Assembly: GCA_903840415.1 (NCBI GenBank)
Contig: CAIMFY010000071.1
Span: 1-49,009 of the forward strand
Source of the DNA: an uncultured Opitutia bacterium
GTDB taxonomy: Bacteria > Verrucomicrobiota > Verrucomicrobiia > Opitutales > Opitutaceae
Direction of reading: 5' to 3'
Length of the DNA: 49,009 nucleotides
The notes beneath the pieces are model-generated. The model made no database searches. It saw only the letters and a list, made by a program, of their open reading frames with translations, and was not told the DNA's origin. The stretch's first letter is position 1. Every line of letters begins with the position of its first letter. The position numbers and the translations under genes are program-made. Positions 1 through 49,009 of this stretch are shown one piece after another.

Positions 1-1
1 A

Positions 2-376
2 TTAGTAACGGCGCTCGCCGCGATCGCGGCCGCCGCCACCGCCGAAGCCGCCACGGTCGCGACCGCCGCCACCGCCGAAGCCACGGCCACCGCCGCCGCC
101 GCCGAAGCCGCCACCCGGGCGCTCTTCCTTCGGACGGGCCTCATTAACCGTCAACTGACGGCCGCCGAGGTCGACGCCGTTCATTTTCTCCGCCGCGGCT
201 TTCGCCTCTTCGGCGGTGCCCATGGTGACGAACGCGAAACCGCGGGGGCGGCCGGTCATCTTGTCCATGGCGACGTAAACGTCGGTCACGGCGCCGAACT
301 GGCCAAAAGCGGCGCGCAGTTCATCTTCGGTGGTCTTAAAGGACAAGTTACCGACGTATAGTTTGGAATTACTCAT
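2..376 (-). CDS. Glycine-rich RRM RNA-binding protein
   Basis: This 124-residue protein has one RNA recognition motif (about residues 4-82) followed by a glycine/arginine tail. RNP2 reads LYVGNL (6-11) and RNP1 reads RGFAFVTM (45-52), so the aromatic RNA-stacking positions are conserved. The tail from about residue 87 alternates glycine runs with RDRG boxes, as in cyanobacterial and plant cold-inducible glycine-rich RNA-binding proteins. Known family members bind single-stranded RNA and act as chaperones or stability factors in the cytoplasm. The gene is complete, with its TAA at the very edge of the window. About 200 bases upstream (377-580) contain no gene and could be a long 5' leader, but I see no clear element there. 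Specific RNA targets cannot be inferred. Confidence 0.95.
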
Positions 377-580
377 GTGATGTCTCGTAGATCCACCGTC
401 CGCTGCCAGTCCGTTCCCAACTTGGGTTTCGAAATCATCACTTAAGCCAAACGCTCAGCCAACGACTCACCAGATACTGTCACCTAACGCTTTCTCTAAC
501 GATCGAACGGCTAGGACACACGGGCTACCGGCTAACGCAAGGGAATTCGCGGCCGCCCCTCTGGCCGTCTCCCGTCCTGC

Positions 581-994
581 TCAGATCGAATACTTCGCGC
601 GCACGTCTTCGGGAATCGGGGTCGCGCGACCGGTGGCGAGCGTCACGAGCGTGTAATCGCAGTGCCCGTCGCACACCCGTTTGCCTGTCGGTAGCTTCTC
701 GATCTCGAACGCCACCTGGCAGCCCGTCTCCGAAAATTGCGCGATCCAGCACCGCACGGTCATCCTGTCGCCCCAGCCCAATGGCCGTTTGTAGTGGATG
801 GTCGCCGCCGCCATGAACCAACCTAATCCGCGATCCGCAAACGCCTTCATCGACATCCCATAATTTTTTTCCATCTGCTCGAACCGCGCCGCGAGCACGT
901 AATCGAGATACCGCGTCGAGTGGACGTGCTGGTAGAGATCGATGTCGTCGGGCCGCACGGAGAGTTCGGTTTCGAATTTGGAGAAAACATCCAT
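581..994 (-). CDS. Acyl-CoA thioesterase, 4HBT hot-dog family
   Basis: This is a single-domain hot-dog thioesterase of 137 residues, the usual size for YbgC/FadM-like enzymes that hydrolyse acyl-CoA or acyl-ACP thioesters in the cytoplasm. Near the N-terminus the block DDIDLYQHVHSTRYLDY matches the family active-site region, with the catalytic acidic residue ahead of the HV(N/H)xxxY pattern. The reading frame is open upstream to 1111, but those codons run through a REP-like palindrome and the end of hslR. The ATG at 994 (MDVFSKFETE) begins exactly where homology begins, so I chose it. The gene is last in a co-directional group with DUF3016 and hslR. The substrate is not predictable. Confidence 0.88.
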   Translation of the reverse strand: MDVFSKFETELSVRPDDIDLYQHVHSTRYLDYVLAARFEQMEKNYGMSMKAFADRGLGWFMAAATIHYKRPLGWGDRMTVRCWIAQFSETGCQVAFEIEKLPTGKRVCDGHCDYTLVTLATGRATPIPEDVRAKYSI

Positions 995-1001
995 GCGAAA
1001 A

Positions 1002-1059
1002 GTAGCGCAGGCGTCCCCGCCTGCCGTCGAGCTCAATGCAGGCGGGACGCCGGCGCTAC
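1002..1059. repeat. REP-like imperfect palindrome
   Basis: Two arms of 23 and 22 bases (1002-1024 and 1038-1059) are near-perfect inverted copies. The left arm begins GTAGCGCAGGCGTCCCCGCC and the right arm ends GGCGGGACGCCGGCGCTAC. A 13-base loop separates them. The sequence resembles dispersed REP/MITE palindromes known from many bacterial chromosomes. It lies between hslR and the thioesterase gene, and the stop codon of hslR is inside its right arm. In RNA it could fold into a strong hairpin that affects mRNA stability or termination. Only one copy is in this window, so dispersal is inferred. Confidence 0.75.
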
Positions 1060-1448
1060 TCGAACAACCGATCGCGCAGCCGTCGATCCCGTTTCGTGGG
1101 GCGGCCGCCACTGCGATCGAGTTCGAGCAGTTGCTGAACGCGGTGCTCCTTCGCCTTCTCCCACTCAGCCGCCGGGGTAAGATCGGTGCAAAATTCCGCC
1201 ACCAGCTTCGCGCCGACGCGGGAGCGCGGCACGCCGATCACACGCAGCGTGCGCATTACGATCCCTTGCCGCACCACGACGAGTTCATCAGCGCGCACCG
1301 TCCGCCCGGGCTTCGCCGGCAGTTCGTTGATCTTCACGTGGCCGGTGCGGCAGGCTTCGGTGGCGAGGGCGCGGGTCTTGAAGATGCGCACCGCCCACAA
1401 CCATTTGTCGAGGCGGGCGACGGAATCGTCGGTGGCGGCGGTATTCAC
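1056..1448 (-). CDS. hslR: S4-domain RNA-binding protein, Hsp15 type
   Basis: The protein has 130 residues with an N-terminal S4 RNA-binding domain (about 10-70). The signature RLDKWLWAVRIFKTRALA is characteristic of heat-shock protein 15, which binds stalled 50S subunits carrying a nascent chain-tRNA and recycles them. The C-terminal half is basic (GRPTKRDRRLRDR), also as in Hsp15. The start is GTG at 1448, and no in-frame ATG precedes the S4 motif. It follows the DUF3016 gene by 11 bases and is probably co-transcribed with it. Its TAG stop lies within a REP-like palindrome, so the last few residues may have been altered by insertion of that repeat. Confidence 0.9.
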   Translation of the reverse strand: MNTAATDDSVARLDKWLWAVRIFKTRALATEACRTGHVKINELPAKPGRTVRADELVVVRQGIVMRTLRVIGVPRSRVGAKLVAEFCTDLTPAAEWEKAKEHRVQQLLELDRSGGRPTKRDRRLRDRLFE

Positions 1449-1459
1449 ACGCGCGCCGG

Positions 1460-1990
1460 CTACTTGTTCTTCAACCCCCGAAATTCTTCGCGCAGCCAGT
1501 CGTCGAGCAGCGATTTTTCGTAGCGCAGCGGATCGTTTCGATCGATCGAGAGTTTCATCATGAAGCCCAAATCGCGCAGGTTGCGGTCGCCTTGCTTCAG
1601 CACTTGGCCCTCGGCGTCGGTGAGTTGAAACGCCAGCTTGATATCCGGCGGATAAATGTCCTTCACGATCCGCACGTCATTCCACTGCGATCCGCGCCAC
1701 GGTTCGAATTCTCCTGCGAGATCGACGTCAGTCACGGTGATCTTTAGTTGCTGGCCGGGGGCGAGCAGGCGGTTGGCCTGTTTGATCAGATAGGTGCGCA
1801 GCTCGCCGAGGGTCGCATCGCGCGCTTTTTCGGAATCGCCGAACGAACTGTCGCGCACATCGGTAAATTTCTCTGGTTCGAAAAACACGACCTCGGTGCG
1901 GGGCAATCCCTTCGCCGGATCGAAGGCTGAAACGACGGCGACTGCTGCCAAGCCGAGGGCGGCGAGCAGGAGAAGGCGGGGGGAGTTCAT
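1460..1990 (-). CDS. Secreted DUF3016 family protein
   Basis: This 176-residue protein carries a clear Sec signal peptide (MNSPRLLLLAALGLAAVAVVSA) and is probably periplasmic. The rest matches the DUF3016 pattern: VVFFEPEKFTDV near the N-terminus, then KITVTDVDLAGEFEPW, the DIYPPDIKLAFQLTD segment and a C-terminal YEKSLLDDWLREEF. The family has no established biochemical function. The gene is first in a group with hslR and the thioesterase. Its ATG is preceded directly by a perfect hairpin (1992-2012), which may be a terminator for sequence upstream or a translational control element. Confidence 0.85.
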   Translation of the reverse strand: MNSPRLLLLAALGLAAVAVVSAFDPAKGLPRTEVVFFEPEKFTDVRDSSFGDSEKARDATLGELRTYLIKQANRLLAPGQQLKITVTDVDLAGEFEPWRGSQWNDVRIVKDIYPPDIKLAFQLTDAEGQVLKQGDRNLRDLGFMMKLSIDRNDPLRYEKSLLDDWLREEFRGLKNK

Positions 1991-1991
1991 G

Positions 1992-2012
1992 CTACGGTTG
2001 GACGAACCGTAG
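1992..2012. promoter_or_regulatory. Perfect stem-loop abutting the DUF3016 start codon
   Basis: Arms CTACGGTT (1992-1999) and AACCGTAG (2005-2012) form an 8-bp perfect stem around a 5-base loop. On the minus strand this hairpin ends one base before the ATG of the DUF3016 gene. It replaces any Shine-Dalgarno sequence there. It also overlaps the end of the RidA remnant. Confidence 0.5.
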
Positions 2013-2192
2013 CACAGAATTGTTCCCGCGCGAACCTGCGCTATTCTTTCTCCAGATAACCGCCACCGCCTCGATTTCGAGCAGCCAGTCGGGATTCACG
2101 AGCGCGGCGACAGCCGGTGAAGTCGACGGCCGCGAGCGGCGCGGCCAGCGCGCCGCCGGCCGCGGTGCGCCGGATTTCGCGCACCTCGGCAC
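1992..2192 (-). pseudogene. RidA/YjgF-family C-terminal remnant
   Basis: The minus-strand frame ending at 1992 encodes AALVNPDWLLEIEAVAVI. This matches the conserved C-terminus of RidA (YjgF/YER057c/UK114) proteins, where a substrate-contacting Glu lies in the EIEAxAV block. Upstream codons in the same frame are arginine-rich and show no RidA core (no beta-strand pattern or mid-domain arginine motif). The open frame gives only 66 residues, about half of a RidA, followed by extra residues after the normal terminus. I infer a truncated, decayed copy of an enamine/imine deaminase gene. The rest of the remnant may extend to about 2290 in another frame. Confidence 0.45.
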
Positions 2193-2292
2193 GATAGCGA
2201 ATCTGCCGCTCGACCTTCGCCGCGAGCGCGTAGGCGACGCGGTCCATGCCGCCGGGACGGGGAGATCGCGCGGGCATGGCTGTCGCTAGCAA

Positions 2293-2652
2293 GTGGCAGG
2301 CCGATTGACGAGGTCACTTTTCTTTTCGCCAAAACGCGCTACGGTGCTGCCGTTTCCCACCGTGTTTGCGAATTTCCTCGAACTCGTCACCGGCCGCGCG
2401 CCGACCGCGGAGATCGGACGCGCCGCGTTCGTCGAAACCGTGCGCGTGTCGGCGCCACCTCCAGCCCGCGATCCGCGGGTGATGCGGCTCGTCGCTGCGG
2501 GCTGGGCGCTGATAGCGGTGAAGCACATGGCGATCATCTGGGCGGTGTGGCGCTACCACATCCCGTTTCACTCGCTCTGGATCAATTTTCCGACGTGGCT
2601 GCTCGGCGTGCTCGCGACTGGCGTTTACTACGGTTGCACGCGGCGCGACTGA
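2293..2652 (+). CDS. Small hypothetical membrane protein
   Basis: The 119-residue product is not recognised. The C-terminal half has two hydrophobic stretches (VMRLVAAGWALIAVKHMAII and LLGVLATGVYYG) compatible with two membrane helices. The N-terminal half (FPTVFANFLELVTGRAPTAE) is amphipathic and soluble. GTG at 2293 is the first start. A second in-frame GTG at 2344 would remove 17 residues that look non-conserved. Codon use resembles its neighbours. It sits between a RidA remnant on the opposite strand and the DUF5069 gene. It could be a real gene of the lineage or a chance ORF in GC-rich DNA. Confidence 0.4.
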   Translation: MAGRLTRSLFFSPKRATVLPFPTVFANFLELVTGRAPTAEIGRAAFVETVRVSAPPPARDPRVMRLVAAGWALIAVKHMAIIWAVWRYHIPFHSLWINFPTWLLGVLATGVYYGCTRRD

Positions 2653-2753
2653 CGCATAAGTGGCGCAATTTTTGATTTTCGATTTGGGCTTTTTCAATTC
2701 AGCCTTGGTCGTTCGCCCAATCGAGAAGCCAAACTCCCAATCGAAAACTCCAC

Positions 2754-3203
2754 ATGCCTCACGTCCCCGGTCTCCGCAGCCCCTACGCCAAAGTTGGTCG
2801 CCTCGTCTACTTCGGCCGCATGGTCGACAAAATCCGCCTGCACGCGGCGGCCAAGCTCCCAGCGGACTACGTGGCCAATCTCGGCAAGGCCTTCGACGGC
2901 CGCTGCTGCGCCTTCCTGCGCGTCGCCTACGACGAGCTCAAGGCCCGCGTGCAGGGTGGCGATTTGAACGATGAGCAACTGCTCGCATGGGCGGAGGAAC
3001 ACGGCGGTCGGCGCACCGACGAAGAATGCGAAGTCTGGAGCGGCTTCATGATGAAACGCGGCTGGCGCGATGCCGGGGCCGAAGTCCTCGCGCGCCGGAT
3101 CAAAGAAAGCGTGCTCGAGGGCAAGCCCGTGCTCACCATGTTCGACTATCTTGATTTCGACGAAGGCCGCGACCCGACCGCTGATCAGTTGTGGCTGAAG
3201 TGA
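2754..3203 (+). CDS. DUF5069 family protein
   Basis: This 149-residue protein fits DUF5069 over its whole length. It opens with LRSPYAKVGRLVYFGRMVDK, then KLPADYVANLGKAFDGRCCAFL, then an EVWSGFMMKRGWRD block and an acidic C-terminus (FDYLDFDEGRDP). There is no signal peptide or membrane helix, so it is probably cytoplasmic. The family is common in Verrucomicrobiota and related phyla and has no assigned function. The gene lies 13 bases before gluconokinase and may be co-transcribed with it. The leader has no Shine-Dalgarno; it carries inverted copies of a CCCAATCGAAAA-like sequence (2676-2688 and 2736-2747). Confidence 0.85.
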   Translation: MPHVPGLRSPYAKVGRLVYFGRMVDKIRLHAAAKLPADYVANLGKAFDGRCCAFLRVAYDELKARVQGGDLNDEQLLAWAEEHGGRRTDEECEVWSGFMMKRGWRDAGAEVLARRIKESVLEGKPVLTMFDYLDFDEGRDPTADQLWLK

Positions 3204-3216
3204 GCGCGCCGCAGCG

Positions 3217-3705
3217 ATGGTGATTCTCATCATGGGCGTCGCTGGCAGCGGAAAAACCACCGTCGGCCGTGCGCTCACCCGCGAACTCGGCTGGAGTTTT
3301 CGCGACGCCGACGACTTTCATCCGCCCGCCAACATCGCAAAGATGTCCGCCGGCCAGCCGCTCACCGACGCCGATCGTGCGCCTTGGTTGGCGGCGATTC
3401 GGATGCAGATCGACGAACACCTCGCCCGCGACGAGAACGCGGTTATCGCCTGCTCCGCGCTGAAAGAATCCTACCGCGCCCTGCTCGTCGCCGATTCCGC
3501 GCAGGTGAAGCTGGTCCACCTCACCGGCGATCCGGCGCTGCTCGTCGCGCGCCTCGCCGGCCGCACCGATCATTTTATGGGACCCGCGATGCTGGCGTCC
3601 CAACTCGCCGCGCTGCAGTCGCCGCGCGACGCGTTCGTCGTGGATATCGCGCAGACTCCCGCCGCGATCGTTGCGCAAATCCGGCGCGGGTTCGGGTTAC
3701 AGTAG
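3217..3705 (+). CDS. gntK: Gluconokinase
   Basis: This is a 162-residue P-loop kinase that phosphorylates D-gluconate to 6-phosphogluconate with ATP, feeding the pentose phosphate and Entner-Doudoroff routes. The Walker A loop GVAGSGKTT is at residues 7-15. The family blocks DADDFHPPANIAKMSAGQPL and CSALKESYR, and the lid motif GRTDHFMGPAMLASQ, follow in the expected order. Length equals that of GntK/IdnK. No gluconate transporter or GntR regulator is adjacent, so control is not visible. The start ATG follows the DUF5069 stop by 13 bases with only a weak purine stretch. Confidence 0.95.
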   Translation: MVILIMGVAGSGKTTVGRALTRELGWSFRDADDFHPPANIAKMSAGQPLTDADRAPWLAAIRMQIDEHLARDENAVIACSALKESYRALLVADSAQVKLVHLTGDPALLVARLAGRTDHFMGPAMLASQLAALQSPRDAFVVDIAQTPAAIVAQIRRGFGLQ

Positions 3706-3830
3706 CAAGACGGCCACGTGGCGACGGAGGGGGGGAAAATTCCTCGCTAGTGTGCGGGTGCTAGGTTAATTTACCGCCTTGAGCCGGCGCGCCGCGAAGC
3801 GCCCCAGCGGCGCCAGCCCGATCAATCTCA

Positions 3831-4314
3831 ATGCGCCACGCCATCCCTCTCCGCTACGCTCTGCCACTCGGCTTTCTCACGTTGAGCGCGGTGTTAATGA
3901 CGGTCTCCTATGTGATTCGAAGCCGGGAAGTTGCGCAGCGCAACGAAAGCCTGATGGTGCAGCGGGCCGCGGGCCTGGGACAGCTGATCGCCTCCGAGCT
4001 GGAGGCCGGATACAAACGCGGCGACGCGAAGGCCAGCGGTCCGCTCTTCGATCGGCTGCACGCCGTGCCGCACTTGACGGCCGCGCTCGTGTGCGACGAG
4101 GCCGGCCTCATCCTCAACGCCACCCGCGACGATCTGCGGGGCCGCCGAATTGCAAGCCGATCGACCCACGCTGCGGGTCATTTTCACCACGGGCTACAGC
4201 CCGGAGATCGCCGGTAGCGATCTCACGCTGCAGCCGCGGCAATATTTCCTGCAAAAACCCTTTGCGGCCGCCGAACTTCTCACGACAGTTCGCGCAGCAC
4301 TCGAGGCCCGTTAG
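3831..4314 (+). pseudogene. Hybrid sensor histidine kinase remnant with deleted middle
   Basis: The first about 100 codons (from ATG 3831) encode the start of a membrane sensor: a short N-terminus, a transmembrane helix (LPLGFLTLSAVLMTVSYVI) and the beginning of a helical extracytoplasmic region ending near LILNATRDDLRG. From about 4144, one frame later, the DNA encodes VIFTTGYSPEIAG, then FLQKPFAAAELLTTVRAALEAR and a TAG at 4312. This is the C-terminal third of a response-regulator receiver domain, with the conserved Lys-Pro. Missing are the rest of the sensor domain, HAMP/PAS regions, the His-containing and ATPase domains, and the front of the receiver including the phospho-Asp. The joint near 4136-4145 also shifts frame. 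I infer a large internal deletion in a hybrid kinase gene. Confidence 0.8.
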
Positions 4315-4437
4315 CGGCGCGGGCCGGCCGGTGGCGGCTCCGCCCTCCGGCGTGCCGCTGTGCCTTATGCTGCTCCGTCCCTCCACTCTTTCGTGCGCCG
4401 CCGCCTTCGTCGCGCAGATTCGCCACCCCTACCACCC

Positions 4438-6858
4438 ATGAGCCCTGCCGCCACCAAACGCCTCCGCCTGCTCGCCAGCGCCGTGAGCTTGCTCGTGCTC
4501 GCCGGCCTCGTCGCCGCGGGTTGGTTTTATTTTCGGATGCGAGCGAGCCTGCCGCAGCTCGACGGTCCGGTCGCGCTGACCGGACTGACGGCGAAAGTCA
4601 CCATCACCCGCGATGCGCTCGGCATCCCAACGATCAAAGCTCAAAACCGCGCCGATGTCGCCCGCGCGCTCGGCTGGCTCCACGCGCAGGATCGGTTTTT
4701 TCAAATGGATCTGTTGCGGCGCCGCGCCGCCGGCGAACTCGCCGAACTATTCGGCCCGGCTGCGCTGCCGCTCGATCGCGCGACGCGCGGGCACGGATTT
4801 CGGGCGTTGTCGCGGCAAATTCTCGCCCAACTTCCGGCGAACCAGCACGCACTCGTGGAGGCCTACGCCGCGGGCGTCAACGCCGGCCTCGGCGCGCTCG
4901 GCGCGAAGCCCTTCGAGTATCTCGTGCTCCGCGACACGCCGCAGCCCTGGCTGCCGGAAGACTGCTTGCTGGTGAATTTCGCCATGTGGCTCGACCTGCA
5001 GGATAGCACCGGCCGCTACGAGCATACGTTGATGACCCTCCGCGATCATTTCGGCGCCGAGTCGCTCGCGTTCTTCGCACCACTGGTCACGGCCGCCGAC
5101 GCCGCGCTCGATGGCACGACTGCGCCCGCCGCCCCGCCACCCGGCCCGAACGTGATCGATCTGCGGCGGCGCCCGAAGTCCGCCGCGCTCACAGCGCGCC
5201 CCGTCGTTGATCAATTGGCTGGGATTTTCCCGGAAGTTCCTCCGGAGGTTGCGGCCGACATCGGCTCGAACGCTTTCGCGCTCGCCGGCGCCCACACCGC
5301 CAGCGGCGCCGGCCTGCTCGCGAACGACATGCACCTCGCGCTCGCTGTGCCGAACATCTGGTATCGCGCCTCGCTCGAATATCCCGGGCACAAAATCACC
5401 GGCACCACGTTGCCCGGCACTCCGATTGTCACGACTGGCAGCAACGGCCATGTCGCGTGGGGTTTCACCGTCGCCTACGCCGACACCGGCGATCTCGTCG
5501 TGATCGAAATGGTGCCCGGCGCGCCCTCGCTTTATCGCGCGCCTGGACACGCCACCTCGCTCGAAATCGAAATGCGCAAGGACACGATTCGCGTGAAAGG
5601 TAGCGCGCCCGTCGCCGTCGAATATCCCTGGACGATCTGGGGCCCCATCGTCGGCACGACCGAGCTGCATCATCCCCTCGCCTACCATTGGCTCGGCTAC
5701 GATCCCACGGCGAGCAACCTTACGCTTGTGGACATGGAAGACGCCGCTGACGTCACCGCCGCCGTCGAGATTGCGCACCGCGCCGGTGTGCCGGCGTTGA
5801 ATTTCATGGGCGCCGACGCCGCCGGAAACATCGCGTGGACCATCGCCGGCAAACTCCCGAAACGCGTCGGCTACGACGGCCGCCTGCCGACCAACTGGGC
5901 GTTTGGCGACCGGAGTTGGGACGGCCAGCTCAAGTCCACCGAAGTGCCCGCGATCATTTCGCCCGCGACTGACCGGCTGTGGTCGAGCAACCAGCGCGAG
6001 GTCGGTGGCGCTGCGCTCGCGCTGATTGGTGATGGCGGCTATGCGCGCCCAGCCCGCGCCGCGCAGGTTCGCGACGACCTCCTGCCGCTTGAGCACGCCA
6101 CGCCGCGCGATCTGCTGGCCGTGCAGCTCGACAACCGCGCGCTGTTTCTCGCGGCGTGGCAGAAACTGCTCGTCGACACGCTCACGCCCGCTGTCGTCGC
6201 CCAAAAATCTTCGCGCGCCGAACTGCGCGCCCTCGCCGCCAACTGGGAGGGCCACGCCAGTATCGATTCCGTGAGCTACCGGCTGGTGCGCGCGTTTCGG
6301 ACCGCGGTGTTGACGCGCGTGTTCACGCCGATTTTCGCCGCATGCGTCGAGGCCGACGAAGGGTTTAACTGGGCTCGCCTGAATCTGGAGCCGGCGATGT
6401 GGACGTTAGTGCGCGAAAAGCCCGCGCATTTGCTGAATCCCGATTTTGCGACGTGGGACGACGTGCTCGTCGCCGCGGCCGACGACATCGTTGCGAATCT
6501 CGACCAGCAAGGCGTGCCACTCCCGCGCGCGACCTGGGGCGCGCTCAACACCGCGCGCATCCGCCACCCGTTCAGCCGCACGTTGCCAGCGTGGCTCACC
6601 GGCTGGCTGAACCTGCCCGCCGATCAGTTGCCCGGCGACAGCGATCTGCCGCGCGTCCTCACGCCGACGCACGGTGCGAGCGAGCGTTTCGTCGTCTCGC
6701 CCGGTCGCGAAGCCGAGGGAATTTTTCACATGCCGGGTGGCCAGAGCGGCCATCCGCTGTCCCCGTATTTCCGCGCGGGCCACGAAGTCTGGGTGCGCGG
6801 CGAGGCCACGCCGTTTCTGCCTGGAAAAACCGAACACACCCTCGAACTGGCACCGTGA
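4438..6858 (+). CDS. Penicillin acylase family (Ntn) hydrolase
   Basis: This 806-residue enzyme belongs to the penicillin amidase/acylase branch of N-terminal nucleophile hydrolases. These are made as one chain, exported, and autoprocessed into alpha and beta subunits; members cleave beta-lactam side chains, acyl-homoserine lactones or other amides. An N-terminal hydrophobic helix (LLASAVSLLVLAGLVAAGWFYF) serves as signal or anchor. The alpha-chain has RDALGIPTIKAQNRADVARALGWLHAQDRFFQMDL. The mature beta-chain should begin at Ser277 in DIGSNAFALAGAHTASG, followed by LLANDMHL. I chose ATG 4438 over an in-frame ATG at 4360 because the upstream residues are low-complexity and precede the signal helix. 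The substrate cannot be told from sequence. Confidence 0.92.
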   Translation: MSPAATKRLRLLASAVSLLVLAGLVAAGWFYFRMRASLPQLDGPVALTGLTAKVTITRDALGIPTIKAQNRADVARALGWLHAQDRFFQMDLLRRRAAGELAELFGPAALPLDRATRGHGFRALSRQILAQLPANQHALVEAYAAGVNAGLGALGAKPFEYLVLRDTPQPWLPEDCLLVNFAMWLDLQDSTGRYEHTLMTLRDHFGAESLAFFAPLVTAADAALDGTTAPAAPPPGPNVIDLRRRPKSAALTARPVVDQLAGIFPEVPPEVAADIGSNAFALAGAHTASGAGLLANDMHLALAVPNIWYRASLEYPGHKITGTTLPGTPIVTTGSNGHVAWGFTVAYADTGDLVVIEMVPGAPSLYRAPGHATSLEIEMRKDTIRVKGSAPVAVEYPWTIWGPIVGTTELHHPLAYHWLGYDPTASNLTLVDMEDAADVTAAVEIAHRAGVPALNFMGADAAGNIAWTIAGKLPKRVGYDGRLPTNWAFGDRSWDGQLKSTEVPAIISPATDRLWSSNQREVGGAALALIGDGGYARPARAAQVRDDLLPLEHATPRDLLAVQLDNRALFLAAWQKLLVDTLTPAVVAQKSSRAELRALAANWEGHASIDSVSYRLVRAFRTAVLTRVFTPIFAACVEADEGFNWARLNLEPAMWTLVREKPAHLLNPDFATWDDVLVAAADDIVANLDQQGVPLPRATWGALNTARIRHPFSRTLPAWLTGWLNLPADQLPGDSDLPRVLTPTHGASERFVVSPGREAEGIFHMPGGQSGHPLSPYFRAGHEVWVRGEATPFLPGKTEHTLELAP

Positions 6859-6910
6859 TTTGCCGCGGGGGGTCACATCGCCTTTTGCGTTGAGCCGCGC
6901 CGAGCGCGTT

Positions 6911-6952
6911 TCATCTTTTCACCGTTTCTTCTTTTTCCTTTTCCGCCCCGCC
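6911..6952 (+). promoter_or_regulatory. Polypyrimidine leader of upp
   Basis: The 42 bases directly before the upp ATG are almost entirely C and T, including TTTCTTCTTTTTCCTTTTCC, with no Shine-Dalgarno sequence. In enteric bacteria pyrimidine genes, including upp, are controlled by UTP-sensitive events in pyrimidine-rich initial transcripts. Whether this tract does that is an inference, since other genes in the window have similar leaders. Confidence 0.35.
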
Positions 6953-7573
6953 ATGCCGCTCCACGTCCTCGATCATCCGCTCGCCGCGCACATCATCACG
7001 CACCTGCGCGACCAGACGACCAAGCCCGCGACCTTCCGCACGCTCGCCTATCAACTGAGCCTGCTCCTCGCGATCGAATCGACCGCCGATCTCCCGACCG
7101 AGGAGAAAACCATCGCGACACCACTTGAGTCGATGACTGGCAGCGTGCTCACTCATCAACCGTTGGTGGTCGTGCCGATCCTGCGGGCGGGCCTCGGGAT
7201 GGTGCAGCCGTTCACCGACATGTTTCCTGATGTGAGCGTCGGCTACATTGGCCTTGAGCGCGACCACGCGACGGCCGTAGCGCGCAGCTACTACTGCAAG
7301 CTTCCGCCGCTCACCGGCCGGCGCGTCTTCGTTATCGATCCGATGCTCGCCACCGGTGGCAGCGCCAGCAATGCGCTCTCCGTGGTGAAACAGCACGGGG
7401 CCATAAATCCGACGCTCGTCTGCATCGTGGCCGCACCCGAAGGAGTCGCCGAGGTGGAGAAATCCCATCCCGGCACAACCATCCACACCGCCGCCCTCGA
7501 CCGCGCGCTCAACGACCGGAAATACATCCTTCCCGGCCTCGGCGATTTCGGCGATCGACTTTACGGAACGTAA
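6953..7573 (+). CDS. upp: Uracil phosphoribosyltransferase
   Basis: This 206-residue type I phosphoribosyltransferase converts uracil and PRPP to UMP in pyrimidine salvage, in the cytoplasm. The PRPP loop DPMLATGGSA is intact, PILRAGLGM lies in the expected place, and the C-terminal uracil-binding block GLGDFGDRLYGT closes the protein. The frame stays open upstream into the penicillin acylase gene, but the family N-terminus (MPLHVLDHPLAAHIITHLRD) fixes the start at ATG 6953. It stands 94 bases after the acylase gene and converges on the SDR gene. The polypyrimidine stretch just before the start is its only visible regulatory candidate. Confidence 0.96.
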   Translation: MPLHVLDHPLAAHIITHLRDQTTKPATFRTLAYQLSLLLAIESTADLPTEEKTIATPLESMTGSVLTHQPLVVVPILRAGLGMVQPFTDMFPDVSVGYIGLERDHATAVARSYYCKLPPLTGRRVFVIDPMLATGGSASNALSVVKQHGAINPTLVCIVAAPEGVAEVEKSHPGTTIHTAALDRALNDRKYILPGLGDFGDRLYGT

Positions 7574-7632
7574 GGCGCCGCCTGCCGCGCGAAACCGGGA
7601 TTCGGAAACCCGTGCTGTGCGCCTCATTGATC

Positions 7633-9108
7633 CTACTCAATCGTAGCCCCGACACTTGCCGCTTCAGCCTTCCGTTTCAGGGTGCTAATGAGACCGGGAA
7701 ATACGAAGCGATGGAAGGGCACCACCGAATACCAGTAGAGATATCCGAGCACGCCATGAGGCTCGAAGAAAGCAGTCTGTTCAACGCGAGCACCGGCGGG
7801 ATCGGGCAGAACCTCAAACTGCAGCCACGCGCGGCCCGGCAGTTTCATTTCGGCCCGCAATCGCAGGAGGTGAGGAGCCTCCAGTGCCTCGACGCGCCAG
7901 AAATCCACGTGGTCCCCCACCCGCAATTCCCTCGGATGGCGCCGGCCGCGGCGCATGCCGATGCCTCCGACCATGCGGTCCATCAGGCCGCGAAGTTGCC
8001 ACAGCGCATTGCCCGCCAGCCAGCCCTCCTCTCCACCGAGCGAACAGATCACATCGAACACCCGGTCGGGCGTCGTCTTCGCGTGCCGCCGCCGGCGATC
8101 CAGCAGCATGCCTTCGTGCGAACCAAGCATGTCCGCCTCCGGTTGATCGCCGGTGAGACTGGACAGGCTCGAAGCCCACGTGGTTTCGACATTGTCCTCG
8201 GCCATGCGGGCCAGAGCGCGCCGCACCGCTTCGTCGTAGCCAGTGGGTCGCACGCTAAAGGTCTGCAGGGCGCGATCGCTCCGCACCACGACTTCGGTTT
8301 GCAGGCTCTCGACCAGCGGCTGGGCAATCCGATACGGGATGGGAGTCAAGAGATCCACCCAGCGGCTGGAGAGCTCGGGTTTGGGCACCGGCAGCGACAG
8401 AATGAAACGGCGCAGCCCCCGGACACGCGCGTAACGCAGAATCATTTCGCGGTAGCTGAGGATGTCTTGTCCGCCGATTTCGTAAATGCCCTCGGCGGTA
8501 GGATGGTCCAGCGCCTCCGTCAGGAACGCCAGCACCGAGCGGATACCGATGGGCTGGCACCGCGTATTCACCCACATCGGAGTGATCATCACGGGAAGGC
8601 GTTCGCTGAGATGTCGGATCATTTCGAAGCTCGCGCTTCCTGATCCTACAATCACGGCAGCGCGGAATTCGACCACCGGCACTCCACCCGCCGCCAGACA
8701 ACGCCCTACTTCCTGCCGGGAGACGAGGTGCCGGCTGTGAACTTGTTCGGGATCGCCGAGCCCACCGAGATAGATGATGCGCCGCACCCCCGCCTTAGCC
8801 GCGGCTTCACCAAACGTCAGCGCCATGGCCCGGTCTCGATCCCAAAAGGCGTGGCCCGCCGCCATGGAATGCACCAAATAGTAAGCGACCTCGATGCCTT
8901 GGAGCGCCCGCGCCGTAGCCGCAGGATCGCCAAGATCACCCGCGACGATTTCCACGCTCGGCCATGGGTGTCCTGCAAGACGGCTGGGATTCCGAGCGAC
9001 GCAGCGCACGTGATGGTGCTGAGCTACGAGGCGCGGCACGAGTCGCCCACCGATATATCCTGTGGCTCCGGTGACGAGGACTCGCAATGCACTCTGTGAT
9101 TTGGTCAT
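7633..9108 (-). CDS. SDR/NAD(P)-binding protein with C-terminal DUF2867
   Basis: The 491-residue protein has two parts. Residues about 8-290 are an atypical extended short-chain dehydrogenase-like Rossmann domain, opening LRVLVTGATGYIGGRLVPRLV and continuing with VEIVAGDLGD and YYLVHSM. Residues about 320-480 match DUF2867 (RVGDHVDFWRVEALE, RLRAEMKLPGRAWLQFEV, FFEPHGVLGYLYWYSVVPFH), a domain commonly fused to such epimerase-like proteins. Family members probably bind NAD(P), but reaction and substrate are unknown. The catalytic YxxxK is not evident. The gene converges on upp and has no Shine-Dalgarno. About 175 bases between its start and the next gene hold nothing I recognise. Confidence 0.88.
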   Translation of the reverse strand: MTKSQSALRVLVTGATGYIGGRLVPRLVAQHHHVRCVARNPSRLAGHPWPSVEIVAGDLGDPAATARALQGIEVAYYLVHSMAAGHAFWDRDRAMALTFGEAAAKAGVRRIIYLGGLGDPEQVHSRHLVSRQEVGRCLAAGGVPVVEFRAAVIVGSGSASFEMIRHLSERLPVMITPMWVNTRCQPIGIRSVLAFLTEALDHPTAEGIYEIGGQDILSYREMILRYARVRGLRRFILSLPVPKPELSSRWVDLLTPIPYRIAQPLVESLQTEVVVRSDRALQTFSVRPTGYDEAVRRALARMAEDNVETTWASSLSSLTGDQPEADMLGSHEGMLLDRRRRHAKTTPDRVFDVICSLGGEEGWLAGNALWQLRGLMDRMVGGIGMRRGRRHPRELRVGDHVDFWRVEALEAPHLLRLRAEMKLPGRAWLQFEVLPDPAGARVEQTAFFEPHGVLGYLYWYSVVPFHRFVFPGLISTLKRKAEAASVGATIE

Positions 9109-9285
9109 TGGGCAATGGCGTTCATTTCCGAATGACCGAAGGGAGGCAACTCAGCGAGGACGCAAAACCCTGATCCCCCTGCTCGGGCGTGTCCGACAAA
9201 ACCACCGGCGGCCAGAGGCAGAACAGCCAGCCAATGGGCGCTGACACTGTCCAGCGTGCCTTCAGTTTCGCCGCCCCGCGGATGC

Positions 9286-9996
9286 CTATTTTTTTTCGAC
9301 CACGCGCTTTGCCACGATGTCGTATTCGGCGAGTTCGCCGACTTTGCGGTGCAGCTTCAATTCGTCCCCGACGATCTTCCCTTGATATTCGATCAGGATT
9401 TCCTGGTCCTGAAATTTCAGCGGTTCGACGAACGACACTGCGCCGTTCGCTACTTTACCGTCCTTGATTTGAACCTCCGCTTTTTGGCCCTGCCGCTCGC
9501 TGGACGCTTTGCCGGTGAGTTTTTCGCCATCGGCTTTTAGGTCGAAGAGATATTTCTGCACGCCGATCTGGCTGTCGAATTCCGCCTGCCATTTGCCGTC
9601 GATGCCGGCCACCACCTTAACCCGCTTCGCCACGAGCGTCTCGGTGGCGACGTCGCCGACCTTGCGGGTGAGCTTGAGTTCATCGCCGGCCAGCTGGCCT
9701 TGGTATGCGATGCGCAGCTCCGTGTCCTGAAACTTGAGTGGCTCGACGAAGGCCACTGCGCCGTTCGCGATTTTGCCCTCGGTGATCGCGGTTTCGGATT
9801 TGTCGGTCTCCCGTTCGCCGAGCGCCTTGCCAGTGAGCTTTTCGCCGTCGGCTTTTAGCTCGAAAATATATTTCTGCACGCCGACCTGCGTCTCAAACTC
9901 GGCCTTCCACTTGCCATCAATATCGGCGGCACGAACGGAACCAACGAGCGCCAAAGCAAACGCGAACGAGCAGAGGACCAGGGAGGAGTTTTTCAT
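9286..9996 (-). CDS. Secreted protein with two tandem copies of one domain
   Basis: The 236-residue precursor has a signal peptide (KNSSLVLCSFAFALALVGSVRA) and then two copies, each about 100 residues, of the same domain. Copy 1 starts IDGKWKAEFETQVGVQKYIF and copy 2 starts IDGKWQAEFDSQIGVQKYLF. Both continue with LKADGEKLTGKA, GxxANGAVxFVEPLKFQD and end GDELKLxRKVG...LVAKR or IVAKR. The alternating hydrophobic pattern suggests a beta-rich, lipocalin-like fold. No function is known to me. The frame is open up to 10155, but the signal peptide fixes ATG 9996. It lies 56 bases after the GH2 gene and may be the last gene of the glycosidase operon, although a separate role is possible. Confidence 0.8.
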   Translation of the reverse strand: MKNSSLVLCSFAFALALVGSVRAADIDGKWKAEFETQVGVQKYIFELKADGEKLTGKALGERETDKSETAITEGKIANGAVAFVEPLKFQDTELRIAYQGQLAGDELKLTRKVGDVATETLVAKRVKVVAGIDGKWQAEFDSQIGVQKYLFDLKADGEKLTGKASSERQGQKAEVQIKDGKVANGAVSFVEPLKFQDQEILIEYQGKIVGDELKLHRKVGELAEYDIVAKRVVEKK

Positions 9997-10052
9997 GGAG
10001 GTGGGGCTGAGTGTTGTGACGGGAAAACAATGCTGCGCGGTGGCGAAGATTT

Positions 10053-12956
10053 CTAGGATTTTTTCGACGCCGGCAGCCGCGACGAGCCGTCGTCGAGATC
10101 GCGATCGAAGGCGCGGGGCGTGGCTCCGGGCGCTGGCGCGGCGGTGCTTACCCACAGTTTCCGCACCTGCTCGGGCGTGAGCACCGCAGCGGGGCTAAAT
10201 TTCTCGCCCGCCGCGTAGTCGAGCAGCGAGCGGCGCAGCTGCTGCGCGCCGGGCGCGGAGTTTTTCAGATCGATTACCGACACGAGCAGCCGGCCGGCGC
10301 CGACGCGACATTCGAAAATCACCCCGAGCCGCCAGTTGCGGTTCCAGTCATCGATCGCTGCGACAATGGGTTTCAGCTCGCGCGGCGCATCGGTGAGGTT
10401 GACGGAGCGGACGTTGTCGACGAGCGGCGTCCACTGCCAATCGCAGTTGCGGTCGGTCGGAAACTCCGCGAGCGCCAGGTGCTCCGCGTCGGCGAGCAGG
10501 CCGAGCATCGCATCGAAACGCGGTGTCGGGTTGCGCGGCGGACGGACGGTCATCTGAATATTCCAGAACACTGGCACGCGTTTCATCGGCGGCGACTTCG
10601 CCGGATCGAGATCGGCGGCGCGCGGGGTGAACAGAACTTTTCCTCCCGCCGCGAGCCTCGTCTCGGCTTCCGCCCACACGTCGGTCACGAGCACGCCGGA
10701 CGGCGTCGATGTATCGGGGGCCGCGGGATAGAGCCAGAAATTCCAGTCGTTTTCGGTGGCGACGTTTGTGCCCTTCACTCCGACGACAAGTTTGTAAGCG
10801 CCGGGCGCGGCGAGTTTCGCGAGCGCCGCGGAGACGGAGCCGAGCGGAATGTTTTTCCCAATCGGCACGTCGCGGGCCGGCCACTCGCCGCCGGCGACCG
10901 TCCGGCCGGCGGCTTCGGTAATGTTCCAATATGGCGCCGCACCGGCGATGGGTTGTTCGCCAAAGTGGTAGAGTTCGACGTCGGCCGTCAGAGTATCGGC
11001 GGTCGTGAAGGTTCGCTGCGCGAGGCGCGCCAGCGGGACGGTGGCGCTGTTGAAACGGCGCATCTCCGCGGCGGCAAGGTAGCTCTTGGGTTGCCAAAAC
11101 GCATCGACAAGTCCGATGAGCGCAGTGCCTTGGCCGAGGTAATCATGCAGGTCGAGCAACTGGTAGCCGGCGAGTCCAGGCGTGCGGAGGTTGGCCTCGA
11201 TTTCTTCCTTGTAGCACGCGAGCTGGAAGCGGCCTGAGGCCCACGCGAAGTCGCGGTTGAACTCAAGCACGCCGGTTTGCTCGGCAATATACTTGAAAAT
11301 ATTGTAGTTCGACGGCCGGAGGAAACCGGTGAATTTCTTGATCACATCGAAGTCGGGATAGGCGCACCACTGACCGACTTCGTGCGCGAGCACCGGAATG
11401 CCGACGCCCTCGAGCGCCGCGCGGTAATCGCGGCCGAACCAGCCGCTCGCGTTGCGCAATTCGCCGCGGCCGAAGCGGACGAGCCCGGCGTATTGCGCGC
11501 CGCCCGTCACTTGCTCGGGCGCCGCCCAGCCGGTGCCCGCCGCGTAAAGCCGGCGCGGATCATTTTCGTGCCACGCCTTGGCCCACGCCGGTGTGACCTG
11601 CACGTAGCGGCCCGCCGGCTCGTTGCTCGGCGACAGCAGGATGAACGACGGATGATTGCCGTAGGCGCGCAGCAACCGCGGCGTCTCCTCGTCGAGAAAC
11701 TTGGTGTAGGTGCTGCCGGGATTGAACGGCGCCCACAGCCCGCACTCGGGCGCGAGATAAAATCCCAGCTCATCCGCCGCGGTGAACGCCGCCTCGGGCG
11801 GACACCACGAGTGAAACCTCATGCCGTTGAGCCCGTAGTCCTGGCACACGCGAAAGATTTTTTTCCACGACGCCATGTCCGTCGCCGGCGCGCCCGTCAG
11901 CGGAAAATCTCCGCCCGAATGGGTCATGCGGAGATTCACGACCCGGTCGTTGATCAGAAGGTCTTTCTCGCGGTGGGTCACTTCGCGGAGGCCGAATTTC
12001 ACCTCGTGATCATCACGGGCGCCGCCCCCGCTCAATTCGATGGGAATGGTTTGGAGAACGGGATGAAACTCATCCCAAATCTTCGCATTGGTGCCGAACC
12101 CAAGCTCAAACTCGCATTCGCCGCCAATCAGGCCCCACGTCACCGGATACTTCACTGCATTGATCGACAAGGTGCCCGCCCCGGGTTGGTTGCTCGCATT
12201 GCCGATCCAGATTTTGAAGAGCACATTTTTTTTTGCGAGATTCGGGAAGGCCTGCACGTCTTCGATCCACACGAGCGAAGTCGATCGCAACTCGATCCGG
12301 CCGACGATGCCGTTCCACGTCGCGCCGAGCGCATCCGACACGCTGTGGCCATCGACGCCGTGGCCATCGTTTACCGGGTCGCGGACTATCTGGCGATTAT
12401 CGATCCGCACTGTGAGCCGGTGTTTACCTGGAGTGATCGCGCCAAGATCGAATTCGTGCGGGGCGACGAGGCTGTTGCACCCGCCGATCTTTTTATCGTC
12501 GAGCCAGACGGTCGATTCCCAGTGGGCACGCTCGAGAAAGAGCTGAAAATGGCGGGCGGCGGGCACCACGGGAATCTCCAGGTCGCGCTGATACCACGCG
12601 GCGCCGAGGTAGTGACGCGCCGGCTGCGAGAGGAACGGCACCTCGACACGGCCGGGTTGGGAAAACTTTTCGCGCAACGCGGCGGACTGGAGTTTCCACC
12701 ACGCGTCGCCGAGACCGACGACCCACGGAGTGTCGGTGCGGATTTCGTCGCCGTAGCCCTGCGCCTGCAAAATCCCCGGCAGTTTAATGCGATCGGCGAG
12801 ATCGCGGTGAAACCATTGCTCGGTCACACCCGCGTCGGCGCGATCGATCGCGAACCGCCATTCGCCAGCGAGCGAGTGCGTTTCCCGCTGCGCGTGCAGA
12901 GTCGGTGCGAGCGTGGCACTCATTGCGAGACCGAGGAAGAGCACGAAAGTTTTCAT
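10053..12956 (-). CDS. Secreted GH2 family glycoside hydrolase
   Basis: This 967-residue precursor has a signal peptide (TFVLFLGLAMSATLAPTLHAQ), a jelly-roll sugar-binding domain (about 30-190, with WYQRDLEIPVVPAARHFQLFLE and TVWLDDKKIGG), an immunoglobulin-like domain and a TIM barrel. The barrel contains the GH2 acid/base in SPSNEPAGRY (Glu446). The likely nucleophile is Glu526 in AHEVGQWC. GH2 enzymes include beta-galactosidases, beta-glucuronidases and beta-mannosidases. With GH53 and GH35 upstream, an exo-beta-galactosidase is most plausible, but specificity is not decided by these motifs. The gene starts 7 bases after the GH53 stop, so translation may be coupled. The start is set by the signal peptide; the frame is open to 13007. 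Confidence 0.9.
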   Translation of the reverse strand: MKTFVLFLGLAMSATLAPTLHAQRETHSLAGEWRFAIDRADAGVTEQWFHRDLADRIKLPGILQAQGYGDEIRTDTPWVVGLGDAWWKLQSAALREKFSQPGRVEVPFLSQPARHYLGAAWYQRDLEIPVVPAARHFQLFLERAHWESTVWLDDKKIGGCNSLVAPHEFDLGAITPGKHRLTVRIDNRQIVRDPVNDGHGVDGHSVSDALGATWNGIVGRIELRSTSLVWIEDVQAFPNLAKKNVLFKIWIGNASNQPGAGTLSINAVKYPVTWGLIGGECEFELGFGTNAKIWDEFHPVLQTIPIELSGGGARDDHEVKFGLREVTHREKDLLINDRVVNLRMTHSGGDFPLTGAPATDMASWKKIFRVCQDYGLNGMRFHSWCPPEAAFTAADELGFYLAPECGLWAPFNPGSTYTKFLDEETPRLLRAYGNHPSFILLSPSNEPAGRYVQVTPAWAKAWHENDPRRLYAAGTGWAAPEQVTGGAQYAGLVRFGRGELRNASGWFGRDYRAALEGVGIPVLAHEVGQWCAYPDFDVIKKFTGFLRPSNYNIFKYIAEQTGVLEFNRDFAWASGRFQLACYKEEIEANLRTPGLAGYQLLDLHDYLGQGTALIGLVDAFWQPKSYLAAAEMRRFNSATVPLARLAQRTFTTADTLTADVELYHFGEQPIAGAAPYWNITEAAGRTVAGGEWPARDVPIGKNIPLGSVSAALAKLAAPGAYKLVVGVKGTNVATENDWNFWLYPAAPDTSTPSGVLVTDVWAEAETRLAAGGKVLFTPRAADLDPAKSPPMKRVPVFWNIQMTVRPPRNPTPRFDAMLGLLADAEHLALAEFPTDRNCDWQWTPLVDNVRSVNLTDAPRELKPIVAAIDDWNRNWRLGVIFECRVGAGRLLVSVIDLKNSAPGAQQLRRSLLDYAAGEKFSPAAVLTPEQVRKLWVSTAAPAPGATPRAFDRDLDDGSSRLPASKKS

Positions 12957-12963
12957 GCAAGAT

Positions 12964-14100
12964 TCACGGCAGGTTCTCGGGTGTTTTTCCTCGGGTGTAG
13001 CGATCAAACACCGAGAGCACGGGCAACGCGTTGCCGTCGTCGTCGAACATGCCGCGGCGGTTCAAGCGGCCGGTGACGGCGGGCTCCCACCAGAAAATGC
13101 CCTTCCCCAGCCCATCGGGAGTCGCGAGCACGGTGCGATTTACCTCGGCCAAAAACTCGCGCTGGCCCTCGGGCGTCTCCGGAAACGGCGCGGGAAAATC
13201 GCGGTATTCGGCGGGCTTCCAGTTGTAGGCGACCTCGGCGAGGATGATGTCCTTGTGGTACCGGTGCGCCATGAACGCGAGGCAGTCGCGCAACTCCAGC
13301 AGCGTGCCGTGCCACCACGGATAGTAGGACTGGCCGATGACGTCGAACTCAACGCCCCGCTGAATCAGATGGTCGAAAAACCACGCGGTCTTTTCGCGAT
13401 CACCGGATTTTTCGATGTGAATCATGATGCGCGGACGTGACGCCGACCCGCGGCCGGCATCGACTCCGGCGATACCGGCTTTCACGAGGTCGGCAAAGTT
13501 GTCCCAGTTTTGCGGCAGCTTGCCGTCGGGCCAGAGCATGCCGGGCGTGATCTCGTTGCCGATCTGCACCATGTCGGGCATCGCGCCGGCGTCGCGAAAC
13601 GCGACGATGGTATCTCGCGTGTAGTCGCGCACGGCGGCGACGAGCTCGGCGTGAGATTTTCCCACCCACGCCTTCGGGAGCGTTTGCTTCGCGGGATCGG
13701 CCCACGTGTCGGAGTAGTGGTAGTCGAGGAGAAACTGGTAGCCGAGCGCCTTCGCCGCCTTAGCCTCGGCGATGGTGTAGGCCAGATCGTTCGGCAGCGG
13801 CCGCGCCTGATTGCCCGGCGCGTGAAACAGCCTGAGGCGAATCCAACCGTAGCCGTGGTCGCGGAAAATCTGCAGGCCGGGTCTCGCCACGCCGCCATCC
13901 TTGAATTTCGCGCCGCCCGCTTCTGCCTGCGCCAGAAACGAAAGATCGGCGCCGATGGCGTAGCCGAGTTCGGGGCGCGGTAGCGCCGTTGCCACGACTG
14001 GCGCAGACACCTCCGGCGCCGTCGCGCATCCGCCGAGGAACGCGACGATCAATATCATCAGGGGCAACGCAGCGCTGGTTCGATGTAGGGGCGGCGACAT
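12964..14100 (-). CDS. Arabinogalactan endo-beta-1,4-galactanase, GH53 lipoprotein
   Basis: The 378-residue precursor has a lipoprotein signal with lipobox LGGC, so the enzyme is probably membrane-anchored. The rest is a GH53 TIM barrel that cuts beta-1,4-galactan chains of type I arabinogalactan internally. YAIGADLSFLAQAEAGGAKF, WIRLRLFH and LDYHYSDTWADPAKQ are family blocks. The acid/base is Glu183 in QIGNEITPGMLWP and the nucleophile Glu289 in ILAEVAYNW. This is the clearest substrate marker in the cluster. I chose ATG 14100 over TTG 14118 because it directly precedes the signal peptide. GH35 lies 33 bases upstream and GH2 7 bases downstream. Confidence 0.94.
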   Translation of the reverse strand: MSPPLHRTSAALPLMILIVAFLGGCATAPEVSAPVVATALPRPELGYAIGADLSFLAQAEAGGAKFKDGGVARPGLQIFRDHGYGWIRLRLFHAPGNQARPLPNDLAYTIAEAKAAKALGYQFLLDYHYSDTWADPAKQTLPKAWVGKSHAELVAAVRDYTRDTIVAFRDAGAMPDMVQIGNEITPGMLWPDGKLPQNWDNFADLVKAGIAGVDAGRGSASRPRIMIHIEKSGDREKTAWFFDHLIQRGVEFDVIGQSYYPWWHGTLLELRDCLAFMAHRYHKDIILAEVAYNWKPAEYRDFPAPFPETPEGQREFLAEVNRTVLATPDGLGKGIFWWEPAVTGRLNRRGMFDDDGNALPVLSVFDRYTRGKTPENLP

Positions 14101-14133
14101 AAAAAGGATTCTGGTCAACGACGGGGAGCGGCT

Positions 14134-16605
14134 TCAGCGGCCGACGTCGAGCACCGCTTCGTATTCCCGCACGAGTTTTACTTCCTTGAGGCGCAGTTCC
14201 TCACCGCTGGCGGAAAACTCCGGCCGGGCTCCGTGCTCAAGAAACACCGGTGTGTCCTTCCGCAGCGGGAGGATTTTTAGGTCGAGACCACGGTCGAGTT
14301 CCGCCGGCGTAAAACGCCACAACCCGATCTCCCACGGCATGCCCTTGTAGAAATTGTCGTTGTCGAAGCGGCTGCCGGCGTAGAGCCGGGCGACGTCGCC
14401 CTCATACGAGATTTGCAGCAGCATCCGCCCGGTGCCGATGAGCGCCTCGGCCGGGACGCGCAGGTGCCAGACCGCCGCGCGATCGAAATCGGCATCCTCC
14501 GGCTCCAGCGCGACTGTTCGGTTCGGGTTCGGATTGATCTTCGCGGGCACCGAGGGGGCGGCAACTTTCACGGCCTTCACCTCGACCGCGATTTCTTTCT
14601 CGGAGAATTGCACTGTCGGAGCGTAACGCTGGAAAACACCATCGCGGCCCGCGTCCCGAAACCCCGCCCCAGCGTGCTCCAGCGCCGGCGTGATCGCGAC
14701 CGAGAGGTTTGCAGGATTGCGCGACATCACGTGGACCCGATCGCCCTCAAACCACATGTCACCCGGCGAGAACACGAGCCGGTCGCGGCCACCGAGTTTC
14801 GCCTTAGCGAGGTGGAGCGCCTGTTCGCGCGGAAGCACGAGGATTCGGATTGATGGGCCGCCGGCGTGGCTGACTTCGATCGCGATGTCGGTGCCAGAGG
14901 CCATGTCGGTGACGCACGTGAGGCCATCTTCATGAGTGAGACGTGAATGTGGTGCCGTGACTTTGTCGCCGGCCGCAGCGGCAAACACGAACTCTGGTTT
15001 CACCCCGGTCCACGCGGAAAACACCAGCGTGCGCGGCTCGTCGATTTGGCAGAGCACTTCCGCCGTGGCGGATTGGAGTGTGACGCCGCCGACATCGAGA
15101 TTCACCGGCCAGTGGGTATAAACGCCGTCCGGAATCATCGTGGGCTGCCCCGGGATTCGCACCACGCCGGTTGGAAGTTTTAGCGCGACTTGAAAATCCG
15201 TTTTGTCCCCGAGCGGCACATTCCTCTGGTAGTTGTTGATGAAAACAAAACCGCGCTTCCTGGCATCGTCGATGCGGGCGGCGACCCGCGGCGTCGTCAC
15301 GTCGTCGCGGTTCTTCGGCATCGGCGCAGGAAAATATGCGGCCATCGGCGCGAGCTGTCCACCAAAGTCCCCGAGGAACAGGTGCAGCACCCGCATCGTG
15401 CGATAGGTTTCGTTGAACTGCCCGAACTCCCCGAGCGGCGCCTGAAAATCGTAGGACTTCGCCTCCATGTCGTTGTAGCCGTTCCAGACGGACTGCGTCT
15501 CCTGCAGCGCGGTGAGGCCGTCGGGATTCGTGCCGCCATGATACATGTAATAGCCAAGGCCGGTGATGCCCGCGCCAAGCTTCACGAGCGCCGCGGCCGT
15601 CGAATCGGCGGCGTGCATGAGCGGCCGCCGGTGATAGGCGATCGACATGCCGCCGCCCATCTCGGCGGTGAGAAACGGGAAGTCGTCGTATTTCGAATTG
15701 TAGCCGGGATTCTTCGGCGAGAGATCGCCCATGACGTTGTCCTCGGCGCGAATCGTGGTGAAGAAAAAGTTCTGGTTGGGCGGCAATTCCGTCAGGCTAC
15801 CACTCCAAAACTGCTCAGTGTAGCCGCCAAACACCGGGAGAAACTCCGTCGGCGGCACGGCGGCGTTGTCCCAGCCGGTCGCGGTGCAAAACGGAGCGTC
15901 GAGGCCGGCGGCGTGCGCGAGTTGCAGCAGCGTCTGCATGTGCTCGATGCCACCGCGGCCCGGATGATATTCGTTTTCGATCTGCACACCGGCGATCGGG
16001 CCGCCGTCTTTCCAGAACAGCCCGTGCAACTGCCGCCCGATCTCGCCGTAGAAAAGCTTCACGCGTGCGAGATACGCCGGGTTGTTGCTGCGCACGTCGC
16101 CGAGCTTCACGACCCAGTCGGGAAAACCGCCGTTGCGCGCCTCGCCGTGACACCACGGGCCGATCCGCACCCACGCGAGCAAGCCGTGTTTGGCGCAGAG
16201 TTCGATGAAGCGCCGCAGATCGCGCGAGCCCGACCAGTCGAAATTTCCCTCGGTCTCCTCGTGGTGCAGCCAGAAAACATATGTCGCGACGACGGTGATG
16301 CCTCCGGCCTTCATCTTGAGCAGCTCCGTCTCCCACTCCGCCGCCGGGTAGCGCGAGAAGTGAAACTCACCCATCACCGGAAACCACGGCTGGCCGTCGC
16401 GCGTGAGGTAGCGCGTGTTGGCCGCGAGCACGTGCCCGTCTGGCGACTTGCCGCCCACGGCAAAGGCCAGCGGCGCGGGGGCTTTCGGTGGAATACTCGC
16501 GTCGATGGCTATCTCGACGGCGCGCATGGCGACCGGCGCCAGCAAGGCCACCCCGAGCAATAGCGCTACGCAAAATATGTGCTGACGAAAAAATGGAAAT
16601 TTCAT
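14134..16605 (-). CDS. GH35 beta-galactosidase
   Basis: This 823-residue secreted enzyme has a signal peptide (FCVALLLGVALLAPVAMRA). Its GH35 catalytic barrel runs from GEFHFSRYPAAEWETELLKM through VATYVFWLHHEETEGNFDWSG and WVRIGPWCHGEARNGGFPDW. Acid/base Glu212 sits in GVQIENEYHPG and nucleophile Glu315 in TAEMGGGM. C-terminal beta-sandwich domains fill the rest. GH35 enzymes remove terminal beta-galactose, here probably from oligosaccharides released by the neighbouring GH53. The start codon overlaps the stop of the upstream GH51 gene in an ATGA, which implies translational coupling. Length is normal for large bacterial GH35 proteins. Confidence 0.93.
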   Translation of the reverse strand: MKFPFFRQHIFCVALLLGVALLAPVAMRAVEIAIDASIPPKAPAPLAFAVGGKSPDGHVLAANTRYLTRDGQPWFPVMGEFHFSRYPAAEWETELLKMKAGGITVVATYVFWLHHEETEGNFDWSGSRDLRRFIELCAKHGLLAWVRIGPWCHGEARNGGFPDWVVKLGDVRSNNPAYLARVKLFYGEIGRQLHGLFWKDGGPIAGVQIENEYHPGRGGIEHMQTLLQLAHAAGLDAPFCTATGWDNAAVPPTEFLPVFGGYTEQFWSGSLTELPPNQNFFFTTIRAEDNVMGDLSPKNPGYNSKYDDFPFLTAEMGGGMSIAYHRRPLMHAADSTAAALVKLGAGITGLGYYMYHGGTNPDGLTALQETQSVWNGYNDMEAKSYDFQAPLGEFGQFNETYRTMRVLHLFLGDFGGQLAPMAAYFPAPMPKNRDDVTTPRVAARIDDARKRGFVFINNYQRNVPLGDKTDFQVALKLPTGVVRIPGQPTMIPDGVYTHWPVNLDVGGVTLQSATAEVLCQIDEPRTLVFSAWTGVKPEFVFAAAAGDKVTAPHSRLTHEDGLTCVTDMASGTDIAIEVSHAGGPSIRILVLPREQALHLAKAKLGGRDRLVFSPGDMWFEGDRVHVMSRNPANLSVAITPALEHAGAGFRDAGRDGVFQRYAPTVQFSEKEIAVEVKAVKVAAPSVPAKINPNPNRTVALEPEDADFDRAAVWHLRVPAEALIGTGRMLLQISYEGDVARLYAGSRFDNDNFYKGMPWEIGLWRFTPAELDRGLDLKILPLRKDTPVFLEHGARPEFSASGEELRLKEVKLVREYEAVLDVGR

Positions 16606-18641
16606 TCGCGGATTTTCAGACGGAGAATGGTGAGCGAGTTGGGGGGAAAACGGTGCGCGAAGACCGGACCAGCGACCGTGAATGATTCATCGCGGGGCGC
16701 GATCTTGCGCGGCGACTCGAAGGAATTTTCGTCATCGGCGCTACCCGAAGTCAGCACGGTGGCCCGCACGTCGGGCGTAATCCGCGCGACCCCGCGCAGC
16801 ACCACCTCCGCCTCGCGCGCCTCAGCAAACGGATTCGCCACCGTGATGATTAGATCGCCGGCGCGATCATCGCGTCCGGCGACGGCGAAGAGCGTGGGCA
16901 GCGAATCCGGATGGAAGGGTGGGAGCGGCGTGGCGCCGTAGGTCGCGACGTCGCGCGCAGGCAGCGACGGAAGCACGATCGGTGCGCCCTCAACCGTGAC
17001 GGGCACCACGAAATCGGGCCGGTTGCGCGCAAAGAGCGACTGCACGTGATACGACGCGGTGCCAAAGACGCGCGTGTTGTCGAACCAGATGAGGTCGGGC
17101 TGCCACTGGAACGCACCCGCCTTCGCAAAGAGCGGGGCGTAGGATGACATCGCGACGAGATCACCGTTGCGCACGAGCCCGGTCATGAACGCGGCCTCGG
17201 CGATGGCGCCGTGCAGCGTCGAGCGCATGCGGCCGTCGCGCACCGCAAATTCGCCGGCAAAGACCCGTGGCCCGCTGCGGGATTGCGCGTCGTAGCGCGT
17301 GGAGTTTTCCAAGAACCACTGCGCCGGACGATAGTAGTGCTCGTCGACGATATCCGCGGGCGTGCCACCGCGAAATTTATCCCACGCGAGTTTCCAGGAG
17401 CCGTCGTCCACGCCCGGACCGGCGCCACTGACGACTTGGATTTCCTGATGCTTCGCCTTGAGCGCCGCCTGAAAGATTTGGTAGCGCGCGAAATAATCCT
17501 CGCCCCACTGCTCGTTGCCGATGCCGAGTCGCTTCAGATGAAACGGGTCCGGGTGACCCATCGCGGCGCGCTTCGCGCCCCACATCGAAGTCGTCGGGCC
17601 GTTGGCAAACTCGATGAGGTCGAGCGCGTCCTGGACGAACGGATCGAGTTGGTCGAGCGGCACAAGTTGCTTGCTCTGGTATTGGCAAGCCATGCCGCAA
17701 TTCAGGATCGGCACCGGCTCGCAGCCGAGGTCCTCGCAGAGTTGAAAAAATTCAAAAAAGCCGAGGCCGTAGGTCTGGTAATACTGCGGCGCCGTCTGTC
17801 CGCGGATCGCATCTTGCCAGCGGTTCCAATTCTGCGGGCGCTCGGCGATGTCGCCGATCGTGTCCTTCCATTGGTAGCGGTTTGGCAGGTCTCGGCCCTC
17901 GACGATACAGCCACCGGGAAAACGCATGAAGGCCGGCTGCAGCTCCGCGAGCATCTGCGCCAGATCGGCGCGCAGGCCGTTGCGGCGGTCGTGAAACGTG
18001 TGCTCGGGAAAAAGTGAAACGACGTCGAGATCGACGCGGCCGGTCGCAGTCGCGAGCACGACGAGCCGCGCATGAGTCACCGTCCCGCTGCTCTTCAACG
18101 TGCCCTCGAGTTTTTTCCACACGGTCGTGAGACCGTCGAGTTTGCACTCGCCGAGCGGGCGGCCGGTTTCGTCTTCGAGCACCGCGCGCAAGGAACCAGC
18201 ATAATTCTCAGACGCCCGCGCGCGGACGGAAAAGAAATAGTTTTCGCCGGCCTTTAACGCGATACCGCCGTAACCGGAGTTCGCGATGCCGAAACCTTGG
18301 CCGGGTTTGGCAACCTCAAGGCGGAGGTAGTGCGGGTTTTTCGCGTTGAGCGGATCTGCGGTCGTTATGTCGATGCCGCCTTCGGCTCCACGAATTACCA
18401 AACTCCACGCATAGAGCGACTCGGCGTGCTCGAACGATCGATTCTGCACGAGTTCGGCGTAAAGACCGCCGTCGGCGCCGTAGTTAATGTCCTCGAAAAA
18501 AATCCCGTGGAGCAACGGACTGACGGCATGGCCCGGCGCGCCAGCTTCGATCGTGATGCGCGCGTTGAGATCAGCGGCGACAAGCGGGACCGGAATATTC
18601 GCCAGCAACCAGACTGCGAAAAATATGCGGTGAGGCTTCAT
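16602..18641 (-). CDS. GH51 alpha-L-arabinofuranosidase with carbohydrate-binding insert
   Basis: The 679-residue secreted enzyme (signal IFFAVWLLANIPVPLVAA) has the large GH51 layout. It begins SPLLHGIFFEDINYGADGGLYAELVQNRSFEH, then has a CBM4/9-like beta-sandwich insert (about 60-215), then the barrel with FMRFPGGCIVEG. Acid/base Glu377 is in LGIGNEQWGED and the likely nucleophile Glu464 in FAGEFAVRD. A C-terminal arabinofuranosidase beta domain follows. It removes alpha-L-arabinofuranosyl side groups from arabinan or arabinogalactan. It begins 12 bases after the agarase-like gene and overlaps GH35 by 4 bases. Its leader on the coding strand reads ACCTCCTGCC before the ATG, the complement rather than a copy of a Shine-Dalgarno. 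Confidence 0.93.
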   Translation of the reverse strand: MKPHRIFFAVWLLANIPVPLVAADLNARITIEAGAPGHAVSPLLHGIFFEDINYGADGGLYAELVQNRSFEHAESLYAWSLVIRGAEGGIDITTADPLNAKNPHYLRLEVAKPGQGFGIANSGYGGIALKAGENYFFSVRARASENYAGSLRAVLEDETGRPLGECKLDGLTTVWKKLEGTLKSSGTVTHARLVVLATATGRVDLDVVSLFPEHTFHDRRNGLRADLAQMLAELQPAFMRFPGGCIVEGRDLPNRYQWKDTIGDIAERPQNWNRWQDAIRGQTAPQYYQTYGLGFFEFFQLCEDLGCEPVPILNCGMACQYQSKQLVPLDQLDPFVQDALDLIEFANGPTTSMWGAKRAAMGHPDPFHLKRLGIGNEQWGEDYFARYQIFQAALKAKHQEIQVVSGAGPGVDDGSWKLAWDKFRGGTPADIVDEHYYRPAQWFLENSTRYDAQSRSGPRVFAGEFAVRDGRMRSTLHGAIAEAAFMTGLVRNGDLVAMSSYAPLFAKAGAFQWQPDLIWFDNTRVFGTASYHVQSLFARNRPDFVVPVTVEGAPIVLPSLPARDVATYGATPLPPFHPDSLPTLFAVAGRDDRAGDLIITVANPFAEAREAEVVLRGVARITPDVRATVLTSGSADDENSFESPRKIAPRDESFTVAGPVFAHRFPPNSLTILRLKIRE

Positions 18642-18653
18642 GGCAGGAGGTCG

Positions 18654-20444
18654 CTAAAGGCCCCAAGGTGTCGAGGGCGTGCCAGCTTCGGCGGCCTTCG
18701 GTTTCTGCGCGAAGGGCAAAAGTGTTCCGGCGTGAACATCGTGCAGTCGCTGATGGGTCACCTTCGCGGCTTCGACGAGTTCCGGATAAGGCCGGTCGGT
18801 CGAGTCGACGAGACCGATGCTGTAATTCTCGCCGTCAAACCGGCCGAGCACCGGCTCGTCGCGCCACGTGAACCAGTGCGCGCCGAGCGAATAGGGCAGC
18901 GAGACCGCCTGCTCGACGAAATAGCGGTAGGCATTGCCGCGCTCGGTCTGGTTCGCGACCTGCACCAACCCGGCGCCGAGCCCGTTCTCCGGCACGCCGA
19001 AGTGAAACTCGCCGATCAGAATCGGCCGGCCGCTGAGACGATGGGATCGCTCGAGCTGCTTGGTCGGCTCGTATTCGTAGACGTTGATGCTGCACACGTC
19101 GAAGACGCGCGCGAGGCGCATCACTTCGTCAGCCGGCTTGCCGCCGAAACGGATGCCAAGGTTGAGGTGGTTCGGATCGTATTTGCGGACGGCGGTGCAA
19201 ATCACGTCGAGGTAGTGCGCAAACGCACCGACGACAAATTGCCGCCGCTGCTTCGGCGTGTCGCCCGCGGCCAGGAATTCCTTCAGTTTGGCTTTGGTCG
19301 CCGTGTCGGGGCCGGCGAGAATCAAGTCTACAACTTCGCTTTCGCGATCGCCCCACGGCGGCTCGTTGCCGATGAAGTAGCCGATGACGAGCGGATCATC
19401 CTTGCGCGCGGTGCACTGGGTCTTCGCCGCCTCGTCGATCCCGGGCACAAAATCTTCCGCGTAGACATCCGGCACGCCGAGAAACGTCGTCTCCGGCGTG
19501 CGCGGCCAGCGGAGCATCTGGATGCTGGGCCGGCCGGCGCCACCGGTGTTGAGACCCCACGCGTCGAGCCGGCGTAGCTGGCGTTGCTGTGCGGCCACTT
19601 GCGCGGGCGTGGGCGTCGCGGTTGCGCCGCCGCGACCACTACCACCGAAACCGCCGATGCCATTCGAACTCGTCGACAAAAACAAATGCCCGTGCGGATC
19701 GACAAACCACCACACGCCGTCGATCTCTTCGACGCGGAAGAAGCCGGTAGCCTTCGCGCGGCCGGCCGTGTCTTTGTAACCGCCGAGTTCACAGTAACCG
19801 AAGTCGGCGCCGTGGCCGAACGATTTTTCCTCGGCGGCGAGCTCTTGATCGAGCTGCGCGCGGCTGTGAATCTTCCGCGGGTAATCGACGTGCACCCACT
19901 GCCCAAACTCATCGATGACCGGCTGGCCCTCGAGAAACTCCGAACCTTCATCCTGTTTCGCGAGATGGAGATTGCGCAGCTCGATGACGGGTTGGTTCAG
20001 CGGATAATCCATCGAAAGACCGATCGCTTCCACCGACTTTAATTCGCCGAACGGGCCCCACACCGACATCCAAAACGAATTCGTCCGCCGATTCGTCGCC
20101 GACGCGAGGTCGGTTCCTTTCTGGTCGTGACCGATCAGGTGCTGCAGCGGAATCGACGCCCGCAGCCAGACGTTTTGCCCAAAGGGCTGCAGTTCGACCC
20201 GCCGCGGCCCGTCCGCAGTGTAGATCCAAAGTGCGAACCGCTGTGGCGTGGAGGTTTTCATCTCGACGACGAGGTGCGTGTAACCCGACCAGTCCGACGG
20301 CAGCGCCGGATCGATTTCCGACAGCGAGAGTTTTCGCTCGCAGAGCACACCGTCGAACACGAGCCGGCGCGACGGCTCGGTTCCGTGCGCGACTCCAACC
20401 AGCGCAGCAACGACGCCAACCAGAAGAAGCACTCGTGTTTTCAT
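18654..20444 (-). CDS. GH50/agarase-like secreted glycoside hydrolase
   Basis: The 596-residue precursor has a signal peptide (TRVLLLVGVVAALVGVAHG), an N-terminal beta-sandwich (about 25-185) and a TIM barrel. The linker VIDEFGQWVHVDYPRKIHSR and the block GFFRVEEIDGVWWFVDPHGH resemble GH50-type beta-agarases and their relatives. Candidate catalytic residues are Glu361 in FIGNEPPWG and Glu479 in LIGEFHFG. True GH50 enzymes cut beta-1,4 bonds in agar-type galactans. Surrounding genes suggest pectic or arabinogalactan substrates instead, so this member may act on another galactan. A glycine-rich loop (GIGGFGGSGRGG) sits near the barrel start. The frame is open to 20756, but the signal peptide fixes ATG 20444. 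Confidence 0.78.
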   Translation of the reverse strand: MKTRVLLLVGVVAALVGVAHGTEPSRRLVFDGVLCERKLSLSEIDPALPSDWSGYTHLVVEMKTSTPQRFALWIYTADGPRRVELQPFGQNVWLRASIPLQHLIGHDQKGTDLASATNRRTNSFWMSVWGPFGELKSVEAIGLSMDYPLNQPVIELRNLHLAKQDEGSEFLEGQPVIDEFGQWVHVDYPRKIHSRAQLDQELAAEEKSFGHGADFGYCELGGYKDTAGRAKATGFFRVEEIDGVWWFVDPHGHLFLSTSSNGIGGFGGSGRGGATATPTPAQVAAQQRQLRRLDAWGLNTGGAGRPSIQMLRWPRTPETTFLGVPDVYAEDFVPGIDEAAKTQCTARKDDPLVIGYFIGNEPPWGDRESEVVDLILAGPDTATKAKLKEFLAAGDTPKQRRQFVVGAFAHYLDVICTAVRKYDPNHLNLGIRFGGKPADEVMRLARVFDVCSINVYEYEPTKQLERSHRLSGRPILIGEFHFGVPENGLGAGLVQVANQTERGNAYRYFVEQAVSLPYSLGAHWFTWRDEPVLGRFDGENYSIGLVDSTDRPYPELVEAAKVTHQRLHDVHAGTLLPFAQKPKAAEAGTPSTPWGL

Positions 20445-20446
20445 AT

Positions 20447-21472
20447 TTATTTCGGCGGCAGCAATTCGATGTGCGTCGGCGCGTCGCGATCGCAGGTGAG
20501 CCAGCCGTCGGCAAATTTCAGCTCCACAACTTGGATCGAACTGCGCTTCATGTTGGGCACGCCGGGGTGGACGAAATAAAATAGAAACGCGCGATCGCCG
20601 CTCAGCACCACTTCCGGATGGTGGCCGCCATTTTGGTCGTCCGTGCCCGTGCCCGGCCGATCGAGGAGGCTCGCGGGCTGGCGTTCCCACGTGAGCGCAT
20701 CGTCGGAGCGGTAGGCGCCGAGCCCGATGTTGCCGAGCAAATCGATCAACAGCCAATAATGACCGTGCCAGAAAAACGCCACCGGCGCCTCGCCGCGATC
20801 ACGCGGGAGATGCGCGGAACCTTTGTCGGTCCAGCGGTAGAGATCTGGGCTGTCGGCGTAGAAAATGGTCTTGCCGGTGCGCTCGTTGTTATACCACAGG
20901 CGCCACGTGCCGTCGGGCAAACGCAGCACGCAGGGATCGATGACCTTGTCGGTGACGAGCGGAAGCGTGCCTTCGTATTTCCAGTGCTTCAAATCGGGGC
21001 TCGTGACGTGGACAATGTTTCGCGGGTGCTGCCAGTCCGTGAAAATGCCCGGCACCACCGTGACGAACAGGTGATAGACGCCGAGATCGTAGGTCAGCGC
21101 CGGTGCCCAAAACGTCGGCGAGTCGCCGGCGGTGTCAGGAATGTCTTTCGGAAAATCGACGGTGCCGCGGTAGGTCCACACCGCGCCATCGGTCGATTCG
21201 GCGATGCCGATCGGTGTGCCGTGGACCCACGTGACGGCGGTGAGGCCAGGGACGTTGGCGCGGCGGTTGGTGTAAAACATCAGCCACTTTTTTTCCGCCC
21301 GATCGTAGATAATCGAAGGATCGGCGGCGCCGTCGAAGATCGGATCGCGGTAGAGTGGCTTCGGCGCAATTTTCCCAGCGGAGTTGTCGGCCGCTTCTGC
21401 GGCGAAACTCGCAACGGCCACAAAGAACGAAGCGAGAAGAAGAAGTCCGGAATACAATCCGGCACGATTCAT
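20447..21472 (-). CDS. GH43-like five-bladed beta-propeller glycosidase
   Basis: The protein has a signal peptide (AGLYSGLLLLASFFVAVASFA) and a five-bladed propeller of the GH43 clan. The three acidic residues expected of GH43 are visible: Asp51 (GAADPSII, general base), Asp179 (KVIDPCVL, pKa modulator) and Glu228 (RGEAPVAF, general acid). Family members act on alpha-L-arabinofuranosides, beta-xylosides or beta-galactosides. Given its neighbours, arabinofuranosidase or exo-galactanase activity is likely. Its stop is 2 bases before the next start, and it is probably the first gene of the glycosidase operon. I chose ATG 21472 for its signal peptide; ATG 21490 and GTG 21514 are alternatives. Confidence 0.85.
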   Translation of the reverse strand: MNRAGLYSGLLLLASFFVAVASFAAEAADNSAGKIAPKPLYRDPIFDGAADPSIIYDRAEKKWLMFYTNRRANVPGLTAVTWVHGTPIGIAESTDGAVWTYRGTVDFPKDIPDTAGDSPTFWAPALTYDLGVYHLFVTVVPGIFTDWQHPRNIVHVTSPDLKHWKYEGTLPLVTDKVIDPCVLRLPDGTWRLWYNNERTGKTIFYADSPDLYRWTDKGSAHLPRDRGEAPVAFFWHGHYWLLIDLLGNIGLGAYRSDDALTWERQPASLLDRPGTGTDDQNGGHHPEVVLSGDRAFLFYFVHPGVPNMKRSSIQVVELKFADGWLTCDRDAPTHIELLPPK

Positions 21473-21520
21473 CGATCCGAGCAGGGGCATAGGTGATTTT
21501 TGACGATAGGCCACCCACTG

Positions 21521-21535
21521 CCGCAGGCAATGCGG
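21521..21535. promoter_or_regulatory. Small inverted repeat upstream of the glycosidase operon
   Basis: CCGCA (21521-21525) and TGCGG (21531-21535) form a perfect 5-bp inverted repeat around 5 bases, in the roughly 115-base region between the peptidase stop and the GH43 start. It could be a half-site pair for an operon regulator. It is short enough to be chance in GC-rich DNA, and no regulator gene is nearby. Confidence 0.2.
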
Positions 21536-21586
21536 ACCTCATCTGCCGGTCAGATCGGCGTGATCCCGCTCAATGCTCGGCGAACG

Positions 21587-24500
21587 TCAGCGCTCACCGA
21601 GCACGAGCGTGCCGGTCTGCGCCGCTTGATCGCGTGCAAATTCGATCGTGACCGATTCACCGGGGTGCAAGTTCTTGAGCGCCTCGGACAGCGCCTTCAG
21701 GTTCGGGGTTTTCGTGGCACCCAGTGCCAGCAAACGATCGCCCGCGCGCAGTCCGGCTTTTTCTGCGCCCGATCCGGGCTGCACACTGCCAACTCGCACG
21801 CCTTCGCCTTCGAAGGCCATGTCAGGCACGATGCCCGTGGCGGCCCGACGAACCGACGATGCCGGCGGAGTGGCGGCAGTCGGGGCGCCCGAGAAATGCA
21901 GCGGCTCGGGACGGACAGCGAGGTAGTCGGCTGCCTCTTTCAGGATCGCGCCGACTTTGGTCATACCCGCGTAGTCGATCTTTTCGGGCGTGTCGGTTGG
22001 CCGGTGATAGTCGGTGGCGACCGAGGCGAAGAGTTGCACGGCGGGGACGCCAGCTTCGACAAAGGCGGTGTGGTCCGAGGCGTCGACATCTTTGGTGACC
22101 GGATTCGTTGGCACGCCGGTGACCGCCGTTGCGCCCATAAAAATGAAGGTCCACTCGCGCGCCGATCCGGCCCCGAAGATCGTCACCTTGCCCTCCTGCA
22201 GTCGTCCCACCGTGTCCAAATTCAGATCGGCGATGTGCGTCGACAACGGAAACGCAGCTCCGGGAATCTTCGCCGTTTGAACATAGTGGCGCGAGCCCAG
22301 CAGCCCGGCCTCCTCGGCGGTGAACGCCGCAAAGATGACGGTACGCTCGGGTTTCGCCACGGCGGTGAGTCGCGCGAGTTCGAGCAGCACCGCGACACCG
22401 GAGGCGTTGTCGTCGGCACCGGGATGCAGTTTGCCCTTGGCTCCGGCCCGCGCATCGGGCCAGCCAAAACCAAGATGATCGTAATGCGCCGAGACGATCA
22501 GCGCCTGACCGGCAAAAGCGGCGCTCGCACCCGGCATGATGCCGATGACATTCTTGACGGCAACCGGCTGGCCGCTTTCGCCGGCCACGGTGAACGGCTG
22601 GAAAAAGCGGCCGGCTCCGTTCGCCCCCGACACCAGCGGTAAAAGGCCGAGCTGGGTAAAACGTTCGGCGACGTAATCGGCGGCCGTATCCAGGCCCTTG
22701 GTGCCGATTCCGCGACCCTCGCGCTCGGGCGCGGCCAGCCACTCGACATCGGGCTTCAGCCGCGACGTGTCGAAGACCGGCTTCGTTTCGGCCAGGGCCT
22801 TGCGCAACGCCAGCTTGATAGGCCGGGCGCCCGGAATCAGATCGCGCACCAGCGGAGAGTCTTGGGCGGGCCATTCGCCCTTGGCCTCGTTGACCGCTTC
22901 GTCGCCGGCGAACACCAACCAGGAATATTTGCCGTAGTGGGGCAATTTACGGGCGAGGGCATCCGCCGCTGCCGCGCTCGAAGCCGTCACGTAAACGAGG
23001 ACGGACGATGGATTCTGCGGATGGCGCACGCCCACAATCACACTCCGCCCGTCGGGCGCGTAGCGACTGTCGCCCACCCGCAACACGCCTTGCGTCAGCG
23101 ACGCCGCCGCGGGCGCCAGCGCCCCAACGACCACCGGCGCAAATTTGTTGTTCGCGCCCAACACCCACACCGCGTGATCGGCCGGCAAGGTGCTCAGCTG
23201 GCTGTCGGCGACCGCTTCGACGCCCTCCTTGGTCCACGCTTTCATGAGGCCGGCATAGAGCCCCGCGCCGTCGGCGGGCGTGACGATCAGGACTTTTTTT
23301 GCGCCGAACGCCTTCGACAGCGAGGGCGGCGTCTCGAACGGACTGAGGCGACGGTAGAGCTGAAACTGCGGGTCGATCTCGATGCGTTGCGCCGGCGCGC
23401 CGAGGTCCAGGCTCAGTTGCACGCGCGTGTGGTCGGCCGGCATCGCCACGGTGCGCGTGACCACGCCGGCCGCTGTCTGGATCGCCACGGGCACATCGAG
23501 TGCGAAGCGGCGGCCGGGTTGCACCTGAGCCAGCGTGAGATCCAGCGTATTGCCGCGGACCGCGGCATTTTCCAATTTCAACTCGGGCGTGCCCGTGACC
23601 GTGATCCACTGGTCGAAGAACGGCTTCAGGTTCCGGCCCGTGACCGCCTCGAAACTTTTTCGGATGTCGTCGAAGCTCGCGGCCGAGAAACAGTGATCGC
23701 GGTAGAATTTCTGCAGCGACTGGACGAAAAGTTCATCGCCGATCTGCTCGCGCAACATATTCCAGACCATCGCGGTCTTGCCGTAGCCGATCGCCTCGGT
23801 GACGGCGTTGGAGCGGCTTTGGAAGCGAGTTAGCGGGAAATCCGTCTCGGGCGCGACATAGTCGGTGACGCGCTGCAGGATGTCGCGGCGATGTTCCGCG
23901 CCCTGCCCGCGCTGCTCCGCAATCAGGTGATCCGCGAGGTAGGCGGTGAGACCCTCGCACCAGTTGCCGCCGACGAAATCGACGTAGACGCCGTTGCCCC
24001 ACCAGTTGTGCAGCAACTCGTGCGGATACGACGAGTGCAGGATGAACGGCAGGCGGATGACCTGTTCGCCCAACAGTGTGAACGAAGGCATCCCGTAACC
24101 GGTTTCCCAAAAATTTTCGACCAGCGCGAATTTGGTGTAAGGGTAAGGACCGAGCAGGCCGCGATACATTTCCAGATATTCGGCCGTGGCTTGGAGGTAG
24201 CGATCGGCCATCGCCTGATCGGGCTGGCGCAGAAACGCCATCGCGGTGACCGCACCCGCGGCGCGCGAATACTCGGTGAACCGCGCCGCGATCAAATAAA
24301 CCTCCTCGGTCGGCGTCGCGACCGACCAGCGTTCCCGCGCGCTGTGGCCGCCGTCCGCGGCGGCGGAAATACTCCTCTCGCCCTGACTCACTGATTTCCA
24401 GCCGGCCGGCAGCTCGGATTGCAGCGTGAAGGTGAGCAGCTCGTCCTTGAACTGGGGCACCCAATGCGTCGAGCCCGCCAGATAAACGCCGCGCTCCTCG

Positions 24501-24988
24501 ATCAAACCGGGCGACTGGCTAAACCCGCGCGCATATTCGTCGCCCTGCTGCTGGACGGGATGGTTGATGACGCCCTCATACGCCAGCTCGCCGCTGAATT
24601 CCCGGCCTGCCACGGCACCCGCCACCCGATAGAGATCGACGGGCACGCGCATCGCCGGATTCTCGTCCTCGCGATCCATCCCGACATCGGCCGCCGCCAC
24701 GTGCGATTTGATCCGGGTGAGTGCGAGGCCGCCCGGCAGTTCGATCAGTTTCAGATCGGAGTTCAGCGACAGGGTCAACGGGTCGCTAACCAAGGCCGCG
24801 GGAATTTTCACTCGGTCCCGAACCCGGACATGATGAGTCGCTGGATCGACGGTGACAGTGAGATCGTGGTGAACCACGGCCCCGGGACGCGCCGGTTGGG
24901 CCAATCCAACCTGAGACAGCTGCAAGAGCAGCGCACCGGCCAGACCGAGGGTAGAAACCATTGAACGGGGTAGTCGCATGGAAGTCAT
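21587..24988 (-). CDS. Secreted M1-like/M28 fusion peptidase with PDZ domain
   Basis: This 1133-residue exported protein joins two metallopeptidase modules. After a signal peptide (VSTLGLAGALLLQLSQVGLA) comes an M1 aminopeptidase-like region with zinc motif HELLH (323-327) and a downstream ligand Glu345 in NWCEG. The usual GxMEN motif is replaced by ETGYGMPSF. A second region (about 720-1010) is an M28 aminopeptidase: SAHYDHLGFG, GADDNASGVAVLLE, FTAEEAGLLGS, NLDTVG and DYHRPTD supply the two-zinc ligands and the catalytic Glu. A PDZ domain (about 1030-1133, MAFEGEGVRVGSVQPGSGAE, AGLRAGDRLLAL) ends the chain. ATG 24988 is preceded by GGAG. The protein probably digests extracytoplasmic peptides. 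The AKR gene lies upstream. Confidence 0.88.
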   Translation of the reverse strand: MTSMRLPRSMVSTLGLAGALLLQLSQVGLAQPARPGAVVHHDLTVTVDPATHHVRVRDRVKIPAALVSDPLTLSLNSDLKLIELPGGLALTRIKSHVAAADVGMDREDENPAMRVPVDLYRVAGAVAGREFSGELAYEGVINHPVQQQGDEYARGFSQSPGLIEERGVYLAGSTHWVPQFKDELLTFTLQSELPAGWKSVSQGERSISAAADGGHSARERWSVATPTEEVYLIAARFTEYSRAAGAVTAMAFLRQPDQAMADRYLQATAEYLEMYRGLLGPYPYTKFALVENFWETGYGMPSFTLLGEQVIRLPFILHSSYPHELLHNWWGNGVYVDFVGGNWCEGLTAYLADHLIAEQRGQGAEHRRDILQRVTDYVAPETDFPLTRFQSRSNAVTEAIGYGKTAMVWNMLREQIGDELFVQSLQKFYRDHCFSAASFDDIRKSFEAVTGRNLKPFFDQWITVTGTPELKLENAAVRGNTLDLTLAQVQPGRRFALDVPVAIQTAAGVVTRTVAMPADHTRVQLSLDLGAPAQRIEIDPQFQLYRRLSPFETPPSLSKAFGAKKVLIVTPADGAGLYAGLMKAWTKEGVEAVADSQLSTLPADHAVWVLGANNKFAPVVVGALAPAAASLTQGVLRVGDSRYAPDGRSVIVGVRHPQNPSSVLVYVTASSAAAADALARKLPHYGKYSWLVFAGDEAVNEAKGEWPAQDSPLVRDLIPGARPIKLALRKALAETKPVFDTSRLKPDVEWLAAPEREGRGIGTKGLDTAADYVAERFTQLGLLPLVSGANGAGRFFQPFTVAGESGQPVAVKNVIGIMPGASAAFAGQALIVSAHYDHLGFGWPDARAGAKGKLHPGADDNASGVAVLLELARLTAVAKPERTVIFAAFTAEEAGLLGSRHYVQTAKIPGAAFPLSTHIADLNLDTVGRLQEGKVTIFGAGSAREWTFIFMGATAVTGVPTNPVTKDVDASDHTAFVEAGVPAVQLFASVATDYHRPTDTPEKIDYAGMTKVGAILKEAADYLAVRPEPLHFSGAPTAATPPASSVRRAATGIVPDMAFEGEGVRVGSVQPGSGAEKAGLRAGDRLLALGATKTPNLKALSEALKNLHPGESVTIEFARDQAAQTGTLVLGER

Positions 24989-25074
24989 CGCCGGCTCCGC
25001 ACGTCTCAAGGGCGGCGGGCCCGCCGAGGAAGACTCAGTCCGGCTGGTGGGCGCTGGCAAGGCTGAGCTCCGAA

Positions 25075-25989
25075 TTATCCCGCCAGCGCGCGGTTGATGC
25101 GCTGGATCGCTTCGTCCACTTCCGCCGTGTTCTTGAAGCCGATGATCACCGCGTCGATGTCCTTGCACGCCATTGCGAAGCGGATGGCCTTGTCGCGATC
25201 GGCGGGATCGGTGAACAGGCCGTTGCCGATGAGTTTCATCCCGATCACACCGCGGCCTTTCGCGTGCATGCTCTTGATCTGGGTGAGCACAGGATCGACG
25301 GGATTGGTCTCGGTCGCGGTGTAACCCCGGCCGCCGGGGCCATCCACGTATTTGCCCTGCGGGTTAACGCGCACCAGATGCACTTCGTTGAACGACGAGG
25401 CGGTGGCATCGCGCAGCGCCGGCAAATTGTGACAGGAGACACCCTTGGCCCGAATCCATTTTCTCGCCTTGGCTTCATCGAAGCCATCCATAATCCGCTT
25501 CCAAGTATCCATGCCGGTCCAACCGGCGACGATTTGACTGTGGATCAAGACACTGTCGATGTAGTCGGTGTTGAGTTTTTTGCGCTCAGCGTCGATGGCG
25601 GCAAGCGGGTCGCTCGGCTGGCCGGAGATTTTGGTCTGCACGAACAGCTTTTCGCGCGGCAGACCCTTGATGGCATCGCCGACCCAGCTGACGGTCGCAT
25701 AATTATCGCTGGTGTCGAAGGAGGTAATACCTTGATCGTAGGCGTGGCGGATGACGCGAACGAAGTTCTCCTTGCCCAGCGCAACTTGGACCTTTCCGCC
25801 ATCGACGCCCGTGCCCATGCCCAAGCGGCTCAGCCTGATCCCGGTCCGGCCCAGCGGAACCTGATCGACGGCGGTGCGCTTGGCGGTTGGATCCGAAGTA
25901 GAGAATGCCAACGGCGACAGCAGCGCGGTGCCGGCCAGCGCGGCCGAGGTGCGGATGAATTCACGGCGATTGAGTGAGCGAGGTAGCAT
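25075..25989 (-). CDS. Tat-exported aldo/keto reductase
   Basis: The 304-residue protein starts with a twin-arginine signal (NRREFIRTSAALAGTALLSP), so it is probably folded with its cofactor and exported. The barrel is an NAD(P)H-dependent aldo/keto reductase. The tetrad is present: Asp and Tyr in SFDTSDNYAT, Lys in FVQTKI, His in SVLIHSQI. The C-terminal IIGFKNTAEVDEAI is the usual cofactor-binding region. Substrates are unknown; aldehydes or keto groups of sugars are plausible because GH51 lies 21 bases upstream in the same orientation. The source of reduced cofactor in the periplasm is unclear; some Tat-exported relatives hold NADP tightly. It may be co-transcribed with GH51. Confidence 0.9.
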   Translation of the reverse strand: MLPRSLNRREFIRTSAALAGTALLSPLAFSTSDPTAKRTAVDQVPLGRTGIRLSRLGMGTGVDGGKVQVALGKENFVRVIRHAYDQGITSFDTSDNYATVSWVGDAIKGLPREKLFVQTKISGQPSDPLAAIDAERKKLNTDYIDSVLIHSQIVAGWTGMDTWKRIMDGFDEAKARKWIRAKGVSCHNLPALRDATASSFNEVHLVRVNPQGKYVDGPGGRGYTATETNPVDPVLTQIKSMHAKGRGVIGMKLIGNGLFTDPADRDKAIRFAMACKDIDAVIIGFKNTAEVDEAIQRINRALAG

Positions 25990-26010
25990 GAGCCAGCGGT
26001 CCGAAGCTCG

Positions 26011-27561
<1,551 letters not shown>

Positions 27562-27722
27562 GGAGAAAACAGCAGGCGACGAGGGGTGGCGTTTCGCGGA
27601 CGCGCAACCTTCGCGCGCCGGCGGTTCAGACTCAACACCTACCACGCCGCGGCGCGCGCTTAATTTCCGCCAGACAGTCCGCTACGGTCATGCGGTGTGG
27701 CGCTGGCAGCGAGCGTCGCCGC

Positions 27723-29474
27723 TTACTTCGCCGGCACCGTGGCGGCGTCCAGCCGCGCTTTCAGTGAAGTGAAACGTTCGCGCTCGGCGGCATCCGCCGT
27801 AAAGAGAACGCCGAGCCGCACGTATTCTGCGCCCTCTGCCGGGAAGCCATTGTCTGCGAACAGCGCGGCAGTCTGATAGACGAGCGAGCTGTGCCGCGGG
27901 AACAGCCGCACACCCTCGTCGAGCACCGCGAGGTGGCCGCGCGTGGGCGGAACGGCGGAGCACGCCCATACTTTGGCGATCAGTTCGTAAACCTCCGGGA
28001 GCGGCGGCGCGGCTTCGCGCACCGCAAAGAGCGGCGTGAACACGCTCTTGACCTGATCGACACTGAGCCGGTCACCAGCACCTTCGGGTTTCGCAGCGGC
28101 TGCGGCGAGACGCAGCCGCGCGAGTTCGTAGCCGGCGCGCGGCCGCAGCGGGCCGAGCCGGGCAGCCGCCTCAAGAAATTCACGCGCCGCCGCATCGTCG
28201 CCCGCATCACATTCGCACAGCCCGAGCGCCGCGAGCAGCCGCGGATCGCGCCCATCGCGATCGTAGGCGCGGTGGAGCGTGCGGCGCGCCTGCTCGAGAT
28301 ATTTGTCTGTCAGCTCCGGGGTGTGAGCGCGAACGAAGCCGACCTCGAGCCGCTCCCAATCGCCTTTGATGCGCGCGATGTCGACCTCGCTTGCGTCGCG
28401 CAACTCGATCGGTGGCGGCACCAGCGGATGGGCCGGACGGAGGGTGACGGTCTTGCGGACGGCCGTCGGCAGGTAGGCGGCGAGTTGCACATCCGCCGCG
28501 GCGAAATCGACGCCGAAGCAGCGTTGAAAGGCCGCCGGCGTGACGCCCGTCGTGGCATGAACCACAAACTCGAAAAACGCCTCGCGCTGCGCGGGCGTCC
28601 GCCCATCCAGCGCCCACCGCAGAAACAACGTTCCTTGCGCGATCCAAAGTTTGCGGCGCGCCTCGTTTTCGGGGGTCGCCGCCGGCGGCCCGCTGGAGAA
28701 AAATTCGGCGAGCGGCAGCGGCGCCGTGGCGGTCTTCGGTTCGTGTTTCACCGCGTCGGTTTCTTCCTCCGAGATCCACGTGATCGGATGGATGGTGAGC
28801 GCTTTGCTTTCGTAGTCAGTGAGTTCGTAGAGCCGCAGCACGCCGCTCACAAACCACCATGGCAGCGCCGGCGTGCGGTTCAGGAGGAGGTAACTCACGT
28901 AGTCGCCCGTGAGCACGAGCCGATCGGCGTCGTAGCCGCCATCACGCACGATCGCGAAGACAGCCATCTCGTCGCGATCCCACAGACGGAGATTCGGTAA
29001 AAAACTGATGCGACGCGACGACGCCGAGGGTGCGCCGCGCAATCCAAACCGCCCCAGGTCCAGCGCGCCCAAATCGACCGGCGCCTGTTCCTTCGTCGCC
29101 CGCCGCATCATTGAGGCGATCACTTCCTGCGAGGCGGCGGGTTGCAGCGCCTCGTCGTAGAAAATGATCGCCTTGGGGGCGGCGAACGCGAGTTGGAGGC
29201 GTTCGGGCAGCAGCAGTTCGAGCAACCGATGCAACCGGTAGTGCGCCAGTGCGAGTTCGCGCGTCGTCCGATCGCGGCAGCGCGAGAGAATTTCGAAGCC
29301 AGGCATTTCGGTGTAACGCCACGGCGGACCCTTGCTCGCCTCTTCGACGATAAAGGGCGGAAGCGTGACGGCGTCGTTCGATTCGGCCGCATGGAGCCGG
29401 AGCGCCATCAGCGCGATCGAAAGTAAAGCGAAGAGCAAAAAACGTGAAAACACGGCGCGGGGAAAATTTACCAA
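27723..29474 (-). CDS. Large secreted protein of unknown function
   Basis: I do not recognise a defined enzyme family. The product has an N-terminal signal (SRFLLFALLSIALMALRLHA), then the stretch NDAVTLPPFIVEE. This resembles the LSPFxV-type segment found at the N-termini of many Opitutaceae envelope proteins. The central region has peptidase- or inhibitor-like alternating helices with no HExxH. The C-terminal third (about 420-560) is helical and Ala/Leu-rich with TPR-like spacing (EFLEAAARLGPLRPRAGYEL). Start is uncertain: TTG 29474 has AGTAGG upstream, GTG 29453 directly precedes the signal, and the frame is open to 29540. It is divergent from the next gene. Confidence 0.7.
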   Translation of the reverse strand: MVNFPRAVFSRFLLFALLSIALMALRLHAAESNDAVTLPPFIVEEASKGPPWRYTEMPGFEILSRCRDRTTRELALAHYRLHRLLELLLPERLQLAFAAPKAIIFYDEALQPAASQEVIASMMRRATKEQAPVDLGALDLGRFGLRGAPSASSRRISFLPNLRLWDRDEMAVFAIVRDGGYDADRLVLTGDYVSYLLLNRTPALPWWFVSGVLRLYELTDYESKALTIHPITWISEEETDAVKHEPKTATAPLPLAEFFSSGPPAATPENEARRKLWIAQGTLFLRWALDGRTPAQREAFFEFVVHATTGVTPAAFQRCFGVDFAAADVQLAAYLPTAVRKTVTLRPAHPLVPPPIELRDASEVDIARIKGDWERLEVGFVRAHTPELTDKYLEQARRTLHRAYDRDGRDPRLLAALGLCECDAGDDAAAREFLEAAARLGPLRPRAGYELARLRLAAAAAKPEGAGDRLSVDQVKSVFTPLFAVREAAPPLPEVYELIAKVWACSAVPPTRGHLAVLDEGVRLFPRHSSLVYQTAALFADNGFPAEGAEYVRLGVLFTADAAERERFTSLKARLDAATVPAK

Positions 29475-29591
29475 GCCATGCCTACTGCCGGGAAGACGCG
29501 GCGACGTCCAGCGAATCGTGGTCGCCGAGCGTAAATGCAATTGAATCCGTCCACCCGAGGGTATTGTTAGAGCCCCAACCCCGGGTGCCGC

Positions 29592-30521
29592 ATGAATGTT
29601 CGATCGCCTTACCTTACCGCCACGCTCGTCGTGCTCCTGATGGGTTCAGGCGTGTGGTTGTGGCGGCAGCACCAAGAATTGGAGGCATGGAAAGCCCGCG
29701 CGCAGTCGGCCGAAGTTGCATCCGCCCGCAACATCGCCGAACGAATGGCGCTGGAAAAAACCACCAGCGACTCTCGCGAACAGACGGCGGCGTTGGAAAA
29801 GAAACTGGACGAGGCCCACGCCGCGTTGATCGCGAAACCGTCCGCCGAGCCGGGTGTCGCGCCGTCGGCCGACGCCAAGATCTCCGTGGCCACCGTGAAG
29901 CAGTGGCTGGCCGACGCCAACGATCCCGCCGTGATTCGGCGCATGAGCACGCAGGCGCACAACCAAACGGTGCGGCGCTACGCGCCCTTGTTTACGCAGC
30001 TGAATTTGTCCGCGGAGCAAACCGATGCGTTCACCAAACTGCTCACCGACAAGCGGCAGACGCCGATGGATATCGTCGTGGCCAGCCTGCAAGCGGGCAC
30101 CGATCCCGCCGCGAATATGGATGGTTTTCGCAGCCAAGTCATCGAATCGCGCGCCGCGATCGAAAATCAAATCCAAGCCCTGCTCGGCGATCCGGCCTAC
30201 GCGCAATATCAGGCCTTCGATCAAAATGCCGCGCATGCCGGCGTGATCAACAATCTCCAAACCTCCCTGCTCGGCACCGCTGAGCCGCTGACGCCCGACC
30301 AGATTACCCGCCTGAATCAGGTGCTGCAGGCTACCGGGGCCACCCACGTGACCGATCCTGTGATTGCCGGCGCCCAGCAATTCCTGTCGCCCACCCAATT
30401 GCAGGCGCTGCAAGATCTGCGGGCCATTCAGCAGGCGAATTCTCTCAAGCGATCGCAGGCCGGACAGGCGCTGCCCACCATGCCGCCAGCGCCGGCGACG
30501 AAGAACGGGGGCCCGCCCTGA
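29592..30521 (+). CDS. Membrane-anchored helical protein, CpxP/Spy-like spacing
   Basis: The 309-residue protein has one N-terminal membrane helix (YLTATLVVLLMGSGVWLW) and then a coiled-coil stretch (about 28-78, rich in Ala, Glu, Lys). The rest is helical and exposed outside the cytoplasm. Three LTxxQ-like sites (LSAEQTDAF, LTPDQITRL, LSPTQLQAL) recall the Spy/CpxP/heavy-metal-resistor group, but overall similarity is not clear. No function can be assigned. It is divergently oriented from the preceding gene, with about 115 bases of shared upstream DNA, and converges on the Gfo/Idh gene with a hairpin between them. Confidence 0.75.
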   Translation: MNVRSPYLTATLVVLLMGSGVWLWRQHQELEAWKARAQSAEVASARNIAERMALEKTTSDSREQTAALEKKLDEAHAALIAKPSAEPGVAPSADAKISVATVKQWLADANDPAVIRRMSTQAHNQTVRRYAPLFTQLNLSAEQTDAFTKLLTDKRQTPMDIVVASLQAGTDPAANMDGFRSQVIESRAAIENQIQALLGDPAYAQYQAFDQNAAHAGVINNLQTSLLGTAEPLTPDQITRLNQVLQATGATHVTDPVIAGAQQFLSPTQLQALQDLRAIQQANSLKRSQAGQALPTMPPAPATKNGGPP

Positions 30522-30540
30522 GGGTCGCGCGGGGCGACCC
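30522..30540. terminator. Hairpin between convergent genes
   Basis: GGGTCGC (30522-30528) and GCGACCC (30534-30540) form a 7-bp perfect stem with a 5-base loop starting directly after the TGA of the anchored helical protein gene. There is no T-run on either side, so it is not a canonical intrinsic terminator. Its position between converging genes suggests a 3' end or stability hairpin. Confidence 0.45.
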
Positions 30541-30569
30541 ATCGAGGACGTTGGACCTGAGTCAGCGGT

Positions 30570-32078
30570 TCACGCCAACTGCGGCACCGTAAACGGGGCG
30601 CGGTAGGCCCGGGTGAGCATCGCGTTGGCCGCCGCGGCGTCGGCCCCGGTGAACCGCTCCGCCGCCGGATCGATCGTGAGGGGGGCGCCCAGCGTTGCCG
30701 GCGTCTTGCCGAAATCGACGTTGTTGGCGGCGAGATGCTCGACCATCCGGCCGTAGGCTTCCGCGAGCGGCGCGTTGCCTTTCACCTTTTCCTGCAACAC
30801 GCCGGGCGCGGCCGTCGCACCGAGTTGGTGCGAAAGATTACCGAGGTGGCAGAGCGCGCTCGACACGTGACCCTCCTGAATTGGACCGTAGAGATCGGCC
30901 AGCTTCCGGCTGCGGACGACATCGATGAAATTCTGCATGTGGCGATCGTGGCCCTTGAATTCCTTCACCACTTTGCCGGCCTTGTCGTAAGCCGTCGCCG
31001 TGAAGTAGGCCTTGGTGACGACATAGCCGCCCTCGCAGTCGACGACGTTGCCGACGCCGACGCCGCGATAGTTGTCCATCGACTTGGCGCCAGCCTCCGC
31101 CGCATCAGCCCCTCCGAGATCCGCCGGGATCGGCGCACCGGCGCCGGCTTTCGCGGGCAGGCCGCGCACTTCGAAAATCAGCGGTGCCGTCGCGTAATCG
31201 TGAATCACGACCTGCGTGTTGGCAGTCTGGCCGTCATCATCGTAACCGAGGCGCCCGCCGAGGCTGAGCGTGTGGCGGGGCAGGCCGGACTCGCCGAGGA
31301 ACCAGCGCGCGACGTCCATTTGGTGGATGCCCTGATTGCCGACGTCGCCGTTGCCATAAAGGTAAATCCAGTGCCAGTCGTAGTGCACGGGGCCGTTCTT
31401 CTTCGAGTTCCGGTGCGATTCGACGAGCGGCGCCGGTCCCGTCCACAAATCATAATTGATCGAGGCCGGGATGGGAGTGGGGCCGGAGGTCTTGCCGATG
31501 CTGTCGCGGCGCTTGTAGCAAAAGCCGCGTGACGCGGTGATCTTGCCGAGGTTGCCGGCCTGCACCCAGGCGACCGCCTCGCGCAGGCCTTCGCCGGAGC
31601 GGATTTGCGTGCCAGCTTGGATGACGCGGTTGTATTTCTTGGCGCCGGCCACGAGCTGGCGGCCTTCCCAGACATTGTGCGAAACGGGTTTCTCGACGTA
31701 GACATCCTTGCCGGCCTGCATCGCCCAGATGCCGGCCAACGAGTGCCAGTGGTTCGGCGTGGCGATCGTGACGGCGTCGATGTCGGGCGAGGCGAACAAT
31801 TCGCGCATATCGGTGAATTTTTTCACGTCGCCCCCGAGTTGGGCGGCGGCGCGATCGAGCACCTTCGAATCCGGATCGCAGAGGGCGACGATGCGGGCGC
31901 CCTTCACGGCCTTCAGGCTCGTGAGGTGATTTTTGCCGCGGCCGTTGAGGCCGAGGACGGCGACGCGGACATCGCCGTTGGCGCCAGCGACCTGCCCCCA
32001 AGACCGGGCGGAAAGTGCGGCGGCGGCGCCGAAGAGCGCGGTGTTGCGGATGAAGGTGCGGCGGGTGAGTTGATTCAT
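30570..32078 (-). CDS. Tat-exported Gfo/Idh/MocA family oxidoreductase
   Basis: The 502-residue protein begins with a twin-arginine signal (TRRTFIRNTALFGAAAALSA). A Rossmann domain follows (VRVAVLGLNGRGKNHLTSL, ALCDPDSKV, TIATPNHWH), with the family signature YVEKPVSHN whose Lys is catalytic. The C-terminal alpha/beta domain contains GNQGIHQMDVARW. These enzymes use tightly bound NAD(P) to oxidise, reduce or hydrolyse glycosides through keto intermediates. The DUF6807 gene ends 30 bases upstream and is probably co-transcribed, a pairing seen in sugar-degradation loci. The coding-strand leader is very C-rich (CCCCCGCCTCCTGCC before ATG), with no Shine-Dalgarno. The substrate is unknown. Confidence 0.92.
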   Translation of the reverse strand: MNQLTRRTFIRNTALFGAAAALSARSWGQVAGANGDVRVAVLGLNGRGKNHLTSLKAVKGARIVALCDPDSKVLDRAAAQLGGDVKKFTDMRELFASPDIDAVTIATPNHWHSLAGIWAMQAGKDVYVEKPVSHNVWEGRQLVAGAKKYNRVIQAGTQIRSGEGLREAVAWVQAGNLGKITASRGFCYKRRDSIGKTSGPTPIPASINYDLWTGPAPLVESHRNSKKNGPVHYDWHWIYLYGNGDVGNQGIHQMDVARWFLGESGLPRHTLSLGGRLGYDDDGQTANTQVVIHDYATAPLIFEVRGLPAKAGAGAPIPADLGGADAAEAGAKSMDNYRGVGVGNVVDCEGGYVVTKAYFTATAYDKAGKVVKEFKGHDRHMQNFIDVVRSRKLADLYGPIQEGHVSSALCHLGNLSHQLGATAAPGVLQEKVKGNAPLAEAYGRMVEHLAANNVDFGKTPATLGAPLTIDPAAERFTGADAAAANAMLTRAYRAPFTVPQLA

Positions 32079-32108
32079 GGCAGGAGGCGGGGGTTGGGGT
32101 TGAAGTGA

Positions 32109-33113
32109 TTATTTTCCGGCGGCGTAATCGGCGTAATGCGCGGCGACGTGCGCGGCGGTCTCGTCGCCGAGATGCAGGAAGAAACGGTAGCGCAACGTCA
32201 GGCTGCCGCCGGCGGGGATCGTGTAGTCGCCCTTGTGCGGATCTTTCGCGAACTCCTTTTCGTAGTCGTGCCAGCCGAAGGGATTCGCGCCGAACAGGCC
32301 GTAGTCGCGCGCCATCCACCACGTTGGGTGCCGGAGATTCTGGGGATGATCGAAGATGGCGATGCCGTAGGTCTTGTTGCCGCGCGCGGAGTGGTAGTCG
32401 CACCAATCGGCGCGCGTGCCCCACGCCTTCGCATCGCGGTCGCCGTTGGCGGTGACGATGTGGCCCTGACCACCGACTTCGGCGCCTTTTACTTTGTGCG
32501 GCATCGTCAACCACTGCGCGAGGCGCGTGGCCATCGTGCCATCCTTGTTGTCGCCCATCAGCAGCGGTGCCTCGGGCAGCGCGTGGAGCGTGATTTCAAA
32601 ATCGATGTAGCGGCCGTCCGCATCGGCTCGGAACCGCAGCGTGCGCTCGTCGGTGCAGATGAGTTTGTCATCGGGCGTGAGGAAGCGATCGCGCGTGCGG
32701 ATGACGCCGACTTCGCCGCTGGTGGTTTCCACCATCGCATCGAGGACGGTGTGGCCTTTGTCCTTCGGCGAACGGCCGACGTCGCCGGTGCCTTCGTTCC
32801 AAAAATCGACGCCGTTCATCATGCTGTGCGCGAACCAAAGCGAGCGGTGCCACGGGTGATCGGTGTCTTCGCCCGTATCCTTTTTCATCGGGAAATCGCG
32901 GGCGAGTTGGGTGCCGTCCGCCGCGAGGAGCGGATAGCAATAGGAGCGCGAAGCGCCGTCGCCAAACACGTAGTCGGTAAACGGCGCGCCCCCGATCTCG
33001 ACATGCACGCGGTCGGCGAGCTTCGTCAGTTTGACGGTGTCGGCGGCGCGCAGGGCGGCGCCCGGCAGCGCGAGGGAAACCAAAGCAAGAAGGGGAAGGA
33101 AGCGGGGTTTCAC
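32109..33113 (-). CDS. Secreted DUF6807 (PmoA-like) protein
   Basis: The 334-residue product has a signal peptide (KPRFLPLLALVSLALPGAALRA) and a beta-rich body matching the DUF6807/PmoA family. Its marks are HPWHRSLWFAHSMMNGVDFW, the central RTRDRFLTPDDKLICTDERT and the late AIFDHPQNLRHPTWWMARDY. The histidine-rich HPWHRS and HPxNxRHP motifs could form a metal or active site; this is inference. The family accompanies Gfo/Idh/MocA dehydrogenases in Verrucomicrobiota and Planctomycetota sugar loci, and its activity is not established to my knowledge. The start is uncertain: GTG 33113 gives a compact signal peptide, and TTG 33170 is the frame limit. A perfect palindrome lies 52 bases upstream. 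Confidence 0.85.
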   Translation of the reverse strand: MKPRFLPLLALVSLALPGAALRAADTVKLTKLADRVHVEIGGAPFTDYVFGDGASRSYCYPLLAADGTQLARDFPMKKDTGEDTDHPWHRSLWFAHSMMNGVDFWNEGTGDVGRSPKDKGHTVLDAMVETTSGEVGVIRTRDRFLTPDDKLICTDERTLRFRADADGRYIDFEITLHALPEAPLLMGDNKDGTMATRLAQWLTMPHKVKGAEVGGQGHIVTANGDRDAKAWGTRADWCDYHSARGNKTYGIAIFDHPQNLRHPTWWMARDYGLFGANPFGWHDYEKEFAKDPHKGDYTIPAGGSLTLRYRFFLHLGDETAAHVAAHYADYAAGK

Positions 33114-33164
33114 GCCCGCATGACGAAACGCCGGGGACAAAGATTCAAATGCAAATGCGCGCCG

Positions 33165-33178
33165 GCGCAAATTTGCGC
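33165..33178. promoter_or_regulatory. Perfect 14-bp palindrome upstream of DUF6807
   Basis: GCGCAAATTTGCGC reads identically on both strands. It lies between the stop of the exonuclease III gene and the start of the DUF6807-Gfo/Idh pair. A partly matching GCAAATGCGC lies just beside it (33151-33160). The shape suits a dimeric repressor site controlling the downstream pair. No regulator gene is adjacent. Confidence 0.4.
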
Positions 33179-33185
33179 GGCCGGT

Positions 33186-33944
33186 TCATTTCAGCTCCAA
33201 CCCCACCGGGCAATGGTCGCTGCCCATCACCTCGGGCGAAATCCATGCGCGTTTCAGCGCCGGCCGCAGGACCGCGCTCGCGACGAAATAGTCGACGCGC
33301 CATCCGATGTTCCGCGCCCGGCAATTCATCATCTGGCTCCACCACGTGTAGTGGCCCGGGCCTTTTTCGAATTCGCGAAAGGTGTCCACAAACCCCTGCG
33401 CGAGGAGCGCGGAAAAATTATTGCGCTCCTCGTCGGTGAAGCCCGCGTTGCGCCGGTTCGTCTTCGGATTCGTGAGGTCGAGTTCGGTGTGGGCGACGTT
33501 GAGGTCACCGCAAAATACCACCGGCTTTTTCTTTTCGAGTTGCTTCAGGAAGGCGAGAAACGCCGGGTCCCAAGCCTGAGTGCGGTAGTCGAGCCGCGTC
33601 AGCCCGCGCTGCGAATTCGGCTGATAGACGTTCACGAGATAAAACTCCGCAAACTCCGCCGTCATCACGCGCCCTTCGGTGTCGTGCGCCGCCACGCTGA
33701 TGTGGTTGTTCACGCGGAGCGGTTTCACCCGCGTGATGATCGCGGTGCCGCTGTAGCCTTTTTTGTCGGCGCTGTTCCAGAAGACCTCGTAGCCCTTCGG
33801 CCAGACGACGTGTTGCACGTCGCCCGGATGCGCCTTCGTCTCTTGGAGGCAAATCACGTCAGCCTTCACCGCCGCGAAATAATCCATCGCGCCCTTTTTC
33901 AACGCGGCGCGGAGACCGTTGACGTTCCAGGAGACGAGTTTCAT
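33186..33944 (-). CDS. xth: Exodeoxyribonuclease III
   Basis: This 252-residue enzyme belongs to the exonuclease III/AP endonuclease family, which cuts DNA 5' of abasic sites and trims 3' ends in base excision repair. The chain starts MKLVSWNVNGLRAALKKGAM and shows ICLQETK (metal-binding Glu), VYQPNSQRG, FCGDLNVAHTELDL (catalytic Asp and Asn), the RVDYF segment and the terminal GSDHCPVGLEL (catalytic His). All active-site residues are present and length is typical. The frame is open upstream to 34178, but homology starts at ATG 33944. It lies just downstream of a DUF1761 gene in the same direction. Confidence 0.96.
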   Translation of the reverse strand: MKLVSWNVNGLRAALKKGAMDYFAAVKADVICLQETKAHPGDVQHVVWPKGYEVFWNSADKKGYSGTAIITRVKPLRVNNHISVAAHDTEGRVMTAEFAEFYLVNVYQPNSQRGLTRLDYRTQAWDPAFLAFLKQLEKKKPVVFCGDLNVAHTELDLTNPKTNRRNAGFTDEERNNFSALLAQGFVDTFREFEKGPGHYTWWSQMMNCRARNIGWRVDYFVASAVLRPALKRAWISPEVMGSDHCPVGLELK

Positions 33945-33993
33945 GCGGGCGACTTCAGGCGCCGCCCGCACCCGGCGCAAACCGTTTCGCGCC

Positions 33994-34419
33994 TCACCGC
34001 CACACGCCGAGGATCGCGCCTTGCACAGCGAACAACGCGAGTTCGTGGCCGAGATTGATGATCTGGAGCTTGGCCGACTTTCGCTCAAAAACGCCACCGT
34101 TGAGGATCCGCGCCCCCGCCACGACGCATCCGATGAACAGGCCGAGCGCCGCGCCGTGTTTCCAGTTGTGCGAATCATGGGCCGCGATCAGTGCCGCGAG
34201 CCCAAACGTACTGATCACCGTGAAGGCGAAACCACCGGCCAAGCTGCCGGCCATTCCGCCTTGGGCCCGAATCGCCGCGACCATTTCCTCGGTGATTTTC
34301 ATCTCGGCCATCCAGGCTTTGCCGAACAGCACAGAATACCACAGCCAACCGAGCATGAAACCGGCAACAGCGGTTACGAACACCGCGAGATAATTCAGGT
34401 GAAGAATAACATCTCTCAT
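33994..34419 (-). CDS. DUF1761 family membrane protein
   Basis: The 141-residue protein has four predicted membrane helices: LAVFVTAVAGFMLGWLWYSV, GSLAGGFAFTVISTFGLAAL, HGAALGLFIGCVVAGARILN and a C-terminal ELALFAVQGAILGV. The N-terminal NYLAVFVTAVAGFMLGWLWYSVLFGKAWM is the DUF1761 signature, including the WYS and FGKxW elements. The family is inner-membrane and of unknown function. The conserved length argues for a complete gene. It sits 49 bases upstream of exonuclease III in the same direction, and nothing links the two functionally. Confidence 0.88.
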   Translation of the reverse strand: MRDVILHLNYLAVFVTAVAGFMLGWLWYSVLFGKAWMAEMKITEEMVAAIRAQGGMAGSLAGGFAFTVISTFGLAALIAAHDSHNWKHGAALGLFIGCVVAGARILNGGVFERKSAKLQIINLGHELALFAVQGAILGVWR

Positions 34420-34555
34420 GGGTTAATGGGATTGAACGAGACGGTCGCATCCTGCTCTCCCCGTCAAAAAAGCAAAGCCCGATGTTCGCCAGCAATCGGC
34501 GGGATGACACGCACTGACACGCCCCGCCGTTGCGTCACTCTTGCCTCTCTCAAAG

Positions 34556-34576
34556 CTCAACTCTCCACTCTCCACT
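34556..34576 (+). repeat. Three tandem pyrimidine-rich heptamers before a start codon
   Basis: CTCAACT, CTCCACT and CTCCACT follow one another and end 4 bases before the GTG of the PLP-enzyme gene. They occupy the place of a ribosome-binding site. Similar C/T-rich leaders precede many genes in this window. Confidence 0.5.
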
Positions 34577-34580
34577 CATC

Positions 34581-36083
34581 GTGTCCGCTTTCCCTCCCCT
34601 TCCTCTTGGCCAACGCATCCCAGCCAGCCCGCATGCCGTCTCGTGCAGCCTGCCCACGATGCGCGACGTCCGCGGCTACGAAGAAAAAGATCCGGCCGTC
34701 ACGCAGCATCTCACCTCGGCTTACCCGCGGTTCGTCGTGCATCCGTTCGCGCGCCAACTCGCCGCGCTGATCGCCGATAAACAAAACCTCGCCGACCAGA
34801 CGCTCTGGCTCACCTCGTCCGCCCACATGGCCGACGCACTCGCCGCGCTCCTCGGCGGCGCTGGTTCCGCCACACTCATCCACGATGGCACCGTGCACGG
34901 CGTGGCCCACCCCGTTTCAACCGACCTCGCGGCCCGCGCGAAAACCTTCCTCCAAAACATCGGCGGCTTCCTCTCCTCGCGCGAAGCCGAGGACGAACTC
35001 GTCCGCCGCGGCGCGCTCGCCTCCGCCTACCCCGAGGAAACCTTCGCCAGCGATGCCGCCGCCGAAATCCGCCGCCACCTCCGCCGCGCGATGCCCGCCG
35101 CCGGCGACGCCGATCTGCTGCTCGCTCCCTGCGGGATGAACGCCATCTACGCCGCCTTCCGCGCCATCGCCGATTTGCAGGCGGCGCGCGGCCGCACCGT
35201 CTGGGTGCAGCTCGGCTGGCTCTACCTCGACACCATCGCGATCCTCAAGAAATTCACCGCCACGCCCGGCGACTACGTTTATGTGCGCGACGTGTTTGAC
35301 CGCGTCGCGCTGGAAAAACTCTTCGCCACGATCGGCCCGCGCCTCGCCGGCGTCGTCGCCGAAGTCCCGACCAACCCGCTCATCCAGACGCCCGACGTCG
35401 CCGCCCTCGCCGCCCTCTGCCGCCAGCACGGCGCCCGCCTCGTCCTCGATCCGTCGGTGGTCTCGGTGTTCAACCTCGACCTCCTCGCGCACGCCGACGT
35501 CGTCACGTGCAGCCTCACGAAATACACCGCCAGCGAAGGAGATCTCACCGCCGGCCTCGCCGCGATCAATCCCGCCGGGCCCGATGCCGCCGAGTTGCGC
35601 GCCCGCATCGCCGCCGCGCTCGAGCCGGTTTATCCGCGCGATCTCGCCCGCCTCGCGTGGCAAATTGGCCACACTGATGAGGTGCTCGCACGCATCCATG
35701 AAAACCTGCCACGCGTCGTCGCCTTTCTCGTCGTGCAGCCGGCTGTCCACGAGGTCTTCTGGACGCTGCATCCCGACTCGCGCAACCACTACCTCGGCCT
35801 TACCACGAAACGCGGGGCGAACGGCGGCATGATTTCGTTTTCGCTGCGCACCCCGCTCGCCAAATTCTACGACCGACTCCGCCTGCCGAAAGGCCCGAGC
35901 TTCGGTATGAAGACCACGCTCATCTGCCCCTTCATGTATCTCGCCCACTATGATCTCGTGACGACCGATGCGGGCCGCGCCGAACTCTACGCCAGCGGCA
36001 TCGAGCCCGACTTGCTCCGGCTCTGCGTCGGCACCGAACCCGCCGAGGAAATCATCGCCGCGCTCGCCGAAGCGCTGGCATAA
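34581..36083 (+). CDS. PLP-dependent enzyme resembling fungal-type cystathionine gamma-synthase
   Basis: The 500-residue protein is a fold-type I PLP enzyme of the Cys/Met metabolism family. The PLP lysine is Lys314 in SLTKYTASEGD, and EVPTNPLIQTPD and RLVLDPSVVS are the usual cofactor-site segments. The N-terminus PLGQRIPASPHAVSCSLPT, followed by MRDVRGYEEKDP and YPRFVVHPF, resembles the long-form fungal enzyme (STR2/met-7 type). The short bacterial MetB lacks this extension. The likely role is joining O-acyl-homoserine to cysteine (transsulfuration). GTG 34581 is chosen because conserved sequence starts there. The preceding bases are three CTC(A/C)ACT heptamers with no Shine-Dalgarno. The DUF167 gene follows by 5 bases. 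Confidence 0.83.
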   Translation: MSAFPPLPLGQRIPASPHAVSCSLPTMRDVRGYEEKDPAVTQHLTSAYPRFVVHPFARQLAALIADKQNLADQTLWLTSSAHMADALAALLGGAGSATLIHDGTVHGVAHPVSTDLAARAKTFLQNIGGFLSSREAEDELVRRGALASAYPEETFASDAAAEIRRHLRRAMPAAGDADLLLAPCGMNAIYAAFRAIADLQAARGRTVWVQLGWLYLDTIAILKKFTATPGDYVYVRDVFDRVALEKLFATIGPRLAGVVAEVPTNPLIQTPDVAALAALCRQHGARLVLDPSVVSVFNLDLLAHADVVTCSLTKYTASEGDLTAGLAAINPAGPDAAELRARIAAALEPVYPRDLARLAWQIGHTDEVLARIHENLPRVVAFLVVQPAVHEVFWTLHPDSRNHYLGLTTKRGANGGMISFSLRTPLAKFYDRLRLPKGPSFGMKTTLICPFMYLAHYDLVTTDAGRAELYASGIEPDLLRLCVGTEPAEEIIAALAEALA

Positions 36084-36088
36084 TTTCA

Positions 36089-36358
36089 GTGGAAAAATTC
36101 TGCTCGCTGGCGATCAAGGCCGTGCCCAACGCCCCGCGCAGCGCGATCGTCGGCTGGCTCGGCGACGCGTTGAAAATCAAAGTCCACGCCCCCGCGCTCG
36201 ACGGCCGCGCCAATGACGCGCTCTGCGAGTTCCTCGCCGATGAACTTGGCCTGCCCCGCCGCGCCGTCAGCCTCGCGCAGGGCGACAAGTCCCGCCAGAA
36301 ACTCGTCCGCATCGCCGGCCTCACGCTCGCCGAGGTGCGAGCGAAACTAGGCGTGTGA
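36089..36358 (+). CDS. DUF167 (YggU-like) protein
   Basis: The 89-residue protein matches DUF167 from end to end: LAIKAVPNAPRSAI, LKIKVHAPALDGRANDALCEFLADELG and the C-terminal VSLAQGDKSRQKLVRIAG. YggU-like proteins are small cytoplasmic alpha/beta proteins with no confirmed function. GTG 36089 follows the PLP-enzyme stop by 5 bases, so the two are probably co-transcribed. Its 3' end overlaps the 3' end of the convergent MATE gene by 12 bases, leaving no room for a terminator between them. Confidence 0.92.
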   Translation: MEKFCSLAIKAVPNAPRSAIVGWLGDALKIKVHAPALDGRANDALCEFLADELGLPRRAVSLAQGDKSRQKLVRIAGLTLAEVRAKLGV

Positions 36359-37678
36359 ACGCGTCAGCCGCGCGAACCGCGTCGTAAGCGCCACCGCCGC
36401 CAGCGCCAGTCCGCTCGCGATCCCGATCCACATGCCGACGGCGCCGAGCGAACCGCGCACGCCGAGTGCGTAGCCCAGCGGCAGCGCAACGAGCCAGTAA
36501 GCGACGAACGTAATCGCGGCCGGCACCTTCACGTCGGTGATGCCGCGCAGGCAGGCCGCCGCGATCACCTGCAGGCCATCCACCACCGCAAAAAGCGCGG
36601 CCACCGCGAGCAGTTGCGCCGCGAGCACGACCACCGCCGCGTCATGGACAAACCACCCCGCAATCCATCGGCCGCCGCTAAGAAACACCAGCGCCGACAC
36701 TCCCATCACCGTCAACCCGATCGCCATGGCCCCGAACGCGATCGGCCGCCGTCGGTGAAGTTCGCCGGCGCCGACCGCGCGGCTCACCCTCATCCCGGCC
36801 GCCATCGACAGGCCCAGCGGGAACATGAAGGCGAGCGAAGCGCAGGTGATCGCGATCTGGTGAGCCGCCAGCGGCACCGCGCCGAGCCAGCCGATCATCA
36901 CGCTCGAAAAGGCAAACGCCGTCGTCTCGAACCCCAGCATCCCCGATGCCGGCAGACCGATGTGCAGCATCTCGCGCCATCGCGCCCAGGAATAATTGCC
37001 GAACCAGCGCTGGGGCCACGCCGCGCGCACGGCGGCATCGCGCCGCAGCCAGAGAAAAATCACCAGCGCGCCAAGCGTGCGGGAGAGCAGCGTCGAGAGC
37101 CCCGCGCCAGTCAGTCCCAGCGCCGGCGCGCCGAGGTGGCCATAGATGAACACCCAGTTCAAGGCCGCGTTGAGGGCGACGCCCGCGAGCATGATGAACA
37201 TCGGCACCCACGGATGCCCCATCGCCTCGGCGAATTGCCGGAGCACGAGATAGACAAACACCGACGTTACCGAGGCCGCGATGAGCAGAAAAAACGGCGT
37301 GACGATCGCGAGCACTTCCGGCGGCTGGCCGAAGCGCGCGAGTTGCAGGCTCAACGCCGCCATCACGAGAGTTTCCAGCACACCGAAGAACAGCGCCAGC
37401 GCGAGCCCGTGCCGCAGATATTCGCCGCATTCGTCTGGCCGGTTCGCGCCACGCGCCCGCGACACCAGGATCGCCACCGGCAGCATCAACCCGATCCCGA
37501 TCACGAAAAATACGCCAAAGACATTGCCGCCAAACGATGACGCCGCGAGCGGCACCGTCCCCGCATGACCGATCATCACGCTGTCGGTCACGCCCATAAG
37601 CATCTGGCTCACCTGGCCCACGATGATGGGTGCGGCGAGCGTGAGCGTCGGGCGGATTTCTTCGCGGAAACGCGGCAT
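36347..37678 (-). CDS. MATE family multidrug/Na+ efflux transporter
   Basis: The 443-residue inner-membrane protein has 12 hydrophobic segments in two six-helix halves. N-half markers are LAAPIIVGQVSQMLMGVTDSVMIGHAG and VFVYLVLRQFAEAMGHPWVPMF. C-half markers are GLPASGMLGFETTAFAFSSVMIGWLG and DGLQVIAAACLRGITDVKVP. These correspond to NorM-type exporters that use a Na+ or H+ gradient to expel cationic compounds. The start is ATG 37678 (MPRFREEIRPTL); the frame is open to 37714. The leader is C/T-rich (CTCTCTCCGCTCAAC) with no Shine-Dalgarno. The substrate range is unknown. Confidence 0.93.
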   Translation of the reverse strand: MPRFREEIRPTLTLAAPIIVGQVSQMLMGVTDSVMIGHAGTVPLAASSFGGNVFGVFFVIGIGLMLPVAILVSRARGANRPDECGEYLRHGLALALFFGVLETLVMAALSLQLARFGQPPEVLAIVTPFFLLIAASVTSVFVYLVLRQFAEAMGHPWVPMFIMLAGVALNAALNWVFIYGHLGAPALGLTGAGLSTLLSRTLGALVIFLWLRRDAAVRAAWPQRWFGNYSWARWREMLHIGLPASGMLGFETTAFAFSSVMIGWLGAVPLAAHQIAITCASLAFMFPLGLSMAAGMRVSRAVGAGELHRRRPIAFGAMAIGLTVMGVSALVFLSGGRWIAGWFVHDAAVVVLAAQLLAVAALFAVVDGLQVIAAACLRGITDVKVPAAITFVAYWLVALPLGYALGVRGSLGAVGMWIGIASGLALAAVALTTRFARLTRSHA

Positions 37679-37767
37679 GAAGCGAGGATGTTGAGCGGAG
37701 AGAGCGCCGGGCACACGGAGAATTTCAACGGATTGCGCTCGCTCTTGGTTAGGCGTAGATTGGCGCT

Positions 37768-38082
37768 ATGAGGAAATCGCCGCGCATCGAATTGATTTTG
37801 CTGGCGGGGCTGCTCGTCGGTGCAATGGCGGCGTATGTGTGGATGCAGGGCCGGGCCACGAAGGCGAAAGTGGCGAAGCCCGAGATCGCGATTCAAGACG
37901 GCAAGACGATCGATTTCTCGAGTGGGCGAGCGGTCGTGAAGGACGACGCGAAACAAAAATCCGCGATCGAAAAATCGGTGAAGGAAATGGATGACGCCGC
38001 TGCGACCGTGACGTTTCCGCCCGCGAAGCCGGTCGAAATGGTCGCGGAACCGCCAGCGGCTGCAACACCGCCGAAGCTGTAG
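37768..38082 (+). CDS. Small membrane-anchored hypothetical protein
   Basis: The 104-residue product has one N-terminal membrane helix (IELILLAGLLVGAMAAYVWM) and a hydrophilic tail rich in Lys, Ala and Pro (PPAKPVEMVAEPPAAATPPK), presumably periplasmic. It is not recognised. It diverges from the MATE gene, with about 90 bases between starts, and converges on the gene ending at 38099. The layout is that of a small spacer or adaptor protein of the envelope. Confidence 0.6.
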   Translation: MRKSPRIELILLAGLLVGAMAAYVWMQGRATKAKVAKPEIAIQDGKTIDFSSGRAVVKDDAKQKSAIEKSVKEMDDAAATVTFPPAKPVEMVAEPPAAATPPKL

Positions 38083-38098
38083 CGCGCCGCGCCCGGCG

Positions 38099-38944
38099 TC
38101 ACTCTTTCGTGCCGGTGAGCATGTCGGCCATCAGCGCGATCGCGGTGGCTTCGGTGATGTCGGCGGAGGTGAACTTTCGCGCGATCTGGCCGGCTTGGGC
38201 GCCCCGGCCGAGAATGTCGCTCGCGGCGGCCTGTCCGACGATGGCGGCGTCTTTCAGGCGAATCGCCGTGGCCTGAATGTCGGGCACGGTGTAGGTGGCG
38301 TCGCCGGAAATTTCCGGCACGGTGAGCGCGCGGCTCGAAATGAGCACCTCGATAGCGAGGTCGGCGACGCTGGCGAGCGCCTCGCGATCCTTGGCGCCTT
38401 GCTCGCCGGTGAGCCGGCCGCCGGGCTGGCTAGGCAGGAGCGACGCAGCGATTTGCGGATCGGCGAGTTGCGCGCCGGCGTTGCGGAAGGCGCGGCCAAA
38501 GAGGCGTTCGATTTCGCGGACAGTCTGCTGGTCGGCGAGCGTGGGAGCGGGTGCGTCTTTGGCGACGTAGGTATTTTCGCCGCTGGTCTTGGTCACCTTG
38601 TTGTCCTCGGTATAATATTTTTCGGTGTGGCCCGTCAGCTTGAAGCCGGACGCGGTGTCGACGAGCGCGCGGTTCACGTAGATGACCATGCGGGGCGCGT
38701 GGTCGGTTTTGTAGACCTTGCGGAAATTCTCGAGAATGCCATCGGCGGTCTGCCGGGCGACGAGCGTGTCGGCCGACGGGCCGTAAACTTGCTGGCCGCT
38801 GCCGGCCGGAAGTGGCGCGGTCACGGCGGGGTAGGCCTGCGCTACCACCATTGGCGGCGGCGTGGCGGGCGTCTCCACTTGCTGGGCGAGCAGCGGCGCG
38901 ACGAGGAAGAAAAACGGAGCGAAGAGCGAAAGACGGGGATTCAT
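38099..38944 (-). CDS. Secreted protein, possible LpoB/CsgG-like fold
   Basis: The 281-residue precursor has a signal peptide (RLSLFAPFFFLVAPLLA) and a Pro-rich linker. The body contains LFGRAFRNAGAQLADPQIAA, VADLAIEVLISSRALTVPEI and YTVPDIQATAIRLKDAAIVG. This order of helix, strand VLISSR and strand VRAIRLxDxxxxG resembles LpoB/CsgG-type domains that are normally lipoproteins, but similarity is weak. It is the last gene of a run of lpoB, COG3014-like and ycfL genes, which supports an envelope role. ATG 38944 is set by the signal peptide; the frame is open to 38980. Confidence 0.7.
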   Translation of the reverse strand: MNPRLSLFAPFFFLVAPLLAQQVETPATPPPMVVAQAYPAVTAPLPAGSGQQVYGPSADTLVARQTADGILENFRKVYKTDHAPRMVIYVNRALVDTASGFKLTGHTEKYYTEDNKVTKTSGENTYVAKDAPAPTLADQQTVREIERLFGRAFRNAGAQLADPQIAASLLPSQPGGRLTGEQGAKDREALASVADLAIEVLISSRALTVPEISGDATYTVPDIQATAIRLKDAAIVGQAAASDILGRGAQAGQIARKFTSADITEATAIALMADMLTGTKE

Positions 38945-38981
38945 GGCGCGACGAAGGTTCGAGGGAGGATGACGCTGCAAC

Positions 38982-39404
38982 TCACCGCGCCTGCCGGACG
39001 CGGATGGTGTATTTTTTCGCGAGAGTGTTCATGGCGGTGAAGCGCACGGCCTCGGTGGAATTTTCGGACAGGATGAGCGTCTGGAAGGGCGTTTCGTCGC
39101 CAGTCGAGACGCTTTGTTCGTCCTTAAAAACGCAGTCGATCTGGACCTGAATGCGGCGACTTTCGCGGTTCTTGACGTTGGCGACCACCTCGAGCCGGCC
39201 GTCGCCGAGCGTGCGTTCCTGCAAGCCGGTGCAGGTCACGGAGTATTGCGCGGGCTGGTCGAGCAGCACGAACTTGTCGGTGTTTTCCAAGGTGAACTTG
39301 GTCGTGTCGAGCGGCGCAAACGGGCCCGGCTGGGGTTCGACGCAGCCGGAAAAAACGGCCGTGGTGGCGAGCGCGGAGGTGAGGAAAAACGATTTCAGTT
39401 TCAT
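38982..39404 (-). CDS. ycfL: YcfL family lipoprotein
   Basis: The 140-residue protein has a lipoprotein signal with lipobox VFSGC and a beta-sandwich body of the YcfL/DUF1425 family (VVANVKNRESRRIQVQIDCVF, DETPFQTLILSENSTEAVRF). Its biochemical role is not established. In enteric bacteria ycfL is directly next to lpoB (ycfM), and the same neighbourhood is seen here with a COG3014-like gene between them. This argues for a shared role near penicillin-binding proteins. The leader before ATG 39404 is CCTTCGCTGACC with no Shine-Dalgarno. Confidence 0.85.
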   Translation of the reverse strand: MKLKSFFLTSALATTAVFSGCVEPQPGPFAPLDTTKFTLENTDKFVLLDQPAQYSVTCTGLQERTLGDGRLEVVANVKNRESRRIQVQIDCVFKDEQSVSTGDETPFQTLILSENSTEAVRFTAMNTLAKKYTIRVRQAR

Positions 39405-39441
39405 GGTCAGCGAAGGGTCAGGTGTGAGGTGAGACTGCAGG

Positions 39442-40674
39442 TCAGCGTTTAAGTTCGCTCAAAAATACAACGGTGTCGCGGGCGGGGTCGCCGACGGTGA
39501 TCGCTACCCGGCGGGTGAGGTCTTGGATGGCGTGGCCGTCGGCGTCGAAAAACTGGAGGATGGCCATGTGTTCGCCGGGCGGCAGACGCAGGGCGGCAAA
39601 GCTCAGATATTGCGGGAGGTTATCCCAGGTGCGGGTGTCGGCGCGCGTCTCGGTCGCCGCGGAGAAAATTTTGCTGGCGATGCCGACGGCGCCGAGGATG
39701 AGGGCAGTGTTTTCGCTGCCCTGATCTTTTTCGACGTCGGTGACGACGTGCTGGCGGCCGTTTTCGTCGGTGACGACGCGCTTTTTTTCCTTGTAGGCGT
39801 TGTCGGTCGCAATGGCGGAACCGGCGAGCGCGAGGTCGCCGACGGTATTGGCGTTGCGCTTGAAGACGGCCTTGTTGCCGAGGATGTAGTCCATCACGCG
39901 ACCGCCGCGCGTCATGGCCTGAAAATTCAGGTTGTCCCACGGCGTGAAATGCAGGTTTTGCCCGGCGAGTGAGAGCGTGGCGGAGCGGACGCGCGACGGC
40001 GAAAGCTGAAATTTCAACTGCTCGCCATACTGGCCGGCGGCGACTTTGCGCGGGCCGGGGCCGAATTCGAGGAAGCAGAGGACGTTGGCCGCCGGATCGT
40101 AGGCGGGGAGCGAGTGCTTGGCGGTCTTTTCGGCGCGGGTGCGGGCGTCGCTGCCGTCGGCGGCGAGTTTCGTCGAGGCCAGACCGTCGAGGTAATCGAG
40201 CAGGACGTAATCGCCTTTGTAGGTGTCGGCCTCGGCGTCGCCATCGATGAACTGGCCCGAACGAAAGCACGCGCGGGCGTTGTCGGGCTGGCCGTCGCGC
40301 CAGTAGAGGAGGCCGCGATAATAAAACGCCATGACGCGCTCGTAGGGTTCGCCGATGAAAGTCTTTTCGCGTTCCGCCGTGAAGAGCCCGCGGGCGCGAC
40401 GGGCGGCCTCATCCGGCCCCGAAATCACGCCGCCGATGCGGAGAATGGCGTCGTCGAGCAGCTTCCGCGCGTCGTCGAAATTTCCCGCCCGCATGGACGA
40501 AGCCGCGAACCGATACTCGAACAGCACGCGATCGCGGTCGTCGACGTTGGCGAAGCGCGGATCGCCGCCGGGCGCGGCGGCGCGCGGTCCCGGCGGTTGA
40601 TCGGGAATTTCGACGCAGCCGGCGAAGGCCAGCAGCGCCGCAGTAGCGAAAAGGAATCTGGTGAGAGGTCTCAT
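39442..40674 (-). CDS. COG3014-like outer-membrane lipoprotein
   Basis: The 410-residue precursor has a lipoprotein signal (FLFATAALLAFAGC). The N-terminal half is helical with TPR-like spacing (EYRFAASSMRAGNFDDARKL, MAFYYRGLLYWRDGQPDNAR), followed by a beta-rich half with FGPGPRKVAAGQYGEQLKF. I assign it to the COG3014 group, which in many Gram-negatives lies between lpoB and ycfL, from order and layout; function is unknown. The start is ATG 40674 at the signal peptide; the frame is open to 40731. The lpoB gene lies 96 bases upstream and ycfL 37 bases downstream, all in one direction. Confidence 0.78.
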   Translation of the reverse strand: MRPLTRFLFATAALLAFAGCVEIPDQPPGPRAAAPGGDPRFANVDDRDRVLFEYRFAASSMRAGNFDDARKLLDDAILRIGGVISGPDEAARRARGLFTAEREKTFIGEPYERVMAFYYRGLLYWRDGQPDNARACFRSGQFIDGDAEADTYKGDYVLLDYLDGLASTKLAADGSDARTRAEKTAKHSLPAYDPAANVLCFLEFGPGPRKVAAGQYGEQLKFQLSPSRVRSATLSLAGQNLHFTPWDNLNFQAMTRGGRVMDYILGNKAVFKRNANTVGDLALAGSAIATDNAYKEKKRVVTDENGRQHVVTDVEKDQGSENTALILGAVGIASKIFSAATETRADTRTWDNLPQYLSFAALRLPPGEHMAILQFFDADGHAIQDLTRRVAITVGDPARDTVVFLSELKR

Positions 40675-40770
40675 GCTGATGGGTGAAGGATTATCGGCTA
40701 TGGCAGAAGGCGCGGCCTGCGACTTCCGCAATGACCAAATAAGCGATCAGCAACAACCAACCGCCAAGAT

Positions 40771-41406
40771 TCACCGATACGCCGCGTCTTCGAGGCCCTG
40801 CTTCTTAATCTCCGCTGAATCCTCCCAGACGATGCGGCTGGTGCGCGCATCGGTGAGACGGAACGTGTAGAGGATGTAGTCGCTGGTGCCCTGGGAGGTG
40901 CGCGTCGCGAGTCCGTCGAGCTGGCCGGTGAGGAAAAAGTCCGCTCCGCCGAACTCGACGGCGTTCGGATTCGCGCTCGCCGTCACCTGGCCCGACTGCT
41001 TGAGGGCGCGTTCATGCTCGAGGGTCTTCATCATCGCGCGGTCGAGGAAGCTCACGCGGCCCATGGCCTTCGAGTTGAGCTGCGAGCGGATGCGCGTCAG
41101 GAAAATGTCTTTGTTGATCGGGAAACGCGTGTTGTTCACGACCGGCTCGAGCACGATGCTCGGCTCGACGGCGGCCCGCGCAATCTGCGGGATGCCGAGG
41201 ATGCTGCGCGCCATCTTGTCGGTGACGGCCACGAGATCCTGCGACTCGACGCCGGTGCCGGCGACGAAGCCGCGCTCATCGGGGCGCATCTCGGTGACGG
41301 GCACGCCGGAGGGATTTTTCACGCCCTGCGCGGTTTCGCAGCCAGCAAAAAATGCCGACGACGCGGTAACGCCGGCGAGCAAAAGGAAACGGTAGGTGTT
41401 ATTCAT
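40771..41406 (-). CDS. lpoB: Penicillin-binding protein activator LpoB
   Basis: The 211-residue lipoprotein (lipobox FFAGC) matches LpoB, the outer-membrane partner that reaches through peptidoglycan to stimulate PBP1b. Family blocks are GTGVESQDLVAVTDKMARSI, IVLEPVVNNTRFPINKDIFL and RVSFLDRAMMKTLEHERALK. The C-terminal part contains GADFFLTGQLDGLATR and YTFRLTDARTSRIVWEDSAEI. The linker between lipid anchor and domain is short (about 20 residues), less than in enteric LpoB. The glycine-zipper gene lies 46 bases upstream and the COG3014-like gene 96 bases downstream. ATG 41406 is used; the frame is open 9 bases further. Confidence 0.88.
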   Translation of the reverse strand: MNNTYRFLLLAGVTASSAFFAGCETAQGVKNPSGVPVTEMRPDERGFVAGTGVESQDLVAVTDKMARSILGIPQIARAAVEPSIVLEPVVNNTRFPINKDIFLTRIRSQLNSKAMGRVSFLDRAMMKTLEHERALKQSGQVTASANPNAVEFGGADFFLTGQLDGLATRTSQGTSDYILYTFRLTDARTSRIVWEDSAEIKKQGLEDAAYR

Positions 41407-41452
41407 GGTGGTCAAAAAAGAGGAACTGGAAAAACAATCCGGCCGGAGCGAC

Positions 41453-42100
41453 TCAGCGGCCGAAGAGCGAATTCGCGCCCGCCATCGGCGAAGCGTTGCC
41501 GTAGTAATTGTTGATAATCGTCACCTGCTGCGGAGCAGGCGCCGCAGGCGCTGCCTGCACGGCGACGGGTGGCGTCGCCGGCATGACGACCGTGCGCGGA
41601 TAACCATAATCGTAGCCGCGATAGTAGCCGAAATTCGCATCGGCGATGGAGCCGAGCAGCCAGCCCGCACCTGCGCCCCACGCGGCACCACGCCAGCCGT
41701 CGCGACCGTGACCGAAACCGCGATTGTGGCCGATGAGGCCGCCGGCGAGCGCACCGAATACCAGTCCGTCCGCCGCCGCACTACCGCCATAATAACCATA
41801 ACCGCCGGAGTAGCCGCCGCGATAACCATCCCGGTAAACGTAGCTGCCCGAAGCGACCGGCGCACCGTAGCCATAGCGCGCGGCATTGTTGTCGGCCGCG
41901 GCGCCGAGGAGCGCGCCCACGCCCGCACCGATGGCGGCGCCCTGCCAGCCGTTGTGCGATAGCGAACCACTGTTGTGACCGATGACGGCGCCGGCGATGC
42001 CACCGAGGAACGCGCCGTTCAACGTCTGGGGACTGAAGATTTGCGCCTGGGCAGATGCCAGCGCGAGCAGGCCGAGGCCGATCGAGAAGAGAGTTTTCAT
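41453..42100 (-). CDS. Glycine-zipper envelope protein with duplicated domain
   Basis: The 215-residue precursor has a signal peptide (KTLFSIGLGLLALASAQA) and two copies of a glycine-zipper segment. Copy 1 contains NGAFLGGIAGAVIGHNSG and GWQGAAIGAGVGALLGAAAD. Copy 2 contains DGLVFGALAGGLIGHNRG and GWRGAAWGAGAGWLLGSIAD. A Tyr/Gly-rich stretch (YRDGYRGGYSGGYGYYGG) joins them, and a Pro/Ala tail ends the chain. Glycine zippers of the YMGG/Gly-zipper kind pack helices in or at the outer membrane. It precedes lpoB, so an envelope role is likely, but no function is known. Confidence 0.75.
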   Translation of the reverse strand: MKTLFSIGLGLLALASAQAQIFSPQTLNGAFLGGIAGAVIGHNSGSLSHNGWQGAAIGAGVGALLGAAADNNAARYGYGAPVASGSYVYRDGYRGGYSGGYGYYGGSAAADGLVFGALAGGLIGHNRGFGHGRDGWRGAAWGAGAGWLLGSIADANFGYYRGYDYGYPRTVVMPATPPVAVQAAPAAPAPQQVTIINNYYGNASPMAGANSLFGR

Positions 42101-42174
42101 GGTAGTCAGGACAACCTGTGCGACACGCCTCCGCGCGCAAGGTTTCAGCTAAACCGAAACTACCCTTCTTCGCC

Positions 42175-45100
42175 CTACTTCGCCAGCAACGCATCCCCGG
42201 CGTGGGCCATCGCGGGATTCTTGTGGCGCAGCCGGGAGGTGAACTTGTCCATGTAGATGTAAATCACCGGCGTGATGTAGAGCGTCAGCATCTGCGACAC
42301 CATGAGGCCGCCCACGACCGCGAGTCCCAGCGGCCGGCGCGAATCGGCGCCGGCCCCCAGCCCGAGCGCGATCGGGATCGCACCGGCGAGCGCAGCGAAG
42401 GTCGTCATCATGATTGGGCGGAAACGCACGATGCACGCCTCGAAGATCGCCTGCTCGGCGTTGAAGGCGTTGTCCTGCTCCCGCTCCTTCGCGATCGCGA
42501 AATCGATCATCATGATCGCGTTTTTCTTCACGATGCCGACGAGCAGGATCACGCCGACGTAGCCCATGATGTTCAGCTCCTGCTTGAACGCCCAGAGCGT
42601 GAACAGCGCGCCGAAGCTCGCCGCCGGCAGGCCGGAAAGAATCGTCAGCGGATGGATGAAGTCCTCGTAGAGAATGCCGAGCACGATGTAGATCACGACG
42701 ACCGCGAGAATGAGCAGCAGGCCCATGCCTTGCAGCGACGAGGCAAACGCCTGCGCCGAGCCGACGAAGCTGTAGCTGATCGTCGAGGGAATGTCTTTCA
42801 ACGCGAGCGCCTGGATGGCGGCGGTGCCGTCGCCGAGCGAGACGCCGGGTTTGAGGTTGAACGAAATCGTGACCGCGGGGAGCTGGCCGAGGTGGTTGAC
42901 CGTGAGCGGGCCGACATCGCGGCGAAGCGAGGCGACGGCGTCGAGCGGGATGAGTTTGCCGCTGCGGGATCGCACGTAGAGCAGCGAGAGTGCGGAGGCG
43001 TCGCGCTGAAACTCGGGCGCGACTTCCATGATGACGAAATACTGATTCGTCGGCGTGTAGATGGTGGAGACCTGCCGCGTGCCGAAGGCGTTGTAGAGCG
43101 TGTCCTCGATTTGCGCGGGGGTGACACCGAGCGTCGCGGCCTTGTCGCGTGCGATGTCGACGCGCAGTTGCGGGCTCGTGATCTGGAGATCGGAGTTGAC
43201 GTCGACGAGCTGCGGGAGCGTGCGGAATTTTTTCTCGAGCGAGTCGGCAACGCCGTAGAGTTCCTTGAGGTCGTTGCCGAAGAGCGTGAACTGGTAGAGT
43301 GCCTTAGTGAGCTGGCCGCCGATGCGGATCGACGGCGGGATCTGCGGGTAGGCGCGCAGCCCGGGGATGCCGGCCAGCTGCTGCCGCAGATCGGAGAGAA
43401 TATCGTTGATCGGCGGGCGCTGGTCGCGCGGCTTCAGGCGCATGAAGATGCGGCCTTGGTTGGAGGTCGCACTGACAGCGCCGCTCGAGCCCAACGACGA
43501 CATCATCGCCATCACGTAGGGCTGGCGCGCGACGATGGCGGCCGCGGTCTGCTGGTGGCGCACCATCTCCTCGAACGAGATGTCCTGCGCACCTTCCATG
43601 AAAACGAGCACGAAGCCGGTGTCGTCCGATGGGATGAAGCCCTGCGGCAATTCGCGGCCGACAAACACCGTCAGCACCGCCATCACAAGCGCGATCGAGA
43701 CGACGATGACACGGTGGTGCAGCGCCTGACGCAGCGTGCGCTCGTAGAAATTCTTCATCCCCTCGAACACGTGCTCGCTCCATTCGTAGAGTTTGCCGTG
43801 CGCCGCGTGCACCGTGCCGCCGTGCGGCTTCAAGAACCGGCTGCACAGCATCGGCGTGAGCGTGAGTGACACGACGCCCGACACGAGAACCGACGCCGTG
43901 ATCGTGACGGCAAATTCGTGCAGCAACCGCCCGAGGATACCACCCATGAACATCAGCGGGATGAACACCGCGACCAGCGACAGCGTCATCGAAACGATCG
44001 TGAAGCCGATTTCGCGCGAGCCGCGAAATGCCGCCTCGCGCACAGGCATCCCACCCTCGATGTGGCGGACGATGTTTTCGAGCATCACGATCGCATCGTC
44101 CACGACGAAGCCGACCGAGAGCGTGAGCGCGAGCAGCGAGAGATTGTCGAGCGAGTAGCCGCAAAAATACATCACCACAAACGTCCCGAGCAGCGCCATC
44201 GGGATCGCCATGCTGGGGATCACGGTGGCCCAGACCGAGCGCAGGAAGATGAAGATGACCAAGATCACGAGCGAGATGGACAACAGCAGCGTCGTCTGCA
44301 CGTCGTTCACGGAATCGCGGACCGCCTCGGAATTGTCGCGCATGACCGCGAGGTGCACCGACTCGGGCAGTTGTTTTTGAAACACCGGCATCAGGGCGCG
44401 GATGCGGCGCACGACTTCGACGGTGTTGACGCCCGGCTGCTTTTGCACCGCGAGCACGATGGCGCGCGCCGGATCGAGCGGCCCATCCTGCTGGCGTTCG
44501 GCAAACCACGTGGCGACGCGCGAATCCTGCACGCTGTCGATCACCTGGGCGAGTTCGCCGAGGCGGACCGGGGCACCATTGCGGTAGGCGACGACGACGT
44601 TGGTGAACTCGGCGGCGCTCGCGAGCTGGCCGCTGGCGAGCACTTGCACCGACTGGCGATAGCCGTCGAGGAGGCCGGTAGGCTGATTGACGTTGTGGGC
44701 GCTGAGCGCGCTGCGCACTTCGTCGAGCGTGATGCCGCGGCTCGCGAGCAACCGCGGATCGAGCCGGGCGCGGACGGCGTATTTTTGCGAACCGTAAACC
44801 TGCACCTGCGAGACGCCATCCACCGTCGAGATGCGCTGCGACATCATCGTCTCGGCATATTCGTCGACCACCGAGAGCGGCAGTGTGGGCGAATAGAGCG
44901 CGAGGAAAATGACCGGCTGATCGGCGGGATTGGTTTTGCGCAGCGACGGCGGCGCCGGCATGTCGGTCGGCAGCCGGCGTTGCACGGCGGCGATGGCGGC
45001 CTGCACGTCCTGCGCGGCGGCGTCGATGTTGCGGTCGAGCGTGAATTGCAGCGTGAGTTGCGTGCTGCCGGTGCTGCTCGTCGAGACCATCGAGTCGATG

Positions 45101-45327
45101 CCGGCGATAGTGGAGAACTGCTGCTCCAGCACAGTGGCGACGGCGCTCGCCATCGTCTCCGGCGTGGCGCCGGGCAGCGCGGCGTTGACCACGATGGTGG
45201 GAAAATCGACGTTCGGCAGATCGCTGACGGGTAGCAGGCGAAACGCCATCAGGCCAAACACGCAGACCGCCGCGGTGAGCAGCGTCGTCATCACCGGACG
45301 GCGAATGCAGACTTCAGGAAGATTCAT
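42175..45327 (-). CDS. RND family efflux permease (HAE1/MdtBC-like)
   Basis: The 1050-residue inner-membrane protein is a proton-driven RND exporter with twelve membrane helices and two large periplasmic loops. The N-terminus MNLPEVCIRRPVMTTLLTAA and VSDLPNVDFPTIVVNAALPG are typical. The proton-relay aspartate pair is in VGFVVDDAIVMLENI (TM4) and the relay lysine in VGIVKKNAIMMIDFA (TM10), so it should be active. It is closest in style to MdtB/MdtC. It begins 8 bases after the adaptor stop and forms a marR-adaptor-permease operon. No TolC-like outer-membrane factor is in the window, so one must be encoded elsewhere. Substrates are unknown. Confidence 0.94.
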   Translation of the reverse strand: MNLPEVCIRRPVMTTLLTAAVCVFGLMAFRLLPVSDLPNVDFPTIVVNAALPGATPETMASAVATVLEQQFSTIAGIDSMVSTSSTGSTQLTLQFTLDRNIDAAAQDVQAAIAAVQRRLPTDMPAPPSLRKTNPADQPVIFLALYSPTLPLSVVDEYAETMMSQRISTVDGVSQVQVYGSQKYAVRARLDPRLLASRGITLDEVRSALSAHNVNQPTGLLDGYRQSVQVLASGQLASAAEFTNVVVAYRNGAPVRLGELAQVIDSVQDSRVATWFAERQQDGPLDPARAIVLAVQKQPGVNTVEVVRRIRALMPVFQKQLPESVHLAVMRDNSEAVRDSVNDVQTTLLLSISLVILVIFIFLRSVWATVIPSMAIPMALLGTFVVMYFCGYSLDNLSLLALTLSVGFVVDDAIVMLENIVRHIEGGMPVREAAFRGSREIGFTIVSMTLSLVAVFIPLMFMGGILGRLLHEFAVTITASVLVSGVVSLTLTPMLCSRFLKPHGGTVHAAHGKLYEWSEHVFEGMKNFYERTLRQALHHRVIVVSIALVMAVLTVFVGRELPQGFIPSDDTGFVLVFMEGAQDISFEEMVRHQQTAAAIVARQPYVMAMMSSLGSSGAVSATSNQGRIFMRLKPRDQRPPINDILSDLRQQLAGIPGLRAYPQIPPSIRIGGQLTKALYQFTLFGNDLKELYGVADSLEKKFRTLPQLVDVNSDLQITSPQLRVDIARDKAATLGVTPAQIEDTLYNAFGTRQVSTIYTPTNQYFVIMEVAPEFQRDASALSLLYVRSRSGKLIPLDAVASLRRDVGPLTVNHLGQLPAVTISFNLKPGVSLGDGTAAIQALALKDIPSTISYSFVGSAQAFASSLQGMGLLLILAVVVIYIVLGILYEDFIHPLTILSGLPAASFGALFTLWAFKQELNIMGYVGVILLVGIVKKNAIMMIDFAIAKEREQDNAFNAEQAIFEACIVRFRPIMMTTFAALAGAIPIALGLGAGADSRRPLGLAVVGGLMVSQMLTLYITPVIYIYMDKFTSRLRHKNPAMAHAGDALLAK

Positions 45328-45335
45328 GGGGTGCG

Positions 45336-46487
45336 TCAGCTCTTGTCGGACTTTTGCGGCGCGGCGGCGGCGGCGAGATTTCTCGGCTCGGCGCGCGCCC
45401 CCGGCACGAGCCGCAATTGTCCGTCGGTGATGACGGTTTCGCCCGCTTTGATTCCCTCGGCCACCAGCACGTTATCGCCAATGGTGCGGGCGACTTTCAC
45501 GTTGCGCAGCTCGACGGTCTGGTCGGCCTTCAACACATAAATCGTCGAGCCCGACTGGCTCGTCTGGAGTGCCGTGCCGGGCACGACGATGGCGCCGAGA
45601 TCGACGCCGACTTGCGTGCTGACGTTGACGAAACGGCCCGGCCAAAGCGCATCGTCCTCGTTGTCGAAGACCGCCTTCAGCGTGATCATGCCGGTGGCGG
45701 CATCGACAGTGTTGTCGACAAACTCGAGCCGGCCGTTGTCGCGCTTGAGCCCGGAAATGCGCTCGGTGACGGCCACGTTGACGCGCCGTGCGGCGGTCGC
45801 GGCGCGGATTTCGTCGAGAGAGCTTTCGGGCACGGAGTAAGCCACCGCGACCGGCGAGAGCTGGTTGAGCGTGACGATGGAAAAGCCGCTGTCGTTGGCC
45901 TTCACCAGCGCGCCCTCGTGCAACGCCAGCTGCCCGGTGCGGCCGGCGATCGGTGCGCGGATTTCGGTGTAGCCGAAGAGGAGTTCGGCATTCGAGACGG
46001 CCGCTTCCTTCGCGAGCACCTGCGCTTTGGTGGTCTCGGCTTTCGTGAGAATCTGGTTCAACTGCTCCTTCGAGATCGCGTCCTTTTGGTCGAGGTGCGT
46101 GTAGCGTTCGGCGTCGACCGCGGCCTGCGCGGCCTCGGCACGGGCGTTGACGAGATCGGCGCGGGCGATGCGCAGGGAGTTTTCCAACGGCCGGCGATCG
46201 AGCGTGACGAGCAAGTCGCCCGCCTTCACATCGTCGCCCTCGCGAAAATGGATTTGCGCAATGATGCCGTCGACCTGGGACTTGATCGAGACGTTGCGCT
46301 GCGACTGGACGTTGCCGATCGATTCGATCACCCGCGGCACGTCCTGCTGCACCGCCACCGCTACCTGCACGGGGACGGGCGGCATCGCGGCGGACGCGAC
46401 GCTGGCATTGCGATTGCAACCGGCGAGGGTGGCAAATGCGACGGCGAGCGGCGCGACGAGGAGCAGGCGGAGGTTAGATGGATTCAT
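45336..46487 (-). CDS. RND efflux periplasmic adaptor lipoprotein
   Basis: The 383-residue membrane fusion protein has a lipoprotein signal ending in TLAGC. It contains the hairpin and lipoyl halves of RND adaptors (VSIKSQVDGIIAQIHFREGD before the coiled coil and YTEIRAPIAGRTGQLALHEG after it), then beta-barrel and membrane-proximal domains. It links the permease to an outer-membrane channel. It overlaps the 3' end of marR by 14 bases and the permease starts 8 bases later, so the three genes are one unit. ATG 46487 is chosen; GTG 46493 is in frame. Confidence 0.92.
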   Translation of the reverse strand: MNPSNLRLLLVAPLAVAFATLAGCNRNASVASAAMPPVPVQVAVAVQQDVPRVIESIGNVQSQRNVSIKSQVDGIIAQIHFREGDDVKAGDLLVTLDRRPLENSLRIARADLVNARAEAAQAAVDAERYTHLDQKDAISKEQLNQILTKAETTKAQVLAKEAAVSNAELLFGYTEIRAPIAGRTGQLALHEGALVKANDSGFSIVTLNQLSPVAVAYSVPESSLDEIRAATAARRVNVAVTERISGLKRDNGRLEFVDNTVDAATGMITLKAVFDNEDDALWPGRFVNVSTQVGVDLGAIVVPGTALQTSQSGSTIYVLKADQTVELRNVKVARTIGDNVLVAEGIKAGETVITDGQLRLVPGARAEPRNLAAAAAPQKSDKS

Positions 46488-46956
46488 GAACACGAGAGGT
46501 TTTTTTCGCGGCCAACTCCATGCGTTGCAAGTTGGCTTTGATGTGCAAAAGGTCGTTCAACAAAGCCGTGCGGCGAGCGGTGGGCAAGCCCCGGAGGTAG
46601 TCTTCGCGCAGTTGCGTGGCAATTTCGGCGAGTTGCGCGACAATCCGCTCCGCCTTCGCCGACAGGTGCAGCCGATATGCCCGCCTATCCTCCGCATGGT
46701 CGCTCCGGACGATCCAGCCGGCCCGCAGCAGGCGCGCAGCCTGGCGGCCGACGGTGATTTTTTGCATCTGCATCGCGTCGGCGAGCTCCGCCTGCGTGCA
46801 ACCCGGCTGGCGCGCAGCATAATAAAGGAAGAGCCATTGCGCCCGCGTCAGGTGGAGCGGGCGGACGCGGCGATCGAATTCCTTGCGGGTGAGCCGCGTG
46901 ATGTCCGCGAGGACAAACCCGAGGCTGCGATCAAAATTGGGCAAAACCAAGACCAT
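46474..46956 (-). CDS. MarR family transcriptional regulator
   Basis: The 160-residue winged-helix dimer has the MarR layout: LTRAQWLFLYYAARQPGCTQ, recognition helix region ELADAMQMQKITVGRQAARL and the wing DHAEDRRAYRLHLS with the conserved DxRxxR. Such proteins repress nearby efflux genes and release DNA when bound by phenolic ligands or drugs. It is the first gene of the pump operon, so it probably controls its own expression and that of the pump. A perfect palindrome (46969-46982) lies 12 bases before its start and is the obvious operator candidate. Confidence 0.92.
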   Translation of the reverse strand: MVLVLPNFDRSLGFVLADITRLTRKEFDRRVRPLHLTRAQWLFLYYAARQPGCTQAELADAMQMQKITVGRQAARLLRAGWIVRSDHAEDRRAYRLHLSAKAERIVAQLAEIATQLREDYLRGLPTARRTALLNDLLHIKANLQRMELAAKKTSRVHESI

Positions 46957-46968
46957 GAATCGCGATTG

Positions 46969-46982
46969 GTAAGCTAGCTTAC
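46969..46982. promoter_or_regulatory. Perfect 14-bp palindrome, likely MarR operator
   Basis: GTAAGCTAGCTTAC is identical on both strands and sits just upstream of the marR start. MarR dimers bind palindromes of about this length, usually overlapping their own promoter. It could also influence the divergent coiled-coil gene that starts at 47132. Confidence 0.6.
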
Positions 46983-47131
46983 TTTCTCACGCAAGCTCCC
47001 GTTACATTTTGGTCTGGGGCGGAGGCGCGGGGCGATCCCAGGGCGGCCGGCGCCGGAGAGTGCGGCGCGCTTTTCCACTTCGCGTGTTGTGTCTCCCGCG
47101 CCGATCCCCACTATCACTGGCACCTGCTGCC

Positions 47132-49009
47132 ATGAAGTTCGCTCGCCTCGCGTCGCTCCTCTTTCTTCCGCTATTTCTCGTCGCCGCACCGCCTGCCCCG
47201 CCGCCGGCCCTCGCCGCCAAGCCGGCCCCGTCCGCCGACACCGCTGAAATCACCGCCCTCCGCGCGAACGCCGAGCGCGGCAACGCCATTGCGGAATACA
47301 ACCTCGGCCTCGCTCTCGCCCAAGGCCGTGGCACAAAAGCCGATCTCGCGGAGGCGTTTGTCTGGCTCACCCTCGCCTCCGAGAGCGGTAGCACCGGCAA
47401 GGCCCTCGAAAATCTCCTCGGCACCATCAACGCCGATCAACTTGCGGCCGGCCGCCGCCAGCTCGAAACCCTCCGTGCGACCAATCCATACCTCAAGCCT
47501 CGCGCCACCACCGCCAGCAAAGCTATCGGCACGCCACCTAAATCTGGATCGAACCCAGTCGCCCCTCCGGCTGGCGCGCCACCAGAGATCAGCAGAGACT
47601 CCGCCCCGAGTTCAACCGAGGCGAAAAACCTCTACGATCAACTCAACAGCGTCTCCGACGAGAAAAAACAACTCGCCGGCGACCTCGCCACCGTCCGCAA
47701 GGAAAACGAACGCCTCCAAGGCGAACTTTCCACGGCCCGCGCCCGGACTGCCGCCGCCGAAGCCGCTCCCGCCACCGATCCCGCGAAATCTGCCGCGCTC
47801 GCGAAGGTCCAGGAACTCACCACCACTCTCGCCGACACGCGGCGTGAATTGGATGCCGCGCAAGCTCGCCTGACCTCGCTCGCCGGCGAGACCACCGCCA
47901 AGTCCGCGGCGCAAGCCAACCTCGCCAAAACCGAGGCCAGTCTCGTATCCCAATCTCGGGAACTCGCCGTCGCCCGAGTCGAAGCCGAGAAAATCCGCGT
48001 GGCCCTCGCCGCCGCCCAGGAAAAGCTCGCGGCCGCCGAGGCCCGCCGCGTCACTCTCGAAACCCAGGCAGCCGAAGCCGCCACCCTCGTGGCAAAATTC
48101 GCGGCCGCGACCACCGAGGCCGAGACTCGCGCCAAGGAACTCGCCGCCGCCCGCGACCAACTCCAAGCCGCCAGTGCCGCGCAGACCGCGCTGGCCAGCG
48201 AGAAATCCGCCGCCGATCAAGCCGCCGCCGCCAACGCCGAAAAACTTGCCCGCCTCACCGCCGAAGCCGCCGCCAACGCTAAGGCGCAAGCAGCGGCCTC
48301 CGACCAAGCCCGCGAACTCGAGGCCGCCACGCGCGCTCTCGTCGAGACCCGCCAGCAACTCGCCACGACCGAGGCGAAATTGCGCGACGCCACCGAAGCC
48401 GCTGCCAAATCCGCCGCCACTTCAGCCGATCAACTTTCCCAAGCCCGTGCCCAGACGCAGTCTCTCGAAACCGAACGCACCGCTCTCGCCGCCGACAAAG
48501 CGAAGTTCGCCTCTGATTTGGCAACCGCGCGCCGCGATACCGAAGCCTCGTCCGCCGACAAAGCCAAACTCGCCGCCGATCTCACCGCGGAAAGATCAAG
48601 GTCGGCCGAGTTATCAGCCAAGGCCGTGGCGACCGCGAAAACTCTCGCTCAACTCACGTCGGAAAAAGAAGCGCTCACTAATCGGCTGACGAAAGCCGAG
48701 TCGGCCGCGCTCTCCAACGGCGAGGCGCAGACCAAAGCCGCGAACCTCGGCGTCGAACTCACCACCGCCCGCAAAGAGATCGACGCCGCGCGCACCGCCG
48801 CCACGCAGTCCGCCGCCGAGAAGTCCAAATTCGAAGCCGCGCTCGCCGCCGCGCAAAAACAAATCGAATCCGCCCACGCCCTTACCGCCGACAAAGCGCA
48901 GCTCGCCTCTGATTTGGCGGCCGCGCGCCGCGACGCCGAAGCCTCGTCCGCCGACAAAGCCAGGCTCGCCGCCGATTTCGCCTCGGAAAAATCCCGGTCG
49001 TCTGCGTTG
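47132..49009 (+). CDS. Sel1/coiled-coil exported protein, truncated by window end
   Basis: An open frame from ATG 47132 runs 626 codons without a stop to the edge of the window. The N-terminus is a signal peptide (FARLASLLFLPLFLVAAPP). Residues about 40-95 form a Sel1-like repeat (NAIAEYNLGLALAQGRGTKA, then AEAFVWLTLASESGSTGKAL). A Pro/Ser-rich linker leads into a very long Ala/Glu/Lys-rich coiled coil from about residue 165. The composition (ELxxAR, LAAxxxKLxxAE) gives clear heptads. Two 41-codon blocks, 132 codons apart, are near-copies. Function is unknown; a structural periplasmic protein or tether is plausible. It diverges from marR with 175 bases between the starts. Antisense ORFs here are compositional shadows. 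Confidence 0.82.
   Translation, partial: MKFARLASLLFLPLFLVAAPPAPPPALAAKPAPSADTAEITALRANAERGNAIAEYNLGLALAQGRGTKADLAEAFVWLTLASESGSTGKALENLLGTINADQLAAGRRQLETLRATNPYLKPRATTASKAIGTPPKSGSNPVAPPAGAPPEISRDSAPSSTEAKNLYDQLNSVSDEKKQLAGDLATVRKENERLQGELSTARARTAAAEAAPATDPAKSAALAKVQELTTTLADTRRELDAAQARLTSLAGETTAKSAAQANLAKTEASLVSQSRELAVARVEAEKIRVALAAAQEKLAAAEARRVTLETQAAEAATLVAKFAAATTEAETRAKELAAARDQLQAASAAQTALASEKSAADQAAAANAEKLARLTAEAAANAKAQAAASDQARELEAATRALVETRQQLATTEAKLRDATEAAAKSAATSADQLSQARAQTQSLETERTALAADKAKFASDLATARRDTEASSADKAKLAADLTAERSRSAELSAKAVATAKTLAQLTSEKEALTNRLTKAESAALSNGEAQTKAANLGVELTTARKEIDAARTAATQSAAEKSKFEAALAAAQKQIESAHALTADKAQLASDLAAARRDAEASSADKARLAADFASEKSRSSAL
48491..49009 (+). repeat. Long-period direct repeat in the coiled-coil gene
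   Basis: A 123-base block at 48491-48613 recurs at 48887-49009, offset by 396 bases (132 codons) and in frame. Both encode ADKAxxASDLAxARRDxEAS followed by SADKAxLAAD and a charged end. Most differences are synonymous or conservative. The second copy runs to the window edge, so more copies may follow. Confidence 0.75.

Follow-up and report, generated by a model that had tools for sequence, protein, structure and literature searches.

An uncultured member of the Opitutaceae carries a run of secreted glycoside hydrolase genes with no importer or regulator evident beside it, which raises the question of which galactan the run is directed at and how its products would enter the cell. We analysed the window, an entire contig of 49,009 nt, together with stretches from other genomes, for which genes were predicted with a codon-trained caller or, for low-GC Bacteroidota loci, taken as plain ORF lists. 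The run is probably an operon of secreted enzymes directed at arabinogalactan I, in which beta-1,4-galactan side chains of pectic RG-I carry arabinose.

Composition and extent of the gene cluster

Six glycoside hydrolase genes, all on the minus strand, follow one another in tight series: GH159 (20447..21490, with ATG 21490 taken as the start and ATG 21472 of the original prediction also possible), a GH50-like enzyme (GH50L; 18654..20444), a GH51 alpha-L-arabinofuranosidase-type enzyme (16602..18641), a GH35 beta-galactosidase-type enzyme (14134..16605), a GH53 endo-beta-1,4-galactanase-type lipoprotein (12964..14100) and a GH2 relative of the exo-beta-1,4-galactosidase BT4151 (10053..12956). 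The coordinates confirmed the predicted gaps of 2, 12, -4, 33 and 7 bases; 56 bases separate GH2 from a downstream tandem-domain protein and 96 separate GH159 from an upstream M1/M28/PDZ peptidase. The shared strand and very short gaps are those of an operon, and the six genes would be co-transcribed; promoter-like sites in positions 8900-22000 numbered 3, against 2.0 in shuffled sequences, and the single minus-strand site lay within GH35. Export-type hydrophobic N-termini were found on all six enzymes by eye and hydropathy, as had been predicted, with an LGGC lipobox on GH53.

The first gene had been described as GH43-like, an assignment that we dropped in favor of GH159 because the protein matched Ch_Gaf159A (7zei; phmmer E 3e-71, residues 43-338) and its D57, D185 and E234 align with D19, D142 and E190 of that enzyme, whose mutation is inactivating according to the excerpted account (PMC9278983). 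Its GH43 Pfam match was weak and was the sole GH43 match among the scanned ORFs. Excerpts of the same source include alpha-L-arabinofuranosidases in GH159 and suggest an intracellular role for Ch_Gaf159A, whereas the GH159 protein here has an export-type N-terminus and lies in a putative operon (PMC9278983). Pfam supported GH51 (ASD1_dom, 170 bits; Alpha-L-AF_C, 101 bits), GH35 (Glyco_hydro_35, 191 bits) and GH53, which scored 290.3 bits against a gathering score of 24, covered model positions 2-340 of 340 and was the one GH53 match in the whole genome. The GH2 protein matched 8u01 (phmmer E 1e-175) and scored 846.8 bits over nearly the full length of NF049890, the BT4151 equivalog model, without reaching the cut-off of 1500 bits; judged by its sequence, it is taken as related to BT4151 and not as a certified equivalog.

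The predicted limits of 10053-21472 proved too narrow, since same-genus synteny shows the six-gene block to be the middle of a wider locus, whose upstream part includes another GH51 gene and a pair encoding GFO and DUF6807 proteins. Upstream of the block on the minus strand, with Pfam identities, are an M1-M28-PDZ peptidase fusion (21587..24988) and an aldo/keto reductase-like protein with a Tat-like N-terminus (25075..25989), both absent from the same-genus syntenic locus, and then four genes with same-genus counterparts: the second GH51 (ORF extent 26011..27645, likely start near 27.56 kb; 86% identity), a protein weakly matching TPR (ORF extent 27723..29540; 65%), a GFO/IDH/MocA oxidoreductase (30570..32078; 80%) and a DUF6807 protein (ORF extent 32109..33170; 76%). 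The contig ends 9.3 kb and ~16 kb from this wider locus. The order in the same-genus genome is DUF6807-GFO-TPR-GH51-GH159-GH43-GH2-GDSL-tandem, and because the GH50L-GH51-GH35-GH53 block is absent there, it was either gained here or lost there.

The identical six-gene order occurred in none of the stretches retrieved, but the shared families recur together in related genomes, which speaks against a chance grouping. In G006, which belongs to another genus, ~26 kb on both strands holds GH51b, GH159, GH115, GH97, GH43, GH51, two GH35 genes, an esterase, GH53, GH2 and the tandem-domain gene; G023 has the cluster GH51b-GH43-GH159-GH43-GH35-DUF5107-GH53-GH50L-GH53-GDSL-GH27-tandem; and G174 has GH53 together with GH28, PL11, GH43, GH159 and GH51. 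PL11, the sole RG-I backbone family searched in the organism's own genome, gave one weak match.

Uptake, regulation and the tandem-domain protein

Among the 34 of 39 window ORFs scanned with Pfam, none matched a TonB receptor, SusC/D or an importer of sugars; the transport-type matches comprised MatE and an efflux pair of the RND/HlyD type, and the sole DNA-binding regulator seen in the scanned ORFs was a MarR protein adjoining that pair at 46.5 kb. Neither the linked SusC/SusD pair nor the linked sensor/regulator of a canonical Sus-type PUL was thus seen among these ORFs of the contig. Thirty TonB references from the own genome likewise gave no match in the window (29/30 detect another reference, and diverged receptors may escape the set). 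Counts in the own genome were made for TonB, SusD, LacI and SSF matches: the search for TonB receptors in the surrounding genome that the original prediction had advised returned 36 matches, all on other contigs, and the SusD model PF14322 returned none. The reported lack of sugar importers and receptors therefore held for the scanned ORFs, but that of SusC/SusD ceased to be puzzling, since a missing SusD is expected in a genome without a PF14322 match. Because the receptor matches all lie on other contigs, uptake would have to be unlinked on this contig, in agreement with the proposed reliance on unlinked uptake; the TonB receptors and inner-membrane transporters that admit the products would have their genes outside it, as would the regulator. 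Two own-genome stretches around TonB receptors (L225, L226) contained no homologue of 14 window query proteins.

The clusters most like this one lack a linked TonB receptor, though this absence is not universal in the family. No receptor was found in 14 stretches from G023, G086, G141, G025, G006, G061 and three Bacteroidota records, whereas one was linked in 6 of 20 GH53-centred family stretches (L076, L078, L081, L085, L088 and L089, among L075-L094 hand-picked from a longer list), so that GH53 loci do not as a rule have their importer unlinked, and the lack of a linked receptor sets this cluster genuinely apart from those six. In the TonB-linked GH53 loci of G004, G108, G143 and G040 the receptor lies between 49 bp (G004) and 1.9 kb from GH53. 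The 30-reference screen gave matches in 9 of 133 stretches, the others being GH159-centred L214 and L222, the latter with a receptor 74% identical to one of the own genome, and a weak match in L134. Of the six GH53-linked receptors, only that of G070 could be aligned from end to end with own-genome references, with 24% identity; the others matched over shorter stretches.

The original prediction had offered the tandem-domain protein (9286..9996, minus strand) as a possible missing component. It has an export-type N-terminus and, according to its internal repeat, structure model and Foldseek matches, two ~103-aa calycin-like beta-barrel domains. That it substitutes for SusD as an unrecognised uptake or surface-binding component is very unlikely in our judgment. 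Its exported N-terminus would fit such a role, as would the ability of calycin-like folds to bind ligands, a porin-like structure at Foldseek rank 9 (4ghb; E 7e-3, probability 0.60, TM 0.19), and its distribution, with matches in 31 of 200 family genomes and a gene that adjoins GH2 or lies one gene off in G006 and G025 and sits near the G023 cluster. However, no lipobox was seen by eye, Foldseek returned nothing at E <= 0.001 and its recurrent weak matches were fatty-acid-binding barrels, and homologues also occur in stretches without any sought CAZyme family (L215-L219, L221), two of which (L217, L218) carry a DUF6807-GFO set. The protein has a single match in its own genome; each of the 13 homologues examined has one domain copy, and in L223 the homologue is the N-terminal portion of a larger, esterase-like protein. 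The predicted small barrels, the single-copy homologues and this fusion argue against a part in import.

GH50L and its relatives

GH50 is known for agarases, and GH50L shares their fold. Although it had no Pfam match, its profile A1 matched the GH50 agarases 6xj9 and 4bq2 at E ~1e-81, and its structure model (pLDDT 88.5) gave 17 leading Foldseek matches that were all GH50. E361 and E479 align with Glu residues in 6xj9 and are invariant across all 27 rows of alignment A2; these two conserved positions we take to be catalytic in GH50. Relative to the exo-beta-agarases, identity is low (19-23% to solved GH50 structures, and 21-23% to 4bq2 and 6xj9), the motif around the first Glu reads GNEPPW instead of DNEKSF, and the gene context differs.

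Close relatives of GH50L are 57-81% identical over four phyla, Verrucomicrobiota, Planctomycetota, Acidobacteriota and Bacteroidota. RG-I backbone enzymes (PL11, GH28 or GH106) stood alongside GH50L in 8 of 25 close loci, as delimited by a 57% threshold chosen post hoc with the list already seen; the seeds for these families were drawn from four of the 25 (L128, L129, L138 and L144), and without those loci the backbone-enzyme context was 4/21 vs 2/54 (Fisher p 0.048), with the PL11 loci non-independent because all six come from Planctomycetota. GH50L was fused to a GH27-type domain in two close loci, GH53 was present in 1/25, and 7/25 held none of the sought families. Proteins of ~1130 aa near GH50L had been considered TonB receptors from their length; in those scanned, Pfam gave DUF5107 and TPR, and DUF4450 in one. 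DUF5107 turned up in a single paper of the literature listing. With the fold and both Glu residues retained, the clade context suggests a non-agarase branch of GH50. More tentatively, this branch may act on plant pectin, exo-acting on RG-I galactosyl side chains or ends, transferred among the four phyla and partnering GH27, GH2 and GH53. Among the literature matches listed for GH50 with galactanase, rhamnogalacturonan or pectin, no title was on a pectic GH50.

Candidate substrates and significance

The enzyme families make the predicted beta-1,4-galactan/arabinogalactan target likely. A target among algal galactans of the agar or porphyran type, on which GH50L would be an agarase, agrees with the GH50 fold, both conserved Glu residues and agarases as best structural matches, yet we regard it as most improbable: GH50L is distant from solved GH50 enzymes, scoring of 6 of 8 candidates gave no second GH50L match at E <= 0.001 in the genome, GH53, GH51 and GH159 are unsuited to agarose, itself an unlikely substrate, and some close GH50L loci carry the backbone enzymes or GH27-type fusions described above. 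An agarolytic operon was thus rejected on gene context and the lack of a second match. It is also unlikely that GH159 serves as a beta-galactofuranosidase and that the target is type-II arabinogalactan or arabinogalactan-protein, or else a glycan bearing galactofuranose. The earliest GH159 activity on record, in excerpts of PMC9278983, was on beta-galactofuranosides, and GH115 in the G006 locus would suit a type-II arabinogalactan target, but GH53 and the BT4151-like GH2 point to beta-1,4-galactan, and Pfam gave no GH16 or GH30 and GH43 only as the weak match of the GH159 gene. For arabinogalactan I, removal of arabinofuranose would fall to the GH159 and GH51 enzymes and cleavage of the galactan chain to the GH53 lipoprotein, while GH2 and GH35 would act from chain ends, perhaps joined by GH50L.

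Known systems are compared here as excerpted in their sources. The B. thetaiotaomicron galactan PUL BT4667-BT4673 combines a GH53 endo-galactanase with a GH2 beta-1,4-galactosidase, for what would be the same substrate, whereas the present cluster lacks its SusC/SusD pair, glycan-binding protein and HTCS and adds GH35, GH51, GH159 and GH50L (PMC8002723). The RG-I PUL BT4145-BT4183 shares the BT4151-type GH2 with this locus and resembles other genomes in which GH27, GH28 and RG lyases lie near GH50L, but the window is without RG-I backbone enzymes and SusC/D (PMC8002723). PUL-like loci of marine Verrucomicrobiota also cluster hydrolases without SusCD; those are fucosidase loci, five with putative transporters possibly standing in for SusCD, whereas the target here would be pectic galactan and no such transporter was seen on the contig (PMC8857213).

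In this group, pectic-galactan degradation thus appears to be packaged with neither SusC/D nor a TonB receptor gene alongside, and PUL searches relying on SusC/D pairs would overlook such clusters. The six-gene set is mostly ordinary; what stands out is that it includes, in a plant-pectin setting, a protein related to enzymes for seaweed agar. A GH50 match in a genome is readily interpreted as a sign of agar use, but the gene context of the GH50L clade points to pectin. The clade therefore matters more than the cluster and, if pectic, could give GH50 another activity.

Layout and enzyme families of the hydrolase run

Seven genes lie in a row on the minus strand in the order GH159 (20447-21490), GH50-like (18654-20444), GH51 (16602-18641), GH35 (14134-16605), GH53 lipoprotein (12964-14100), GH2 (10053-12956) and, at the 3' end, a tandem-domain protein (9286-9996). 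Successive gaps measure 2, 12, -4, 33, 7 and 56 bases and all seven products carry a hydrophobic export-type N-terminus, in agreement with the original prediction for the hydrolases and their five gaps. Pfam supported the GH53 (290 bits), GH35 (191 bits) and GH51 genes (two domains, 170 and 101 bits) and the N-domain of GH2 (45 bits). The first gene, originally called GH43-like, was reassigned, as it scored only 35 bits against the GH43 model versus E 3e-71 against the GH159 enzyme Ch_Gaf159A (7zei); in the alignment it retains all three residues whose mutation inactivated Ch_Gaf159A, according to PMC9278983. GH2 matched the BT4151 exo-beta-1,4-galactosidase model over nearly its full length at 847 bits, below that model's cut-off of 1500 bits, and matched 8u01 at E 1e-175. 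A penicillin-amidase family protein (4438-6858, 492 bits) is unrelated to the cluster.

The GH50-like protein and its neighborhoods

The GH50-like gene matched no Pfam model. A ten-sequence profile that included it retrieved the GH50 agarases 6xj9 and 4bq2 (E about 1e-81), and Foldseek matches 1-17 of its predicted structure (pLDDT 88.5) were all GH50 structures at 19-23% identity. E361 and E479, invariant in 27 of 27 aligned sequences, line up with the conserved catalytic glutamates of GH50.

Relatives at least 75% identical occurred in 5 of 200 sampled family genomes, the window's own included. Among 79 loci from a scan of genome contigs (the best of 297 relatives), 25 from Opitutae, Bacteroidota, Planctomycetota and Acidobacteriota had a best segment 57-81% identical to the window protein, a limit chosen with the list already in view. 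These are nearer to it than is the second of two adjacent GH50-like genes in G086, a family genome (L064:6500-10439; 78% and about 42-44% identical). The neighborhoods bear on whether this branch acts on plant pectin (RG-I) rather than agar. Within the stretches fetched, PL11, GH28 or GH106 was found in 8 of the 25 close loci versus 2 of the 54 others, with query seeds drawn from four of the close loci (L128, L129, L138, L144); with seed donors removed the count was 4 of 21 versus 2 of 54 (Fisher p 0.048), and the six PL11-bearing close loci, all from Planctomycetota, are not independent. Counting against the pectic reading, GH53 was present in only 1 of the 25, and 7 held none of the families sought.

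GH27-type, NPCBM and GH50-like domains share a single reading frame in Planctomycetota MAGs (L135:8285-11725, L187:4968-8510; Pfam), and a frame of putatively similar make-up lies at L141:2845-6390. Within the family, the GH50-like gene is flanked on both sides by GH53 in G023; its neighbors in G141 include a lacto-N-biose-phosphorylase-family protein and a SASA esterase as well as GH43 and GH51. Proteins with DUF5107 and TPR, in most cases about 1000-1160 aa long, are found repeatedly in GH50-like loci (among others L063:2491-5889, L064:11955-15368, L128:6536-9919, L133:2274-5759, L139:11730-15128 and L142:11878-14910), in 9 of 25 close versus 11 of 54 more distant ones, with seeds partly from the same loci; none was seen in the window.

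Synteny in relatives and the tandem-domain protein

The same-genus genome G025 has the order DUF6807, GFO oxidoreductase, weak-TPR-match protein, second GH51, GH159, GH43, GH2, GDSL esterase, tandem-domain protein, with identities to the window of 76% (DUF6807), 80% (GFO), 65% (TPR), 86% (second GH51), 81% (GH159), 77% (GH2) and 60% (tandem); GH53 had no match in G025. The window follows the same order, but has an aldo/keto reductase and a peptidase between its second GH51 (26011-27645) and GH159, and GH50-like-GH51-GH35-GH53 between GH159 and GH2. The peptidase (21587-24988), missing from the G025 locus, fuses M1 and M28 metallopeptidase domains with a C-terminal PDZ. The GFO/IDH/MocA-DUF6807 pair (30570-33170) is shared with the G025 locus; in G017 and G061 it lies immediately upstream of genes of the tandem type. 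In G006, from another genus, about 26 kb hold GH51b (the second GH51), GH159, GH115, GH97, GH43, GH51, two GH35, esterase, GH53, GH2 and tandem. The opposite strand carries the esterase and GH53, as well as a hybrid histidine kinase, and a PKD-domain protein lies in between. G061 has GH159-GH35-GH51 next to DUF4450 and DUF5107 proteins.

The tandem-domain protein adjoins GH2 in G006 and is one gene away from it in G025. It has a single match in its own genome, and 31 of 200 family genomes, that one counted, contain at least one; the 13 homologues read have one domain copy each, and in L223:9779-11011 the domain was read as the N-terminal portion of an esterase-like protein. Its halves align over 103 residues and are modeled as two all-beta domains (pLDDT 86.4, pTM 0.56). 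Foldseek returned nothing at E <= 0.001; weaker matches included recurrent fatty-acid-binding barrels, unrelated folds and one low-scoring porin-like protein. We take it as a putative exported ligand-binding accessory protein.

Uptake and proposed degradation route

The window is one entire contig of a 4.9-Mb genome in 124 contigs. That genome has 36 TonB-receptor matches (35 above cut-off), 11 LacI matches and 11 SSF matches (part of them fragments of one frame), none on the window contig, and the SusD model PF14322 had no match in it (Bacteroides control positive). The lack of a SusC/SusD pair, TonB receptor or regulator near the cluster, noted originally, held; the suggested genome search located receptors and transporters elsewhere, but no importer assignable to the operon. 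Missing SusC/D is expected, given the absence of PF14322 matches and the suggestion, in PMC8857213, that putative transporters could stand in for SusCD in five PUL-like loci of marine Verrucomicrobiota. The absence of a linked TonB receptor is less expected, since a screen with 30 receptors of the window's genome gave a match in 9 of 133 related stretches, including 6 of 20 centered on GH53, at 49 bp from GH53 (G004), 316 bp (G108), about 1.9 kb (G143, G040), 4.6 kb (G070) and 8.2 kb (G197). None occurred in the fetched G025, G006, G023, G086, G141 and G061 stretches, which hold the most window-like clusters. Because the GH53-linked receptors match the references at 24-35% identity and mostly over partial length, none of them was assigned as the importer of the window operon; those at L089:11252-14224, L088:5520-8777, L081:4502-7405 and L085:12453-15380 are candidate galactan receptors. 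The linked receptors make the statement on uptake more cautious and, having no bearing on substrate, leave the substrate reading untouched.

The hydrolase cluster is ordinary and well formed, with one interesting component, the GH50-like protein. Judging from what is known of these enzyme families and from the systems of B. thetaiotaomicron described in PMC8002723, we infer that GH159 and GH51 would remove arabinofuranose, GH53 would cut the beta-1,4-galactan chain, GH2, GH35 and perhaps the GH50-like protein would attack from chain ends, and the released sugars would be taken up via unlinked systems.
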